64,000 nucleotides of DNA from Prorocentrum cordatum (Eukaryota > Sar > Dinophyceae > Prorocentrales > Prorocentraceae). The position numbers were made by a program, and so were the translations under genes. The DNA is taken from positions 1-64,000 of the forward strand of contig CAUYUJ010017638.1 in assembly GCA_963575745.1 (NCBI GenBank), written 5' to 3'. The notes under the pieces were generated by a model. That model was not told the DNA's origin. It made no database searches and saw nothing but the letters and a program-made list of their open reading frames with translations. Of the stretch, positions 1 through 64,000 are shown in pieces; the stretch's first letter is position 1, and every line of letters starts with the position of its first letter.

Positions 1-1058
1 CGCGGCCGCGGCTGGAAGAAGAAAACCACCGCGAAAAAATCGCGATAGTTTCCCCCTCCCAGCCGCGGCCGCAGCCACAGCCAGAGCCGCAGCCGCGGCC
101 GCGGCCGCGGCTGGAACAAGAAAACTATCGCGAAAAATTCGCGATAGTTTCCCCCTCCCAGCCGCGGCCGCAGCCGCAGCCGCAGCCGCGGCCGCGGCCA
201 CGGCTGGAAGAGGAAAACCACCGCGAAAAATTCGCAATAGTTTCCCCCTCCCAGCCGCGGCCGCAGCCACAGCCAGAGCCGCAGCCGCGGCCGCGGCCGC
301 GGCTGGAAGAAGAAAACCACCGCGAAAAATTCGCGATAGTTTCCCCCTCCCAGCCGCGGCCGCAGCCGCAGCCGCAGCCGCGGCCGCGCCTGGAAGAGGA
401 AAACCACCGCGAAAAATTCGCGATAATTTCCCCCTCCCAGCCGCGGCCACAGCCACAGCCAGAGCCGCAGCCGCGGCCGCGGCCGCGGCTGGAAGAAGAA
501 AACCACCGCGAAAAATTCGCGATAGTTTCCCCCTCCCAGCCGCGGCCGCAGCCGCAGCCGCAGCCGCAGCCGCGGCCGCGGCTGGAAGAAGAAAACCACC
601 GCGAAAAATTCGCGATAGTTTCCCCCTCCCAGCCGCGGCCGCAGCCACAGCCAGAGCCGCAGCCGCAGCCGGAGCCGCAGCCGCGGCCGCGGCCGCGGCT
701 GGAAGAAGGAAACTACCGCGAAAAAATCGCGATAATTTCCCCCTCCCAGCCGCAGCCGCAGCCACAGCCGCAGATGCGGCCTCGGCCGCGGCTGCAAGAA
801 GAAAACCACCGCGAAAAATTCACGATAGTTTCCCCCTCCCAGCCGCGACCGCAACCGCAGCCGCAGCCGCGGCCGCGGCCGCGGCTGGAAGAGGAAAACC
901 ACCGCGAAAAATTCGCGATAATTTCCCCCTCCCAGCCGCGGCCGCAGCCACAGCCAGAGCCGCAGCCGCGGCCGCGGCCGCAGCTGGAAGAAGAAAACCA
1001 CCGCGAAAAATTCGCGATAGTTTCCCTCTCTCAGCCGCGGCCGCAGCCACAGCCGCAG
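1..1058. repeat. Tandem repeat of about 96 bp, 11 units
   Basis: Eleven units each carry a GC-rich CCGCGGCCGCAGCC-like tract followed by an A-rich core with the near-palindrome CGCGAAAAATTCGCG. The cores start at 30, 129, 222, 321, 408, 507, 600, 717, 810, 903 and 1002. Spacings are 99, 93, 99, 87, 99, 93, 117, 93, 93 and 99 bp, all multiples of three. The array runs off the left edge of the window. Confidence 0.95.
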
Positions 1059-1091
1059 CCTCAAATCTATGTTACATACTTCATATCATAA
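3..1091 (+). CDS. Possible repetitive Pro/Glu-rich protein, 5'-partial
   Basis: One forward frame stays open through all eleven repeat units and ends about 30 bases after the last one, at a TAA following IYVTYFIS. Each unit encodes a PRPQPQPEP-type stretch, then LEEENHREKFAIVSPSQ. The start is not in the window; the first in-frame ATG is at 774. All unit-length differences are multiples of three, and several substitutions are silent (GAA/GAG, GCG/GCA), as expected of coding repeats. No other frame on either strand is open across the array. Against coding: the sequence is low-complexity, there are no unique domains, and the whole region is satellite-like. I do not recognise a family. It could be the C-terminus of a real repetitive surface or structural protein, or a fortuitously open satellite. 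Confidence 0.3.
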   Translation, partial: RPRLEEENHREKIAIVSPSQPRPQPQPEPQPRPRPRLEQENYREKFAIVSPSQPRPQPQPQPRPRPRLEEENHREKFAIVSPSQPRPQPQPEPQPRPRPRLEEENHREKFAIVSPSQPRPQPQPQPRPRLEEENHREKFAIISPSQPRPQPQPEPQPRPRPRLEEENHREKFAIVSPSQPRPQPQPQPQPRPRLEEENHREKFAIVSPSQPRPQPQPEPQPQPEPQPRPRPRLEEGNYREKIAIISPSQPQPQPQPQMRPRPRLQEENHREKFTIVSPSQPRPQPQPQPRPRPRLEEENHREKFAIISPSQPRPQPQPEPQPRPRPQLEEENHREKFAIVSLSQPRPQPQPQPQIYVTYFIS

Positions 1092-1704
1092 TCATATGTG
1101 ATCCTTCGAATGCACAACTACGCTGCTTACTTCGTCTTACTCCGCGGCACCTCCTCTCTGCCCACCGCGGCTCCTCCTCTCCTTGTGTGTAGCCTCCGCG
1201 GCACCCCCTCTCTGCTGAGGGGCGGAGGTGGCTCGGGCGGCTGCGGCCTTCGGTTTCGCTGACGAGATGTACTAGAAGCTCAGGACCTGGGCATCCTTTC
1301 TAAGGCCCGTACGGTCCATCTCAGCAACTCTCCATCCCCGCTACACCTCCGGTCCGTCTTACGTTCCGCTCTGGCCCGACTTTAGGAAACAGGGCGCCCC
1401 CACACGGTCTAACTTGGGACTAGCCCCTTTGACCGTGTGCCGCAACCAAGTTCCCAGGGACGAAGCCTGCCACAGCTCCGCCCCAGCAGTCTCTGGCAAC
1501 TGCCCGTACCACCAGCCCTTGGGTCCGGCTCCCGCCAGTTCTTGGGTTGGTCGCCCGCCGGCTTGTGGGTCCGGTCTCCCCTTAGGAATGGGATGCTCCC
1601 GGGTCCAGTGGCCCGCCAGTTCTCGGGTTGGTCGCCCTGGAGTGGGATTTCTCCCTCTCTGCCGTCGGTGAGCAGTTTAACGACATGCTCAGGTAAATAA
1701 CCCA
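1092..1704. other. GC-rich spacer, no supported gene
   Basis: No convincing reading frame. Two short direct duplications are visible: CGCGGCACCYCCTCTCTGC at about 1143 and 1197, and a 26-base segment starting CCCGCCAGTTCT at 1531 and again at 1612. This looks like remnants of an older repeat next to the hexanucleotide array. Confidence 0.6.
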
Positions 1705-1756
1705 GGCCAAAGCCCGAGCCCGAGCCGAGGCCTGGGCCGGGGCGCCCGAGCCCGAA

Positions 1757-1795
<39 letters not shown>

Positions 1796-1905
1796 AAGCC
1801 CGGGCCCGGGACCGAGCCCGAGCCCGAGCCCGAGCCCCAGAGCCCCAGCCCCAGCCCCAGCCCCAGCCCCAGCCCCAGCCCCAGCCCCAGCCCCAGCCCC
1901 AGCCC

Positions 1906-1976
<71 letters not shown>

Positions 1977-1985
1977 TGCGCCCGC

Positions 1986-2025
<40 letters not shown>

Positions 2026-2064
2026 AGGCCCAAACCCGAGCCCGAGCCCGAGCCCGAGCCCGCA

Positions 2065-2127
<63 letters not shown>

Positions 2128-2237
2128 AGCCCGGGCCCCCGAGCCCGAGCCCGAGCCCGAGCCCCAGCCCCAGCCCAGAGCCCAGCCCCAGCCCCAGCCC
2201 CAGCCCCAGCCCGAGCCCGAGCCCGAGCCCGAGCCCA

Positions 2238-2293
<56 letters not shown>

Positions 2294-2303
2294 AGCCCGC
2301 CGC

Positions 2304-2381
<78 letters not shown>

Positions 2382-2582
2382 AGCCCGAGCCCGAGAGCCC
2401 CAGCCGAGCCCGAGCCCGCGCCCGAGCCGAGCCCGAGAGCCCCGAGCCCAGAGCCCACGAGCCACGAGCCGAGCCCGAACCCCAGCCGAGCCGAGCCCCA
2501 GCCCGAGCCCGAGCCGAGCTCGAGCCCGAGCGAGCCCGAGCTCCGAGCTCGGGCCCGAGCCCGAGCCCGAGCCCGAGACAGC

Positions 2583-2615
<33 letters not shown>

Positions 2616-2867
2616 AGCCCGAGCCCGAGCCCACGCCCGAGCACGCGCCCAAGCCCGCGCCCGCGCCCGCCGCCAAGCCCGAGCCAGCCCGAGCCCGAAC
2701 CCAGGCCCGAGCCCGAGCCCGAGCCCGAGCCCAAGCCTGCCCCGACCCGAGCCCGGACCCGAGCCCGAGCCAGAGCCCGAGCCCGAGCCCGAGCCGGAGC
2801 CCGACACAGCGCCCGAGCCCGAGCCCGAGGCCGAGTCCGAGCCCGAGGAGCCCGAGCCCAAGCCCGT

Positions 2868-2904
<37 letters not shown>

Positions 2905-2992
2905 ACCGAGCCCATGCCCGAGACCGAGCTCGAGCCCGAGCCTAAGCCTGCGCCAGAGTTCCAGCCCGCTAGAGCCCGAGCCCCAGCTCGAA
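1705..2992. repeat. (GAGCCC)n hexanucleotide array, about 1.3 kb
   Basis: Long runs of GAGCCC, with a CCCCAG-rich sub-block at about 1845-1910 and degenerate edges. Every frame is open because the unit is six bases: the plus strand gives EP, SP or AR dipeptides, the minus strand GL, GS or RA. Long open frames here are therefore artefacts. The minus strand reads (GGGCTC)n, three guanines every six bases. Confidence 0.95.
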
Positions 2993-3290
2993 CACAGATA
3001 ACCAGTCATAGAGACACAGACACCCAGACAGACACTCTGAGACCCACAAGCTCACAGAGACACAAGCAGACATACACACAGACACATACACACAGACATA
3101 CAGGTGCCAGACTGACATCTGCACACCCAGATAGGCCGACAGATAGAACAGAGACACACTGAAAACTAATAAATTGACATACTGGCACACAGAAACACGG
3201 ATACAGACACACAGGCAACCAGACATACATATAGACAAAGAAAGACACGCAGAGATGCTTGAGACCGACATACACAGCAGAGACACACGG
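2993..3290. repeat. CA/GACA-rich simple-sequence tract
   Basis: Degenerate repeats of ACACAGAC, CAGACA and ACATACAC. Open frames across it are low-complexity artefacts. Confidence 0.85.
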
Positions 3291-3501
3291 ACGTTTCAGC
3301 CGAGCGCCCTGATGATTCGGAATCATAGCGCGATCCTAGCTCCATTACAGCGCAAGATAATCACATACGACCAAAAACTGTAGAGAACGTCTACACTACA
3401 AATAGTCGTGTGTCCAAGCCCGAGTAGTAAACGAAGTTCAGGCCTCTCGATGTTACGGAATTTCTCTAGCTCATCGATGCCGAAGAGCTCTACGAGGTAC
3501 T
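3291..3501. other. Spacer ending in an inverted E module
   Basis: About 175 bases hold nothing I recognise. From about 3468 there is a minus-strand E-type end (CTCATCGATGCCGAAGAGC, then CTCTACGAGGTAC) that abuts the following N2 copy. Confidence 0.5.
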
Positions 3502-3833
3502 TGTAAGCGTCCAAAATCCGGATAGCGAAGCCAAGCGGAACGCCGCACAGGGACCTCTTGGAAATCTCGCAGGAGACGCTTGCAGGGGTGCCGTTTACGA
3601 CGCGTGGGGCCCTGCAAAGCGCGCAAGGAAGATCTGCCTAGGAGCCTGGAAGAACTGCCGCAGCTCTTCCGAAGCTCTGCCGAAGCGCTTCGCGCACCCT
3701 GGAGCCACGCGTATTCGGAAGCGCTAGGAAGCCACGCTCCCGGACACGCTGCAAGCCCCGGCGAGTCGCTGCGGGGAACGTGGACCGCCGTGGAGGAGCT
3801 CCTGGCGGGCACCACCCACCTCCGGCTTCTTCT
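3502..3833 (-). repeat. N2 element, minus orientation
   Basis: In its own orientation the family starts TTCCCGGATAGCTCC and ends GCTATCCGGGTTTTGGACGC followed by TTACAAG. Its termini thus carry the inverted repeat CCCGGATAGC/GCTATCCGGG. This copy has the 3' end at 3502-3525 and is cut short at its 5' end, where it meets an E module at 3834. Its apparent open frames recur in every copy on both strands and look non-coding. Confidence 0.8.
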
Positions 3834-4230
3834 ACCTCGTAGAGCTCTTCGGCATCGATGAGCTACAGGAATTCCGGCGCGGGGTGGAGCTAGTTGGCCC
3901 AGCCGGCCGAGGCGGACAATGTGGTAAATTTTGGGTGATTTTGCGAAAATTTGAAAGATATTTGACCATTTATTTTCAGAAAGCAGATTTTCACGCCGAG
4001 CACTGGCATATAAACTCCTGTCTAACAGCAGCTCAGCTCTCTGGAAGCATTTTTGCATGAGTTGATCTCCAGGAACTGAGCGAAGATGAACACCGAAAAA
4101 CTCGAATTTGAAGATTTTCGAAAAATCTTAATTTTTTGATTCTGTGTCGATTCTCTGCATTCGAACCAGTGAGAGAAGCTCTACGATGTTCCCGGCGGTG
4201 ACGAGGTTGACGGTTCACCGCCGGCGCCAG
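3834..4230 (+). repeat. E + U1 element ending in hairpin B
   Basis: The E part begins ACCTCGTAGAGCTC and ends GGAGCTAG|T. The U1 body follows: TTGGCCCAGCC, then an AT-richer segment with AGATATTTGACCATTTATTTT. Near the 3' end the family carries GAGCTCTACGAGGT, the exact inverse of the E start, then a hairpin and the terminus GGCGCCAG|T. In this copy the 3' motif reads AAGCTCTACGATGT and the hairpin arm is slightly degraded. Confidence 0.8.
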
Positions 4231-4628
4231 TACCTCGTAGAGCTCTTCGGCATCGATAAGCTAGAGAAATTCCGGCGCGGGGTGCAGCTAGTTGGCCAGC
4301 CCGGCCCGGGCGGACAACGTGGTAACCTGGGGTCGGTTTTTCGAAGATGGCCAGAGATTTTGAAATTCGTTTTGCGAATTGAAAATTGTATTTTATGTAG
4401 TGAATGATGGCGCTTTCGATGGTGAAATTCTCGGGGCCCTAACTGCATTATTGCGATGAAAAGATTACGGGGAACCGAAATTGTACGACCGAAAACGACA
4501 TGTCTTTTTTTCTCAAGCTGGAATTCAGAAGCGTTTTTCTGCTGTCATCTCGCAACCGACTTGGTCTGTTCAGAGCTCTGCGAGGGTCCCGGCGGTAACC
4601 TGGTTGACGGTTTACCGCCGGTCTCCAG
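4231..4628 (+). repeat. E + U2 element ending in hairpin C
   Basis: This starts with the same E-type 5' part (ACCTCGTAGAGCTC...GCAGCTAG|T). It continues into a different body containing CAGTGAATGATGGCGC-type sequence and ends with hairpin C and GGTCTCCAG|T. A close relative lies at 27594-27974. Confidence 0.8.
4589..4621 (+). other. Hairpin C (U2 3' hairpin), representative copy
   Basis: Left arm CCGGCGGTAA at 4589-4598, 13-base loop, right arm TTACCGCCGG at 4612-4621. The loop is CCTGGTTGACGGT. The element ends 7 bases later at CCAG|T. Confidence 0.85.
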
Positions 4629-5521
4629 TTCCGGAGCGCTGGAGAGCTAGTTGGCAAGAAAAATCTCGACGGACCTTTTGCTGACTTTTGGTCGGTTGAA
4701 AATTTGGTTCTCAAAATTTGACCATTCGTTAGAGCTCTAGTATTTTTTCCCATGATATTCGATCTTATTCCCGCTCGCCATCTTGATCTCAGCTCGATCG
4801 GGTAACTTTGAAGGCCAAAAAGCAGGCAGGCGGGAACAGCCATTTTGAGTCATCTTGATACGCGCTGTCGGTTTTCTTAAGATAACTCGAGCTTCAGGAC
4901 ATCTACAGAGCTGGTCAGCACAGCTAATGCATTCAGAATGATCAGGCGCGTTCGCCTGTTGAATCCAGAGGTCTGAACTCGGTCTGCTAGCCGAGCTAGG
5001 GTCGCAAACCTATTGGTATTGTTCGAGTTATCTTGAGAAGTGCTCTCGGTTTTCTGTACTTAAATCGTGCTGGGGGAGGGCTATAGTGCTGCTAGTCACA
5101 GGAATCGAGTTCGAGACATCAGGCGCGTCCGTTCGTCGAACCGAGAGCTCCGAACTCGGTCTGCTGCTCGAACGAGATCCGCGAAACTGTTGTATTATTC
5201 GAGTCATTCTGAGAGGTACTCTCGGTTTTCTGCACTTAACTCAGGCTGTATGGGGGGCTGCAGAGCTGGTAATCACAGGAATCGATCTGCAGACATCAGA
5301 CGCGTCCGTCTGTCGCATTCAGAGGTCTGAACTCGGTTTCATACTCGAGCTCGATTAGAAAACTGTTTGTTTGTTTTGTTGAGTCATCTTGAGAGGTCTA
5401 TAATCGCTTGGGCTGAAAAACTAGTCGTTCTCTGAAATTCTTTCCCACATTATAAATTGTCAGGAAGCTCTACGAGTCCCCCGGCGGTAAGAAAGGTTGA
5501 CGGTTTACCGCCGGCGCCCAG
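4629..5521 (+). repeat. S element with satellite monomers
   Basis: S elements consist of a leader (TTGGCAAGAAAAATCTCGAC, GGTCGGTTGAAAATT, CGATCTTATTCCCGCTCGCC), several monomers of roughly 190 bp, a trailer (GCTTGGGCTGAAAAACTA...ATATTGTCAGGAAGCTC) and a 3' hairpin before GGCGCCCAG|T. Each monomer carries small hairpins: CAGGCG/CGCCTG, CTCGG/CCGAG, CTGTAG/CTACAG. This copy has about four monomers and the full trailer and hairpin. Confidence 0.85.
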
Positions 5522-5824
5522 TTTGGGTGGTTTTGCGATTTTTTGAAAGATATTTGACCATTTATTTTGAGAAAGCAGATTTTTCGCACCTGTAGACGAT
5601 TATGATGGCCTCAGCATCTTAATATGAGCTCTGTACATGCACTTTTACTATCGAAACACTTGGCGAAACCAACTCTATCTCGACATGAAAAAAAATCATG
5701 TTTTTTGATTTCCGAGAAATTCTTCCAGAAACCTTTTCTTTTGGTAGTCAGCGCTCTTACGCGTGTTAGGAGCTCTTCGAAGTTCCCGGCGGTGACCAGG
5801 TTGACGGTTCACCGCTGGCGCCAG
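5522..5824 (+). repeat. U1 element, 5'-truncated
   Basis: Begins inside the U1 body (TTGGGTGGTTTTGCG) directly after the preceding S element's CCCAG|T and ends with a hairpin B copy and GGCGCCAG|T. Confidence 0.8.
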
Positions 5825-7341
5825 TTTGGTCGGTTGAAAATTATCTTCTCGAAATTTGACCATTCGTTAGAGCTCTAGTATTTTTTCCCGTGATATTCGA
5901 TCTTATTCCCGCTCGCCATCTTGATCTATGCTCGATCGGGTACCTTTTACTGTCAAAAAGCACACTGGCGGGATCGGCCGTTTCGAGTCATCTTGATACG
6001 CGTTGTCGGTATGTTGTACTTAACTCGAGCTGTAGGACTGCTACAGAGCTGGTAAGCACAGCTATCGCACTCAGAATGATCAGGCGCGTTCGCTTGTTGA
6101 ATCCATAGGTCTGAACTCGGTCTGCTAGCCGAGCTAGGTCCGCAAACCTATTCGTATTATTCGAGTCAACTTGATACGCGTTCTCGGCATTTTCTACTTA
6201 ACTCGATCTGTAGGGCAGCTACAGTGCTCATAAGCACGCCTATCGCACTCAGAATCATCAGTCGCGTTCGCCTGTTGAATCCATAAGTCTGAACCCGGTC
6301 TGCTAGCCGATCTAGGTCCGCAAACCTATTCGTATTATTCGAGTGAACTTGATGCGCGTTGTCGGTATTTTCTACTTAACTCGAGCTGTAGGGCAGCTAC
6401 AGTGCTGGTAAGCACACCTATCGCACTCAGAATCATCAGGCGCGTTCGCCCGTTGAATCCATAGGTCTGAACTCGGTCTGCTAGCCGAGCTAGGTCCGCA
6501 AACCTATTCGTACTATTCGACTCAACTTGATACGCGTGGTGGGTATTTTGTACTTAATTCGAGCTGCAGGGCAGCTAGAGTGCTGGTAAGCACACCTATC
6601 GCACTCAGCATCATCAGGCGCGTTCGCCTGTTGAATCCATAGATCTGAACTCGGTCTGCTAGCCGAGCTAGGTCCGCAAATCTATTCGTATTATTCGAGT
6701 CATCTTGATAAACGCTCTCGGTATTCTCTGTACTTAACTCGAGCTGTAGGCAGCTAGAGCCTACAGTCACAGAAATCGATTGAGAATTATCGGGCGCGTT
6801 TGTCTGTTGTATCGAGAGCTCTGAACTCGGCCTGCTGCCCGAGCTAGGCGAAACTATTCGTATAGTCCGAATCATCGTGAAAAGCGCTCTCAATTTTCTG
6901 CACTCAACTCGTGCTGGGGGAGGGCTACAGTGCTGCGGGTCATAGACATCGATTTGCACACATCAGGCGCGTTCGTTGGTCGATTCGAGAGCTCAGACTT
7001 GGTCTGCTGCTCGAAATAGGTCTGCGAAACTATTATAGTATTCGAGTCATCCTGAGAGATGCTGTCGGTTTTCTGCACTTAACTCGGGCTGTAGGGGGGC
7101 TGCAGTGCTGGTAATCACATGAGTCGATTCGCAGACATCAGACGCGCCCGCCTGTCGCATTGAGAGGTCTGAACTCGGTCTGATCAGACGCGTCCGCTTG
7201 TCGCATTCAGAGGGCAAAAAATATTCACTATAAGTAAGAATGTTGGTAGGTGCTCTCGGTTTTCTCAACTTAAGTTGAGCTTGGAAGCTCTACGAGTTCC
7301 CCGGCGGTAACCAAGGTTGACGGTTTACCGCCGGCGCCCAG
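5825..7341 (+). repeat. S element with about seven monomers
   Basis: Starts in the S leader (TTTGGTCGGTTGAAAATT), then carries a run of about 190-bp monomers. The first four are close copies (ACTCGGTCTGCTAGCCGAGC). The later ones are diverged and use GGGCTGTAGGGGGGCTGCAG in place of the CTGTAG/CTACAG hairpin. Ends with hairpin A and CGCCCAG|T. Confidence 0.85.
7301..7334 (+). other. Hairpin A (S-element 3' hairpin), representative copy
   Basis: Left arm CCGGCGGTAA at 7301-7310, 14-base loop CCAAGGTTGACGGT, right arm TTACCGCCGG at 7325-7334. It is preceded by GGAAGCTCTACGAGT, the inverse of the D-module start ACTCGTAGAGCTTCC. This left arm is the insertion target of LINE-A-type elements elsewhere in the window. 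Confidence 0.9.
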
Positions 7342-7678
7342 TTGGCCCAGCCGGCCAGAAAGGACAAAGTGTTAACTTTTGGTCGGTTTTGCTAAGATTT
7401 GAAAGATATTTGACCATTCATTTTGAGAAAGCAGATTTTTACTCCGAACATTGACATATAAACTTTGTTGGCTGAGCAGCTGAGCTCTCTAGAGCCATTT
7501 CTTATATCAGTTCACTTGGAGCAACCGACTTCATGTTGACTCCGAAAAATCTCAACTTGAAGTTTTTGTAGAAAAGCTGCCAGAAGCTCTCGCTTTGATC
7601 CTGAGCTTTCTCACGGATGCAAGGAGCTCTACGAGGTTCCCGGCGGTGACCAGGTTGACGGTTCACCGCCGGCGCCAG
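7342..7678 (+). repeat. U1 element ending in hairpin B
   Basis: Begins TTGGCCCAGCCGGCC directly after CGCCCAG|T without an E part, and ends with GAGCTCTACGAGGT, hairpin B and GGCGCCAG|T. Confidence 0.85.
7640..7672 (+). other. Hairpin B (U1 3' hairpin), representative copy
   Basis: Left arm CCGGCGGTGA at 7640-7649, 13-base loop CCAGGTTGACGGT, right arm TCACCGCCGG at 7663-7672. Compared with hairpins A and C, the A-T pair near the loop is a G-C pair, so the change is compensated on both arms. Confidence 0.9.
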
Positions 7679-9446
7679 TCTGAAACCCTTAGCTCTCCAA
7701 GGAGCTATCCGGGAATCTGCCTAGGTGCCTGGAAGAACTGCCGAAGCTCTTCCGGAGCTCTGCCGAAGCGCTTCGCGCACCCTGGAGCCACGGGTATTGG
7801 GAAACGCTAGGAAGCCACGCTCCCGGACACGCTGCGAACTCCGGCGAGTTGCCCCGGGGATCGTGGACCGGCAGAGGTGGGCGTGTCCTCCTCACCACCC
7901 ACAGCCAGCTTCTTATCTGAAACCCTCAGCTCTCCAAGGAGCTACCCGGGAACTTGATAAGGGAAGCTCTGCGAGTTACTAGCTCCACCCCGCGCCGGAA
8001 TTCCTCTAGCCCATCGATGCCGGAGAGCTCTTCGAGCTATTCCCCTTAGCTCAGCTTCGAAGAGCCCTAGAGGTATTCCTCGATCTCATTGACTAGCTCA
8101 TCGATGACGAAGAGCTCTACGAGGTAAGCTTGCAGCAACTGGGTTACGTTCAAAACCCGGAGAGCAAGAAGGACACACACCCAAAAGCCTTCCTGGCGAG
8201 ATCTCGGATGCTCTCCTGAAGCGCTTCCGGGGCTCCAGAAGCTCCCCTGGAGAGCTTCTGAAACGCTGCCAGGAACGCTTCCACGCGAGCCTGCACGCGT
8301 GCAGGCCCGCGTAGACGCATGCCGGAAGCTCTCCCGGACACGCTGCCGGCTCAGGCGAGCCGCTGCGGGGATTGTGGACCGGCGGAGATGGGCTGCTGGC
8401 GGGCACCACCACCGTGCGGCTTCTAATCTAAAACCCTCTAGCTCTCAGAGAGCTCCCCGGGAATAACCTGCTAAGGGAAGCTCTACGAGTTACTCGTAGC
8501 TTCTAGCGATTACATGCTAAGGGAAGCTCTACGAGTTATTCCTCTAGCTCATCGATACCAAAGAGCTCTACGAGGTACGTGCGTGGTGGCGCTGGAAAGC
8601 TTTGCCTGGCGCGCTCCTGCAGGGCTGAGAACGATTCTTTCCTAGAGAGCTCCCTGGGGCCCCCTTGGAGCGCTTCGAAAGCACTGCCAGGCACGCCCTC
8701 AAGCGGGCCTGCACGCATGCAGGCACGCGTGGACGCGTGCCTTCCTGCAATGCTCTGTCACACCCTGCCGGGGCGCCTGCAGAGCTCTGTCGAACCCTTC
8801 TGAAGCAATCCTGCAGTGCTGCGGACCCGCTGCCGGCTCGGGCGAGATGCTGCGAGGATCGTGGAGCGGCGGAGATGGGCTGCTGGCGGGCACCACCACC
8901 GTCCGGCTTCTAATCTAGAACCTTCTAGCTCTCAGAGAGCTCCCCGGGCATCTTAAGCTTCCAGCAATAACATGCTCAGGGAAGCTCCACGAGTCACTAG
9001 CTCTCCCGCGCCCCGGAATTACGCTTAAGCTTCCAGCAATAACTTGCTAAGGCAAGCTCTACGAGTTACTAGCTCCACCCCGCGCCAGAATTCCTCTAGC
9101 TCATCGATATCGAAGAGCTCTACGAGGTAAGTCAGCAAAAAGTCATAGAGATCCTTCGGGAGGGGGAAATCTTTCCTGGAGAGCACTCGGGGGGCTTCCC
9201 TGCAGCGCTGCTGAAGCGCTGCCAGCATCGCTTCCACGCGTGCCTGCAGGCGCGACTGCACGCGTGCAGGCACGCGTGCAGGCACGCGTGCAGGCACGCG
9301 TGGACGCGCGCCGGAAACGCGCCCGGACCCGCTGCGACCTCAGGCGAGTTGCTGCGAGGATCGTGGGGCGGCGAAGATGGGCTGCTGGCAGGCACCACCA
9401 CCGTCCGGCTTCCCGTCTAAAACCCATTTGCTCTCAGAGAGCTCTC
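7679..9446 (-). repeat. Block of inverted N and N2 copies with D/E pieces
   Basis: Minus-strand N2 pieces lie at about 7679-7951 (CCAAGGAGCTATCCGGGAA is the inverted 5' end). Inverted N copies follow at about 8135-8465, 8580-8955 and 9130-9450, recognisable by CTCTCAGAGAGCTCCCCGGG and CCACCACCGTCCGGCTTCTA. Short inverted E and D modules (CTCATCGAT, CAGCAATAACTTGCTAAGG) separate them. No gene is supported. Confidence 0.75.
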
Positions 9447-9655
9447 CGGGAAATTCTGGGAACTCGAAGAACGCGTAGTGGCCTGCCGTTGGCTCCGGGC
9501 ATTCAAAATCATGCCCAGGAATGGAGTTCTGGGAAATCGAAGAACACGAAGTGGCCTACAGTTGGCTCCGGGCATCCAAAATGTTGCCCGGGAATGGAGT
9601 TCTGGGAAGTCGAAGGGAACGAAGTGGCCTACTGTTGGCTCCGGGCATCCAAAAT
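9447..9655. repeat. About 73-bp tandem repeat, three units
   Basis: The segment GTGGCCTNCNGTTGGCTCCG, then GGCATYCAAAAT, occurs three times at a spacing of about 73 bases. No gene. Confidence 0.85.
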
Positions 9656-10500
9656 GCAACCAAGGCCCCAGTGGCTGCGGTCGCATGCGGTTCCACCCTC
9701 CATTTCGGCACACTCCTGACACGTTTCGCGGCCCCAGGGGGGGGCTCCACTGAACGCCGCAGTGGCTTCGTTCGCATGCGGTTTCACCCCAAATTTCGGC
9801 GCACCCCTCAAACGTTTTGTGGCCCCAGGGGGAGCTCCAGCAAAGGCCCAAGTGGCTGCGTTCGCATGCGGTTCCACCCCTCATTTCGGCACACCCCTCA
9901 CACGCTTCGTGGGTGGCCCCATGGAGAGCTTCACCGAACGCCCCAGTGGCTGCGTTCGCATGCGGTTCCCATCCCCTCATTTCGGCACACCCCTCACGCG
10001 GTTCGTGGCCCCATAGAGAGCTCCACCGAAGGCCCCAGTGGCTGCGCTCGCATGCGGTTCCACTCCTTTCTTCGGCACGCCCTTCACAAGTCTCGTGGCC
10101 CCAGGGGGGGCTCCACCGAACGCCGCAGTGGCTGCGCTCGCATGCGGTTCCACCCCCCATTTCGGCACACCCCTCACACGTTTCGTGGCTCCATAGGGAG
10201 CTCCACCGAAGGCCCCAGTGGCTGCGCTGGCATGCGGTTCCACACCTCATTCTGGCACACCCCTCGCACGTTTCGTGGCCCCATAGGGGGCCCCACCAAA
10301 GGTCCCAGTGGCACTGCCCGCTTGCGTCCGCCACCACCCAGCACAGCCCTTGTTCCCTGCGCTTCGCCCGCCCAGAGCAGCGCTTCGTAGCCCTATAGGG
10401 AGCTCCACCAAAGGTCCCAGCGGCACCGCCCGCATGCGTCCGCCACCATCCTGCACAGCCCTTGCTCCCTGCCTGCGGTTCATTCCCGGAGAGCGCTCCG
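9656..10500. repeat. 90-bp satellite, about nine units
   Basis: The anchor CGCATGCGGTTCCAC recurs at about 9682, 9773, 9863, 9957, 10049, 10139 and 10229, with diverged units (CGCMTGCGTCC) near 10319 and 10431. Spacing is 90-94 bp. Long open frames exist on both strands because 90 is a multiple of three, but the 91, 92 and 94 spacings break the frame, so I do not call a gene. Related units recur at 59641-59865. Confidence 0.9.
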
Positions 10501-10643
10501 AGAGCTACAAGGTTTTAGAGTAGGAGCCGGACGGTGGTGGTGCCCGCCAGCAGCCCATCTCCGCCGGTCCACGATCCCCGCAGCGCCTCGCCCGACCCGG
10601 CAACGCGTCCGCAGCAATGCAGGATCGCTTCAGAAGGGTTTGA
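10501..10643 (+). repeat. N element fragment
   Basis: Contains GGTTTTAGAGTAGGAGCCGG, then GACGGTGGTGGTGCCCGCCA, typical of the N 5' half. It is truncated by the following inverted U2 copy. Confidence 0.75.
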
Positions 10644-11178
10644 CTGGGAACCGGCGGTAAACCGTCAACCAGGTTACCGCCGGGCACCTCGTAAAGCTCT
10701 TTTCCTGCACAGCGCTCCTCGGAACACATGAAGGAAGATTTTGAAGCGAGAGCCCGAAAATTCGAAAAAACACGATTTTTCGGTTTTCATCGAATCAATT
10801 CCTTCAAGTGTGATAACCTACGAATTTCACTGACCCACGCGGCATAACCGACTCTTCTTCCTCTCTTGCTGCCTGCTCACCGAAAAAGCTTATCAGATTA
10901 CGCAGACAAGCATTTTTTAATGTTGATACAGAGTCGGTTCCTCCAAGTGCTTCGATAGTAATACTGCACCTAGAGCCAGAAGAATTTAACCAGCAAGTGC
11001 GTCATAGCAAACTACAGGGAATGAAAATCCCACTTCCGAAAACGAAGTTCAAAATTTTGCATAAAGTGAAAAAAACCGACCCCAGGTTACCACATCCTCT
11101 CTTTTGGTCGGGCCGGCCAACTAGCTCTACCCTGCGCCGGAATTCCTCTTAGCTCTTTGCTGAAGAGCTCTACGAGGC
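10644..11178 (-). repeat. U2 + E element, inverted, with hairpin C
   Basis: On the plus strand it starts CTGGGAACCGGCGGTAAACC (inverted 3' end and hairpin C), runs through the U2 body in reverse and ends with an inverted E module (GAAGAGCTCTACGAGG). Confidence 0.8.
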
Positions 11179-11691
11179 ACCGAGCTATTTGCAGAGCGCC
11201 CACGCGTGCCTACACACGTGCAGGCAAGCATGGGGGCGTGCCTGGCAGTGCTTTCGAAGCCCTTCCGGGGGCCCCCACTAGCTTACAAGGAAAGATTTCC
11301 TGTCCCGGAAGGTTCCCGGAGAGCTCGCTGAGAGCTAAAGGGCTTAAGATTAGAAGCCGGGCGGTGGTGGTGCCCGCCAGGAGCTCCTCCGCCGCGCTCT
11401 AGGAAACCCCGCAGGGGTTCGTTCGGCCCGGCGACGTGTCCAGGAGAGCCCCGGCGAGCTTCCACGCGTGCCTGCGCGCGTGCAGGCACGCATGGAAGCG
11501 TTTCTGGCAGCGCATCAGCAGCGCGGCAGGGGAGCTTCCCAAAGCTCCCCAGGAAAGAATTCCCGTTCCCAAAAGGTCTCTTCGCTCTCCGGGTTTTTCC
11601 TGGAGAGCTTTCTGAAAGCCAGAGGGTTTTACATTAGAAGCCCGACGGTGGTAGTGCCCGCCAGCAGCCCATCTTCGCCGGTCCAGAATAA
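11179..11691 (+). repeat. Overlapping N element fragments
   Basis: An N body with a palindromic CCCACGCGTGCC region leads into further N starts (TTCCCGGAGAGCTCGCTGAG at about 11314 and a degenerate one, TTCCTGGAGAGC, at about 11606). No gene. Confidence 0.7.
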
Positions 11692-11938
11692 CTCGTGGAA
11701 CTTCCCTTAGCATGTTATTGCTGGAAGCTTAAGAGTAAAAGTAATACCTCGTAGAGCTCTTCGGCATCGATGAGCTAGAGGAATTTCGGCGCGGGGTGGA
11801 GCTAGTGCCTCGTAGAGCTCTTCGTCATCGATGAGCTAGAGGAATTCCGGCGCGGGGTGGAGCTAGTAACTCGTAGAGCTTCACTTAGCAAGTTATTGCT
11901 GGAAGCTTAAGAGTATTTCCGGCGGGCTGGAGAGCTAG
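11692..11938 (+). repeat. Head-to-tail run of D and E mini-modules
   Basis: After a D remnant, an E module ends CTAG at 11805, a second E ends CTAG at 11866 and a D module ends CTAG at 11938. Each is followed directly by T. D starts AACTCGTAGAGCTTC and has the internal hairpin AGCTTC...GGAAGCT; E starts CCTCGTAGAGCTC and has GAGCTAGAGG as its inverse. Confidence 0.8.
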
Positions 11939-12214
11939 TTGGCTCGAAAACTCCCGACGGAACTTTTGGTGACTTTTGCTCAGTTAAAAATTTGTTCTCA
12001 AAATTTGAACATTCGTTAGAGCTCTAATTTTTTTCCCCGTGATCTATGATCTTAGTGCGACTCGCCATCTTGATGTCAGCTCGATCGGGTGAATATTTCT
12101 ATGGAAAAGCACTGTGGCGGGATCGGTCGTTTCGAGTCATCTTTATACGCGTTGTCGGTATATTGAACTTAACTCGAGATAGAGGACAGCTACAGAGCTG
12201 GTAAGCACAGGTTA
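11939..12214 (+). repeat. S element, 5' part (split by N2)
   Basis: S leader and the start of the first monomer, ending ...GGTAAGCACAGGTTA. The same S element resumes at 12618 with TCGATTCGGAATTATCAGG. Confidence 0.85.
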
Positions 12215-12617
12215 TTCCCGGATAGTTCCTTGGAGAGCTGAGGGTTTTAGATTAGAAGCCGGCTGTGGGTGGTGAGGAGGACACGCCCACGCTCGCCGGT
12301 CCACGCTTGCCGGAGCAACTCGCCGGAGTTCGCAGCGTGTCCGGGAGCGTGGCTTCCTAGCGTTTCCCAATACGCGTGGCTCCAGGGTGCGCGAAGCGCT
12401 TCGGCAGAGCTTCGGAAGAGCTTCGGCAGTTCTTCCAGGCTCCTAGGCAGATCTTCCTTGCGCGCTTTGCAGGGCCCCACGCATCGTAAACGGCGCCCCT
12501 GCAAGCGTCTCCTGCGAGGTTTCCAGCGTCCCGCGCATCGTTTCAGGCGGCCTGGCAGAGGTCCCCGTGCGGCGTTCCGCGCTTCGCTTCGCTATCCTGG
12601 TTTTGGACGCTTACAAG
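12215..12617 (+). mobile_element. Complete N2 element inserted in an S monomer
   Basis: A 403-bp copy from TTCCCGGATAGTTCC to GACGCTTACAAG. Flanks join as GGTTA|TCGATTC, matching the uninterrupted monomer sequence (CTAATCGATTC elsewhere), so it lies between A and T without target duplication. A nearly identical copy is at 16423-16824. Confidence 0.85.
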
Positions 12618-13465
12618 TCGATTCGGAATTATCAGGCGCGTTCGTCTGTTCCATCCAGAGATCTGAACTCGGTCTGCTAGCTAAGCTAGGTCCGCAGACC
12701 TGTTCGTATTATTCGAGTGATCTTGACGGATGCTCTCTGCTTTCTGTACTTAACTCGAGCTATAGAACAGCCACAGAGCTGATACTCACAGAAACCGATT
12801 CAGAATGATCAGTCGCGCTTGTCTGTTGAATTCAGAGCTCTGAACTCGCCCTGCTGCCCGATCTAGGATCGCAAAACTATTCGTATTGCTCGAGTTATCT
12901 TGAAAGGTGCTGTCGGTTTTCTGCACTTAACTTGGGCTGTAGAGGGGGCTAGAGTGCCGCTGGTCACAGAAATCGATTTGTAGACATCAGGCGTCCGCTT
13001 TTCGACTCCACAGCTCGGAACTCCGTCTGCTGCCCGAACTAATTCTGCGAAACTATTTCGAGCTATCTGTCGGTTTTCTGCACTCAACTCGGGCTCTAGG
13101 GTGGGCCGCAGGGCTGGTAATCACAGCAATCGATTCGGAGACATCATACGCGTCTGTCTCTCGGATTCAGAGGTCTGAACTTGGTCTGATACTAGCTCGG
13201 TTGCCAAACTGTTCGTTTTGTTCGAGTCATCTTGAGAGATGCTGTCGATTTACGCACGTAACTCGGGCTGTATGGGGGGCTACAGAGCTCGTACAGGACA
13301 ATCCAGAAACATCGGGGGCGGTCGGCTGTTGCGTCGAGAGGTCTGAAATCACTTGGTCCGAAAAACTATTCGTTCTCTGCATTTTCTTCCACATTATATA
13401 TTGTCAGGAAGCTCTACGAGTTCCCCGGCGGTAACAAAGGTTGACGGTTTACCGCCGGCGCCCAG
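12618..13465 (+). repeat. S element, 3' part with hairpin A
   Basis: Remaining monomers, the trailer (GGTCCGAAAAACTATTCGTT, ATATTGTCAGGAAGCTC) and hairpin A ending CGCCCAG|T. Confidence 0.85.
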
Positions 13466-13801
13466 TTGGTCGAACCGGCGAGAAAGGAGAAAGTGGAAAC
13501 TTTCGGGTGGTTTCGCGAATATTTGAAAGATATTTGACAATTCATTTTGAGAAAGCAGATTTTTCGCACCTGTAAACGATTATGAGGGCCTCTCCGTCTT
13601 AATCTGAGCTCTGTAGGCGCACTTGTACTATCAAAAAACTCGGGGGAACCAACTCCTTGTCGACATCAAAAATATCAATGTTGAATTTTTCGAAAAATGC
13701 CCCAGAAGCTTTCTCTTTCGACTCTGAGCACTCTCACGCGTGGCAGGAGCTCTACGAGGTTCCCGGCAGTGACCAGGTTGACGGTTCACCGCGGGCGCCA
13801 G
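13466..13801 (+). repeat. U1 element ending in hairpin B
   Basis: Starts TTGGTCGAACCGGCG and ends CGGGCGCCAG|T. The left arm is mutated (CCGGCAGTGA), so this hairpin is slightly weakened. Confidence 0.8.
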
Positions 13802-14555
13802 TTCCCGGAGAGCTCTCAGAGGGCTAGACGGTTTTAGATTAGAAGCCGGACGGTGGTGGTGCCCGCCAGCAGCCCATCTCCGCCGCTCCACGATCCTCGC
13901 AGCGGCTCGCCTGTCCCGGCAGCGGGTTCGGAGCGCTTTCCATGTGTGCCTGCACTCGTGCAGGCACGCGTGGAGGCGTTCCTGGCCGCGCTTCAGCAGC
14001 GCTGCAGGGGAGTTCCCTAGAGCTCTCCAGGAAATACCTCGTAGAGCTTTTCGGTATCGATGAGCTAGAGGAAGCTAAAGGAATTCCGGCGCGGGGTGGA
14101 GCAAGTTCCCGGGGAGCTCTCTGAGAGCTAGAGAGTTTAAGATTACAAGCTGGGCGGTGGCGGTGCTCGCTAGCAGCCCATCTCCGCCGCTCCAGAATCC
14201 TCGCAGCAGTTCGTTCGAGCCGGCAGCTGGTCCGGGAGACCTGCTGGCAAGCTTTCACGCGCGCCTGCACGCGTGCCTGCACGCGCGCCTTCACGCGTGC
14301 CTGCACGCCTGCTGGCGCCCCCAAGAACTCCCCAGGAGGGGTTTCCGGTTTCTTAGGCTTCCTTCGCTCTTCAGGTACCTCGTAGAGCTCTCCGTTATCG
14401 ATGAGCTAGAGGAATTCCGGCGCGGGGCGGAGCTAGTAACTCGTAGAGCTTCCCTTAGCTAGCTGCTGGAAGCTTAAGAGTAATTCCGGCGCGCTGGAGA
14501 GCTAGTAACTCGTAGAGCTTCCCTTGGCAAGCTATTGCTGGAAGCTTGCGAGTAA
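13802..14555 (+). repeat. N, E and D modules in tandem
   Basis: N starts at 13802 and about 14108 (TTCCCGG(G/A)GAGCTC), E modules at about 14035 and 14376, and D modules ending CTAG|T near 14493 and onward. The D module at 14506-14555 is interrupted by the following N element. Confidence 0.75.
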
Positions 14556-14852
14556 TTCCCAGAAAGCTCGCTGAGAGCTAAAGGGTTTAAGATTAGAAGC
14601 CGGACGGCGGTGGTGCCCGCCAGGAGCTCTTCCACGGCGGTCCACAGGCCTCGCAGCGACTCCGGTGACCCGGCAACGGGTCCGGGAGAGCTTCCGGCAA
14701 GCTTCCAAGCGTGCCCGCACGCGTGCAGGCACGAATGGAAGCGTTCCTGGCAGCGCGTCAGCAGCACTGCAGGGAGAGCCCCCAGAGCTCTCCAGGAAAG
14801 ATTTCCCGTCCCCGAGGGTGTCTTCGCTCTCCGGGTTTTGCACGCTACCAAG
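14556..14852 (+). mobile_element. Complete N element inserted in a D module
   Basis: A 297-bp copy from TTCCCAGAAAGCTCG to GCACGCTACCAAG. Its flanks rejoin as GAGTAA|TTCCGGCGCGC, the normal D sequence, so the insertion is between A and T with no duplication. It contains the ACGCGT-rich imperfect palindrome typical of N. Confidence 0.85.
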
Positions 14853-16048
14853 TTCCGGCGCGCTGGAGAGCTAGTTGGCAAGAAAAATCTCGACGGACCT
14901 TTTGGTGACTTTTTCCCGGAGAGCTCTCTGAGAGCTAGAGGGTTTTAGATTAGAAGCCGGGCGGTGGTGGTGCCCGCCAGAGGCCCATCTCCGCCGCTCC
15001 ACGATCCTCGCAGCAACTCGCCCGACCCGGCAGCGTGTCCGGGAGAGCTTCCGGCATGCTTCCACGCGTGCCTGCAGGCGTGCAGGCACGCATGGAAGCG
15101 ATCCTGGCAGCGTTTCAGAGACGCTGCAGGAGTGCCCGCCGAGCCCCAGAACAGCTTCACGAGAGCTTCTGTGGGCTTGCCAGGAAGGCATTTCAGTTCC
15201 CGGAGAGCTCTCTGAGAGCTAAAGGGTTCTAGATCAGAAGAAGGACGGTGGTGGTGCCCGCCACCAGCCCATCTCCGCCGCTCCACGATCCCCGCAGCAA
15301 CTCGCCCGAGCCGGCAGCGGGTCCGCAGCAATGCAGGATTGCTTTAGACAGGTTCCCGGAGAGCTCGCTGAGAGCTAAAGGGTTTAAGATTACAAGCCAG
15401 ACGGTGGTGGTGCCCGCCAGCAGCCCATCTCCGCCGGTCCACAATTCTCGCAGCAGGTCGTTCGAGCCGGCAACTGGTCCGGGAGAGCTTCCGGCAAGCT
15501 TCCACGCGTGCCCGCACGCGTGCAGGCACGCGTGGAAGCGTTTTTGGCAGCGCTTCGGAAGCGCTGCGGGGGAACCCCAAGAGCCCCAGAAGAGCTTCAC
15601 GCGAGCTTCCGTGGGCTCGCCAGGAAGGTTCCCGGATAGCTCCTTGGAGAGCTAAGGGTTTCAGAGAAGAAGCCCGAGGTGGGTGGTGAGGGGGACACGC
15701 CCACTTCTGCCGGTCCACGATCCTCGCAGCGAGTTGCCGGAGGTTGCAGCGGGTCCGGGGGCGTGGCTTCCTAGCGTTTCCCAATACGCGTGGCTCAAGG
15801 GTGCGCGAAGCGCTTCGGCAGAGCTTCGGCAGAGCTTCGCCAGTGCTCGCAGGCTCCTAGGCAGAGGTGTCGTGGTAGGTTTCACAGAGCCCCGCGCGTC
15901 GTAAAAGACGCCCTCGCAGGCGTCTCCTGCGAGGTTTCCAGCGCCCCACGCATCGTTCCAGGCGGCCTGGCAGAGGTCGCCGTGCGGCGCTTTGGAGCGC
16001 TCTGCGCTCCGCGCCTTGCCTCGGCCTCGCTATCCGGGTTTTGGACGC
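14853..16048 (+). repeat. Tandem N copies and one N2 copy
   Basis: After the D remainder and an S-leader scrap, N starts lie at about 14914, 15198 and 15354, and an N2 start at about 15628. The N copies are 3'-truncated and run directly into the next start. The N2 copy ends CTATCCGGGTTTTGGACGCT and joins an E module. Confidence 0.75.
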
Positions 16049-16422
16049 TAGAGCTCTTCGGCATCGATGAGCCAGAGGAATTCCGGCGCGGGGTGGAGCT
16101 AGTTAGCCGACCCGGCCTTAAGAGACAAAGTAGTGACTTTGGGTCGGTTTTGCTAAGATTTGAAAGATATACCTCGTAGAGCTCTTCGGCATCGATGAGC
16201 TAGAGGACTTCCGGCGCGGGGTGGAGCTAGTTGGCCCAGCCGGCCGAGGCGGACAATGTGACAACTTTTGGGTGGTTTTGCGAATATTTGAAAGATATTT
16301 GATAATTCATTTCGAGAAAACAGATTTTTAGCACCTGTAAACGACTATGAGAGCCTCTCTGTCTTAGTATGAGCTCCGTAGGCGCACTTCTACTACCAAA
16401 ACACTTTGGGGAACCAACTTCA
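16049..16422 (+). repeat. Two E + U1 copies, the second split by N2
   Basis: An E/U1 copy is cut after about 120 bases by a second E/U1 copy at 16170. The second is interrupted at GAACCAACTTCA by N2 and resumes at 16825. Confidence 0.8.
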
Positions 16423-16824
16423 TTCCCGGATAGCTCCTTGGAGAGCTGAGGGTTTTAGATTAGAAGCCGGCTGTGGGTGGTGAGGGGACACGCCCACGCT
16501 CGCCGGTCCACGCTTGCCGGAGCAACTCGCCGGAGTTCGCAGCGTGTCCGGGAGCGTGGCTTCCTAGCGTTTCCCAATACGCGTGGCTCCAGGGTGCGCG
16601 AAGCGCTTCGGCAGAGCTTCGGAAGAGCTTCGGCAGTTCTTCCAGGCTCCTAGGCAGATCTTCCTTGCGCGCTTTGCAGGGCCCCACGCATCGTAAACGG
16701 CGCCCCTGCAAGCGTCTCCTGCGAGGTTTCCAGCGTCCCGCGCATCGTTTCAGGCGGCCTGGCAGAGGTCCCCGTGCGGCGTTCCGCGCTTCGCTTCGCT
16801 ATCCGGGTTTTGGACGCTTACAAG
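16423..16824 (+). mobile_element. Complete N2 element inserted in U1
   Basis: A 402-bp copy from TTCCCGGATAGCTCC to GACGCTTACAAG. The U1 flanks rejoin as ACTTCA|TGTCGACAC, as in uninterrupted U1 copies (compare ACATCATGTCGACACC near 60968). Insertion is between A and T, no duplication. Confidence 0.85.
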
Positions 16825-16970
16825 TGTCGACACGAAAAAAATCATGTTTTTCCTTTTTCGAGAAATGCTTCCAGAAGCTCTCTCTTTCGACTCTGAGCAC
16901 TCTAACGCGTGGAAGGAGCTCTACGAGGTTCCCGGCGGTTACCAGGTTGACGGTTCACCGCCGGCGCCAG
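16825..16970 (+). repeat. U1 remainder with hairpin B
   Basis: TGTCGACACGAAAAAAATC onward, then GAGCTCTACGAGGT, a hairpin B copy with one mismatch (GGCGGTTA) and GGCGCCAG|T. Confidence 0.8.
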
Positions 16971-17244
16971 TTTGACAATTCATTTTGAGGAACCAGATTT
17001 TTCTCACGTGTAGTGGGTTATGCCGCGTCTGCCAGTTAAATTTCTAAGTCCGTAGCTGAAGTATTACTATCGAAAGACTTGCAGGAACCGATTTTGGATG
17101 GAAATCGAAATATCTTGATTTTTCGATTTTTTCGGCTCTCGCTTCAGAAGCTTCCTTGATGTGTTCCGAGGAGCGCTGTGCAACGAAAGAGCTCTACGAG
17201 ATACCCGGCGGTAACCTGGTTGACGGTTTACTGCCGGTTCCCAG
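16971..17244 (+). repeat. U2 fragment with hairpin C
   Basis: Contains GTGGGTTATGCCGCGTCTGC and ends with a hairpin C copy carrying one change (TTTACTGCCGG) and GGTTCCCAG|T. Confidence 0.75.
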
Positions 17245-17640
17245 TTTTCCGGTGCGTGTTCTCTTTGCTCTCCGGGTTTTGGACGCCACCAAGTGCGATG
17301 AAGCTCTGCTGGCGCCCGAGGGGGGTTTGACAAAGAATTACAGGAAGACATGCGTCCACACGTGCCTGCACGCGTGCAGGCACGCATGGGGGCGCGCCTG
17401 ATAGTACCACGTAGAGCTTTTCGGCAAGATGAGCTAAGGGGAATTCGGGCGCAGGTGGAGCTAGTAACTCGCAGAGCTTCCCGTAGCAAGTTATTGCTGG
17501 AAGCTAAGAGTAATTTCGGCGCGCTGGAGAGCTAGTTGGCAAGACAAATCTCGACGGAACTTTTGGTGACAAACTCGTAGAGCTTCCCTCAGCAAGTTAT
17601 TGCTGGAAGCCAAGAGTAATTGCGGCGCGCTGGAGAGCTA
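17245..17640 (+). repeat. N 3' fragment, inserted palindrome and D modules
   Basis: An N 3' end (GCTCTCCGGGTTTTGGACGC, CACCAAG|T) is followed by a palindromic N core near 17350, a degenerate E module and two D modules. Confidence 0.65.
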
Positions 17641-18175
17641 GTTGGCAAGAAAATCTCGACGGACCTTTTGCTGACTTTTGGTCGGTTGAACATTTTGTTC
17701 TTAAAATTGAACAGTTTGTTAGAACTGTAATATGTTTTCCCGTGATATTCGATCTTATTCCCGCTCGCCATCTTGATCTTAGCTCGATCGGGTACCTTTT
17801 ACTGCCAGAAGCAGGCAGGCGGGATCGGCCGTTTCGAGTCATCCACATACGCGCTGTCGGTTTTCTGACCATAACTCGAGCTTCAGGACAGCTAGAGGGC
17901 CAGTAAGCACAGCACAATGTAGAATGATCAGGCGCGTTCGCCTGTTGGACCCAGAGACCTGAACTCGGTCTGCTAGCCAAGCTAGGTTCAAACCTATTCG
18001 TATTATCTGAGTCATCCTGACAGACGCTCTCGGTATTTTGTGTTTAACTCGAGCTGTAGGGCAGCTACAGAGCTCATAAGCACATAAATAGATTGAAATC
18101 ATCAGAGGCGTTCGTCTGTTGAATCGAGCGCTCAGCCGAGCTAGAATCGCGAAACTATTCGTATTGTTCGAATCA
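17641..18175 (+). repeat. S element split by an inverted N
   Basis: S leader and two to three monomers ending TTGTTCGAATCA. It resumes with TCTGAAAGATACTGTCG at 18502. Confidence 0.8.
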
Positions 18176-18501
18176 CTTGGTAGCGTCCAAAACCCGGAGA
18201 GCAAAGAGAGCACGCACCGGAAAACCTTCCTGGCGGGCCCACGGAAGCTCGCGTGAAGCTCTTCTGGGGCTCTTGGGGGATCCCCCGCAGCGCTTCCGAA
18301 GCGCTGCCAAAAACACTTCCACGCGTGCCTGCACGCGTGCGGGCACGCGTGGAAGCTTGCCGGAAGCTCTCCCGGACCAGTTGCCGGCTCGAACGACCTG
18401 CTGCGAGAATTCTGGACCGGCAGAGATGGGCTGCTGGCGGGCACCACCACCGTCCGACTTGTAATCTTAAACCCTTTAGCTCTCAGCGAGCTCTCCGGGA
18501 A
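18176..18501 (-). mobile_element. Complete N element, inverted, inserted in an S monomer
   Basis: A 326-bp copy reading CTTGGTAGCGTCCAAAACCC to GAGCTCTCCGGGAA on the plus strand. Flanks rejoin as TTCGAATCA|TCTGAAAGA, equivalent to the common monomer sequence TTCGAGTCATCTTGAGAGA. Insertion is between A and T with no duplication. A truncated N sits at the same monomer position at 31978. Confidence 0.85.
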
Positions 18502-18523
18502 TCTGAAAGATACTGTCGCTTTC

Positions 18524-18849
18524 TTCCCGGAGAGCTCGCTAGGAGCTAAAGGGTTTAAGATTAGAAGCCAGACGCCGGTGGTGCCCGCCAGCAGCCCATC
18601 TCCACCGGTCCAGAATCCCCGCAGCAGGTCGTTCGACCCGGCAGCGGGTCGGAGAGAGCTTCCGGCAAGCTTCCACGCGTGCCCGCACGCGTGCAGGCAC
18701 GCGTGGAGGCGTTTTTGGCAGCGCTTCGGAAGCGCTGCGGGGGGGGCCCCAAGATCCCCAGAAAAGCTTCACGCGAGCTTCCGTGGGCTTGCCAGGACAG
18801 TGTTCCGGTGCGTGTTCTCTTTGCTCTCCGGGTTTTGGACGCTACCAAG
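18524..18849 (+). repeat. N element
   Basis: TTCCCGGAGAGCTCGCTAGG to TTTTGGACGCTACCAAG, with the ACGCGT-rich palindrome in the middle. It is followed immediately by the first N2 of the array. Confidence 0.85.
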
Positions 18850-21487
18850 TTCCCGGATAGCTCCTTGGAGGGCTGAGGGTTTCAGATAAGAAGCCGGCGG
18901 TGGGTGGTGCGGAGCACACGCCCACCTCTGCCGGTCCACGGTTCTCGCAGCGCCCTGCCGGAGGTTGCAGCGGGTCCGGGAGCGTGGCTTCCTAGCGTTT
19001 CCCAATACGCGTGGCTCCAGGGTGCGCGAAGCGCTTCGGCAGAGCTTCGGAAGAGCTTCGGCAGTTCTTCCAGGCTCCTAGGCAGATCTTCCTTGCGCGC
19101 TTTGCAGGGCCCCATGCATCGTAAACGGCGCCCCTGCAAGCGTCTCCTGCGAGGTTTCCAGCGTCCCGCGCATCGTTTCAGGCGGCCTGGCAGAGGTCCC
19201 CGTGCGGCGTTCCGCGCTTGGCTTCGCTATCCGGGTTTTCCCGGATAGCTCCTTGGAGAGCTGAGGGTTTCAGATAAGAAGCTGGAGGTGGGTGGTGAGG
19301 GAGACACGCCCACCTCCGCCGGTCCACGATGCTCGCAGCAGGTTGCCGGAACCGGCAGCGGGTCCGGGAGCGTGGCTTCCTAGCGTTTCCCAATACGCGT
19401 GGCTCCAGGGTGCGCGAAGCGCTTCGGCAGAGCTTCGGAAGAGCTTCGGCAGTTCTTCCAGGCTCCTAGGCAGATCTTCCTTGCGCGCTTTGCAGGGCCC
19501 CACGCATCGTAAACGGCGCCCCTGCAAGCGACTCCTGCGAGGTTTCCAGCGTCCCGCGCATCGTTTCAGGCGGCCTGGCAGAGGTCCCCGTGCGGCGTTC
19601 CGCGCTTGGCTTCGCTATCCGGGTTTTCCCGGATAGCTCCTTGGAGAGCTGAGGGTTTCAGATAAGAAGCTGGAGGTGGGTGGTGAGGGAGACACGCCCA
19701 CCTCCGCCGGTCCACGATGCTCGCAGCAGGTTGCCGGAACCGGCAGCGGGTCCGGGAGCGTGGCTTCCTAGCGTTTCCCAATACGCGTGGCTCCAGGGTG
19801 CGCGAAGCGCTTCGGCAGAGCTTCGGAAGAGCTTCGGCAGTTCTCCCAGGCACCTAGGCAGATCTTCCTTGCGCGCTTTGCAGGGCCCCACGCATCGTAA
19901 ATGGCGCCCCTGCAAGCGTCTCCTGCGAGGTTTCCAGCGTCCCGCGCATCGTCTCAGGCGGCCTCGCAGAGGTCCCCGTGCGGCGTTCCGCGCTTGGCTT
20001 CGCTATCCGGGTTTCGAACGCTTACAAGTTCCCGGATAGCTCCTTGGAGAGCTGAGGGTTTCAGATAAGAAGCCGGCGGTGGGTGGTGGGGAGCACACGC
20101 GCACCTCCGCCGGTCCACGATCCCCGGAGCAACTCGCCGGAGTTCGCAGCGTGTCCGGGAGCGTGGCTTGCTAGCGTTTCCCAATACGCGTGGCTCCAGG
20201 GTGCGCGAAGCGCTTCGGCAGAGCTTCGGAAGAGCTTCGGCAGTTCCCGGATAGCTCCTTGAGAGCTGAGGGTTTCAGATAAGAAGCCGGCGGTGGGTGG
20301 TGAGGAGCACACGCCTACCTCCGCCGCTCCACGATCCTCGCAGCAACTTGCCGGTCCCGGCAGCGTGTTCCGGGGGCTCTCCATGCACGCGTCCACGCGT
20401 GCCTGCACGCGTGCAGGCACGCGTGGAAGCGTCGCTGGCAGCGTTCCAGGAGCGCTTCAGGAGACCTCTCCAGAGCGTTCAAGGAGAGCTCTCCAGAGTA
20501 TTCCTTGCGCGCTTTGCAGAGCCCCCGCATCGTAAACGGCGCTCCTGCAAGCGCCTCCTGCGAGGTTTCCAGCGTCCCGCGCATCGTTTTCGGCGGCCTG
20601 GCAGAGGCCCCCGTGCGGCGTTCCGCGCTTGGCTTCGCTATCCGGGTTTTGGACGCTTACAAGTTCTTCCAGGCTCCTAGGCAGATCTTCCTTGCGCGGT
20701 TTGCAGGGTCCCACGCATTGAAAACAGCGCCCCTGTAAGCGTCTCCTGCGAGGTTGCCAGCGTACCGCGCATCGTTTCAGGCGGCCTGGCAGAGATCCCC
20801 GTGCGGCGTTCCGCGCTTGGCTTCGCTATCCGGGTTTCGGACGCATACCAGTTCCCGGATAGCTCCTTGGAGAGCTAAGGGCTTAAGATTAGAAGCCGGA
20901 CGGTGGTGGTGCCCGCCAGGAGCTCCTCCACGGCGGCCCACGCTCGTCGCAGAAACTTGCCGGAACTTGCAGCGGGTCCGGGAGCGTGGCTTCCTAGCGT
21001 TTCCCAATACGCGTGGCTCCAGGGTGCGCGAAGCGCTTCGGCAGAGCTTCGGCAGAGCTTCGCCAGTGCTCGCAGGCTCCTAGGCAGATCTTCCTTGCGC
21101 GCTTTGCAGGGCCCCACGCAACGTAAACGCCGCCCGAGCAAGCGTCTCCTCCCAGGTTTCCAGCGTCCCGCGCATCGTTTCAGGCGGCCTGGCAGAGGTT
21201 CCCGTGCGGCGTTCCGCGCTTCGCTTCGCTATCCGGGTTTTTGACGCTTAGAAGTTCCCGGATAGCTCCTTGAGAGCAGAGGGTTTCAGATAAGAAGCCG
21301 GCTCTGGGTGGTGAGGTGGACACGCCCACCTCCGGCGGTCCACGATCGTCGCAGCAGCTTGCCGGAACCGGCAGCGGGTCCGGGAGCGAGGCTTCCTAGA
21401 GCTTCGGCAGTTCTTCCAGGCTCCTAGGCAGATCTTCCTTGCGGCTTTGCAGGGCCCCACGCATCGTAAACGACGCCCCTGCAAGCA
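18850..21487 (+). repeat. N2 tandem array
   Basis: N2 starts (TTCCCGGATAGCTCC) lie at about 18850, 19238, 19625, 20029, 20244, 20852 and 21254. The units at 19238 and 19625 are almost identical, and adjacent copies overlap at CTATCCGGGTTTTCCCGGATA. The unit at 20244 contains an N-type ACGCGT palindrome, showing N/N2 recombination. Every unit has long open frames on both strands (for example MQGRRLRCVGPCKARKEDLP in reverse), but these recur in every intact and broken copy and no start or stop is conserved. Confidence 0.85.
20393..20426. other. Perfect 34-bp palindrome with three ACGCGT sites
   Basis: CCACGCGTGCCTGCA and its exact inverse meet at a central ACGCGT. Slightly imperfect versions occupy the same position in most N copies (for example near 14719, 15510 and 18320). 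Confidence 0.95.
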
Positions 21488-21575
21488 TTAATGTGTCCTG
21501 ACAATTGATGTACAAAAACAGAGCTCTACGAGGTCCCCGGCGGTAGCCAGGTTGACGGTTTACCGCCGGTTCCAG
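21488..21575 (+). repeat. U2 3' end with hairpin C
   Basis: GAGCTCTACGAGGTCCCC, then a hairpin C copy (CGGTAGCC on the left arm) and CCGGTTCCAG. Confidence 0.7.
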
Positions 21576-22684
21576 ACACAGGAATCTTCGGAAACACCAG
21601 ACGCGCCTGTCTGTCGCATTCAGAGGCCTGAACTCGGTCTGGTACTCGAGCTGAGTTTAGGAAACTATTCGTTTTGTGTGAGTTATCTTCAGAGATGCTG
21701 TTGATTAGCGCACGTAACTCGGGCTGTAGCAGAGCTACAGAGCTCGTAGAGAAGACAATCCAGAAGCACCAGGGGGCGGGCTGTTGCATCGAGAGGTTTG
21801 AAATCGCTTGGGCTGAAAAACTATTCGTCCTCTGCAATTCATTTCCTACATTATATATAGTCTGGAAGCTCTACAAGCGGTTTACCGCCGGCGCCCAGTT
21901 TTGGTCGGTTAAAAATTTTGTTCAGCTCGATCGGGTGAATATTACTATCGAAACGCACTGTGGCGGGATCGGCCGTTTTCAGTCATCTTGCTACGCGCTG
22001 ACGGTTTTCTGAACATAACTCGAGCTTTAAAACAGCTACGGAGCTGGTAAGCACAGCTAATCGAAGTAGAATGATTAGGCGCGTTTGTCTGTTGAATTCA
22101 GAGGTCTGAACTCGGTCTGTTAGCTGAGCTAGGTCCGCAAACCTATTCGTATTATTCGAGTCATCTTGAGGAACTCTCGGTTTTCTGTACTTAACTCGAG
22201 CTGTAGGACAGCTACAGAGCTGGTATTTACAGAAACCGATCCAAAATGATCAGTTGCGTTTGTATGTCGAATCCAGAGCTCTCAACTCGGTCTGCTGCCC
22301 GATCTAGAATCGCGAAATTTCGTATTGGTCGAGTCATCTTGAGAAGTGCTCTTGTTTTTCTTTTACTCAACTTGCGCTGAGGGAGGCTACAGTGCTTGTT
22401 GTCACAGGAATCGCCTGCCAAATCCAGAGCTCGGAACTCGGTCTGCTTCCCGAACTAGGTCCGCAAAACTATTGTATTTTTCGAATCATCCTGAGAGGTG
22501 CTGTCGGTTTCCTCGGGCTGTAGGGGGGCTGCAGGGCTGGTAATGACAGGAGTTGATTCGCAGACATCAGACGCCCGCCTGTCGCATTCAGAGGTCAAAA
22601 ATATTCACTATAAGTCGGAATGTTGGCAGGTGCTGTCGGTTTTCTGAACTTAAGTCGAGCTGGGAAGCTCTACGAGTCCCCCGG
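21576..22684 (+). repeat. Two S copies, the second holding a retroelement insertion
   Basis: A short S fragment ends with a hairpin A that has lost its left arm (AAGCTCTACAAGCGGTTTAC). A second S follows from about 21899, with GTACTTAACTCGAGC-type monomers, and reaches GAGTCCCCCGG at 22684. There the retroelement begins. Its 3' half-hairpin reappears at 24401. Confidence 0.8.
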
Positions 22685-22772
22685 CTCAAGAAAATCTCGG
22701 CTCAAGGCGCTTGACATTTGATCCCCTCTGCCTGGGTAACCTCCAGTGGGATCGAGTGCGCGTCAGGGAGTC

Positions 22773-22943
22773 ACACGTTTGTCGCCTAGAGTGATATTGC
22801 ACTGCCATTCATTTGACACGTTTGATCGCCTTGAGTGGTCTTCAATTGATTTGTTTTACACGTTTGTCGCCTAGAGTGATATTGCGCTGCCATTCATTTG
22901 ACACGTTTGATCGCCTTGAGTTGTCTTCAATTGATTTGTTTTG
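22773..22943 (+). repeat. 85-bp direct duplication in the element's 5' region
   Basis: ACACGTTTGTCGCCTAGAGT starts at 22773 and again at 22858. Within each copy a half-repeat (ACACGTTTGATCGCCTTGAG) repeats the motif, so the core occurs four times. This is a candidate promoter array; copy 2 has the same structure from 33864. Confidence 0.85.
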
Positions 22944-22979
22944 CTGGTGCTTCCGAGGCAGTCTCTGCAATCTTTCGTT

Positions 22980-23975
22980 ATGCCACACGTACGGAGTGCA
23001 AGTGCTCGCATTATGCGTCGGGCGCTGGCTGTTCAAAACGGATACTGTGTGCATTTACCTATTCGTTTGCCTCTGGATTGTTTGGTGCCACCTACGTGTC
23101 TCCCACCACCAGGGCTGGAGCGGGCGACTGTCGATTTGGTTCTAGATTATCTCTTGTTGCGCGATCCACCTGTTGTTAAACGCAGTTTGGAGGAAGAGGA
23201 GGAGGCCGACATTAAGACTGTTTCGGAGAATTTTTCTTGCCGTATGCAGGCTTCTGAATCGCTGGTTCATGTAGATATTGGAGTGCAGGCTTCTGAATCG
23301 CTGGTTGATGTTGGAGTGCAGACGGTTGATGTTGCGGACTTTCATTGTGAAGTCGGCTGTCAGACAGATAGTGTTGTTGGGATGGAGGGAAGAGCTTCAG
23401 GAGTTCTTCTTGGGAAAGTGACTGTGGCGGCGGAGGAGGAGCTGGAGGCACCCTCGAGTGCGGAGTCTTCTCCGAACGTGCAGTCTGATTCTGATAGCCG
23501 CGCCTTGTCGGGAGCGTCCCAGGGGCGTCTGAATCGCCCCGTCACGCTCAATGAGGTATCGAAGGAGTCGCGCCAGAGGACTCGAGGGAGAGATCGTGAC
23601 AAGGTCAAGGGGACATCGACGTGCTCTCAGGCCACCATTGCCGATGTCAAAGCGTGGATTGACGCTGTTGCCAGCATCAACGAGTTGAATGCGATCCAGT
23701 ATTTAAAGAACGGAATGGATTTGTTTGATAAGCTGGTGACAGAACGTGGGTTCCCTACAAAGAAGGCCCAAAAAGATTATGCTCGGAAACTGTATGAGAT
23801 GCTCCAGAATGTGCAAGCGACGCTGGAGGATCTTCTCGGATTCTTCGAGGTGCACAGGTTCTTGACAGGACAAATGAACCGCGCCGAGATGGCCAAGTTT
23901 CTTGAGGTTTCCAAGTGCAGCGATTACCGAATAATATTCTTCGGACGCCCGAGGAGTTTCGACAAGTTGGGATGA
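22980..23975 (+). CDS. Uncharacterised 331-residue protein of the non-autonomous element, copy 1
   Basis: I do not recognise a family. The ATG at 22980 (MPHVRSASAR) is chosen because both copies have it at the same place. Upstream the two copies differ by a single G (GCTGGTGC here, GCTGGGTGC in copy 2), so the longer N-terminal extension open in copy 2 is out of frame here. From N to C: a basic start, a Pro-rich LP segment, an acidic EEEEEAD patch, three spaced motifs GVQAS, GVQTVD and GCQTDS, a Ser/acidic stretch, a basic RQRTRGRDRDKVKG region and a helical C-terminal 130 residues ending RPRSFDKLG. There is no similarity I can see to ORF1 or ORF2 of LINE-A. It may be an RNA-binding or helper protein, but this is a guess. 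Confidence 0.7.
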   Translation: MPHVRSASARIMRRALAVQNGYCVHLPIRLPLDCLVPPTCLPPPGLERATVDLVLDYLLLRDPPVVKRSLEEEEEADIKTVSENFSCRMQASESLVHVDIGVQASESLVDVGVQTVDVADFHCEVGCQTDSVVGMEGRASGVLLGKVTVAAEEELEAPSSAESSPNVQSDSDSRALSGASQGRLNRPVTLNEVSKESRQRTRGRDRDKVKGTSTCSQATIADVKAWIDAVASINELNAIQYLKNGMDLFDKLVTERGFPTKKAQKDYARKLYEMLQNVQATLEDLLGFFEVHRFLTGQMNRAEMAKFLEVSKCSDYRIIFFGRPRSFDKLG

Positions 23976-24354
23976 AGCTATTCGTGCGCACTTGTATGCA
24001 ACTGTCGGTTTAAGAACAGCGAAGGCTGTAATGCTTGTATCTCACCTGTTCTTGTTTTCCTCACTTTATCTCTCTGTTTGACCTCTCGCTGGAGCCATGA
24101 TGGCTTCACGGCCCGCTGTGGGCCCCACTAAGCGCTTCAGGTGTGTAAAGGGCAGGAGCCCCTCATATTCTTCAGGTGACGTTCTTCCACGGGTTGTTTC
24201 CCCGTCTAATTCGTTGATTACTTCACATGTGACGTTGAGCATGCGCCTCTTGTCATACGGCGGGTTGAACATGCGTATTTCGGACTGGTTTGATGTGAAT
24301 AAGAGTTTGTGCTCACTCACGCCTTGCCTGTTTGGATACGTCCGCTCCTTGCTC

Positions 24355-24382
24355 CGACTAGGCTGGAAAGCCTGCACAGTCG
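24355..24382 (+). other. 3' stem-loop of the non-autonomous element, copy 1
   Basis: CGACT-AGGCT-GGAA-AGCCT-GCAC-AGTCG: outer and inner 5-bp stems, a GNRA-type loop and a 4-base bulge on the 3' side. Identical to the LINE-A stem-loop at 48091-48118. Likely the RT recognition structure. Confidence 0.85.
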
Positions 24383-24400
24383 ACCGCAAAGTCCGCAAAA

Positions 24401-24525
24401 CCAAGGTTGACGGTTTACCGCCGGCGCCCAGTTGGCCGACCCGACCTTAAGAGACAATGTGACGACATGGGGTTGGTTATTCTATCTTTCTGCAAAAGTT
24501 GAAAGTTCGTTTCACAAACAGAGAC
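24401..24525 (+). repeat. Hairpin A remainder and a U1 scrap
   Basis: CCAAGGTTGACGGTTTACCG, then GCGCCCAG|T closes the interrupted S element. It is followed by TTGGCCGACCCGACC and about 80 bases of U1-like sequence. Confidence 0.75.
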
Positions 24526-25421
24526 TGGGCGCCGGCGGTAAACCGTCAACCTTTGTTACAGAGGACGACTAGTTTTTCAGCCCAAGCGATTTCAGACCTC
24601 TCAAGATGACTCTAACAAAAAAACAAACAGTTTCGCAACACAGTTCGAATATCAAACCGAGCTCAGACCTCTGAATGCGACAGGCGGACGCGTCTGATGT
24701 CTCCGAATCGACTCATGTGATTACCAGCCCTGCAACCCCTCCACAGCCCGAGTTAAATGCAGAAAACCGACAGTATCTCTCAGGATGACTCGAAAAATAC
24801 AATAGTTTCGCAGATCTAGTTCGAGAAGCAGGCCGAGTTCCGAGTTTTCGGTTCGACGGACGGACGCGTCTGATGTGTCCGAATCGATTTCTGTGACCCG
24901 CCGCACTGTAGTCCTCTCCCAGCACGAGTTGAGTGCAGAAAATTGAGAGCACTTCTCAAGATGATTCGAATAATACGAATAGTTTCGCAAACCTAGCTCG
25001 GTCAGCAGGCCGAGTTCAGATCTGGATTCAACAGACGAGCGCGCCTGATGATTCTGAATGCGATAGGTGTGCTGACCAGCTCTGTAGCTGCCCTACAGCT
25101 CGAGTTAAGTACCGAAAACCGAGAGCGTCTGTCAAGATGACTCGAATAATACAAATAGGTTTGCGGACCTAGCTCGGCTAGCAGACCGAGTTCAGACCTC
25201 TGAATTCAACAGGCGAACGCGCCTGATGATTCTGAATGCGATAGGTGTGCTGACCAGCTCTGTAGCTGCCCTACAGCTCGAGTTAAGTACAACATACTGA
25301 CAACGCGTATCAAGATGACTCGAAACGGCCGTTCCCGCCGGGACGCTTTTTGGCAGTAAAAGGTACCCGATCGAGCTGAGATCAAGATGGCGAGCGGGAA
25401 TGAGATCGAATATCACGGGAA
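24526..25421 (-). repeat. S element, inverted, 3' part
   Basis: Begins with inverted hairpin A (CTGGGCGCCGGCGGTAAACC) and runs through about five inverted monomers into the inverted S leader (GATCGAATATCACGGGAA). There it is broken by element V; the leader resumes at 26737. Confidence 0.85.
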
Positions 25422-25499
25422 CATGATGGACCCACGAACCCGGAAAGGGATATAGACATGTGGAGCATGGGCACGTTTTCACGATACCCAACGGGGCAA

Positions 25500-25645
25500 C
25501 ACCTCACGAAACATCCCACGAGACACCTCACGAAACATCCCACGAGACACCTCACGAAACATTCCGCGAGACACCTCACGAAACATTCCAGGAGACACCC
25601 CGCGAAACATTCCACGAGACACCCCACGAAACATTCCACGACGAC
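25500..25645. repeat. 24-bp minisatellite, about six units
   Basis: Units of the form CGAAACATYCCACGAGACAC, then CYCA, in tandem with a few substitutions and a constant 24-base period. Confidence 0.9.
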
Positions 25646-25667
25646 AGGCAACCACTCAACCAAGGCG

Positions 25668-26335
25668 GTGTGGTCGTGCTGGGGAGTGGTCGTGCTGGGG
25701 TGTGGTCGTGCTGGGGGGTGGTCGTGCTGGGGTGTGGTCGTGCTGGGGGGGTGGTCGTGCTGGGGGGTGGTTGTGCTGGGGCGTGGTCGTGCTGGGGCGT
25801 GGTCGTGCTGGGGCGTGGTCGTGCTGGGGTGTGGTCGTGCTGGGGTGTGGTCGTGCTGTGGTGAGGTCGTGCTGGGGTGTGGTCGTGCTGGGGTGTGGTC
25901 TTGCTGGGGTGGGTCGTGCTGGGGTGGGGTCGTGCTGGGTGTGGTCGTGCTGGGGTCGTGCTGTGGTCGTGCTGGCTGGGGTGTCGTGCAGTGGTCGTGC
26001 TGGGGTGGTCGTGCTGGGGGGTGGTCGTGCTGGGGGGGTGGTCGTGCTGGGGGGTGGTCGTGCTGGGGCGTGGTCGTGCTGGGGCGTGGTCGTGCTGGGG
26101 CGTGGTCGTGCTGGGGTGTGGTCGTGCTGTGGTGAGGTCGTGCTGGGGTGTGGTCGTGCTGGGGTGTGGTCTTGCTGGGGTAGGGTCGTGCTGGGGTCGG
26201 GTCGTGCTGGGGTGTGGTCGTGCTGGGGTATGGTCGTGCTGGGGTGGGGTCGTGCTGGGGTGGGGTCGTGCTGGGGTCTGGTCGTGCTGGGGTGTGGTCG
26301 TGCTGGGGTATGGTCGTGCTAGGGTGGGGTCGTGC
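25668..26335. repeat. 16-bp G-rich minisatellite, about 40 units
   Basis: Units of GGTCGTGCTGGGGTGT with variants (GGGC, GGGGG, TGTGGTGA). The block 25745-25910 is repeated closely at 26035-26190, so longer segments have been duplicated as well. Apparent TPARPHPSTTT-type frames on the minus strand are low-complexity. Confidence 0.95.
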
Positions 26336-26610
26336 ATTTCGCTCGAGACATCCTGCCAAAATTCCAGGAAATCGTACAAAAACAAAGGAATTAGTCGAGA
26401 CATCATCGAAATTCCTTCGCGCGGGGCGCTTTTCCGCGTCGCGGTCGGCTCTGCAAAACAAGCGTTTCGCTCGAGACATCCTCGGCAAACTCTGCGGAGC
26501 AAGCGTTTCGCTCGAGACATCCTCAACACACGAAAAAGTGGCCCGCACCCTGTGATTTATCGATCGGGATTTCAAAAACAAGCGTTTCGCTCGAGACATC
26601 CTCAAATTTT
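26335..26610 (+). repeat. Spaced 23-base direct repeats
   Basis: AGCGTTTCGCTCGAGACATC plus CTC occurs at 26461, 26501 and 26581, with a partial copy at about 26337 directly after the minisatellite. Spacers of about 17 and 57 bases differ in sequence. Confidence 0.8.
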
Positions 26611-26736
26611 AATTCGCCGGCCTCCTTCGACCTCGTTATTTATCAGGGAAAAAATTCGCCGGCCTCCTTCAAGTTGGCACCGGGGGACAGGTTTACCTAC
26701 TAAAAGAGAACCCTGGGCTCATGCCCTTTCCGGGAA

Positions 26737-26905
26737 AAAATACTAGAGCTCAAACGAATGGTTGAATTTCGAGAACAAAATTTTCAACCGACCAAAAGTC
26801 ACCAAAAGGTCCGTCGATATTTTTCTTGCCAACTAGCTCTCCAGCGCCCCGGAATTACTCTTAAGCTTCCAGCAATAACTTGCTAAGGGGAGCTCTACGA
26901 GTTAC
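26737..26905 (-). repeat. S leader remainder and D module, inverted
   Basis: AAAATACTAGAGCTCAAACG through CTTGCCAACTAGCTCTCCAG to an inverted D module (CAGCAATAACTTGCTAAGG, AGCTCTACGAGTTAC). This confirms that D is the 5' end of an S element. Confidence 0.8.
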
Positions 26906-27593
26906 TTTTCCCACCTGTAGCGGGTTATGCCGTGTCTGCCAGTTAAATTCCTAGGTCTGTAGCTGTAATATTATTATCAAAAGACTTGAGGGAACCGTCG
27001 GCCGTTTCGGGTCATCTTGGCACGCGTTCACGGTTTGCTGTACTTAACTCGGAATTCGGAACAGCTACAGAGCTGATGCTTACACAAACCAATTCAGAAT
27101 CATCAGGCGCGTTCGTGTGTCCCATCGAGAGGTCTGAACTCGGTCTGCTGCTCGAGCTAGGCCCGCAAAACTATTTGTAATATACAATTATTTTGACGAG
27201 TGTCGTCGGTTTCCCTTAACTGAAGATTTAGAAAGGCTGCAGAGCTGGCTCGAATATAAACCGACCCAGTATCACCCGGCGCGATTTTCCTGGCATCGAG
27301 AGGTCCGAACTCGGTCTGGCAGCTAGGTCCACGAAGTGAAGATGCAAAGTTTTAAAAACATATTTCCCGATATTTCTTCTTCACGCTTGAGAAAGCTTCT
27401 TCCGTGTGCTTCGAGGAGCCCCGCGCCAGAATAGAGCTCTACGAGGCTCCCGGCGGTAACCTGGTTGACGGTTTACCGCCGGATCCCAGTAGTGCCTTCA
27501 AAGCACTTCAGGGGCGCCCCAGGGAGCTCTCTAGGAAATGGCCCCCCCCTCTCCCGAAGGGTCTCTGCTCTCCGGGTTTTGGGCGCTTCCAAG
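26906..27593 (+). repeat. U2, S and N fragments
   Basis: A U2 piece (GCGGGTTATGCCGTGTCTGC) passes into two S monomers at about 26998-27345, then a U2 3' end with hairpin C closing at GGATCCCAG (27488). An N fragment ending TTTTGGGCGCTTCCAAG|T follows. Confidence 0.7.
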
Positions 27594-27974
27594 TACTTCG
27601 ATATCGATGAGCTAGAGGAATTCCGGCGCGGGGTGCAGCTAGTTAGCGAACCCGGCCCGGGCGGGCAATGTGATGACCTGGGGTTGGTTTTTCGAAGATG
27701 GCGAGAGATTTCGAAATTCGTTTTGTAAATTCGAACTTTTATTCTATGCAGTGAATCATGGCGCTTTCGATGGTGCAAATCTGAGGGCCCTAGCTGCAGT
27801 ATTTCGATCAAAACACTACGGGGAACCACCACTGTGTACGACCGAAAACAATATTCCTTTATTTTTCAAGCTGGTATTGAGCAGCGTTTTCTGCTCTCGA
27901 AACCGAATTCGCCTATGCGGAGCTCTACGAGGGTTTCGGCGGTAACCTGGTTGACGGTTTACCGCCGGCTCCCA
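27594..27974 (+). repeat. E + U2 element with hairpin C
   Basis: Close relative of 4231-4628. Starts in a degenerate E (CTTCGATATCGATGAGCTAG) and ends GTTTACCGCCGGCTCCCAG|T. Confidence 0.8.
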
Positions 27975-29192
27975 GTAACTCGTAGAGCTTCCCTCAGCAA
28001 GTTAATGCTGGAAGCTTAAGAGTAATTCTGGGGCGCTGGGAGCTAGTGGGCAAGAAAAATCTCGACGGACCTTTTGGTGACTTTTGGTCGGTTGAAAATT
28101 TTGTTCTCGGAATTTGAACATTCGTTAGAGCTCTAGTATTTTTCCCGTGATATTCGATCTTATTCCCGCTCGCCATCTTGATCTCAGCTCGATCGGGTAC
28201 CTTTTACTCTCAAAAAGCACGCGGGCGGGATCGGCCGTTTCGAGTCATCTTGATACGCGCTGTCGGTATATTGAACTTAACTCGAGCTTTAGAACAGCTA
28301 CAGAGCTGGCATGCACATCTCATCGATTCAGAATGATCAGGCGCGTTCGCCTGTTGAGCCCAGAGGTCTGAACTCGACCTGCTAGCCGAGCTAGGTCCGC
28401 AAACCTATTCGTATTATTCGAGTGATCTTGACAGGTACTTTTGCTTTTTTGTACTTAACTCGAGCTATAGGACAGCTACAGAGCTGATACTTACAGAAAC
28501 CGATTCAGAATCATCAGTGGCGTTTGTCTGTTGACCAGAGCTCTGAACTCGGTTTGCTACCCGATCCAGAAACCGATTCAGAATCCAGATCGTATTATTC
28601 GAGTCATCTTGAGAGGTGCTGTCAGTTTTCTGCACTTAACTCGCGCTGTGGAGGCTACAGTGCTGGTGGTGACAGCAATCGATTTGAAGACATCAGACGC
28701 GTCCGCCTGTGCAATCCAGAGCTCGGAACTCGGTCTGCTGCCCGAACTCAGTCTGCGAAACTGTTCGTACTGTTCGAGTCCTGCTGAAAGGTGCTGTTGG
28801 CTTTCTGCACTTAACTCGGGCTGTAGAGGGGCTGCAGGGCTGGTAATCACAGGAATCGATTTGTAGACATCAGACGCGTCCGCCTGTCGCATTAAGAGGT
28901 CTGAACTCGGTCTGATACTCGAGCTGTTTGCCAAACTATTCGTATTGTGCGAGTCATCTTGAGAGGTGCTGTCGATTAACGCACGTAATTGGGGCTGTAG
29001 GAGGGCTGCAGAGCTCGTACGGAGAATCGAGAAGCATCGGGGGGCGTTCTGCTGTTGCATCGAGAGGTCTGAAATCGCTTGGGCTGAAAAACTATACGTT
29101 CTCTGCAATTTATTTTGACATTACATATTGTCAGGAAGCTCTACGAGTCCCCCGGCGGTAAGAAAGGTTGACGGTTTACCGCCGGCGCCCAG
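27975..29192 (+). repeat. D + S element, unit 1 of the head-to-tail array
   Basis: Complete layout: D module (AACTCGTAGAGCTTCC), leader, five to six monomers, trailer, GGAAGCTCTACGAGT, hairpin A, CGCCCAG. The 15-base D start is the exact inverse of the 15 bases before the hairpin. Confidence 0.85.
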
Positions 29193-30138
29193 TTATTGCT
29201 GGAAGCTTAAGAGTAATTCCGGGGCACTGGAGAGCTAGTTGGCAAGAAAAATCTCGACGGACCTTTTGATGACTTTTGGTCGGTTGAAAATTTTGTTCTC
29301 AAAATTTGAACATTCGTTAGAGCGCTAGTATTTTCAGCCAAAAAGCACACGGGCGGGATCGGCCGTTTCAGGTCATCTTGTCACGCGGTGACGGTTGTCT
29401 CAAGATAACTCGAGCTTCAGGACAGCTTCAGAGCTGGTAAGCACAGCTAATCGATTCAGAATGATCAGGCGCGTTCGCCTGTTGAACCCAGAGGTCTGAA
29501 CTCGACCTGCTAGCCGAGCTAGGTCCGCAAACCTGTTCGTATTATTCGAGTTATCTTGACAGACGCTCTCGTTCATCTGTACTTAACTCGAGCTACAGGA
29601 CAGCTACAGAGCTGATACGTACATAATCTGATTCAGAATCATCAGTGGCCGTTGTCTGTTGAATCCAGAGCTCTGAACTCGGTCTGCTGCCCGATCTAGA
29701 ATCGCGAAACTATTCGTATTGTTCGAGTCATCTTGAGAGATGCTGTCGGTTCTCTGCACTTAACTCGGGCTGTAGCGGGGCTGCATGGCTGGTAATCACT
29801 GGAATCGATTCGGAGATATCAGGCGCGTCCGCCTTCCGAATCCAGAGCTCCGAACTCTGTCTGCTGCCCGAACTAGGTCCGCGAAACTATTCGTATTGTT
29901 CGAGTCATCCTGAGAGATGCTGTCCGTTTCCTGCACTTAACTCGGGCTGTAGGGGGGCTGCTTGTGCAGAAGACAATCCAAAAGCATCGGGGGCGTTCGG
30001 CTGTTGCATCCGAGAGGTCTGAAATTGCTTGGGCTGAAAAAAATTTTTCTGTGTAATTTTTTTCGACATTATATTGTCAGGAAGCTCTACGAGTCCCCCG
30101 GCGGTAAGAAAGGTTGACGGCTTACCGCCGGCGCCCAG
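29193..30138 (+). repeat. S array unit 2
   Basis: Begins inside a D module (TTATTGCTGGAAGCTTAAGA), has four monomers and ends with hairpin A whose right arm reads GCTTACCGCC. Confidence 0.85.
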
Positions 30139-31355
30139 TAACTCGTAGAGCTTCCCTTAGCAAGTTATTGCTGGAAGCTTAAGAGTAATTCCGGCGCGCT
30201 GGAGAGCTAGTTGGCAAGGAAAATCTCGACGGACCTTTTGCTGACTTTTGGTCGGTTAAAAATTTTGTTCTCGAAATTCAGCAATTCGTTTGAGCTCTAG
30301 TATTTTTTCCCGTGATATTCGATCTTACTCCCGCTCGCCATCTTGATCTCAGCTCGATCGGGTACCTTTTACTGCCAAAAAGCACACGGGCGGGATCGGT
30401 CGTTTCGAGTCATCTTGTCACGCGGTGTCGGTTTTCTCAAGATAACTCGAGCTTCAGGACAGCTAAAGAGCTGGTAAGCACAGCTAATCGATTCAGAATG
30501 ATCAGGCGCGTTCGCCTGTTGAAGCGAGAGGTCTGAATTCGCTCTGCTAGCCGAGCTAGGTGCGCAAACCTATTCGTATTATTCGAGTCATCTTGACAGG
30601 CGATCTCGGTTTTCTGTACTTAACTCGAGCTACAGGACAGCTAAAGAGCTGATACGTACAGAATCTGATTTAGAATCATCAGTGGCCGTTGTCTGTTGAA
30701 TCCAGAGCTCTGAACTCGGTCTGCTGCCCGATCTAGAATCGCGAAACTATTCGTATTGTTCGAGTCGCTTGCGAGATGCTGTCGGTTCTCTGCACTTAAC
30801 TCGGGCTGTAGGGGGGCTGCATGGCTGGTAATCACTGGAATCGATTCGGAGACATCAGGCGCGTTCGCCTGCGGAATCCAGAGCTCCGAACTCGTCTGTT
30901 GCCCGAACTAGGTCCGCGAAACTATTCGTATTGTTCGAGTCATCCTGAGAGGTGCTGTCGGTTTCCTGCACTTAACTCGGCTGCAGGGGGGGGCTGCAGG
31001 GCTGGTAATCACAGGGATCGATTCAGAGACATCAGACGCGTCCGCCTGTCGCATGCAGAGGTCTGAACTCGGTCTGATACTCGAACTAGGTTTGCCAAAC
31101 TATTCGTATTGTTCGAGTCATCTTGAGAGGTGCTGTCGATTTTCGCACGTAACTCGGGCTGTAGGAGAGCTACAGAGCTCGTACAGAAGACAATCTAGAA
31201 GCATCGGGGGCGTTCGGCTGTTGCATCCGAGAGATTTGAAATTGCTTGGGCTGAAAAACTATTTTATCTGTGTAATTTCTTTCGACATTATGTTGTCAGG
31301 AAGCTCTACGAGTCCCCCGGCGGTAACAAAGGTTGACGGTTTACCGCCGGCGCCC
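30139..31355 (+). repeat. S array unit 3
   Basis: Full D start, leader and five to six monomers. The terminus is altered to CGCCCA directly followed by the next AACTCG, one base short of the usual CCCAG|T. Confidence 0.85.
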
Positions 31356-32692
31356 ATAACTCGTAGAGCTTCCCTTAGCAAGTCATTGCTGGAAGCTTAA
31401 GAGTAATTCCGGGAAGCTAGTTGGCAAGAAAAATCTCGACGGACATTTTGATGACTTTTGGTCGATTGAAAATTCGGTTCTCGAAATTCAACAATTCGTT
31501 TGAGCTCAAGTATTTTTTCCCGTGATATTCGATCTCATTCCCGCTCGCCATCTTGATCTCAGCTCGATCGGGTACCTTTTACTGCCAAAAAGCACTGCGG
31601 CGGGATCGCCCGTTCTGGGTCAGCTTGTCACGCGGTGACGGTTTTCTCAAGATAACTCGAGCTTCAGGACAATCACAGAGCTGGTAAGTACAGCTCATCG
31701 ATTCAGAATCATCAGGCGCGTTTGCCTGTTGAACCCAGAGGTCTGAACTCGGTCTGCTAGCCGAGCTAGGTTCGCAAACCTATTCGTATTTTTCGAGTTA
31801 TCTTGAGAGACGCTCTGGGTTTTCTGTACTTAAGTCGAGCTAAAGGACAGTACAGAGCTCATACGCACAGAATCTGAATCAGAATCATCAGTGGCCCTTG
31901 CCTGTTGACTCCAGAGCTCTGAACTCGGTCTGCTGCCCGATCTAGAATCGCAACAACTATTCGCATTGTTCGAGTTACTTGGTAGCGTCCAAAACCCGGA
32001 GAGCGAAGAGAATCTCGGGGACGGGAAATCTTTTCTGGAGAGCCCTAGGAGCCCCCCGGGAGCGCGGCGGAACCGCTGCCAGAAACGCTTCCACGTTGCG
32101 ATTATCTTGAGAGATGCTGTTGGTTCTCTGCACTTAACTCGGGCTGTAGGGCAGCTGCATGGCTGGTAATCACTAGAATCGATTCGGAGACATCAGGCGC
32201 GTCCGCTTTTCGAATCCAGAGCTTCGAACTCTGTCTGCTGCCCGAACTAGGTCTGCGAAAATATTCGTATTGTTCGAGTCATCCTGACAGGTGCTGTCGG
32301 TTTCCTGCACTTAATTCGGGCTGTAGGGGGGCTGTTAGGCAATCACAGGAGTCGATTCGCAGACATCAGACGCGTCCACCTGTCGCATGCAGAGATCTGA
32401 ACTCGGTCTGAGACTCGAGCTAGGTTTGCCAAACTATTCGTATTATTCGATTCATTTTGAGAGGTGCTGTCGATTTTCGCACGTAACTCGGGCTATAGGA
32501 GAGCTACAGAGCTCGTACAGAAGAGAATACAGAAGCATCGGGGGCGTTCGGCTTTGCATCCGAGAGATTTGAAATTGCTTGGGCTGAAAAATTATTTTTT
32601 CTGTGTATTTTTTTTCTACATTCTATGTTGTTAGCAAGCTCTACGAGTCCCCCGGCGGTAACAAAGGTTGACGGTTTACCGCCGGCGCCCAG
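31356..32692 (+). repeat. S array unit 4, with a truncated inverted N
   Basis: A standard unit whose third monomer is interrupted at TTCGAGTTA (31977) by about 123 bases of inverted N (CTTGGTAGCGTCCAAAACCC). The N copy has lost its other end. The insertion position equals that of the complete inverted N at 18176. Confidence 0.8.
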
Positions 32693-33776
32693 TGCGCGTC
32701 TTCTTTGCTCTCCGGGTTCTGGACGCTACCAATGGTCGGTTGAAAATTTTGTTCTTTAAATGACTCGTAGAGCTTCCCTAAGCTAGTTGCTCGAAGCTTA
32801 AGAGTAATTCTGGCGCGCTGGAGAGCTAGTTGGCAAGAAAAATCTCGACGGAACTTTTGGTGACTTTGCTCGGTTGAAGATTATGTTCTCGAAATTCAAC
32901 AATTCGGTGGAGCTCTAGTATTTTTTCCCGTGATATTCGATCTTATTCCCGCTCGCCATCTTGATCTCAGCTTGATCGGGTGAATATTACTATCGAAAAG
33001 CACTGTGGCGGGATCGGCCGTTTTGAGTCATCTTGATACGCGTTGACGGTTTTCTGACATAACTCGAGCTTTAGGACAGCTACAGAGCTGGTAAGCACAG
33101 CTAATCGATGTAGAATGATTAGGCGCGTTTGTCTGTTGAATCCAGAGGTCTGAACTCGGTCTGTGAGCCGAGCTAAGTCCGCAAACCTATTCGTATTATT
33201 CGAGTCATCTTGCCAGAAACTCTCGGTTTTCTGTACTTAACTCGAGCTGTAGGACATCTACAGATCTGATATTCACAGAAAACAATTCAGAATCATCAGT
33301 TGCGTTTGTCTGTCGAATCCAGAGCTCTGAACTCGGTCTGCTGCCCGATCTAGAATCGCGAAACTATTCGTATTGGTCGAGTGATCTTGAGAAGTGCTCT
33401 CGGTTTTCTTCACTCAACTCGCGCTGAGGGGGCTACAGTGCTGGTGGTCACAGGAATCGATTTGAAGACATCAGACGCGTCCGCCTGTCGAATCCAGTGC
33501 TCGGAACTCGGTCTGCTGCCCAAATTAGGTCTGCGAAACTATTGTATTGTTCCAGCCATCCTGAGAGGTGCTGTCGGTTTTCTGCATCTAACTCGGGCTG
33601 TAGGGGGGCTGCAGGGCTGGTAATGACAGGAGTCGATTCGCAGACATCAGACGCGTCCGCCTGTCGCATTCAGAGGTCAAAAAATATTCACTATGAGTCG
33701 GAATGTTGGTAGGTGCTGTCGATTTTCTCAACTTAAGTCGAGTTAGGAAGCTCTACGAGCTCTACGAGTCTCCCGG
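32693..33776 (+). repeat. S array unit 5, holding a retroelement insertion
   Basis: An N 3' scrap (GCTCTCCGGGTTCTGGACGC) precedes the leader and a D module, then five monomers. It reaches CTACGAGTCTCCCGG at 33776, where element copy 2 begins. CTCTACGAG is duplicated just before the junction. Confidence 0.8.
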
Positions 33777-34071
33777 CTCAAGAAATCTCGGCTCAAGGCG
33801 CTTGACATTTGATCCCCTCTGCCTGGGTAACCTCCAGTGGGATCGAGTGCGCGTCAGGGGGTCACACGTTTGTCGCCTAGAGTGATATTGCACTGCCATT
33901 CATTTGACACGTTTGATCGCCTTGAGTGGTCTTCAATTGATTTGTTTCACACGTTTGTCGCCTAGAGTGATATTGCGCTGCCATTCACTTGACACGTTTG
34001 ATCGCCTTGAGTTGTCTTCAATTGATTTGTTTTGCTGGGTGCTTCCGAGGCAGTCTCTGCAATCTTTCGTT

Positions 34072-35067
34072 ATGCCACACGTACGGAGTGCAAGTGCTCG
34101 CATTCTGCGTCGGGCGCTGGCTGTTCAAAACGGATACTGTGTGCATTTACCTATTCGTTTGCCTCTGTATGGTTTGGTGCCACCCACGTGTCTCCCACCA
34201 CCAGGGCTAGAGCGGGCGACTGCCGATTTGGTTCTAGATTATCTCATGTTGCGCGATCCACCTGTTGTTAAACGCAGTTTGGAGGAGGAGGAGGAGGCTG
34301 ACATTAAGACTGTTTCGGAGAATCTTTCTTGCCGTATGCAGGCTTCTGAATCGCTGGTTTATGTAGATATTGGAGTGCAGGCTTCTGAATTGCTGGTTGA
34401 TGCTGGAGTGCAGACGATTGATGTTGCGGACTTTCATTGTGAAGTCGGCTGTCAGACAGATAGTGTCGTTGGGATGGAGGGAGGAGCTTCAGGAGTTCTT
34501 CTTGGGAAAGTGACCGTGGCGGTGGAGGAGGAGCTGGAGGCACCCTCGAGTGCGGAGTCTTCTCCGAACGTGCAGTATGATTCTGATAGCCGCGCCTTGT
34601 CAGGAGCGTCCCAGGGGTGTCTGAATCGCCCCGTCACGCTCAATGAGGTATCGAAGGAGTCGCGCCAGAGGACTCGAGGGAGAGATCGTGACAAGGTCAA
34701 GGGGACATCGACGTGCTCTCAGGCCACCATTGCCGATGTCAAAGCGTGGATTGACGCTGTTGCCAGCATCAACGAGTTGAATGCGATCCAGTATTTAAAG
34801 AACGGAATGGATTTGTTTGATAAGCTGGTGACAGAACGTGGGTTCCCTACAAAGAAGGCCCAAAAAGATTATGCTCGGAAACTGTATGAGATGCTCCAGA
34901 ATGTGCAAGCGACGCTGGAGGATCTTCTAGGATTCTTCGAGGTGCACAGGTTCTTGACAGGACAAATGAACCGCGCCGAGATGGCCAAGTTTCTTGAGGT
35001 TTCCAAATGCAGCGATTACCGAATAATATTCTTCGGACGCCCGAGGAGTTTCGACAAGTTGGGATGA
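34072..35067 (+). CDS. Uncharacterised 331-residue protein of the non-autonomous element, copy 2
   Basis: Same protein as at 22980-23975, same length, same ATG. Here the frame is also open upstream to 33904 through the 85-bp duplication, but that extension is frameshifted in copy 1 and I regard it as untranslated. By eye, all amino-acid differences between copies fall in the first 200 or so residues (for example M/L, H/Y, S/L, V/A, R/G, R/C). The C-terminal 130 residues differ only by silent changes. The GVQ motifs are kept (GVQAS, GVQTID, GCQTDS). Confidence 0.7.
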   Translation: MPHVRSASARILRRALAVQNGYCVHLPIRLPLYGLVPPTCLPPPGLERATADLVLDYLMLRDPPVVKRSLEEEEEADIKTVSENLSCRMQASESLVYVDIGVQASELLVDAGVQTIDVADFHCEVGCQTDSVVGMEGGASGVLLGKVTVAVEEELEAPSSAESSPNVQYDSDSRALSGASQGCLNRPVTLNEVSKESRQRTRGRDRDKVKGTSTCSQATIADVKAWIDAVASINELNAIQYLKNGMDLFDKLVTERGFPTKKAQKDYARKLYEMLQNVQATLEDLLGFFEVHRFLTGQMNRAEMAKFLEVSKCSDYRIIFFGRPRSFDKLG

Positions 35068-35445
35068 AGCTATTCGTGCGCACTTGTATGCAACTTTCGG
35101 TTTAGAACAGCGAAGGCTGTAATGCTTGTATCTCACCTGTTCTTGTCTTCCTCACTTTATCTCTCTGTTTGACCTCTCGCAGGAGCCATGATGGCTCTAC
35201 GGCCCGCTGTGGGCCCCACTAAGCGCTTCAGGTGTGTAAAGGGCAGGAGCCCCTCATATTCTTCAGGTGACGTTCTTCCACGGGTTGTTTCCCCGTCTAA
35301 TTCGTTGATTACTTCACATGTGACGTCGAGCATACGCCTCTTGTCATACGGCGGGTTGAACATGCGTATTTCGGACTGGTTTGATGTGAATAAGAGTTTG
35401 TGCTCACTCACGCCTTGCCTGTTTGGATACGTCCGCTCCTTGCTC

Positions 35446-35473
35446 CGACTAGGCTGGAAAGCCTGCACAGTCG
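35446..35473 (+). other. 3' stem-loop of the non-autonomous element, copy 2
   Basis: Identical in sequence to the stem-loop at 24355-24382, 15 bases before the terminal A run. Confidence 0.85.
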
Positions 35474-35488
35474 ACCGCAAAGTCCGCA

Positions 35489-36585
35489 AAAAACCAAGGT
35501 TGACGGTTTACCGCCTGCGCCCAGTTCAATAATTCGTTTGAGCTCTAGTATTTTTTCCCGTGATATTTGATCTTATTCCCGATCGCCATCTTGATCTCAG
35601 CTCGATTGGGTAGCTTTTACTGCCAAAAAAGCACACGGGCGGGATCGGCCGTTTCGAGTCATCTTGATACGCGATGACGGTTTTCTCAAGATAACTCGAG
35701 CTTCAGGACAGCTACAGAGCTGGTTAACACAGCTAATCGATTTTGGATAATCAGACGCGTTCGCCTGTTCAAGCCAGAGGTCTGAACTCGGTCTGCTAGC
35801 CGAGCTAGGTCCGCAAACCTATTCGTACTATTCGAGTCATATTGACAGAGGCTCTCGGTTTTCTGTACTGAACTCGAGCTACAGGACAGCTACAGAGCTG
35901 ACACGTACAGAATCCGATTCAGAATCATCAGTGGCCGTTGTCTGTTGAATCCAGAGCTCTGAACTCGGTCTGCTGTCCGATCTAGAATTGCGAAACTATT
36001 CGTATTGTTCGAGTCATCTTGAGAGATGCTGTCGGTTCTCTGCACTTAACTCGGGCTGTAGGAAGGCTGCATGGCTGGTAATCACTGGAATCGATTCGGA
36101 GACATCAGGCGCGTCTGCCTGTCGAATCCAGAGCTCTGAACTCTGCCTGCTGCCCGAACTAGGTCCGCGAAACTATTCGTATTGTTCGAGTCATCCTGAG
36201 AGGTGCTGTGGGTTTTCTGCGCTTAGGGGGGCTGCAGGGCTGGTAATCACAGGAACCGATTCAGAGACATCAGACGTGTATGCAGAGGTCTGAACTCGGT
36301 CTGATACTCGAGCTAGATTTGCCAAACTATTAGTATTGTTCGAGTCATCTTGAGAGGTGCTGTCGATTTACGCACGTAACTCGGGCTGTAGGAGAGCTAC
36401 AGAGCTCGTACAGAAGACAATTCAGAAGCATCGGGAGCGTTCGGCTGCTGCATCCGAGAGGTCTGAAATTGCTTGGGCTGAAAAACTATTTGTTCCATGT
36501 AATTTTTTCAACATTACATATTGTCAGGAAGCTCTACGAGTCCCCCGGCGGTAACAAAGGTTGACGGTTTACCGCCGGCGCCCAG
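35489..36585 (+). repeat. S hairpin remainder and S array unit 6
   Basis: CCAAGGTTGACGGTTTACCG, then CCTGCGCCCAG closes unit 5 at 35524. Unit 6 starts in the late leader and ends with hairpin A at 36585. Confidence 0.85.
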
Positions 36586-37901
36586 TTGGCAAGCAAAATC
36601 TCGACGGACCTTTTGCTGACTTTGGGTCGGTTGAAAATTTTGTTCTCGAAATTCAACAATTCGTTTGAGCTCTAGTATTTTTCCCGCTCGATCTTATTCC
36701 CGCTCGCCATCTTAATCTCAGCTCGATTGGGTAAATATTTCTGCAAAAAAGCATCGCGGCGGGATTGGCTGTTTCGAGTCATCTTGATACGCGATGACGG
36801 TTTTCTGAACATAACTCGAACTTTAGGACAGCTACAGAGCTGGTAAGCACAGCTAATCGATTCAGAATGATCAGGCGCGTTCGCCTGTTGAATCCAGAGG
36901 TCTGAACTCTGTCTGCTAGCCGCGGCCGCGCTAGGTCCGCAAACCTATTCGTATTATTCGAGTTATCCTGACAGACGCTCTCGGTTTTCTGTACTTAACT
37001 CGAGCTGTAGGGCAGCTATAGAGCTCATTCTCACAGAAATCGATTGCGAATCATCAGGCGCGTTCGTCTGTTCCATCCAGAGGTCTGAACTCGGTCTGCT
37101 GCCCGAGCTAGGTTCGCGAACCTATTCGTAGTTCGAGTCATCTTGAGAGATGCTGTCCGTTTTCTGCACTTAGCTCGGGCTGTAGGGGGGGTACAGGGCT
37201 CGTACTAACAGGAATCGATTCGGAGACATCAGGCGCGTCCGCCTGCCCAATCCAGAGCTCAGAACTCGGTGTGCTGCCCGAGCTGGGTCCGCAAACTATT
37301 CGTATTCGAGTCCTCTTGAGAGGTGCTGTCTGTTTTCTGCACTTAACTCGAGCTGTAAGTGAGCTGCAAGGCTGTTAATCACTGGAATCGATTCGCAGTG
37401 ATCCATCGCGTCCGGCTGTCGCATTGAGAGCTCTGAACTCGGTCTGCTGCCCGAGCTAGGTCCGCGAAACTATTCGTATTGTTCGAGTCATCTTCATGCA
37501 GTCGATTTCTGCGCTTAACTCGGGGTGTAAGGGGTCTGCAGGGCTGTTGATCACAGAAATCGATTCGGAGACATCAGGCGCGTCCTCCTGTTGCACTCAG
37601 AGGTCTGAACTCGGTCTGATACTCGAGCTAGATTCGCGAAACTATTCGTATTGTTCGAGTAATCTTGGGAGGTGTTGCCGATTTTCGCACGTAACTCGGG
37701 CTGTAGCAGAGCTACGGAGCTCGTGCGCACAGAAAACGATCCAGAATAAGGAGCGTTCGGCTGTTGCATCGAGAGGTTTGACATCGCTTGGGCTGAAAGA
37801 CTATTTGTTCTCTGTATTTTTTTTCGACATTCTATGTTGTCAGGAAGCTCTACGAGTCTCCCGGCGGTAACCAAGGTTGACGGTTTACCGCCGGCGCCCA
37901 G
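36586..37901 (+). repeat. S array unit 7
   Basis: Leader, about seven monomers, trailer and hairpin A. One monomer has CTAGCCGCGGCCGCGCTAGG in place of CTAGCCGAGCTAGG, creating a NotI-like GCGGCCGC. Confidence 0.85.
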
Positions 37902-38246
37902 TTGGTCGACCCGGCCAGAAAAGAAGATGTGATAACTCTGGGTCGGTTTTGCGAAACTTTGAAAGATATTTGACAATTTATTTTGAGATAGCAGATTTTT
38001 ACTCCGAGCATTAGTATCTAAACTTCCTTCTGCGAGCAGCTCAGCTGTCTGGAGGAAGTTTTCATATCTTTTTCATTTGGAGGAACCAACAGCATGTTGA
38101 TACCAAAAAATAGGAATTCGGTGTTTTTTTTTTTTTAGAAATGCTCTGAGAAGCCGTCTGCTTTACATCTGAGCACTCTTACGCGTGCAAGAAGCTCTAC
38201 GAGGTTCCCGGCGGTGACCAGGTTGACGGTTCACCGCCGGCGCCAG
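37902..38246 (+). repeat. U1 element with hairpin B
   Basis: TTGGTCGACCCGGCCAGAAA to GGCGCCAG|T, with a poly-T run of 12 in the body (about 38126-38137). Confidence 0.85.
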
Positions 38247-39527
38247 TTTGCGACGCTACCAAGTTGGTCGACCCGACCAGAAAAGAATATGTGATAACTT
38301 TCGGTCGCTTTTGCGAAATAACTCGTAGAGCTTCCCTTAGCAAGGTATTGCTGGACGCTTAAGAGTAATTCCGGGGCGCTGGAGAGCTAGTCGGCAAGAA
38401 AATTCTCGACAGACCTTTTGGTGACTTTTGGTCGGTTGAAAATTTTGTTCTCGAAATTCAACCATTCGTTAGAGCTCTAGCATTTTTTCCCGATATTCGA
38501 TCTTATTCCCGCTCGCCATCTTGATCTCAGCTCGATCGGGTACCTTTCACTGCCAAAAAGCACTCCGGCGGGATCGGCCGTTTCGAGTCATCTTGATACG
38601 TGGTGACGGTTTTCTCAAGATAACTCGAGCTTCAGGACAGCTACAGAGCTGATAGGCACAGCTAATCGATTGAGAATGATCAGGCGCGTTCGCCTGTTGA
38701 GCCCAGAGGTCTGGAATCGGTCTGCTAGCCGAGCTAGGTCCGTAAACCTATTCGTATTATTCGAGTCATCTTGGCAGACGCTCTCAGTTTTCTGTACTTA
38801 ACTAGAGCTACAGGACAGCTACAGCGCTGATACGTACAAATCTGATTCACAATCATCAGTGGCCGTTGTCTGTTGAATCCAGAGCTCTGAACTCGGTCTG
38901 CTGCCCGATCTAAAATCGCGAAACTATTCGTATTGTTCGAGTCATCTTGAGAGATGCTGTCGGTTCTCTGCACTTAACTCGGGCTGTAGGGGGGCTGCAT
39001 GGCTGGTAATCACTGGAATCGATTCGGAGACATCAGGCGCGTCCGCCTTTCGAATCCAGAGCTCCGAACTCTGTCTGCTGCCCAAACTAGGTCCGCGAAA
39101 CTATTCGTATTGTTCGGGTCATCCTGAGAGGTGCTATTGGTTTCCTGCACTTAACTCGGGCTGTAGGGGGCTGCAGGGCTGGTAATTACAGGAATCGATT
39201 CGGAGACATCAGACGCGTCCACCTGTCGCATGCAGAGGTCTGAACTCGGCCTGATACTCCAGCTGGGTTTGCCAAACTATTCGTTTTGGTCGAGTCATCT
39301 TGAGAGGTGCTGTCGATTTACGCACGTAACTCGGGCGGTAGGAAAGCTACACAGCTCGTACAGAAGAGACTCGAGAAGCATCGGGAGCGTTCGGCTGTTG
39401 CATCCGAGAGGTCTGAAATTTCTTGGGCTGAAAACATATTTTTCTGTTTTTTTCGACATTATATGTTGTCAGGAAGCTCTACGAGTCCCCCGGCGGTAAC
39501 AAAGGTTGACGGTTTACCGCCGCCCAG
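38247..39527 (+). repeat. N and U1 scraps, then D + S array unit
   Basis: TTGCGACGCTACCAAG|TTGGTCGACC joins an N 3' end to a U1 start. A D + S unit follows from about 38320 with six monomers. Its hairpin A right arm is shortened (TTTACCGCCGCCCAG). Confidence 0.8.
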
Positions 39528-39808
39528 TTTCAAAAGATATTTGACAATTCATTTTGAGAAAGCAGATTTTTACTGCGAGCATTAGTATCTAACTCTCTTC
39601 TGCGAGCAGCTCAGCTCGTTCGAGAAAGTTTTACTATCCAAACATTTGAAGGAACCGACATCACGTTGACACCGAGAAATAGAAATGTGGCGTCTTGTAG
39701 AAATGGTCCGAAAAGCTGTCCGCTTTAAATCTGAGCACTCTAACGCGTGCAAGGAGCTCTACGAGGTTCCCGGCGGTGACCAGGTTGACGGTTCACCGCC
39801 GGCGCCAG
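39528..39808 (+). repeat. U1 element, 5'-truncated, hairpin B
   Basis: Starts inside the U1 body (TTTCAAAAGATATTTGAC) and ends with an intact hairpin B and GGCGCCAG|T. Confidence 0.8.
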
Positions 39809-40619
39809 TACTTCTTCTCGCCGACGGTCTGTTGACTCGCAGAGCTTCTCTAAGCTAGCACCTGGAAGCTCAAGAGTAATTGACTCGTAGAGCTTCCCTG
39901 AGCTAGTAGCTGGAAGCTTAAGAGTAATTCGGACGCACTGGCGGGAGTTGGCTCGAAAAATCTCGACGGAACTTTTGCTGACTTTTGCTCAGTTGAAAAT
40001 TATGTTCTCAAAATAACTCTCAGAGCTTCCCTCAGCATGTTGTTGCTAAGCTTAAGAGTAATTCGGGGGCGCTGGAGAGCTAGTAACTCGTAGAGATACC
40101 AGGCGCGTCCGTCTGTCGAATGCAGAGCTCGGTACTTGGACTCCTGCATGAGCTAGGTCCGCGAAACTGTTCGTGTTCTCGAGTGACCTTGAGAGATGCT
40201 GTCGGTTCTCTGCACTCAACTCGGGCTGCAGGGGGGGGGGGCTACAGGGCTGGTAATCACAGGAATCGATTTTGAGGCATCAGACGCGTTCGCTTGTCGA
40301 ATCCTGAGCTTGGAAATCGGCCTGCTGGACTAGATCTGCGAAACTATTCGTATTGTTCGAGTCATCTTGAGAGATGCTGTCGGTTTTCTGCACTGAACTC
40401 GGGCTGTAGAGAGGCTACAGGGCTGGTAATCTCAGGAATCGATTCGTAGACATCAGGCGTCCGCCTGTCGCATTGAGAGGTCTGAACTCGGCTGATGTGA
40501 ATCACTTGGGCTGAAGAACTATTTGTTCTCTGCAATTTTTTCCGACATTACACATGGTCAGGAAGCTCTACGAGTCCCCCAGCGGTAAGAAGGGTTGACG
40601 GTTTACAGCCGGCGCCCAG
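39809..40619 (+). repeat. Three D modules and a short S unit
   Basis: D copies at about 39834, 39884 and 40014 are followed by a D start cut at AACTCGTAGAGAT and joined to S monomers. The hairpin has mutations in both arms (CCCAGCGGTAAG, TTTACAGCCGG), and the C-to-A change at one position is not compensated. Confidence 0.75.
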
Positions 40620-41200
40620 CTGGCAAGAAAAATCTCGACGCATCCTTTTGCTGACTTTTGGTCGGGTGAAAATTTCGTTTTCGAAATTCAATCATTCGTT
40701 AGATTTTTTCCCGTGATATTCGATCTCATTCCCGCTTGCCATCTTGATCTCAGCTCGATCGGGTATTACTGTCAAAAAGCACTGTGGCGGGATCGGCCGT
40801 TTCGGATCTTGACACGCGGTGACGGTTCTCTAAACATAACTCGAGCTACAGAAGAGTCACAGAGCTGGTAAGCACACCTCATCGATTCAGAATGCTCAGG
40901 CGCGTTCGCCTGTTGCATCAAGAGGTGCGCAAACCTATTCGTATCATTCGAGTCATCTTGACAGGCGCTCTCGGTTTTTCGTACTTACATCGAACTATAT
41001 GACAACTACAGAGCTGATACTTAAAGAAACCGATTCATAATCAGAAGCGTTAGGCTGTTGCATCCAAAGGTCTGAAAACGCTTGGGCTGAAAAACTATTC
41101 GTTCTCTGCAATTTTTTGGACATTATATATATATATTGTCAGGAAGCTCCACGAGTGCTCCGGCGGCAAGAAAGGTTGACGGTTTACCGCCGGCGCCCAG
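40620..41200 (+). repeat. Short S array unit
   Basis: Leader, about two monomers, trailer with an (AT)n expansion (ATTATATATATATATTGTC) and hairpin A with GGCGGCAA on the left arm. Confidence 0.8.
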
Positions 41201-42381
41201 TAACTCGGAGAGCTTCCCTTAGCAAGTTGTTGCTGGAAGCTTAAGAGTAATTCCGGCGCGCTGGAGAGCTAGTTGGCGAGAAAAATTTCGACGGAACTTT
41301 TGATGATTTTTGGTCGGTTGAAAATTATGTTCTCAAAATTTGAACATTCGTTAGAGCTCTAGTATTTTTTCCCGTGGTATTCGATCTTATTCCCGCTCGC
41401 CATCTTGATCTCAGCTCGATCGGGTACCTTTTACTGCCAAAAAGCACGCGGGCGGGATCGGCCGTTTCGAATCATCTTGATACACGGTGGCGGTTTTCTG
41501 AACATAACTCGAGCTATAGGAGAGCTTCAGAGCTGGTAAGCACAGCTAATCGATTCAGAATGATCAGGCGCGTACGCCTGTTGCATCCAGAGGTCTGAAC
41601 CCGGTCTGCTAGCCGAGCTAGGTCCGCAAACCTATTCGCATTATTTGAGTCATCTTGACAGGCGCTCTCGGTTTTTTCGTACTTACATCGAGCTATATGA
41701 CAGCTACAGAGCTGATGCTTAAATAAACCGATTCAGAATATCAGTCGCGTTGTCTGTTGGGTCCAGAGCTCTGAACTCGGTCTGCTGCCCGATCTAGAAT
41801 CACGAAACTATTTGTTTTTTTGTTTAGGTCATCTTGAGAGGTGTTGTCGGTTTTCTGTACTGAACTCAGGCTTTAGGGGGGCTATAGGGCTGATAATCTC
41901 AGGAATCGATTCGAAGACATGAGGCGCGTCCGTCTGTCGAATCCAGAGCTCTGAACTCGGTCTGCTGCCCGAACTAGGTTCGCGAAACTGTTCGTATTGT
42001 TCGAGTCATTCTGAGAGGTGCTGTCGGTTTTCTGCACTTAACTCGGGCTGCAGGGGGGCTGCAGGGCTGGTAATCACAGGAATCGATTCGGAGTCACAGA
42101 CGCGTCCCATTATTGCATTCAGAGGTCTGAACTCGGTCTGATACTCGAGCTAGGTTTGCCGAACTATTCGTATTGTTCGAGTCATCTCGAGAGGTGCTGT
42201 CGATATACGCACGTAACTCGGGCTGTAGAAGAGCTACAGAGATCGTATAGAAGAGAATCCAACATCAGGGGCGTTCGGCTGTAGTATCGAGAGGTCTGAA
42301 ATCGCTTGGGCTGAACAATTCATCGTTCTCTGCAATTTTTACGACATTATATATTGTCAGGAAGCTCTACGAGTCCCCCGG
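41201..42381 (+). repeat. S array unit holding LINE-A
   Basis: D start, leader and five monomers. It reaches GAGTCCCCCGG at 42381, where LINE-A starts. The hairpin is completed at 48137-48170. Confidence 0.85.
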
Positions 42382-42458
42382 CTCAAGACATCTCGGCTCC
42401 AGGGCTCCAGGATCCCACTGGGGCTCAGGGGGCGTCGGCGTCGCGGGGAGACGGCGCG

Positions 42459-42474
42459 GCAGCCATCGCTGCCA
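42459..42474 (+). promoter_or_regulatory. 5' UTR hairpin GGCAGC-CATC-GCTGCC of LINE-A
   Basis: A perfect 6-bp stem with a 4-base loop inside a GC-rich 5' region. The same hairpin with the same upstream bases (GGCGC) occurs at 51099-51114 in LINE-B, although most of the 5' region has diverged. The shared motif GAGGTCAGC follows in both. Confidence 0.6.
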
Positions 42475-42516
42475 TCGACGGGTACGGCATCTTCGAGGTC
42501 AGCCAGGCTGCTCTCT

Positions 42517-43971
42517 TTGTTTGCTGCGCTTGTTATCTTTTGTTGTACGTGCGTGACGACGGACGGATACGACTTTTCGGTTCTCGCGAGAAGGTTTCAG
42601 CTGGAGGATATATCACCGACAGTGCCATATTTGCAGTACTCACAGGATTACGGTCAAAAGCCAGATACTGCTGTCGAGCGAGCTTCTCGTAAAAGACAAC
42701 TTCAGGATATTGAGAAGACCCCAGGTGACTACCCATTGGACGGAAGATTGAATACTGCCGATTCTACTCCAGATAGTGAGTCTGCTGTACCTCTCAGTGA
42801 ACGGACGGTGACACGACAGTGGTTGCACTCGTGGGGATACGGACCTCAGTGTATCGACACAATGCCCGAGCATGCAGATAACATGACGGTGGATGGCGGA
42901 GCCCCCCCTGTGAAGCGTAGTCGTGAGGAGGTTCTTGCTGAAAGGAAGGCCGCCTTGGAGGGGAAGGATGGTATGCAGAGCTTACTATTGCAGATGATGC
43001 ACAAGATGGATGATAATACTGAAAGGATCCAGGATGCCATAGGAGTTCAGGGGACCAAAATCGACGACGTTCAGGCCCAGGTCCAGAAGCAGGGTGTTAC
43101 GATTTCTAATTTGGAGACGAGCGTTCAAGGGCTTGAGACTAAACATAATCGACTCGAGACGATCGTCCAGGGGCTCCAGGGACAGGTTCGTGCGGGTTCA
43201 GTTGCCAGTGACGCTTCGACGAGGCCCGACAATACCAGGACGGGAAGATACCCGGCTCCTGGAACCACCTACTTCTCTCCAACGTATGTTGAACTCAAGG
43301 GATGGGTCACCAACTGGAGTGACAGGGATAGGAGGTCTCAGGAAATGCTCATGTGGGAGGATGTGAAGGTGCTCATAGATAACATTACAAATCATTGTCT
43401 TTCGGAGGATGATCGTGTGCACGTGTGTGTTGACGGTACTGAGCGCATTAACGCTGGCCGTTACATGTTCGGATCGGCCAAAATCAAATTCAAGCCAGGG
43501 ACCGACAGGGATATTATTTGGAGGGTCAAACGGTGCATCGACCTTGTGACGGTACCCCCTGCTAAACGCCCCGCGCCTCCTCCAGGAATCCAGATCGCTG
43601 CACCACAGTGCCTCATTGAGAATATGAAGCAGGTTATCAACCCTGAGTTGATCAAAGTCAGTGTCGAATGCCCAGAGTGGAAGAGGGACCACGCGAAGGC
43701 GGTGGGGAGATTCTGCGGCACTATTCGGAGCATGTGTACACAGATTGGTATCGAGCTTATTGCTGTGCGGGGGGAAATGGGACCGCCCAAATCGACTATA
43801 TGGACAGTGCCCACGACGGCCTCCCCGAGGCCGATGCTTCTGGCCGAGTTTACCACGACGCGGGCGACATGGGAGGTATCGAGTGAGACTGTCGACAGGT
43901 TGCATCAACTCATACCTGCATTTACTAAGACGAAGGCTGATATCGAGACGGAAGTCAACAGGAGGGTGTGA
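42517..43971 (+). CDS. LINE-A ORF1: coiled-coil nucleic-acid-binding-type protein
   Basis: The frame is open from the element's 5' end. The first in-frame AUG is at 42862 (MPEHADNMTVDGG), giving 369 residues. Protein-like sequence precedes it, including GYDFSVLARRF near 42572, which LINE-B repeats. I therefore list the open frame from 42517 and leave the start unsettled. Features: basic VKRSREEVLAERKAAL, a heptad coiled coil (QMMHKMDDNTERIQDA through LETIVQGLQGQV, about residues 150-230 of this frame), then a globular part with YVELKGWV, FGSAKIKFKPGTDRD and RGEMGPP, all matched in LINE-B. Coiled coil plus C-terminal domain is the general plan of L1-type ORF1 chaperones. No CCHC zinc knuckle. 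It ends NRRV with UGA at 43969-43971, and ORF2 follows in the same frame. Confidence 0.85.
   Translation: MFAALVIFCCTCVTTDGYDFSVLARRFQLEDISPTVPYLQYSQDYGQKPDTAVERASRKRQLQDIEKTPGDYPLDGRLNTADSTPDSESAVPLSERTVTRQWLHSWGYGPQCIDTMPEHADNMTVDGGAPPVKRSREEVLAERKAALEGKDGMQSLLLQMMHKMDDNTERIQDAIGVQGTKIDDVQAQVQKQGVTISNLETSVQGLETKHNRLETIVQGLQGQVRAGSVASDASTRPDNTRTGRYPAPGTTYFSPTYVELKGWVTNWSDRDRRSQEMLMWEDVKVLIDNITNHCLSEDDRVHVCVDGTERINAGRYMFGSAKIKFKPGTDRDIIWRVKRCIDLVTVPPAKRPAPPPGIQIAAPQCLIENMKQVINPELIKVSVECPEWKRDHAKAVGRFCGTIRSMCTQIGIELIAVRGEMGPPKSTIWTVPTTASPRPMLLAEFTTTRATWEVSSETVDRLHQLIPAFTKTKADIETEVNRRV
43969..43971 (+). promoter_or_regulatory. In-frame UGA between LINE-A ORF1 and ORF2 (candidate readthrough stop)
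   Basis: GTG UGA CGA CGA CGA. The codon after it begins with C, the base generally associated with leaky UGA. No other stop occurs in this frame between 42382 and 47941. LINE-B has CAU UGA CGG at the same junction. Confidence 0.65.
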
Positions 43972-46900
43972 CGACGACGACGCCGAACACCGTTCAAGGG
44001 GATCCGACTGGGTAGCTGGAACCTCAATCGGGCGGGGTCGGCCAATTTCAAGGGGAATGAGATTCTGAGGTGCCTTTCAATGCGAGATTGCATCTGGGGT
44101 GTCCAGGAATGCCAGAATCTTTTTGGAGGCAAATTCGATGCATATATCAGACGGTGTGGTCTATCATATCGTGTGAGTTGTGACGGTAAGTGTGGGTTAT
44201 TATTTAACAAAGAGTGGAGTACGTGTGTGCGTGAATCAATATGTCAATATGAACGGTTCTGTGTGGTGGTCTTTGGTAGTGGAAGTGCCCCTGTGATAGT
44301 TGCCTCTGCGTATCTTCCCGACCCCGGCGTCGAGAACGCCGTAGATGTGCAGTGCGTGGTGTTGGACGCGCTCGAATCAGTTATTCTCACTCTGCGCAGC
44401 CGCTGGAAGGGGGCGACTGTCTCTGTGCTGCTCGACGCCAACGTTGAGCTATCCCCATCAACTCAGCTGCAGTGCTCACGCACTGGGACTGTCTATGAGG
44501 CGGTGGGAAGTGCTACCAAGGAGGAGAGGAGGACTTGCGAGGAGGGAGGTGCACAGCGGGTGAGGAGGGACGTACGACAACAGTTGCGCGAGCGTGTTCT
44601 TTGCTTTCTAGGGCGCCTGGGGATGAAGGCTGCCAATTCGTTCTTGCCACGACGACTACACACATGGGAGAGCTACGGAGTATCTCGGTGGGGGACGTGT
44701 AAGAAGGTTCTTGATTACATTTTTGTTCCCAGGACGTGGGTGATCGATGAGATGACGGTTGAAACGATCATGAGTAATGGGGGGAAGACAAATCGTAGTC
44801 GTCTCAGCGACCATGGCCTGCTTCAGGGGACTTTTAGTGACACAGGCGCTGAGCTGGTCAAACGTAGTATCCCGACGGCAGCTCGTGAAAAGAGTTTGGT
44901 TGGTTATAAGACGGTGAATTGGGGGGACCTCAATATGGCGCGAAAGGAAATCGATCGGGTCTTGGGAGATGCCAATACTATTTGTTCTCCAGGGGACCTT
45001 GTGTCGACCACTATTCGGGCCTGTACTGAGCAGGAGGATATCAAATTCACGACTGCCACCACGGGACGGGGACTACCGCCAATTAGGCCTGCAGGACTCA
45101 CGGCCTGCCAGGAGATTTTGCGACGGAAGCCTCTGCCAGCGTCAGTGGATGTGCCCAGCTTGCGCAGACGTGCCAACGGACTGCGGAGGGAGTATCGTGC
45201 GGCGTTGGCCGCGTGGACCTCTCCTGCCTCCAGGCGCAAAGAGCGTCATGGTATCAAGCACCTCATTGTGCAGGGACGGATATCTGAGGACAGGGAGGAG
45301 TGGGTGGAGGAGATCAGAGCACATACCAGACAGAAGTATACTTCGGAGGAGGTCAGAGGACGGGATATGGCGATGTTGGAGGAGTTGAGGAGGGATGCAC
45401 AACAGAACCTATGTGACGGGTACTGCACTGAGGGACTGACAATGGCGGTGGTATGCCAGGCACGGTCACGTCTCAAGTCCAAGCGTGCCACCGGCCCCGA
45501 CAGGCTGCCTTGTGAAATCCTCAAGGCATTGCCGTGGGCGACTTTGCGTGGCGTTGCTCGGATGTTTGATGAGATATTTCGCTTGGCACGGCAGTACCCG
45601 CAGGATTGGAGGCAGATTTTGATCGCCTTCATGCCCAAGCTGCCGAGCTTGACATCGCTGACAGATGCGCGGTACCTCTGTCTGCAAAACAGTCTCAGCC
45701 GTTGGTACTCTGCTTGCGTGGTGATCTTGGTCGAACAATTTGTGTCTCGGGCTGGCCTCATGGGACCCCTGGGCATCTACGGCTTCCAGGAGGGACGTAA
45801 GACGGTGGAAATTGTGGGGGCCCTCAAGGCTCTGGCTCAACACGGGGACATCTGGGGAAAAGATCAGACGGTCCATATCGCTAACGCCGATATCAAACAA
45901 GCGTTCGACCACTGCAGCCTTCTAAACGCCAAACGTGCTATGTGCCATGCCAATATTCCTGCCTATCTCCAGTATGCTTTGCTATCACCGCTGGTTTGCA
46001 CTACGGGGTCGTTAGTTGTCGAGGGTATGGCCATTCACGACATCAACTGGGACGTCTGCATACGGACGGGCGGCCCTGAGGGGCCTCTTCTATTTAATCT
46101 TATCATATGTGCCATGTGGGGACCTATATTTCGGGATTGGGACAGTAGAGGTGTGGGGTATGTGCTGGAGGGCGTCTGTGGTGAGTATGAGCGACGGACA
46201 ACTGTGAACCACTTTGTGTGGGCGGACAACTGCTACCTTGTCTCTGCCTCCTCAACTATGTTGGCTCAGATGATGCACGATCTAACACTACCACTACATG
46301 ACTGGGGGATGAGATGGAAGGATAGCAGCCTGTTGTACATGACATGTGGGGAGAATGCTAAAGTGGACGGTGACGGACATATACTTACCAGCGAGGATTT
46401 GTGTATACCTGCGTGCTCGAGATATCAGGGCTTTAGACTTCGACGTGTTGGCAGTATGAAAGTATTGGGTCATGAGATTTTCTCCACATACCTAGTGCCT
46501 GCTCATCCTGATGTTGAATATCGCATCAAGGAGGCTCGAGCTTGTTTCATTGGACAATCGAATTTCTTTCGTAACAGAGCGGTTGCTGTTCGTGATAAGT
46601 TTTGCCGTTATCAAGACAAGGTGCAGAGTATGGCGTTGTATTGTCTAGAGACATGTACTGCGGATGCTTCCTCGCTACACATGCTCAATGCCTTCGAGGG
46701 ATGGTGTTTGTGCCGTATGTTTCGACGGCCGAGGAGAGAGGAGGAGACTATGGCGGACTGGAACCGACGACGGTACCACGAGGCCAGAGAGCAATTCCGA
46801 TCTTATGGATTTGCGAGTTTGGTGCAGAGATTTCTTCGTATGGTGTGGAACTCCGCGAAGGATGCTGCAGATTTCATTTCTATGATGTGTACTGCTTCTC

Positions 46901-47943
46901 ATGAGGATATATCTTCGACGCAACGTACGTGGAGAGATCACCACATGACTACGGTTGCGTATGGCCCATTGTGGGACAGACTCAGGACGGATGCGTCTGA
47001 GTGCTTGCGGGGTATGTTTCACTTCCAAGAGGCCTCGCAGCTAAAAAGGAGACATGTTAGTTCAGGTCGAGCTGTCGGCCAGAGATGCTGGCTATTTTCT
47101 TTCTGCGAATTCTACGGACTCAAATGGTGGGAGTCCTTTGTGCCGACAGATGCTGCGTATGTTCAGTTCTGCGAGCACATGTGTACACGGACGATGCTGA
47201 GTTACTTTCAGAAAAGAAAAGGGTACGGTACAACAGGTGGGGCCCCGCAGGAGGTACTTACTATCACACAAAGCGACCTACACACCTATGGGGCCCAAGA
47301 GGGCACTGCGGCGTTCAACGACAAACTGGCCAAACGTATTGCGTTACAAAATATGAAGGAGGTTGAGTACGACCTCGACTCATTTGGGATCCCTGTGTAT
47401 ATTTCTGGGGACAGTCTTCTGGTGGTGTCTTGGCTGCAGGGTGTCTGGAGGGTGCTAAATCGTACGTATCAAGATAGGATCAACAGAATGATAAACCAAC
47501 TCGACAACATGTGTCAAAGATATGGAATTAGGCCCGCCTGTCACGGGAGGGAAATTATTGACCACACATATAGGGAATGGAACACACGTGCAGATGTACT
47601 CACTCATACGGCCCGCGTCGGGCCACCAGTGATTCGAGATAGGATAGGGCTGCACGCCCCTCAGTTACAACAGGTGTTTCGCGTTTGTGCCATCAGAGCT
47701 GGATTCGATGGTGGTGTCTCTTGCGACGGCGTGGGAGTCGGGTGCTGGATAGATGTTGGAAGGGTATCGAGACTCTCAAGGCAGCCACTCAGCCATGAGA
47801 TCATTTGGACGGAGGTGTACAGTGCGGCGTTCTCGATTGATCCAACTTCAACAGTGACTGATGCCGAGGTCTCGGCCGTTGAGCATACGATTATGATCTT
47901 GCCGCGGGTTGTACAAGCGTATTTCGGACAGGATATGATGTGA
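43972..47943 (+). CDS. LINE-A ORF2: endonuclease, reverse transcriptase, permuted RNase H
   Basis: Open for 1323 codons directly after the ORF1 UGA and in the same frame. The first AUG (44080) falls inside the endonuclease, after the essential-looking LGSWNLN (44011-44028), so expression probably needs UGA readthrough. APE-type endonuclease: WNLN, GVQE (Glu at 44107), ASAYLPD, LLDANVEL, HTW, VLDYIFVP, LSDHG (about 44805). RT: motif A NADIKQAFD (Asp at 45889), motif B RTGGPEGPLLFN (about 46060-46101), motif C FVWADN (46216-46230; second Asp replaced by Asn). A LINE-typical thumb/linker follows (ALYCLETCTADASS). RNase H motifs come in the order SGDSLLVV (Asp 47410), WNTRADVL (Asp 47593), FDGGVS (Asp 47707), VTDAEVSAVE (Glu 47866), a circular permutation. 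Stop UGA at 47941. Confidence 0.9.
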   Translation, partial: RRRRRTPFKGIRLGSWNLNRAGSANFKGNEILRCLSMRDCIWGVQECQNLFGGKFDAYIRRCGLSYRVSCDGKCGLLFNKEWSTCVRESICQYERFCVVVFGSGSAPVIVASAYLPDPGVENAVDVQCVVLDALESVILTLRSRWKGATVSVLLDANVELSPSTQLQCSRTGTVYEAVGSATKEERRTCEEGGAQRVRRDVRQQLRERVLCFLGRLGMKAANSFLPRRLHTWESYGVSRWGTCKKVLDYIFVPRTWVIDEMTVETIMSNGGKTNRSRLSDHGLLQGTFSDTGAELVKRSIPTAAREKSLVGYKTVNWGDLNMARKEIDRVLGDANTICSPGDLVSTTIRACTEQEDIKFTTATTGRGLPPIRPAGLTACQEILRRKPLPASVDVPSLRRRANGLRREYRAALAAWTSPASRRKERHGIKHLIVQGRISEDREEWVEEIRAHTRQKYTSEEVRGRDMAMLEELRRDAQQNLCDGYCTEGLTMAVVCQARSRLKSKRATGPDRLPCEILKALPWATLRGVARMFDEIFRLARQYPQDWRQILIAFMPKLPSLTSLTDARYLCLQNSLSRWYSACVVILVEQFVSRAGLMGPLGIYGFQEGRKTVEIVGALKALAQHGDIWGKDQTVHIANADIKQAFDHCSLLNAKRAMCHANIPAYLQYALLSPLVCTTGSLVVEGMAIHDINWDVCIRTGGPEGPLLFNLIICAMWGPIFRDWDSRGVGYVLEGVCGEYERRTTVNHFVWADNCYLVSASSTMLAQMMHDLTLPLHDWGMRWKDSSLLYMTCGENAKVDGDGHILTSEDLCIPACSRYQGFRLRRVGSMKVLGHEIFSTYLVPAHPDVEYRIKEARACFIGQSNFFRNRAVAVRDKFCRYQDKVQSMALYCLETCTADASSLHMLNAFEGWCLCRMFRRPRREEETMADWNRRRYHEAREQFRSYGFASLVQRFLRMVWNSAKDAADFISMMCTASHEDISSTQRTWRDHHMTTVAYGPLWDRLRTDASECLRGMFHFQEASQLKRRHVSSGRAVGQRCWLFSFCEFYGLKWWESFVPTDAAYVQFCEHMCTRTMLSYFQKRKGYGTTGGAPQEVLTITQSDLHTYGAQEGTAAFNDKLAKRIALQNMKEVEYDLDSFGIPVYISGDSLLVVSWLQGVWRVLNRTYQDRINRMINQLDNMCQRYGIRPACHGREIIDHTYREWNTRADVLTHTARVGPPVIRDRIGLHAPQLQQVFRVCAIRAGFDGGVSCDGVGVGCWIDVGRVSRLSRQPLSHEIIWTEVYSAAFSIDPTSTVTDAEVSAVEHTIMILPRVVQAYFGQDMM

Positions 47944-48090
47944 TTTTGATTGTGCTCACTCACGCCATGCCCTCGTTTGTCGTGTGTGTGTGCTTGACCT
48001 CTCATCCTCCTAATAAGAGTTGGCTTTCGCCTCTGATCGTTTGGATCGGTGAGGCTTCCGCCTACTCCCGATGCGCCCGCTCCTTGCTTC

Positions 48091-48118
48091 CGACTAGGCT
48101 GGAAAGCCTGCACAGTCG
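48091..48118 (+). other. LINE-A 3' stem-loop
   Basis: Outer stem CGACT/AGTCG, inner stem AGGCT/AGCCT, GGAA loop, 3'-side bulge GCAC. The stem-loop lies 18-20 bases from the 3' terminus. Shared exactly with both non-autonomous copies and structurally with LINE-B. Confidence 0.85.
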
Positions 48119-48136
48119 ACCGCAAAGTCCGCAAAA

Positions 48137-50137
48137 AAAGAAAGGTTGACGGTTTACCGCCGGCGCCCAGTTTGAACATTCGTTAGAGCTCTAGTATTTT
48201 TCCCGTGATGTATGATCTTAGTGCGACTCGCCATCTTGATGTCAGCTCGATCGGGTGAATATTACTATCGGAAGGCACTGTGGCGGGATCGGCCGTTTCA
48301 AGTCATCTTGATACGCGATGACGGTTTTCTGAACAATTCGAGCTTTAGGACAGCTACAGAGCTGGTAAGCACAGCTAATCGATTTAGAATTATCAGGCGC
48401 GTTTACCTGTTGAATCCAGAGGTCTGAACTCGGTCTGCTAGCCGAGCTAGGTCCGCAAACCTATTCGTATTATTCGAGTCATCTTGACAGACGCCCTGGG
48501 TTTTCTGTACTTAACTCGAGCTATAGGACAGCCACAGAGCTGATACTTACAGAAACCGATTCAGAATCATCAGTCGCATTTGTCTGTTGGATCCAGAGCT
48601 CTGACCCCGGGCTGCTGCCCGATCTAGAATCACGAAACTATTTGTATTGTTCGAGTCATCTTGAGAAGTGCTCTCGGTTTCTGCACTCAACTCGGGCTGA
48701 GGGGGGCTACAGTGCTGGCGGTCACAGAAATCGATTTGAAGACATCAGGCGCGTCCGCCTGTCGAATCCAGAGCTCTGAACTCGGTCTGCTGCCCGATCT
48801 AGAATGACGAAACTGTTCGTATTCTTCGAGTTATCTTGAGAGGTGCTGTCGGTTTTCTGCACTTAACTCGGGCTGCAGGGAGGCTGCAGGGCTGGTAATC
48901 GCAGGAGTCGATTCGCAGACATCAGACGCGTCCGCCTGTCGCATTCAGAGGTCTGAACGAGCTGGTTTGCTACTCGAGCTGGGTTGCCAAACTATTCGTT
49001 TCATCTTGAGAGGTGCTGTCAATTTACGCACGTAACTCGGGCTCTAGGCAAAAAAACTATTCGTTCTCTGCATTTTTTCTCCACGTTATATATTGTCAGG
49101 AAGCTCTACGAGTCCCCCGGCGGTAACCAAGGTTGACGGTTTACCGCCGGCGCCCAGTCGGACGCACTGGCGGGCTAGTTGGCTCGAAAAATTTCGACGG
49201 AACTGACTCGTGGAGCTTCCCTAAGCTAGCAGCTGGAAGCTTGAGAGTAATTCGGACGCACTGGCGGGCTAGTTGGCTCGAAAAATCTCGACGGAACTTT
49301 TGGTGACTTTTGCTCAGTTGAAAATTATGTTCTCAAAGTTTGAACATTCGTTAGAGCCTTAGTATTTTTCCCGTGATCTATGATCTTAGTGCGACTCGCC
49401 ATCTTGATGTCAGCTCGATCGGGTGAATATTACTATCGAAAAGCACTGTGGCGGGATCGGTTGGCGAGTGCTATGTTGGTAGGTGCTGTCGGTTTTCTCA
49501 ACTTAACTCGAGCTATAGGCAAGCTACAGAGATGGCGAGCACAGCTTTCGGATTCAGAATGATGATGCGCGTCTACATGTGGCGGGATAATAATCAGCGC
49601 TGGATATGTAAGAAGTTATGATCGAAAAACCTCTTTGCATGAGTACTACACTTGATTGTGTGATTCGGTTTTCTCAACTTAACTCGAGCTGTAGGGCAAC
49701 TACAGAGCTCTTAGGCACAGCAGACGACTCAGAATCATCATGCGCGTCTGCTCATTGCGCCAGAGCTCTCGAAGTGAGCTAGAATTTGAGAATCGATTGA
49801 AAAACTTATTCACTATGAGTCGGAATGTTGGTAGGTGCTCTCGGTTTTTTCAGCTTAACTCGAGCTGTAGGCAAGCTACAGAGCTCTCAGGCACAGCAGG
49901 CGGCTCAGAATGATCATGCGCGTCTGCTCATTGCGCGCGAGCTTCCAATATGAGCTAGAATTCGAGAAACCATTCAAAACATATTCACTATGAGTCGGAA
50001 TGTTGGTAGGTGCTGTCGGTTTTCTCAACTTAACTCGAGCTGTAGGGCAGCTACAGATCTCTCAGGCACAGCAGGCAAGGAAGCTCTACGAGTCTCCCGG
50101 TGGTAACCAAGGTTGACGGTTTACCGCCGGCGCCTAG
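48137..50137 (+). repeat. Hairpin remainder and two S-type units
   Basis: GAAAGGTTGACGGTTTACCG closes the interrupted S hairpin at 48170. One standard S unit ends at 49157. The next (49158-50137) begins with D-like pieces and uses a diverged monomer type (TATGAGTCGGAATGTTGGTA, GAGCTAGAATTYGAGAA). It ends GCGCCTAG|T, a CTAG terminus instead of CCAG. Confidence 0.8.
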
Positions 50138-50978
50138 TTTTGGTGACTTTTGCTCAGTTGAAAATTATGTTCTCAAAGTTTGAACATTCGTTAGAGCCTT
50201 AGTATTCTTTCCCGTGATCTATGATCTTAGTGCGACTCGCCATCTTGATGTCAGCTCGATCGGGTGAATATTACTATCGAAATGCATTGTGGCGGGATCG
50301 GTTGGCGAGTGCTATGTTGGTAGGTGCTGTATGTTTTCTCAACTTTACTCGAGCTATAGGCAAGCTACAGAGATGGCAAGCACAGCTTTCGGATTCAGAA
50401 TGATGATGCGCGTCTACATGTGGCGGGAGAATGTTCAGCGCTGGATGTGTAAGAAGTTATGATCGAAAAACCTCTTTGCATGAGTACTACACTTGATTGT
50501 GTGATTTGGTTTCCTCAACTTAACTCGATCTGTAGGGCAGCTACAGAGCTCTTAGGCACAGCAGACGACTCAGAATCATCATGCGCGTCTGCTCATTGCG
50601 CCAGAGCTCTCGAAGTGAGCTAGAATTCGAGAATCGATTGAGACACTTATTCACTATGAGTCGGAATGTTGGTAGGTGCTCTCGGTTTTTTCAGCCGAAC
50701 TCGAGCTGTAGGCAAGCTGCAGAGCTCTTAGGCACAGCAGGCGGCTCAGAATGATCATGCGCGTCTGCTCATTGCGCGCGAGCTTCCAATATGAGCTAGA
50801 ATTTGAGAAACCAGTCAACAAATATTCACTATGAGTCGGAATGTTGGTAGGTGCTGTCGGTTTTCTCAACTTAACTCGAGCTGTAGGGCAGCTACAGAGC
50901 TCTCGGGCGCAGCAGGCAAGGAAGCTCTACGAGTCTCCCGGCGGTAACCAAGGTTGACGGTTTACCGCCGGCGCCTAG
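50138..50978 (+). repeat. Near-identical duplicate of the preceding unit
   Basis: Differs from 49300-50137 by scattered substitutions only and also ends GCGCCTAG|T. It looks like a recent tandem duplication. Confidence 0.85.
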
Positions 50979-51001
50979 TTGCTCTCCGGGTTTTGGACGC
51001 T
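50979..51001 (+). repeat. N 3' terminal fragment
   Basis: TGCTCTCCGGGTTTTGGACG and CT, leading into the ACCAAG terminus that forms the first part of the LINE-B target duplication. Confidence 0.75.
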
Positions 51002-51067
51002 ACCAAGTACCTCGTCTGGATCAAGGCGTCTGGATCAAGGCGTCTGGATCCCACAGGCGTCTAGCGT

Positions 51068-52579
51068 GTGGGGGGGGGTGCGTCGCCGCGGGCGGCGCGG
51101 CAGCCATCGCTGCCTTCTTCGTCTTCTTCGGGTTCAGCGAGATCGAGGTCAGCTAGGCCGCTGCACTTGTTATTGTTATTGTGTGTGCTAGGCCGCCTGC
51201 ACTTGTTATTGTTATTGCTACTGCTGCAATTGTCTCTTTTCCTTTCTCTTGGAACGACGGAGTGCTGGGGATCCGACTTCAGTCACGCGGACTGGGACTA
51301 TCTTGCTAGACAGGTCGGGACACCTCGAGGTGACAGGAGAGCTGTTATTTGTGTGCCATCGCTCACACCAACAGTACCGTTTGTGCAGGGTGAAGGTTAC
51401 GATTTCCATATCTTGCGTAACCACTTCGTGCAGGGTGAAGGTTACGATTTCAATATCTTACGCAGCCACAAAAGGAAGATGGCTGCTGCAGGTTCTTCAG
51501 TTTCAGGTGTTGCACCAGCGATGCCAGCAGGTTCTTCAGTTTCAGGTGCTCCAGGCTTGCATGCGGTGGGCCAGGACATGACAATTGATGATGGGGGTGG
51601 GGCGTTTGCTAGAGCTGTCCGTGCTCGTAATGTCAAAGGAGCAGGGAAAGGAGAAGGAGGAGGTGCGGGACAAACGTTGGGTGCGAATGAGGTTGCCCAG
51701 GAAGCAGGCCTTGACATTGAACAGATGTTTCGATCCATCATGACGGGACAACAGACTATGACGGCAGACATGCAATCGTTCAGGAACTCTATTCGTACGG
51801 AAATGGACGGTCTGAAAACATCTCTGGACTCCAGGGTATCAAAAACAGAATCGGCGATCCAGGACCTCACCAATGAAGTTCAGAAGCTCAAGCAGGGGGA
51901 CGGGCTGTCGGTAGCAAGTGGATCCACGAAGGCGGGTACGGACAGGCACGATCCAGGTTGGAATCCACGTTATGTTGAGTTCAAAGGGTGGGTTTCAAGG
52001 GAGGGATGGAGGAACCGTGAGATACGTCAGCGGGAGGCTCTTTCACAGGAGGCACTGACGACGGCGATGAATGGTCTCATTGACTCTAAACAAATTGATG
52101 CTACACAGAGGGTGGCACTGGACTTGGATCGGACGGTTCAGGAGAATACTGGTAGATATTGGCCGTACACGAGGGGTAGGATCTATTTCAAGCCAGGTAC
52201 ATCCTCTGAGATCCTATGGGAAGCGAAACGTGTGTGGGAGAATGACTACAGGCGGGGACTCACTTCATTGCCTCCCAATGTGCGATTTCAAGTTGAATGC
52301 CAGCCATGGAAGATAGAACATGTTCGGGCGGTAGGACGGTTTCAAGCACTATTTTCTGATGTCAAGAAAAATGCGACGGCTATTCTTCGAGGTGAGACGG
52401 GTCCGCCAATGACATATATGTGGTATATGCCGAATGCTGATGATACTACACAAAAGACTTTGATTGCAGAATGGGGACCGACAAAAGGATGGAACCTCTA
52501 TGGTGATAATTTGACACACGTTGAGCCCGATATTCATCAGGTGCAGTTTCTTCAGGCACTACGGTGCCCGAATCATTGA
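51068..52579 (+). CDS. LINE-B ORF1: coiled-coil nucleic-acid-binding-type protein
   Basis: The frame is open from just after a TAG at 51062-51064. The first AUG is at 51479 (MAAAGSSVSG), giving 366 residues, close to the 369 of LINE-A. Upstream, a 45-bp in-frame duplication (51380-51469) encodes FVQGEGYDFHILRNH twice with variation, echoing GYDFSVL of LINE-A. Downstream: duplicated PAGSSVSG-type repeats, MTIDDGGG, a coiled coil (MFRSIMTGQQTMTADMQSFR through VQKLKQG), then YVEFKGWV, IYFKPGTSSE and RGETGPP, matching LINE-A. Ends ALRCPNH with UGA at 52577-52579. Confidence 0.85.
   Translation: MGGGASPRAARQPSLPSSSSSGSARSRSARPLHLLLLLCVLGRLHLLLLLLLLQLSLFLSLGTTECWGSDFSHADWDYLARQVGTPRGDRRAVICVPSLTPTVPFVQGEGYDFHILRNHFVQGEGYDFNILRSHKRKMAAAGSSVSGVAPAMPAGSSVSGAPGLHAVGQDMTIDDGGGAFARAVRARNVKGAGKGEGGGAGQTLGANEVAQEAGLDIEQMFRSIMTGQQTMTADMQSFRNSIRTEMDGLKTSLDSRVSKTESAIQDLTNEVQKLKQGDGLSVASGSTKAGTDRHDPGWNPRYVEFKGWVSREGWRNREIRQREALSQEALTTAMNGLIDSKQIDATQRVALDLDRTVQENTGRYWPYTRGRIYFKPGTSSEILWEAKRVWENDYRRGLTSLPPNVRFQVECQPWKIEHVRAVGRFQALFSDVKKNATAILRGETGPPMTYMWYMPNADDTTQKTLIAEWGPTKGWNLYGDNLTHVEPDIHQVQFLQALRCPNH
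51099..51114 (+). promoter_or_regulatory. 5' UTR hairpin of LINE-B
   Basis: GGCAGC-CATC-GCTGCC, identical to the LINE-A hairpin and at a similar distance from the element's 5' end (about 80 bases). Confidence 0.6.
52577..52579 (+). promoter_or_regulatory. In-frame UGA between LINE-B ORF1 and ORF2 (candidate readthrough stop)
   Basis: CAU UGA CGG. ORF2 continues in the same frame, and the next in-frame AUG (52691) lies after the endonuclease WNV motif. Same arrangement as LINE-A at 43969. Confidence 0.65.
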
Positions 52580-55500
52580 CGGGGCGGTAGGGCTGCGACA
52601 GAGACCGTGGTCGCAACCTGGAATGTGCAGAAAATATCCGACGGTCAAGTACCCAACCTGGTCGCTGCATGTGAAGCCAGGTCAATTCAAATGGTGTGCC
52701 TGCAAGAGTGTGAGCATACCAGTGCAAATACTTTTAACAGATGTGGATGGGAGATTCACTATAGCTCCTGCTCCAAGGCGGCGGTTGCATGGTGCAGGGA
52801 TTGGGCACCACATGTGATTGCTCGACGGAGTGGGGTACGATTTGCGTGTGTTGAATTCAGGGGTGCTCTAGTTACATCAGTGTATCTACCATGTGTGATG
52901 CGTGATGTGGACCACTTGGGGGAATATTTAGATGTACTTACTAAGTGCAGTGTTACTATGTTTCAAACTACACAGGCTGGAGTCATACCATGGGTGGGGA
53001 TGGATGCTCAGACGGAACTTGAACCAGATATGCTGGGAATGACGGGAGGAGGTCTTATGCAGGTGGACGGGAGGAGGGAGGAGGCGAACTACCATGCAGA
53101 GAGGAGGGACATGCTTATGAGGTTCATGAGTACTTGGGGGATCTGTGCGGCGAACACATATGGAGACCGACGTATCACACATATACCGTACTGTTCCACA
53201 CATGTACAGCGTGTGCTTGACTATATACTCATCCCTACACGTTGGTGCGCGGATGAGGCAAGAGCTCACCAGGAAATGAGATGCCAGGTCCAGTTTGTGG
53301 AACCCATCAAAGCTACGCCAGGTATACGTGCAAAAGCCAGTGCCTATAGTGATCACGCTCTGGTCTGGGTAAATCTCAAGACGACGGAGATCAGGCGCCC
53401 AGCTTTGCCACCCCGCCCTGTGTCCATGGTTGGCTGGCAGCCGACGGATGACACGGCGAGGAACATGTTTCGTGTGCTTGCGGATGTGTCGATTGAGGGA
53501 CTTGCATCGGACACGGTAGGGACGGACCTGCAGCAGGTCGGACGGGTACTCTTGGAGACGGCAAAGCTTGTGGACCACACTAAGGGGCGCCCCAACTGCA
53601 AACCTATTCAGAGGCCCAGGGAGCTCATAGAGGTGGAGTCTGCCATCAGGCGTGGGGCCCTTGGGAATACTCGTAAACAACTGCTGCGTAGGAGGAAGAC
53701 CCTTAGGAGACAGCATAGGAGGAACCAACTCCTGCAGGACCACAGGGGATCCAGTAAGACCTCACGGTGTATCCTCAAGGAGCTGGAGTGTGAGGGTGTG
53801 CTGACAATGGACAGGACTAGGTGGAGTACGGAGATCACTAGGTATGCGACGGCGTCTTACACGAACTCGGAGGAGGAAAAACGGACTTTGGAGGCCTTTC
53901 AGGAACTCAGACACAACGACCGTGGGGTGGAGGGAAGAGTCATCACGATGGGCATGCTCATGCAGGCTCGTGCGTCTTTGAAGCCTGGCACGGCACCCGG
54001 CAGCGATGGAGTCGTTGCGGAGGTCATTCGTGAGTTGCCGTGGAGGAGCCTCTTGTTTGTGCGGCGGGCTTTCCAGGGGATTTTCGAGCAGGGAGCCTCC
54101 AGCCCTGAGACGTGGAGGCAGCTCAGTATCCAACTTGTGCCGAAGATGCGGGATGCTACACGACTCTCTAACACCAGAGGGATTTGCCTGATCAGTGTGA
54201 TGAGTAAATGGTACATGGCATGTGTGTTGCAGTTTATTGATGCTTTTCCTGTGAACCGACGGTTGTGCACATACGGATTTGAGAAGGATCAGAAGGTTAC
54301 TAACGTCACGGCACCACTATCACATCTCACTAGACATGCAAATGTGTGGGGGAAGGCGGAGTCTATGCACGTGGGAGTCTTGGACATACACAAAGCTTTC
54401 GATAATGTCACACTGCACACTATTATCAAGGCCATGCTGTACCTTAAGTACCCTGTGTGCCTCATCAGAGCCATTGTGGAGCCCATGCTGGATAACATTG
54501 CTACCTTTGAGTTTCAGAACGTGTGCGGCGATGAGGTGAGATACAACAAATCGGTCCGAACGGGAGGTAAGGAGGGACCCATACTTTTCAATATTGTCTT
54601 GGAGGCCATCTGGGGATCTGTGATTCAGACTTGGGATACCTTAGGATACGGTGTCCGACTGGAAGGGGAGGGGACGGACGGTGCTCTTGTACACCACTTC
54701 CTGTGGGCGGACAATGTTACGCTCTGTGCTGCATCGCAGCTCCAGCTACAACAGATGATCGGTATGATGACGGTAACACTCAGACGGGCAGGGATGGACT
54801 GGAAGGAGGACTCTTTGGCGTATGTACTTTTTGGCCAGACGTACACAGGTGGCGATCCGCCGCTGCTCTGCCCGCTCTCACCAGCCATCTGTGCGATTTC
54901 TGGAGATGAGGATCTCCCAGAGCACTTGCGCTCGACTGTCGTTATGCCGAGGAAGGAGGAGGTGGAGGTACTAGGAGTGAAGCTCAGCTCGGAAATCAAG
55001 GGATATCACGGCTTGTATCATCGACTGGAGAAAGGGAGGAAGGCCTATTTTGCTGACATCCAGTTTTATCGCTCCAGATCGGTCTCACCCAAAGAGAAGT
55101 TTCGCAGGTATACCGCTCGTGTGCAGTCTGTGGTGTACCACGGATGTATAGGCTGGCCGTGCAATCTACGACTGCTGGAGAGGATTAAGGTCTGGGAGGG
55201 GAGGTGTCTCAACGGTATGCGAGGATTACATAAGAGGGAGGAAGAGACGTGGGAGGAGTTCAGGGACAGGACCACACCGAAGTCATACGAGCTATTCTTG
55301 CAGGCTGGCCACTGCAGTCTCCGAGAGAAGGTGGTCCGAGCCAATTTCGAGTTTGCGTTGGAGCTGGCCCAGTTTCATGATCGGGCCTTCGCCTCCACGG
55401 ACTTGCGTGGGGCACGAGCCTGGCGTCAGACGCTGCAGGCCATGTTACACTGTGCGGGGGAATGGTCACTACGGAGGGACACACTTGTATCCATGTTCAC

Positions 55501-56362
55501 GGGAGCCAGGAGGAGGGAAGGTACGAGGAGAGTGGGAGGGAGAGCGCATGCAAGCACTGACAGCTGGCATTGTCTTATGCTGGCGGCGAGTGGTAATTTA
55601 CGCTGGTTCAGCATCAAGTGGAATGCGACGGACTGGTGGAATGTAGTTGCGTGCATGACAAAAATACAGCCTCGATGGGAGCCCATCTTCAGGAAACCGC
55701 CCTGTGCTCCTTGCCCTGTGGATACGTGGGACTCCCCTGAGGACTCCGACAGGCTCGCCCGTAGGATTGCCCACGGATATAACAACGAAACTGTCTGGCA
55801 GGAGGGCTCGGAGAGCTCATTGTTGGTTGAAATGACTGGTGATAGTATGTGTGTGGTGAACTGGGCCCGAGGGATCTGGGAATGCCGTGATCGTTCGTAC
55901 CGCAGGAGAGTGCACGGTCTACAAAACGATATGAATCAACTGGCGGAGGATTACGACATCAGGTGTGCCACTGTAGGGACGGATCCGTGGAAGCATATCT
56001 ACAGAGAGTTCAATTGTGTTGCGGATGAGTTGACTTGGGAGGCGAGGAGGGGAAGGACGGGAAGATGGATTGACTTCAGATATTTACGACAACAGAGACA
56101 TTGTATCAAACGTATCCGTGGAGGATGGGACGGTGGCGTGAGTGTTGAAGGCTCTGCTCTAGGTTGCTATGTGGAGGTCTCATTTGGGGACAACCACTGG
56201 CGACGAGTTTTCCAGGAGGCTTCTTTACTCCCTCTGGGGGCCACTGTTACAGATAGCGAGCTCACAGCTTGTGAACGCCTGCTCCAAGGTGTTCGGCAGA
56301 TTATCTCTGAGATCCTCGGGCCTCCAACCCCAAAGAGGTTGAGAGGGCGTGAGGGACCCTAG
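52580..56362 (+). CDS. LINE-B ORF2: endonuclease, reverse transcriptase, permuted RNase H
   Basis: 1260 codons after the ORF1 UGA, same frame. Endonuclease: VATWNVQK (Asn at 52622), CLQECEH (Glu at 52706), TSVYLP, VLDYILIP, YSDHALVWVN. RT: APGSDGV, motif A VLDIHKAFDN (Asp at 54383), motif B RTGGKEGPILFN (about 54556-54591), motif C FLWADN (54701-54715; Asn in place of the second Asp), then AGMDWKEDSLAY. The linker has YHGCIGWPCNLRLLERIKVW, as in other LINEs. The RNase H motifs are permuted: TGDSMCVVNW (Asp 55841), EFNCVADEL (Asp 56024), WDGGVSVEG (Asp 56129), VTDSELTACE (Glu 56258). Ends RGREGP with UAG at 56360. Confidence 0.9.
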   Translation, partial: RGGRAATETVVATWNVQKISDGQVPNLVAACEARSIQMVCLQECEHTSANTFNRCGWEIHYSSCSKAAVAWCRDWAPHVIARRSGVRFACVEFRGALVTSVYLPCVMRDVDHLGEYLDVLTKCSVTMFQTTQAGVIPWVGMDAQTELEPDMLGMTGGGLMQVDGRREEANYHAERRDMLMRFMSTWGICAANTYGDRRITHIPYCSTHVQRVLDYILIPTRWCADEARAHQEMRCQVQFVEPIKATPGIRAKASAYSDHALVWVNLKTTEIRRPALPPRPVSMVGWQPTDDTARNMFRVLADVSIEGLASDTVGTDLQQVGRVLLETAKLVDHTKGRPNCKPIQRPRELIEVESAIRRGALGNTRKQLLRRRKTLRRQHRRNQLLQDHRGSSKTSRCILKELECEGVLTMDRTRWSTEITRYATASYTNSEEEKRTLEAFQELRHNDRGVEGRVITMGMLMQARASLKPGTAPGSDGVVAEVIRELPWRSLLFVRRAFQGIFEQGASSPETWRQLSIQLVPKMRDATRLSNTRGICLISVMSKWYMACVLQFIDAFPVNRRLCTYGFEKDQKVTNVTAPLSHLTRHANVWGKAESMHVGVLDIHKAFDNVTLHTIIKAMLYLKYPVCLIRAIVEPMLDNIATFEFQNVCGDEVRYNKSVRTGGKEGPILFNIVLEAIWGSVIQTWDTLGYGVRLEGEGTDGALVHHFLWADNVTLCAASQLQLQQMIGMMTVTLRRAGMDWKEDSLAYVLFGQTYTGGDPPLLCPLSPAICAISGDEDLPEHLRSTVVMPRKEEVEVLGVKLSSEIKGYHGLYHRLEKGRKAYFADIQFYRSRSVSPKEKFRRYTARVQSVVYHGCIGWPCNLRLLERIKVWEGRCLNGMRGLHKREEETWEEFRDRTTPKSYELFLQAGHCSLREKVVRANFEFALELAQFHDRAFASTDLRGARAWRQTLQAMLHCAGEWSLRRDTLVSMFTGARRREGTRRVGGRAHASTDSWHCLMLAASGNLRWFSIKWNATDWWNVVACMTKIQPRWEPIFRKPPCAPCPVDTWDSPEDSDRLARRIAHGYNNETVWQEGSESSLLVEMTGDSMCVVNWARGIWECRDRSYRRRVHGLQNDMNQLAEDYDIRCATVGTDPWKHIYREFNCVADELTWEARRGRTGRWIDFRYLRQQRHCIKRIRGGWDGGVSVEGSALGCYVEVSFGDNHWRRVFQEASLLPLGATVTDSELTACERLLQGVRQIISEILGPPTPKRLRGREGP

Positions 56363-56372
56363 GGACTCTGCA

Positions 56373-56402
56373 CGGCTAGGGCGCACGCGCCCTGTGTAGC
56401 CG
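56373..56402 (+). other. LINE-B 3' stem-loop
   Basis: Outer stem CGGCT/AGCCG, inner stem AGGGCG/CGCCCT, CACG loop, 3'-side bulge GTGT. Same architecture as the LINE-A stem-loop, with a G-C pair replacing the A-T pair in the outer stem. Confidence 0.85.
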
Positions 56403-56429
56403 ACCCCAACACCCAACCAAGTACCTCGT

Positions 56430-57349
56430 AGAGCTCTTCGGCATCGATGAGCTAGAGGAATTCGGGCGCGGGGTGGAGCTAGTTGGTCGACCCGGCCAGA
56501 AAGGACAATGCGACAACTCTTGGGTGGTTTTGCGAATGTTTGAAAGATATTTGAGTATTTATTTTGAGAAAGCAGATTTTTCGCACCTGTGGTGGGTTAC
56601 GCCGCGTCCGCCAATAAGTTTTCAGGTCTGTAGCTGCAGTATTACTATCAAAACACTTGGAGGAAGCGACGTTTAATACAAACAGAAAAACGTCATTTTC
56701 CGAGTTCCTCAGGTCTTGCTCTGGATGCTTTCTTTATGCTTACCGAGAAGCGTTGTGTGAGAAAAGAGCTCTACGAGGGCCCCGGCGGTAACCTGGTTGA
56801 CGGTTTACCGCCGGTTCCCAGTTGGTCGACCCGGCCAGAAAGGACAAAGTGGTAACTTTTGGGTGGTTTTGCGAATACTTGAAAGAGATTCGACCATTTA
56901 ATTTGAGAAAGCATATTTTTCGCACCTGTAGGGGGTTATGCCGCGTCTGCCAGTAAAATTTTCAGGTCTGTAGCTGCAGTATTACTATCAAAACACTTAG
57001 AGGAAACAACGTTGGATAAAAACAGGAAAAACGTGTTTTTCGAGTTTCTCAGGTCTTACTTTAGACGCTTTCTTTATGCTTCTCGTCTGTTCCATCGAGA
57101 GGTCTGAACTCGGTCTGCTACTCGAGCTAGATCCGCGAAACTATTTGTATTATTCGAGTGATCTGAGGGGTGCTGTCGGTTTCCTAATTGAATGAACCGA
57201 TTTTCGGTGAAAGTTCAAAAAATGTAATTTTTGAAGCTTTTCAGCTCGCGCATAAGAAAGCTCCCCCACGTTTCAAGCAGCGTCGTGCAGACAAGAGCTC
57301 TACGAGGCTCCCGGCGGTAACCTGGTTGACGGCTTACCGCGGGCTCCCA
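56430..57349 (+). repeat. E + U1/U2 copies with hairpin C
   Basis: The E module interrupted by LINE-B continues (AGAGCTCTTCGGCATCGATG) into U1-like then U2 sequence, ending with hairpin C at 56821. A second copy starts TTGGTCGACCCGGCC and is broken by an S monomer piece (57085-57180). It ends at a degenerate hairpin C (GGCTTACCGCGGGCTCCCAT). Confidence 0.75.
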
Positions 57350-58334
57350 TTTTGTTCTCGAAATTCAACCATTCGTTAGAGCTCTATTTCCCGCTCACCG
57401 TCTTGATCTCATTTCCCGTGATATTCGATCTTATTCCCGCTCGCCGTCTTGATATCAGCCCGATCGGGTACCTTTTACTGCCAAAAAGCACACGGGCGGG
57501 ATCGGCCGTTTCAAGTCATCTTGATACGCGCTCTCGGTATATTGGACTTAAATCGAGATACAGGACAGCTACAGAGCTAGTAAGCACACCTTATCGATTC
57601 AGAACGATCAGGCGCGTTCGTCTGTGAAACTTACAGAAACCAAGTCAGAGTCATCATTCGCGTTTGTCTCTTGAATCCAGAGCCCTGAACTCGGTCTGCT
57701 GCCCGCTCTAGAATCGCGAAACTATTCGTATTGCTCGAGTCATCTTGAGAGGTGCTGTCGGTTTTCTGTACTTAACTCGGGTTGTGTGTGGGGGGGGGAG
57801 GCTCCTGCTGGTAGTCGCAGGAATCGATTTGGAGACATCAGGCGCGTCCGCCTGTCGAATCCAGAGCTCCGGGTCTGCTGCCCGAACTATGTGCGCAAAA
57901 CTGTTCGTATTGTTCGAGTCATCTTGAGATGCTGTCGGTTTTCTGCGCTTAACTCGGGGTGTAGGGGGGCTGCAGGGCTGGTAATCACAGGAATCGATTC
58001 GAAGACATTTGACGCGTCCGCCCGTCGCATTCAGAGGCCTGAACTTGGTCTGATACTCGAGCTAGGTTTGCCAAACTATTCGTATTGTTCGAGTCATCTT
58101 CAGGGTTGCTGTCGATTTACGCACGTAACTCGGGCTGTAGGAGAGCTACAGAGCTCGTACAGAAGACAATCCAGAAGCATCGGGGGCGTTCGGCTATTGC
58201 ATCGAGAGGTCTGAAATCGCTTGGGCTGAAAAGCTACTCGTTCTCTGCAATTTTTTTCGACATTATATATTGTCAGGAAGCTCTACGAGTCCCCCGGCGG
58301 TAAGAAAGGTTGACGGTTTACCGCCGGCGCCCAG
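57350..58334 (+). repeat. S element
   Basis: Late leader (with a duplicated CGCTCRCCRTCTTGATMTC segment near 57395 and 57440), five monomers, trailer, hairpin A and CGCCCAG|T. Confidence 0.85.
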
Positions 58335-59384
58335 TTTTGTTCTCGAAATTCAACAATTCGTTTGAGCTCTAATATTTTTTCCCATGATATTCGATCTTAT
58401 CCCCGCTCGCCATCTTGATCTCAGCTCGATCGGGTACCTTTTACTGCCAAAAAGCAGGCAGGCGGGATCGGCCGTTTCAAGTCATCTTGACACGCGATGA
58501 CGCTTTTCTGAACATAACTCGAGCTTTAGGGCAGCTACAGAGCTGGTAAGCACAGCTAATCGATCCAGAATGATCAGGCGCGTTCGCCTGTTGAATCTAG
58601 AGGTCTGAACTCGGTCTGCTAGCCGAGCTAGGGCCGCAAACCTATTCGTAGAATTCGAGTCATCTTGACAGACGCTCTCGGTTTTCTGTACTTAACTCGA
58701 GCTATAGGACAGCTACAGAGGTGATACTACAGACACCGATTCAGAATCATCAGTCGCATTTGTCTGTTGAATAGAGAGCTCTGAACTCGGTCTGCTGCCC
58801 GATCTAGAATCGCGAAACTATTCGTATTGTTCCAGTCATCTTGAGAGGAATTGTCGGTTTTCTGTACTAAACTCGGCTTGTAGGGGGGCTACAGTGCTGG
58901 TAGTCACAATAATCGATTTGTAGACATCAGGCGCGTCCGCCTGTCGAATCCAGAGCTCGGAACTATTGTATTGTTCGAGTCATCCTGAGAGGTCTGCACT
59001 TAACTCGGGCTGTAGGGGGGCTGCAGGGCTGGTCATCACAGGAGTCGATTCGCAGACATCAGACGCGTCCGCCTGTCGCATTCAGAGGTCTGAACTCGGT
59101 TTGATACTCGAGTTGGGTTGTCAAACTATTCGTTTTGTTAGAGTCATCTTGAGAGGTGCTGTCGATTTACGCACGTAACTCGGGCTGTAGGAGAGCTACA
59201 GAGCTCGCAAAGAAGACAATCCAGAAGCATCGGGGGCGTTCGGCTGTTGCATCGAGAGGTCTGAAATCGCTTGGGCTGAAAAGCTACTCGTTCTCTGCAA
59301 TTTTTTTCGACATTATATATTGTCAGGAAGCTCTACGAGTCCCCCGGCGGTTAGGAAGGTTGACGGTTTACCGCCGGCGCCCAG
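58335..59384 (+). repeat. S element
   Basis: Leader, five monomers, trailer nearly identical to the previous unit's, and hairpin A with GGCGGTTA on the left arm. Confidence 0.85.
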
Positions 59385-59640
59385 TCCTCGCAGCAGTTCG
59401 TTTGAGGTCGCAGCCGGTCCGGGAGTGCTTCTGGCACGCGTCCACGCGTGCCTGCACGCGTGCAGGTACGCGTGGAAGCGATCCTGGCAACGCTTTGGAA
59501 GCGCTTCCGGGGAGCCCCTCGCGCATCTCCAGGGAAGATTCCTGGCGATCTTTTCGCTCTCAAGGCTCTCCGGGTTTTGGACGCTACCCATGGGCGCTAC
59601 CAAGTGTCTTCGCTGTCCGGGTTTTGGACGCTACCAAGTC
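59385..59640 (+). repeat. N fragment with palindrome and duplicated 3' end
   Basis: CCTCGCAGCAGTTCGTTTGA onward, the CCACGCGTGCCTGC palindrome, then the 3' motif CTCCGGGTTTTGGACGCTAC (59569) and again GTCCGGGTTTTGGACGCTAC (59616), the second ending CCAAG|T. Confidence 0.75.
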
Positions 59641-59865
59641 ACCCAGTGCAGCGTTTCGTGGCCCCATAAGGAGCCCACCGAAGGTCCCAGTGACACCGCT
59701 CGCATGCGTCCGCCACCACGCAGCACAGACCTTGCTGACCGCGTCTCACCCACCCAGTACAGCGTTTCGTGGCCCCGTAGGGAGCTCGACCGAAGGTCCC
59801 AGTGGCACCGCCCGCGTGCGTTCGCCACCACCCAGCATAATTGCGGCATTTACAACTACATATAC
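59641..59865 (+). repeat. Three units related to the 90-bp satellite
   Basis: CAGCGTTTCGTGGCCCC, GGTCCCAGTGRCACCGC and GCGTKCGCCACCAC match the right-hand, diverged units of the 9656-10500 array, 49 kb away. Confidence 0.8.
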
Positions 59866-61430
59866 CTCGTAGAGCCCTTCGTTATCGATGAGCTAGAGGA
59901 ATTCGGGCGCGGGCTGGAGCTAGTTGCCCGACGCGACCACAAAGGACAATGTGTCAACTTTTTTTTTTTTGGAAAGATATTTGACAATTCATTTCGAGAG
60001 AGGAGATTTTTACTCCGAGCATTAGTATCCAAACTCCTTCTGCGAGCAGCTCAGCTCTCAGGAGAGAGTTTTAATATCTAAATATTTGGAGGAACCGACA
60101 TCATGTCGAGACCAAAAAATGAAAATTCTATGTTTTTTCTAGGAATGCTCCGAAAGGTTCCCGGCGGTGACCAGGTTGACGGTTCGCCAGTGACGACATT
60201 GGGTCGTTTTTGCTAATATTTGAAATATATTTGACAATTCATTTTGAGAGCCGGTATTTTCATCACGTGTAGTGAGTCATGGCGCGTCTGCCAGTGGAAT
60301 TTCCAGGTCCGTAGCTGCAATATTACTATGAAAAGACTTGCAGGAACCGACGTTGGATAAAAATAGAAAAACGATTTTTCTTTCCCGTGCCAGAAGCTTT
60401 CTTCATGTTCTCCGACGATCGCCGTGCAAGAAAAGAGCTCCACGAGGTTCACGGCGTTTACTGGCGCCGGCGGTGAACCGTCAACCTGGTCACCGCCGGG
60501 AAGCTCGTAGAGCTCCTAGCACGCGTAAGAGTGCTCAGATGCAAAGCAGACAACTTCTCGGAGCATTTCTAGGAAAACACTGAATTTCTATTTTTGGGTA
60601 TCAACATGATGTCGGTTCCTCCAACAAATCTATGGATAGTAAAACTCTCTCCAGAGGGCTCAGCTGCTCGCAGAAGGAATTTTAGATACTAATGATCAGA
60701 GTAAAAATCTGATTTCTCAAAATGAATTCTCAAATATCTTTCAACAATTTGCAAAACCGGGCGCGGGCTGGAGCTAGTTGCCCGACCCGACCAGAAAGGA
60801 CAATGTGACACCTTTTGGTGGGGCTTGATATTCTTTGAAAGATATTTGACGATTCATTTAGAGAAAGGAGATTTTTACTCCGAGCATTAGTATCCAAACT
60901 CCTTCTGCGAGCAGCTCAGCTCTCAGGAGAGAGCTTTAATATCTAAATATTTGGAGGAACCGTCATCATGTCGACACCAGAAAATGAAAATTCGGTGTTT
61001 TTCTAAGAATGCTCCGAGAAGCTGTCTGCTTTACATCTGAGCACTCTTACGCGTGCAAGGTTCCCGGCGGTGACCAGGTTGACGGTTCACCGCCGGCGCC
61101 AGTGATGACTTTGGGTCGTTTTTGCTAGTATTTGGAAGATATTTGACAATTCATTTTGAGAACCGGTATTTTCATCACGTGTAGTGAGTGATGCCGCGTC
61201 TGCCGGAGGAATTTTTAGGCCCGTAGCTGCAATATTATTATGAAACGACTTCCAGGAACCGACGTTGGATAAAAACAGAAAAACGATTTTTCTTTCCCGT
61301 TCCAGAAGCTTTCTTCATGTTCTCCGACGATCGCCGTGCAAGAAAAGAGCTCCACGAGTTACTGGCGCGGGCGGTGAACCGTCAACCTGGTCACCGCCGG
61401 GAACCTCGTAGAGCTCCTTGCACCCGTGAG
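59866..61430 (+). repeat. E/U1/U2 cluster, mostly forward copies
   Basis: E + U1 at 59866, a U2 piece from about 60190, an inverted piece at about 60460-60760 (inverted hairpin B, GGCGGTGAACCGTCAACCTG), then forward U1 and U2 again from about 60763 to 61360. The copies share CTCCGAGCATTAGTATCCAA and CCGACGATCGCCGTGCAAGA. Confidence 0.75.
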
Positions 61431-62650
61431 TAAGCTCAGGATCGGAGCAGAGAGCTTCTTAGAGCTTTTCGAGAAAAACGTCAAAGTGAGATTTTCGGAG
61501 TGAAGATGAAGTCGGTTCCCGGAAGTCAACTAACACTGAAACTGGCTCTAGAGAGCTGAGCTGCTGAGGGGACAAATTTAATATGCCAATGCTCGGCTTG
61601 AAAATCATTTCCCCAAATGAATTGTTGGATATCTTTCAACTCTGAGCAAAACCAACCCAAAGTCACCACTTTGTCCTTTCTCGTCGGGTCGACCAACTGG
61701 CTCCACCCCGCGCCGGTAGCTCATCGATAACGAAGAGCTCTACGAGGTAAACTGACCCAAAGTTGCCACATTGTCTCTTCTGGTCGGGTCGTCCAACTAG
61801 CTCCATCCCGCGCCCGAATTCGTCCAGCTCATCGATGCCGAAGAGCTTCACGAGGTATTTCTTTCATGTCGGAAGGAAGTTGATTCCTCCAAGTCTTTTT
61901 GATCGTAAAAATCCGCTTGGAGAGCTCACGCAAAACCGACCAAAAGTTACCACGCTGGGAACCGGCGGCAAACCGTCAACCTAGTAACCGCCGGGAACCT
62001 CGTGGAGCTCTTTTCTTGCACGGCGATCGTCGGAGAACATGAAGAAAGCTTCTGGAACGGGAAAGAAAAATAGTTTTTCTGTTTTTATCCAACGTCGGTT
62101 CCTGCAAGTCTTTTCGTAATAATATTGCAGCTACGGACCTGAAAATTCCACTGGCAGACGCGGCATGACCCACTACACGTGATAAAAATACCGGTTCTCA
62201 AAATGAATTGTCAAATATCTTTCAAATATTAGCAAAAACGACCCAAAGTCATCACTGGCGCCGGCGGTGGACCGTTAACCTGGTCACCGCCGGAAACCTT
62301 GCACGCGTAAGAGTGTTCAGATGTAAAGCAGACAGCTTCTCGGAGCATTCCTAGAAAAAACACAGAATTTCCATTTTTTGGTGTCCACATGATGTCGGTT
62401 CCTCCAAATGTTTGGATATTAAAACTCTCTCCTGAGAGCTGAGCTGCTCGCAGAAGGGAGTTTGGATACTAATGCTCGGAGTGAAAATCTCCTTTCTCAA
62501 AATGAATTGTCAAATCTCTTTCAACAAAAAAAGCAAACCCTACCAAAAGTTGTCACATTGTCTTTTCTGGTCGGGTCGGGCAACTAGCTCCAGCCCGCGC
62601 CCGAGTTCCTCTAGCTCATCGATAACGAAGAGCTCTGCGAGGTACTGGGT
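61431..62650 (-). repeat. E/U1/U2 cluster, inverted copies
   Basis: Inverted U1 at about 61400-61700, two inverted E modules (61720-61760, 61790-61857), inverted U2 at 61960-62260 (ACGGCGATCGTCGGAGAACA), inverted U1 and an inverted E ending near 62645. With 59866-61430 this forms a long imperfect inverted repeat. Confidence 0.75.
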
Positions 62651-63270
62651 TGACGGTTTGCCGCCGGTTCCCAGTGTGGTAACTTTTGGTCGGTTTTGCA
62701 TGAGCTCTCCAAGTGGATTTTTACTATCAAAAGACTTGGAGGAATCAACTTCCTTCCGACATGAAAAAATACTTCGCGGAGCTCTTCGGCATCGATGAGC
62801 TGGAGGAATTCGGGCGCGGGATGGAGCTAGTTGGACGACCCGACCAGAAGAGACAATGTGGCAAATTTGGGTCAGTTTACCTCGTAGAGCTCTTCGTTAT
62901 CGATGAGCTACCGGCGCGGGGTGGAGCCAGTTGGTCGACCCGACCAGAAATGACAAAGTGGTGACTTTGGGTTGGTTTTGCTCAGATTTGAAAGATATCC
63001 AACAATTCATTTTGAGAAATTATTTTTTCAAGCCGAGCATCGGCATATAAAATTTGTTCCCTCAGCAGCTCAGCTCTCTAGAGCCAGTTTCAGTGTTAGT
63101 TGACTTCCGGGAAACGACTTCATCTTCACTCCGAAAATCTCACTTTGACGTTTTTCTAGAAAAGCTCCAAGAAGCTCTCTGCTCCGATCCTGAGCTTTCT
63201 CACGGGTGCAAGGAGCTCTACGACGTTCCCGGCGGTGACCAGGTTGACGGTTCACCGCCAGCGCCAGTGG
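62651..63270 (+). repeat. U2 hairpin scrap and two forward E + U1 copies
   Basis: A hairpin C half (GGTTGACGGTTTGCCGCC, GGTTCCCAG), then forward E modules near 62773 and 62878, and a U1 body ending with hairpin B (GGCGGTGACC...GGTTCACCGCC) and AGCGCCAG|T. Confidence 0.75.
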
Positions 63271-64000
63271 TTGGGTCCTTCGCCCGGCTAACTTTTTTTA
63301 GAGATAGTGATGGTTTTTCTTGAATTGACTCGAGCTGCAGATGAGCTACAGAGCTGTTCGGCGCAGCAATGGGAAGGACATCATCATACGCACGAGTCTA
63401 AAGTATCTAGACGCCTCACCTCGATCTGCTAGCAGAGCTCGGTACGAAAAATCTATTTGTACTCTGCTATTGTTTCTACAGATGGTGACGGTGTTCTTGA
63501 GTACACTTCAGCTGCAGACGAGCTGAAGAACTGTTCGGCACGAAACTAAACAGAAACTTATCATGCGCGCGAATCTAAAGTATCTAGACGCCTGAACTCG
63601 ATCTGCTATCAGAGCTGGGTTCAAAAACCTATTCGTACTCTGTTATTTTTTTAGAGATGTTGATGGCTTTCTTATTACCTCGGGCTGGCGATGAGCTATA
63701 GAGCTATTTGTCACATAAATCCAAAGGAACTGATAAGAAGCGCTAGTCTAAAGTATCTAGATTCCTGAATTGGGTCTCCTACCAGAGCTGGTTCAGATAA
63801 AAGTATTCGTACGGTGCTAAATTTTAGACATATGATGGTCACTTACTTGAGGTAACTCGAGCTACAGAGGAGCTTTTGGCACAGAATTGCCGGGGATTTT
63901 TACCGGGCGCGCTAGTTTCAAGTATCCAGATGCCTGAACTCGTCGCGCTTTCAGAGTTGGAACCAGAAAATATTCGTATTCGTTTGATTTCTCAAGAGGT
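63271..64000 (+). repeat. Diverged satellite of about 185 bp, four units
   Basis: Recurrent CTAAAGTATCTAGACGCCTG, CAGAGCTG and GAGCTACAGAGCTRTT at a spacing of about 180-190 bases. The layout echoes the S monomer (CTCGAGCTGCAG...GAGCTACAGAGCT) but the sequence is strongly diverged and lacks the CAGGCG/CGCCTG hairpin. It runs off the right edge. Confidence 0.75.

Follow-up and report, generated by a model that had tools for sequence, protein, structure and literature searches.

A putative natural circular permutant of RNase H at the C-terminal end of ORF2 in dinoflagellate LINEs

The question raised by the locus

RNase H is a textbook fold that serves as a model for both protein folding and two-metal catalysis. 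At the end of the second reading frame of a retrotransposon of Prorocentrum cordatum, hereafter LINE-A, the signature motifs of this enzyme had been noticed in an order in which the second half of the domain precedes the first, and the question arises whether this order reflects a genuine circular permutation of a working enzyme. The analysis of the window, i.e., of the whole stretch of 64,000 nucleotides in which the element is found, and of the relatives of its ORF2 makes it very likely, as judged from sequence comparison and a predicted structure, that at the end of ORF2 a type 1 RNase H of the archaeal-like kind has undergone circular permutation in nature. The rearranged domain would have become fixed in a lineage of dinoflagellate LINEs and is probably active. 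If so, evolution can cut the RNase H fold between αA and β4, and these elements offer a ready-made test of the effect of chain order on folding.

A full-text literature search, consisting mostly of sources other than subscription journals, yielded no precedent for a LINE with a permuted RNase H among the matches listed, as judged by title and beginning of the abstract; PMC5408684, PMC2628886, PMC3710099 and PMC5670126 are, in the portions available, beside the point as precedents. The terms “permut” and “circular” are absent from the main text of a survey of the RNase H-like superfamily (PMC3985635). The CIRPIN preprint describes, in the portion available, a single pair of RNase H-like domains among AlphaFold DB clusters that are circular permutants of each other; organism, protein and catalytic residues of the pair are unnamed there and “retro” has 0 occurrences (PMC12667903).

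The two elements and their coding regions

LINE-A extends over ~42.4–48.1 kb of the window, its ends being judged from the repeat unit that it interrupts; no target-site duplication of at least 11 bp was found in the stretches compared. Its + strand contains ORF1 (484 aa, 42517..43971, with the TGA stop at 43969), whose Pfam matches are weak, coiled-coil-like and all below cut-off, and the ORF2 frame (43972..47943), in which a putative endonuclease and the reverse transcriptase are followed by the candidate permuted RNase H. The first in-frame ATG of ORF2 is at 44080, and 44080–47943 would specify 1287 aa. The reverse transcriptase is matched by RVT_1 with 28.2 bits, slightly under the Pfam cut-off of 29.6, and the endonuclease would be of the APE type, as judged by eye from the motifs WN, QE, DAN and SDH, no endonuclease match being listed by a Pfam scan that discards the majority of hits above E 0.1.

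The second element of the window, LINE-B (51016..56415, + strand), is bounded at both ends by a perfect 14-bp target-site duplication (51002–51015 and 56416–56429), these being the sole two + strand copies of that sequence in the window. The RVT_1 match of its ORF2 (52580–56362, + strand) reaches 50.9 bits, above the cut-off, as does that of the database relative P0003 (33.2 bits), so that RVT_1 in these two proteins and the target-site duplication of LINE-B mark the family as LINEs.

Motif order and its distribution

All four motifs stand, base for base, where the original prediction had placed them in LINE-A ORF2: GDS at 47407–47415 (Asp codon 47410), WNTRAD at 47578–47595 (Asp 47593), FDGG at 47704–47715 (Asp 47707) and TDAE at 47857–47868 (Glu 47866). 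The corresponding region of LINE-B (55838..56260, + strand) has its motifs in the same order, with GDS at 55838, FNCVAD at 56009, WDGG at 56126 and TDSE at 56249. Since the two ORF2s are 28% (tblastn) or 30% (alignment) identical, the permuted order is old relative to the split between LINE-A and LINE-B.

The C-terminal part of LINE-A, used as query, recovered one full-length relative, P0003 (49% identity over 87% of the query), and a profile of the three domains recovered nine further proteins, P0004–P0012, one of which, P0008, also comes from Prorocentrum cordatum. Among the 12 proteins (P0001–P0012), P0011, which has nothing after GDS, was left out and P0004, 95% identical to LINE-A, was counted with it. 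The order GDS > RxxNxxA(D) > FDG > E is found in 10/10 of the usable sequences (LINE-A, LINE-B and eight database proteins), which are partly non-independent, P0005 and P0006 being close in the tree; this order is beyond chance. Thus, the reading of the motifs stands, and what had been described as a feature of a single element turns out to be a lineage trait, shared by LINE-B and the database proteins. Scans of viral contigs and genome contigs with the permuted family gave pattern matches and no relatives, while a protein search with LINE-B residues 540–1251 returned nothing at E ≤ 0.001 and also missed P0003, a result of little weight in that just the 8000 candidates sharing most words were scored.

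The abundance of tandem repeats in the window could suggest that the motif order arose by misassembly or through a frameshift. The probability of such an artefact is next to nil, and the idea is already refuted by the uninterrupted reading frame in each of two elements, by the perfect duplication that flanks LINE-B and by the identical order in independent proteins drawn from ena, lgn, jgi and ncbi sources.

Conservation of the catalytic residues and of the two halves

The catalytic set of LINE-A reads D-R-D-D-E along the chain. The Asp of FDG, the Glu and the Arg of RxxN are each kept in 10/10 sequences, the Asp of GDS in 9/10 (GYS in P0008) and the last Asp in 9/10 (Asn in P0007), the five-residue set being complete in LINE-A, LINE-B, P0003, P0005, P0006, P0009, P0010 and P0012. 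Arg replaces His before the last Asp in 10/10 sequences, which is the hallmark of the archaeal-like type. The identity to LINE-A of sequences that keep the catalytic residues is as low as 27%; the presence of the same rearrangement in several relatives this remote points to a shuffled enzyme that has remained functional.

Among the three full-length ORF2s the identity is 38–60% in half 2, 30–48% in half 1 and 29–38% in the endonuclease, and of all stretches compared the linker joining the halves is conserved least, with 0/19, 2/16 and 1/16 identical residues in the three pairs. Halves conserved at least as well as the endonuclease and joined by a linker that is not conserved fit a single closed domain under selection. 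The same figures, together with the retention of each catalytic residue in nine or ten of ten sequences, argue against an alternative that we regard as unlikely, namely that the two halves stem from different RNase H copies, both degenerate, which a tandem duplication left behind, and that they serve as an inactive tether, like the retroviral connection domain. A parallel to this situation is offered by LTR elements endowed with dual RNase H, the older copy of which has decayed, as described in the portion available of PMC5348765.

The distance from the Glu to the end of the protein is 19–47 residues across the 10 proteins, those from databases including possible cases of a contig ending just after the Glu region; the ORF2s of LINE-A and LINE-B are closed by a stop codon, with no further second half detected beyond it.

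Profile evidence for RNase H homology

The relationship of each half to RNase H was analysed with two alignments derived from IMG/VR loci, one RVT_3-like (38 viral ORFs and a piece of 3u3g) and one E. coli-like (63 viral ORFs and E. coli). Against the RVT_3-like set, HHalign gives 76.9 for half 2 by itself and 26.6 for half 1 by itself, the latter on columns 10–72, which correspond to the canonical first half; none of 200 shuffles of half 1 reached this value (0/200; mean 10.8, maximum 17.0). Half 1 is unrecognised by the E. coli-like set (13.2).

The original prediction had proposed that a permuted and an unpermuted RNase H profile be compared, and this comparison came out in its favour. The nine-sequence family profile scores 79.7 over 70 columns in its native order and 95.0 over 128 columns, with the four acids in register, when un-permuted in silico. 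With fixed blocks and linkers omitted, the native match scores 79.3 and covers 68 columns, all in the second half; un-permutation extends it to the whole domain (128 columns) with a score of 93.9, which none of 200 column shuffles of half 1 attained (0/200; mean 80.0, maximum 87.0) and which falls to 79.5 if half 1 is reversed. The gain in score depends on omitting the linkers and the helix that precedes β4, here called αA0; indeed, a rotation scan in which these were kept did not raise the score and lengthened only the span, matches of 127–130 columns being produced exclusively by rotations starting between αE and β1 (105–129, of 53 tried). Profile homology to RNase HI over the whole domain is accordingly seen in the un-permuted order without linkers.

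Single sequences are less informative: HMMER bits rise upon un-permutation in 3/9 family members, half 1 alone is detected in none of the single members by this program (best 0.1 bits), and Pfam does not recognise the LINE-A domain in either native or un-permuted order. NCBIfam gives weak matches of LINE-A to PRK07708 (E 0.0097) and RNAseHI_Thmprot (E 0.13), and the matches of a three-sequence profile to the PDB, also weak, are headed by the RNase H 3u3g (E 0.021 native, 0.028 un-permuted), which appears from its sequence to be of the archaeal-like kind.

The exception is P0012, a possible LINE protein that the family profile picked out of 5.8 billion sequences at E 1.5e-3, in which GDSLLVVNW and RKWNTRAD are followed by FDGASKGNPGPA and then by the Glu in TTSVMAE, and whose first half is far more canonical than that of the other nine. 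In its native order, P0012 is matched by Pfam RVT_3 in two stretches with 20.4 bits (cut-off 21.6) and by HMMER on profile columns 71–143 and then 7–69. Upon un-permutation, RVT_3 gives a single match above cut-off (positions 2–121 of 123, 25.8 bits), HMMER a single match on 9–140 with 57.3 bits vs 51.8 native, and PF00075 a match on 9–138 of 141 with 15.1 bits, under its cut-off of 25.8. In a tree of 46/113 rows (10 permuted, 20/39 RVT_3-like and 16/64 E. coli-like, picked at even steps), whose bootstrap had not settled, nine permuted rows form one 100/100 clade, unplaced among the other RNase H rows; P0012 lies outside this clade, all ten being together in 17% of the bootstrap trees. The separate position of P0012 and its more canonical first half imply that the rearrangement may be old or repeated.

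Predicted structure

The AlphaFold2 model of the LINE-A domain (11 sequences) has a pLDDT of 85.3 and a pTM of 0.84, and its elements, all on the + strand of the DNA, were named by comparison with RNase HI. The half that now comes first (47389..47523 and 47557..47619) is predicted to comprise β4 (residues 34–40, 47389–47409), αB (43–49, 47416–47436), αD (58–78, 47461–47523), β5 (90–92, 47557–47565) and αE (99–110, 47584–47619), so that the half moved forward ends at 47619. The linker that bridges the former C- and N-termini follows (47620..47676, ORF2 residues 1182–1200); the model places one short strand and one short helix in it. The old first half would consist of β1 (130–144, 47677–47721), β2 (147–160, 47728–47769) and β3 (172–182, 47803–47835), together 47677..47835, and of αA (189–212, 47854..47925), the end of ORF2 being 24 residues past the Glu of TVTDAE. 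Additional modelled elements are αA0 upstream of GDS (4–20, 47299..47349, low confidence), short strands at 80–82 and 114–117 and a helix at 124–129.

In the model Asp 41 (codon 47410) lies just past β4, Arg 95 (the Arg of REWN, 47572) between β5 and αE, Asp 102 (47593) in αE, Asp 140 (47707) in β1 and Glu 193 (47866) near the start of αA. RNase HI places its catalytic residues on those corresponding elements. Thus, as had been anticipated for an RNase H-like fold, a mixed α/β domain is predicted, with its elements in permuted order and its catalytic residues where they should be. Instead of the canonical β1-β2-β3-αA-β4-…-αE, the model has the order β4-…-αE-β1-β2-β3-αA, and because of this the domain is classed as a permutant rather than as a canonical RNase HI member. 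A longer model (46957–47940; pLDDT 68.9, pTM 0.62) has the same element order. A fold aligner that depends on chain order gave weak matches only, a comparison that is uninformative for a permuted chain.

The sequence would also be compatible with a domain-swapped dimer, in which the halves of two ORF2 molecules act in trans and chain order matters less. The confident model of a single chain speaks against this very improbable arrangement, as does the 19-residue linker of LINE-A, which looks long enough for closure within the chain.

The stretch upstream of β4

A canonical first half upstream of GDS, which the original prediction required to be missing, was indeed not found in the window by tblastn with the C-terminal parts at E below 0.1. 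Upstream of β4 the longer model contains helices and no strand, a weak test given that pLDDT is mostly under 50 there.

Two observations on this stretch favour the inactive tether derived from two decayed copies: a helix with Asp or Glu at one position precedes β4 in 8/9 family members (P0010 starts too late), as a leftover αA would, and HMMER with the native three-sequence profile aligns the stretch, with low posterior, to β2–αA of 3u3g, i.e., to its first half. The αA0 pattern [DE]xLxxRxAx also resembles ExxAxxxAL. On the other hand, αA0 fails as a leftover αA in the profile test, in that alone it aligns elsewhere in the profile and its addition ties with shuffles (58/200 as good). Separately, P0006 has an upstream FDGG (WWESFDGG) that P0003 and LINE-A, by eye, lack at the corresponding position; it is attributed to chance.

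Comparison with known RNase H domains and LINEs

The aRNH domains of plant Ta11 L1, oomycete L1 and Utopia LINEs are defined, in the portions available of PMC5348765 and PMC4640811, by the set D-E-D-R-D. The permuted domain shares with those of plant and oomycete LINEs the Asp-Glu-Asp-Arg-Asp set, the Arg in place of His and a non-LTR carrier, and its best profile matches are in the RVT_3-like set, which is of the aRNH kind. It differs in residue order, which in the published portions of the same two papers is the canonical D-E-D-R/H-D and here is D-R-D-D-E.

Residues 395–680 of LINE-B, its RT, align with 396–687 of human LINE-1 ORF2p (8sxt, E 5.3e-10), and the chains have similar lengths (1251 for LINE-B vs 1275). 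Non-LTR reverse transcriptases such as human ORF2p are said, in the part available of PMC10830420, to encode no RNase H of their own, whereas LINE-A and LINE-B appear to carry a permuted one.

A standard domain scan in native order gives no Pfam RNase H match above cut-off in these LINEs. Permutation, if real, would explain why such scans miss the domain, and the gain and loss of RNase H among retrotransposons may therefore be under-counted in surveys.

Proposed function and origin

The circular permutation originally proposed is supported by the motif order, by the profile gain upon un-permutation, by the element order of the model and by the lack of an upstream first half. The last ~190 residues of ORF2 would represent the permuted domain, with the chain running β4-αB-αD-β5-αE, variable linker, β1-β2-β3-αA; the linker would bridge the former termini and the new ends would lie between αA and β4. 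The linker coming from the reverse transcriptase would enter at β4 and αA would constitute the C-terminus of ORF2. Asp, Glu, Asp, Arg and Asp are all present and would meet in one two-metal site. There the domain would act on the RNA:DNA hybrid that the adjacent reverse transcriptase has synthesised and degrade its element RNA; by analogy with the family, this would strip the first cDNA strand of element RNA in the course of target-primed reverse transcription. The permutation may have originated, e.g., when the domain was duplicated in tandem and the outer halves were then lost. That a catalytically active permuted RNase H, fed by the reverse transcriptase via β4 instead of β1, is common to the whole dinoflagellate LINE lineage through a possibly old or repeated rearrangement seems to us likely.

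Additional observations on the elements and the window

In both LINE-A and LINE-B one frame shared by ORF1 and ORF2 is split by a lone TGA (at 43969–43971 and 52577–52579), after which the next base is C (TGA CGA and TGA CGG, respectively), and the WN motif of the endonuclease precedes the first in-frame ATG of ORF2. These features suggest that ORF2 of both elements may be made via stop-codon readthrough. As to a readthrough stem-loop, the predicted folding of the 121 nt around each ORF1 stop does not surpass that of shuffled sequences (z 0.70 and −0.10), and Rfam finds nothing at gathering score in the 64-kb window.

Motif C of the reverse transcriptase, usually [FY]xDD, is WADN in LINE-A (residues 714–717), LINE-B (700–703) and P0003 (710–713), and is therefore common to all three full-length ORF2s.

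A tandem repeat of ~173–178 bp forms many arrays across the window (e.g., 5982–6863 and 36773–37781). Two short elements (22663–24403 and 33758–35496) contain ORFs of ~1 kb with no Pfam match at E ≤ 1; they have the same 3′ end as LINE-A (42360–48144) and, like it, adjoin the identical repeat-unit sequence AAGGTTGACGGTTTACCGCC; LINE-A and the two short elements, perhaps its non-autonomous relatives, look as though they insert at one site of a repeat.
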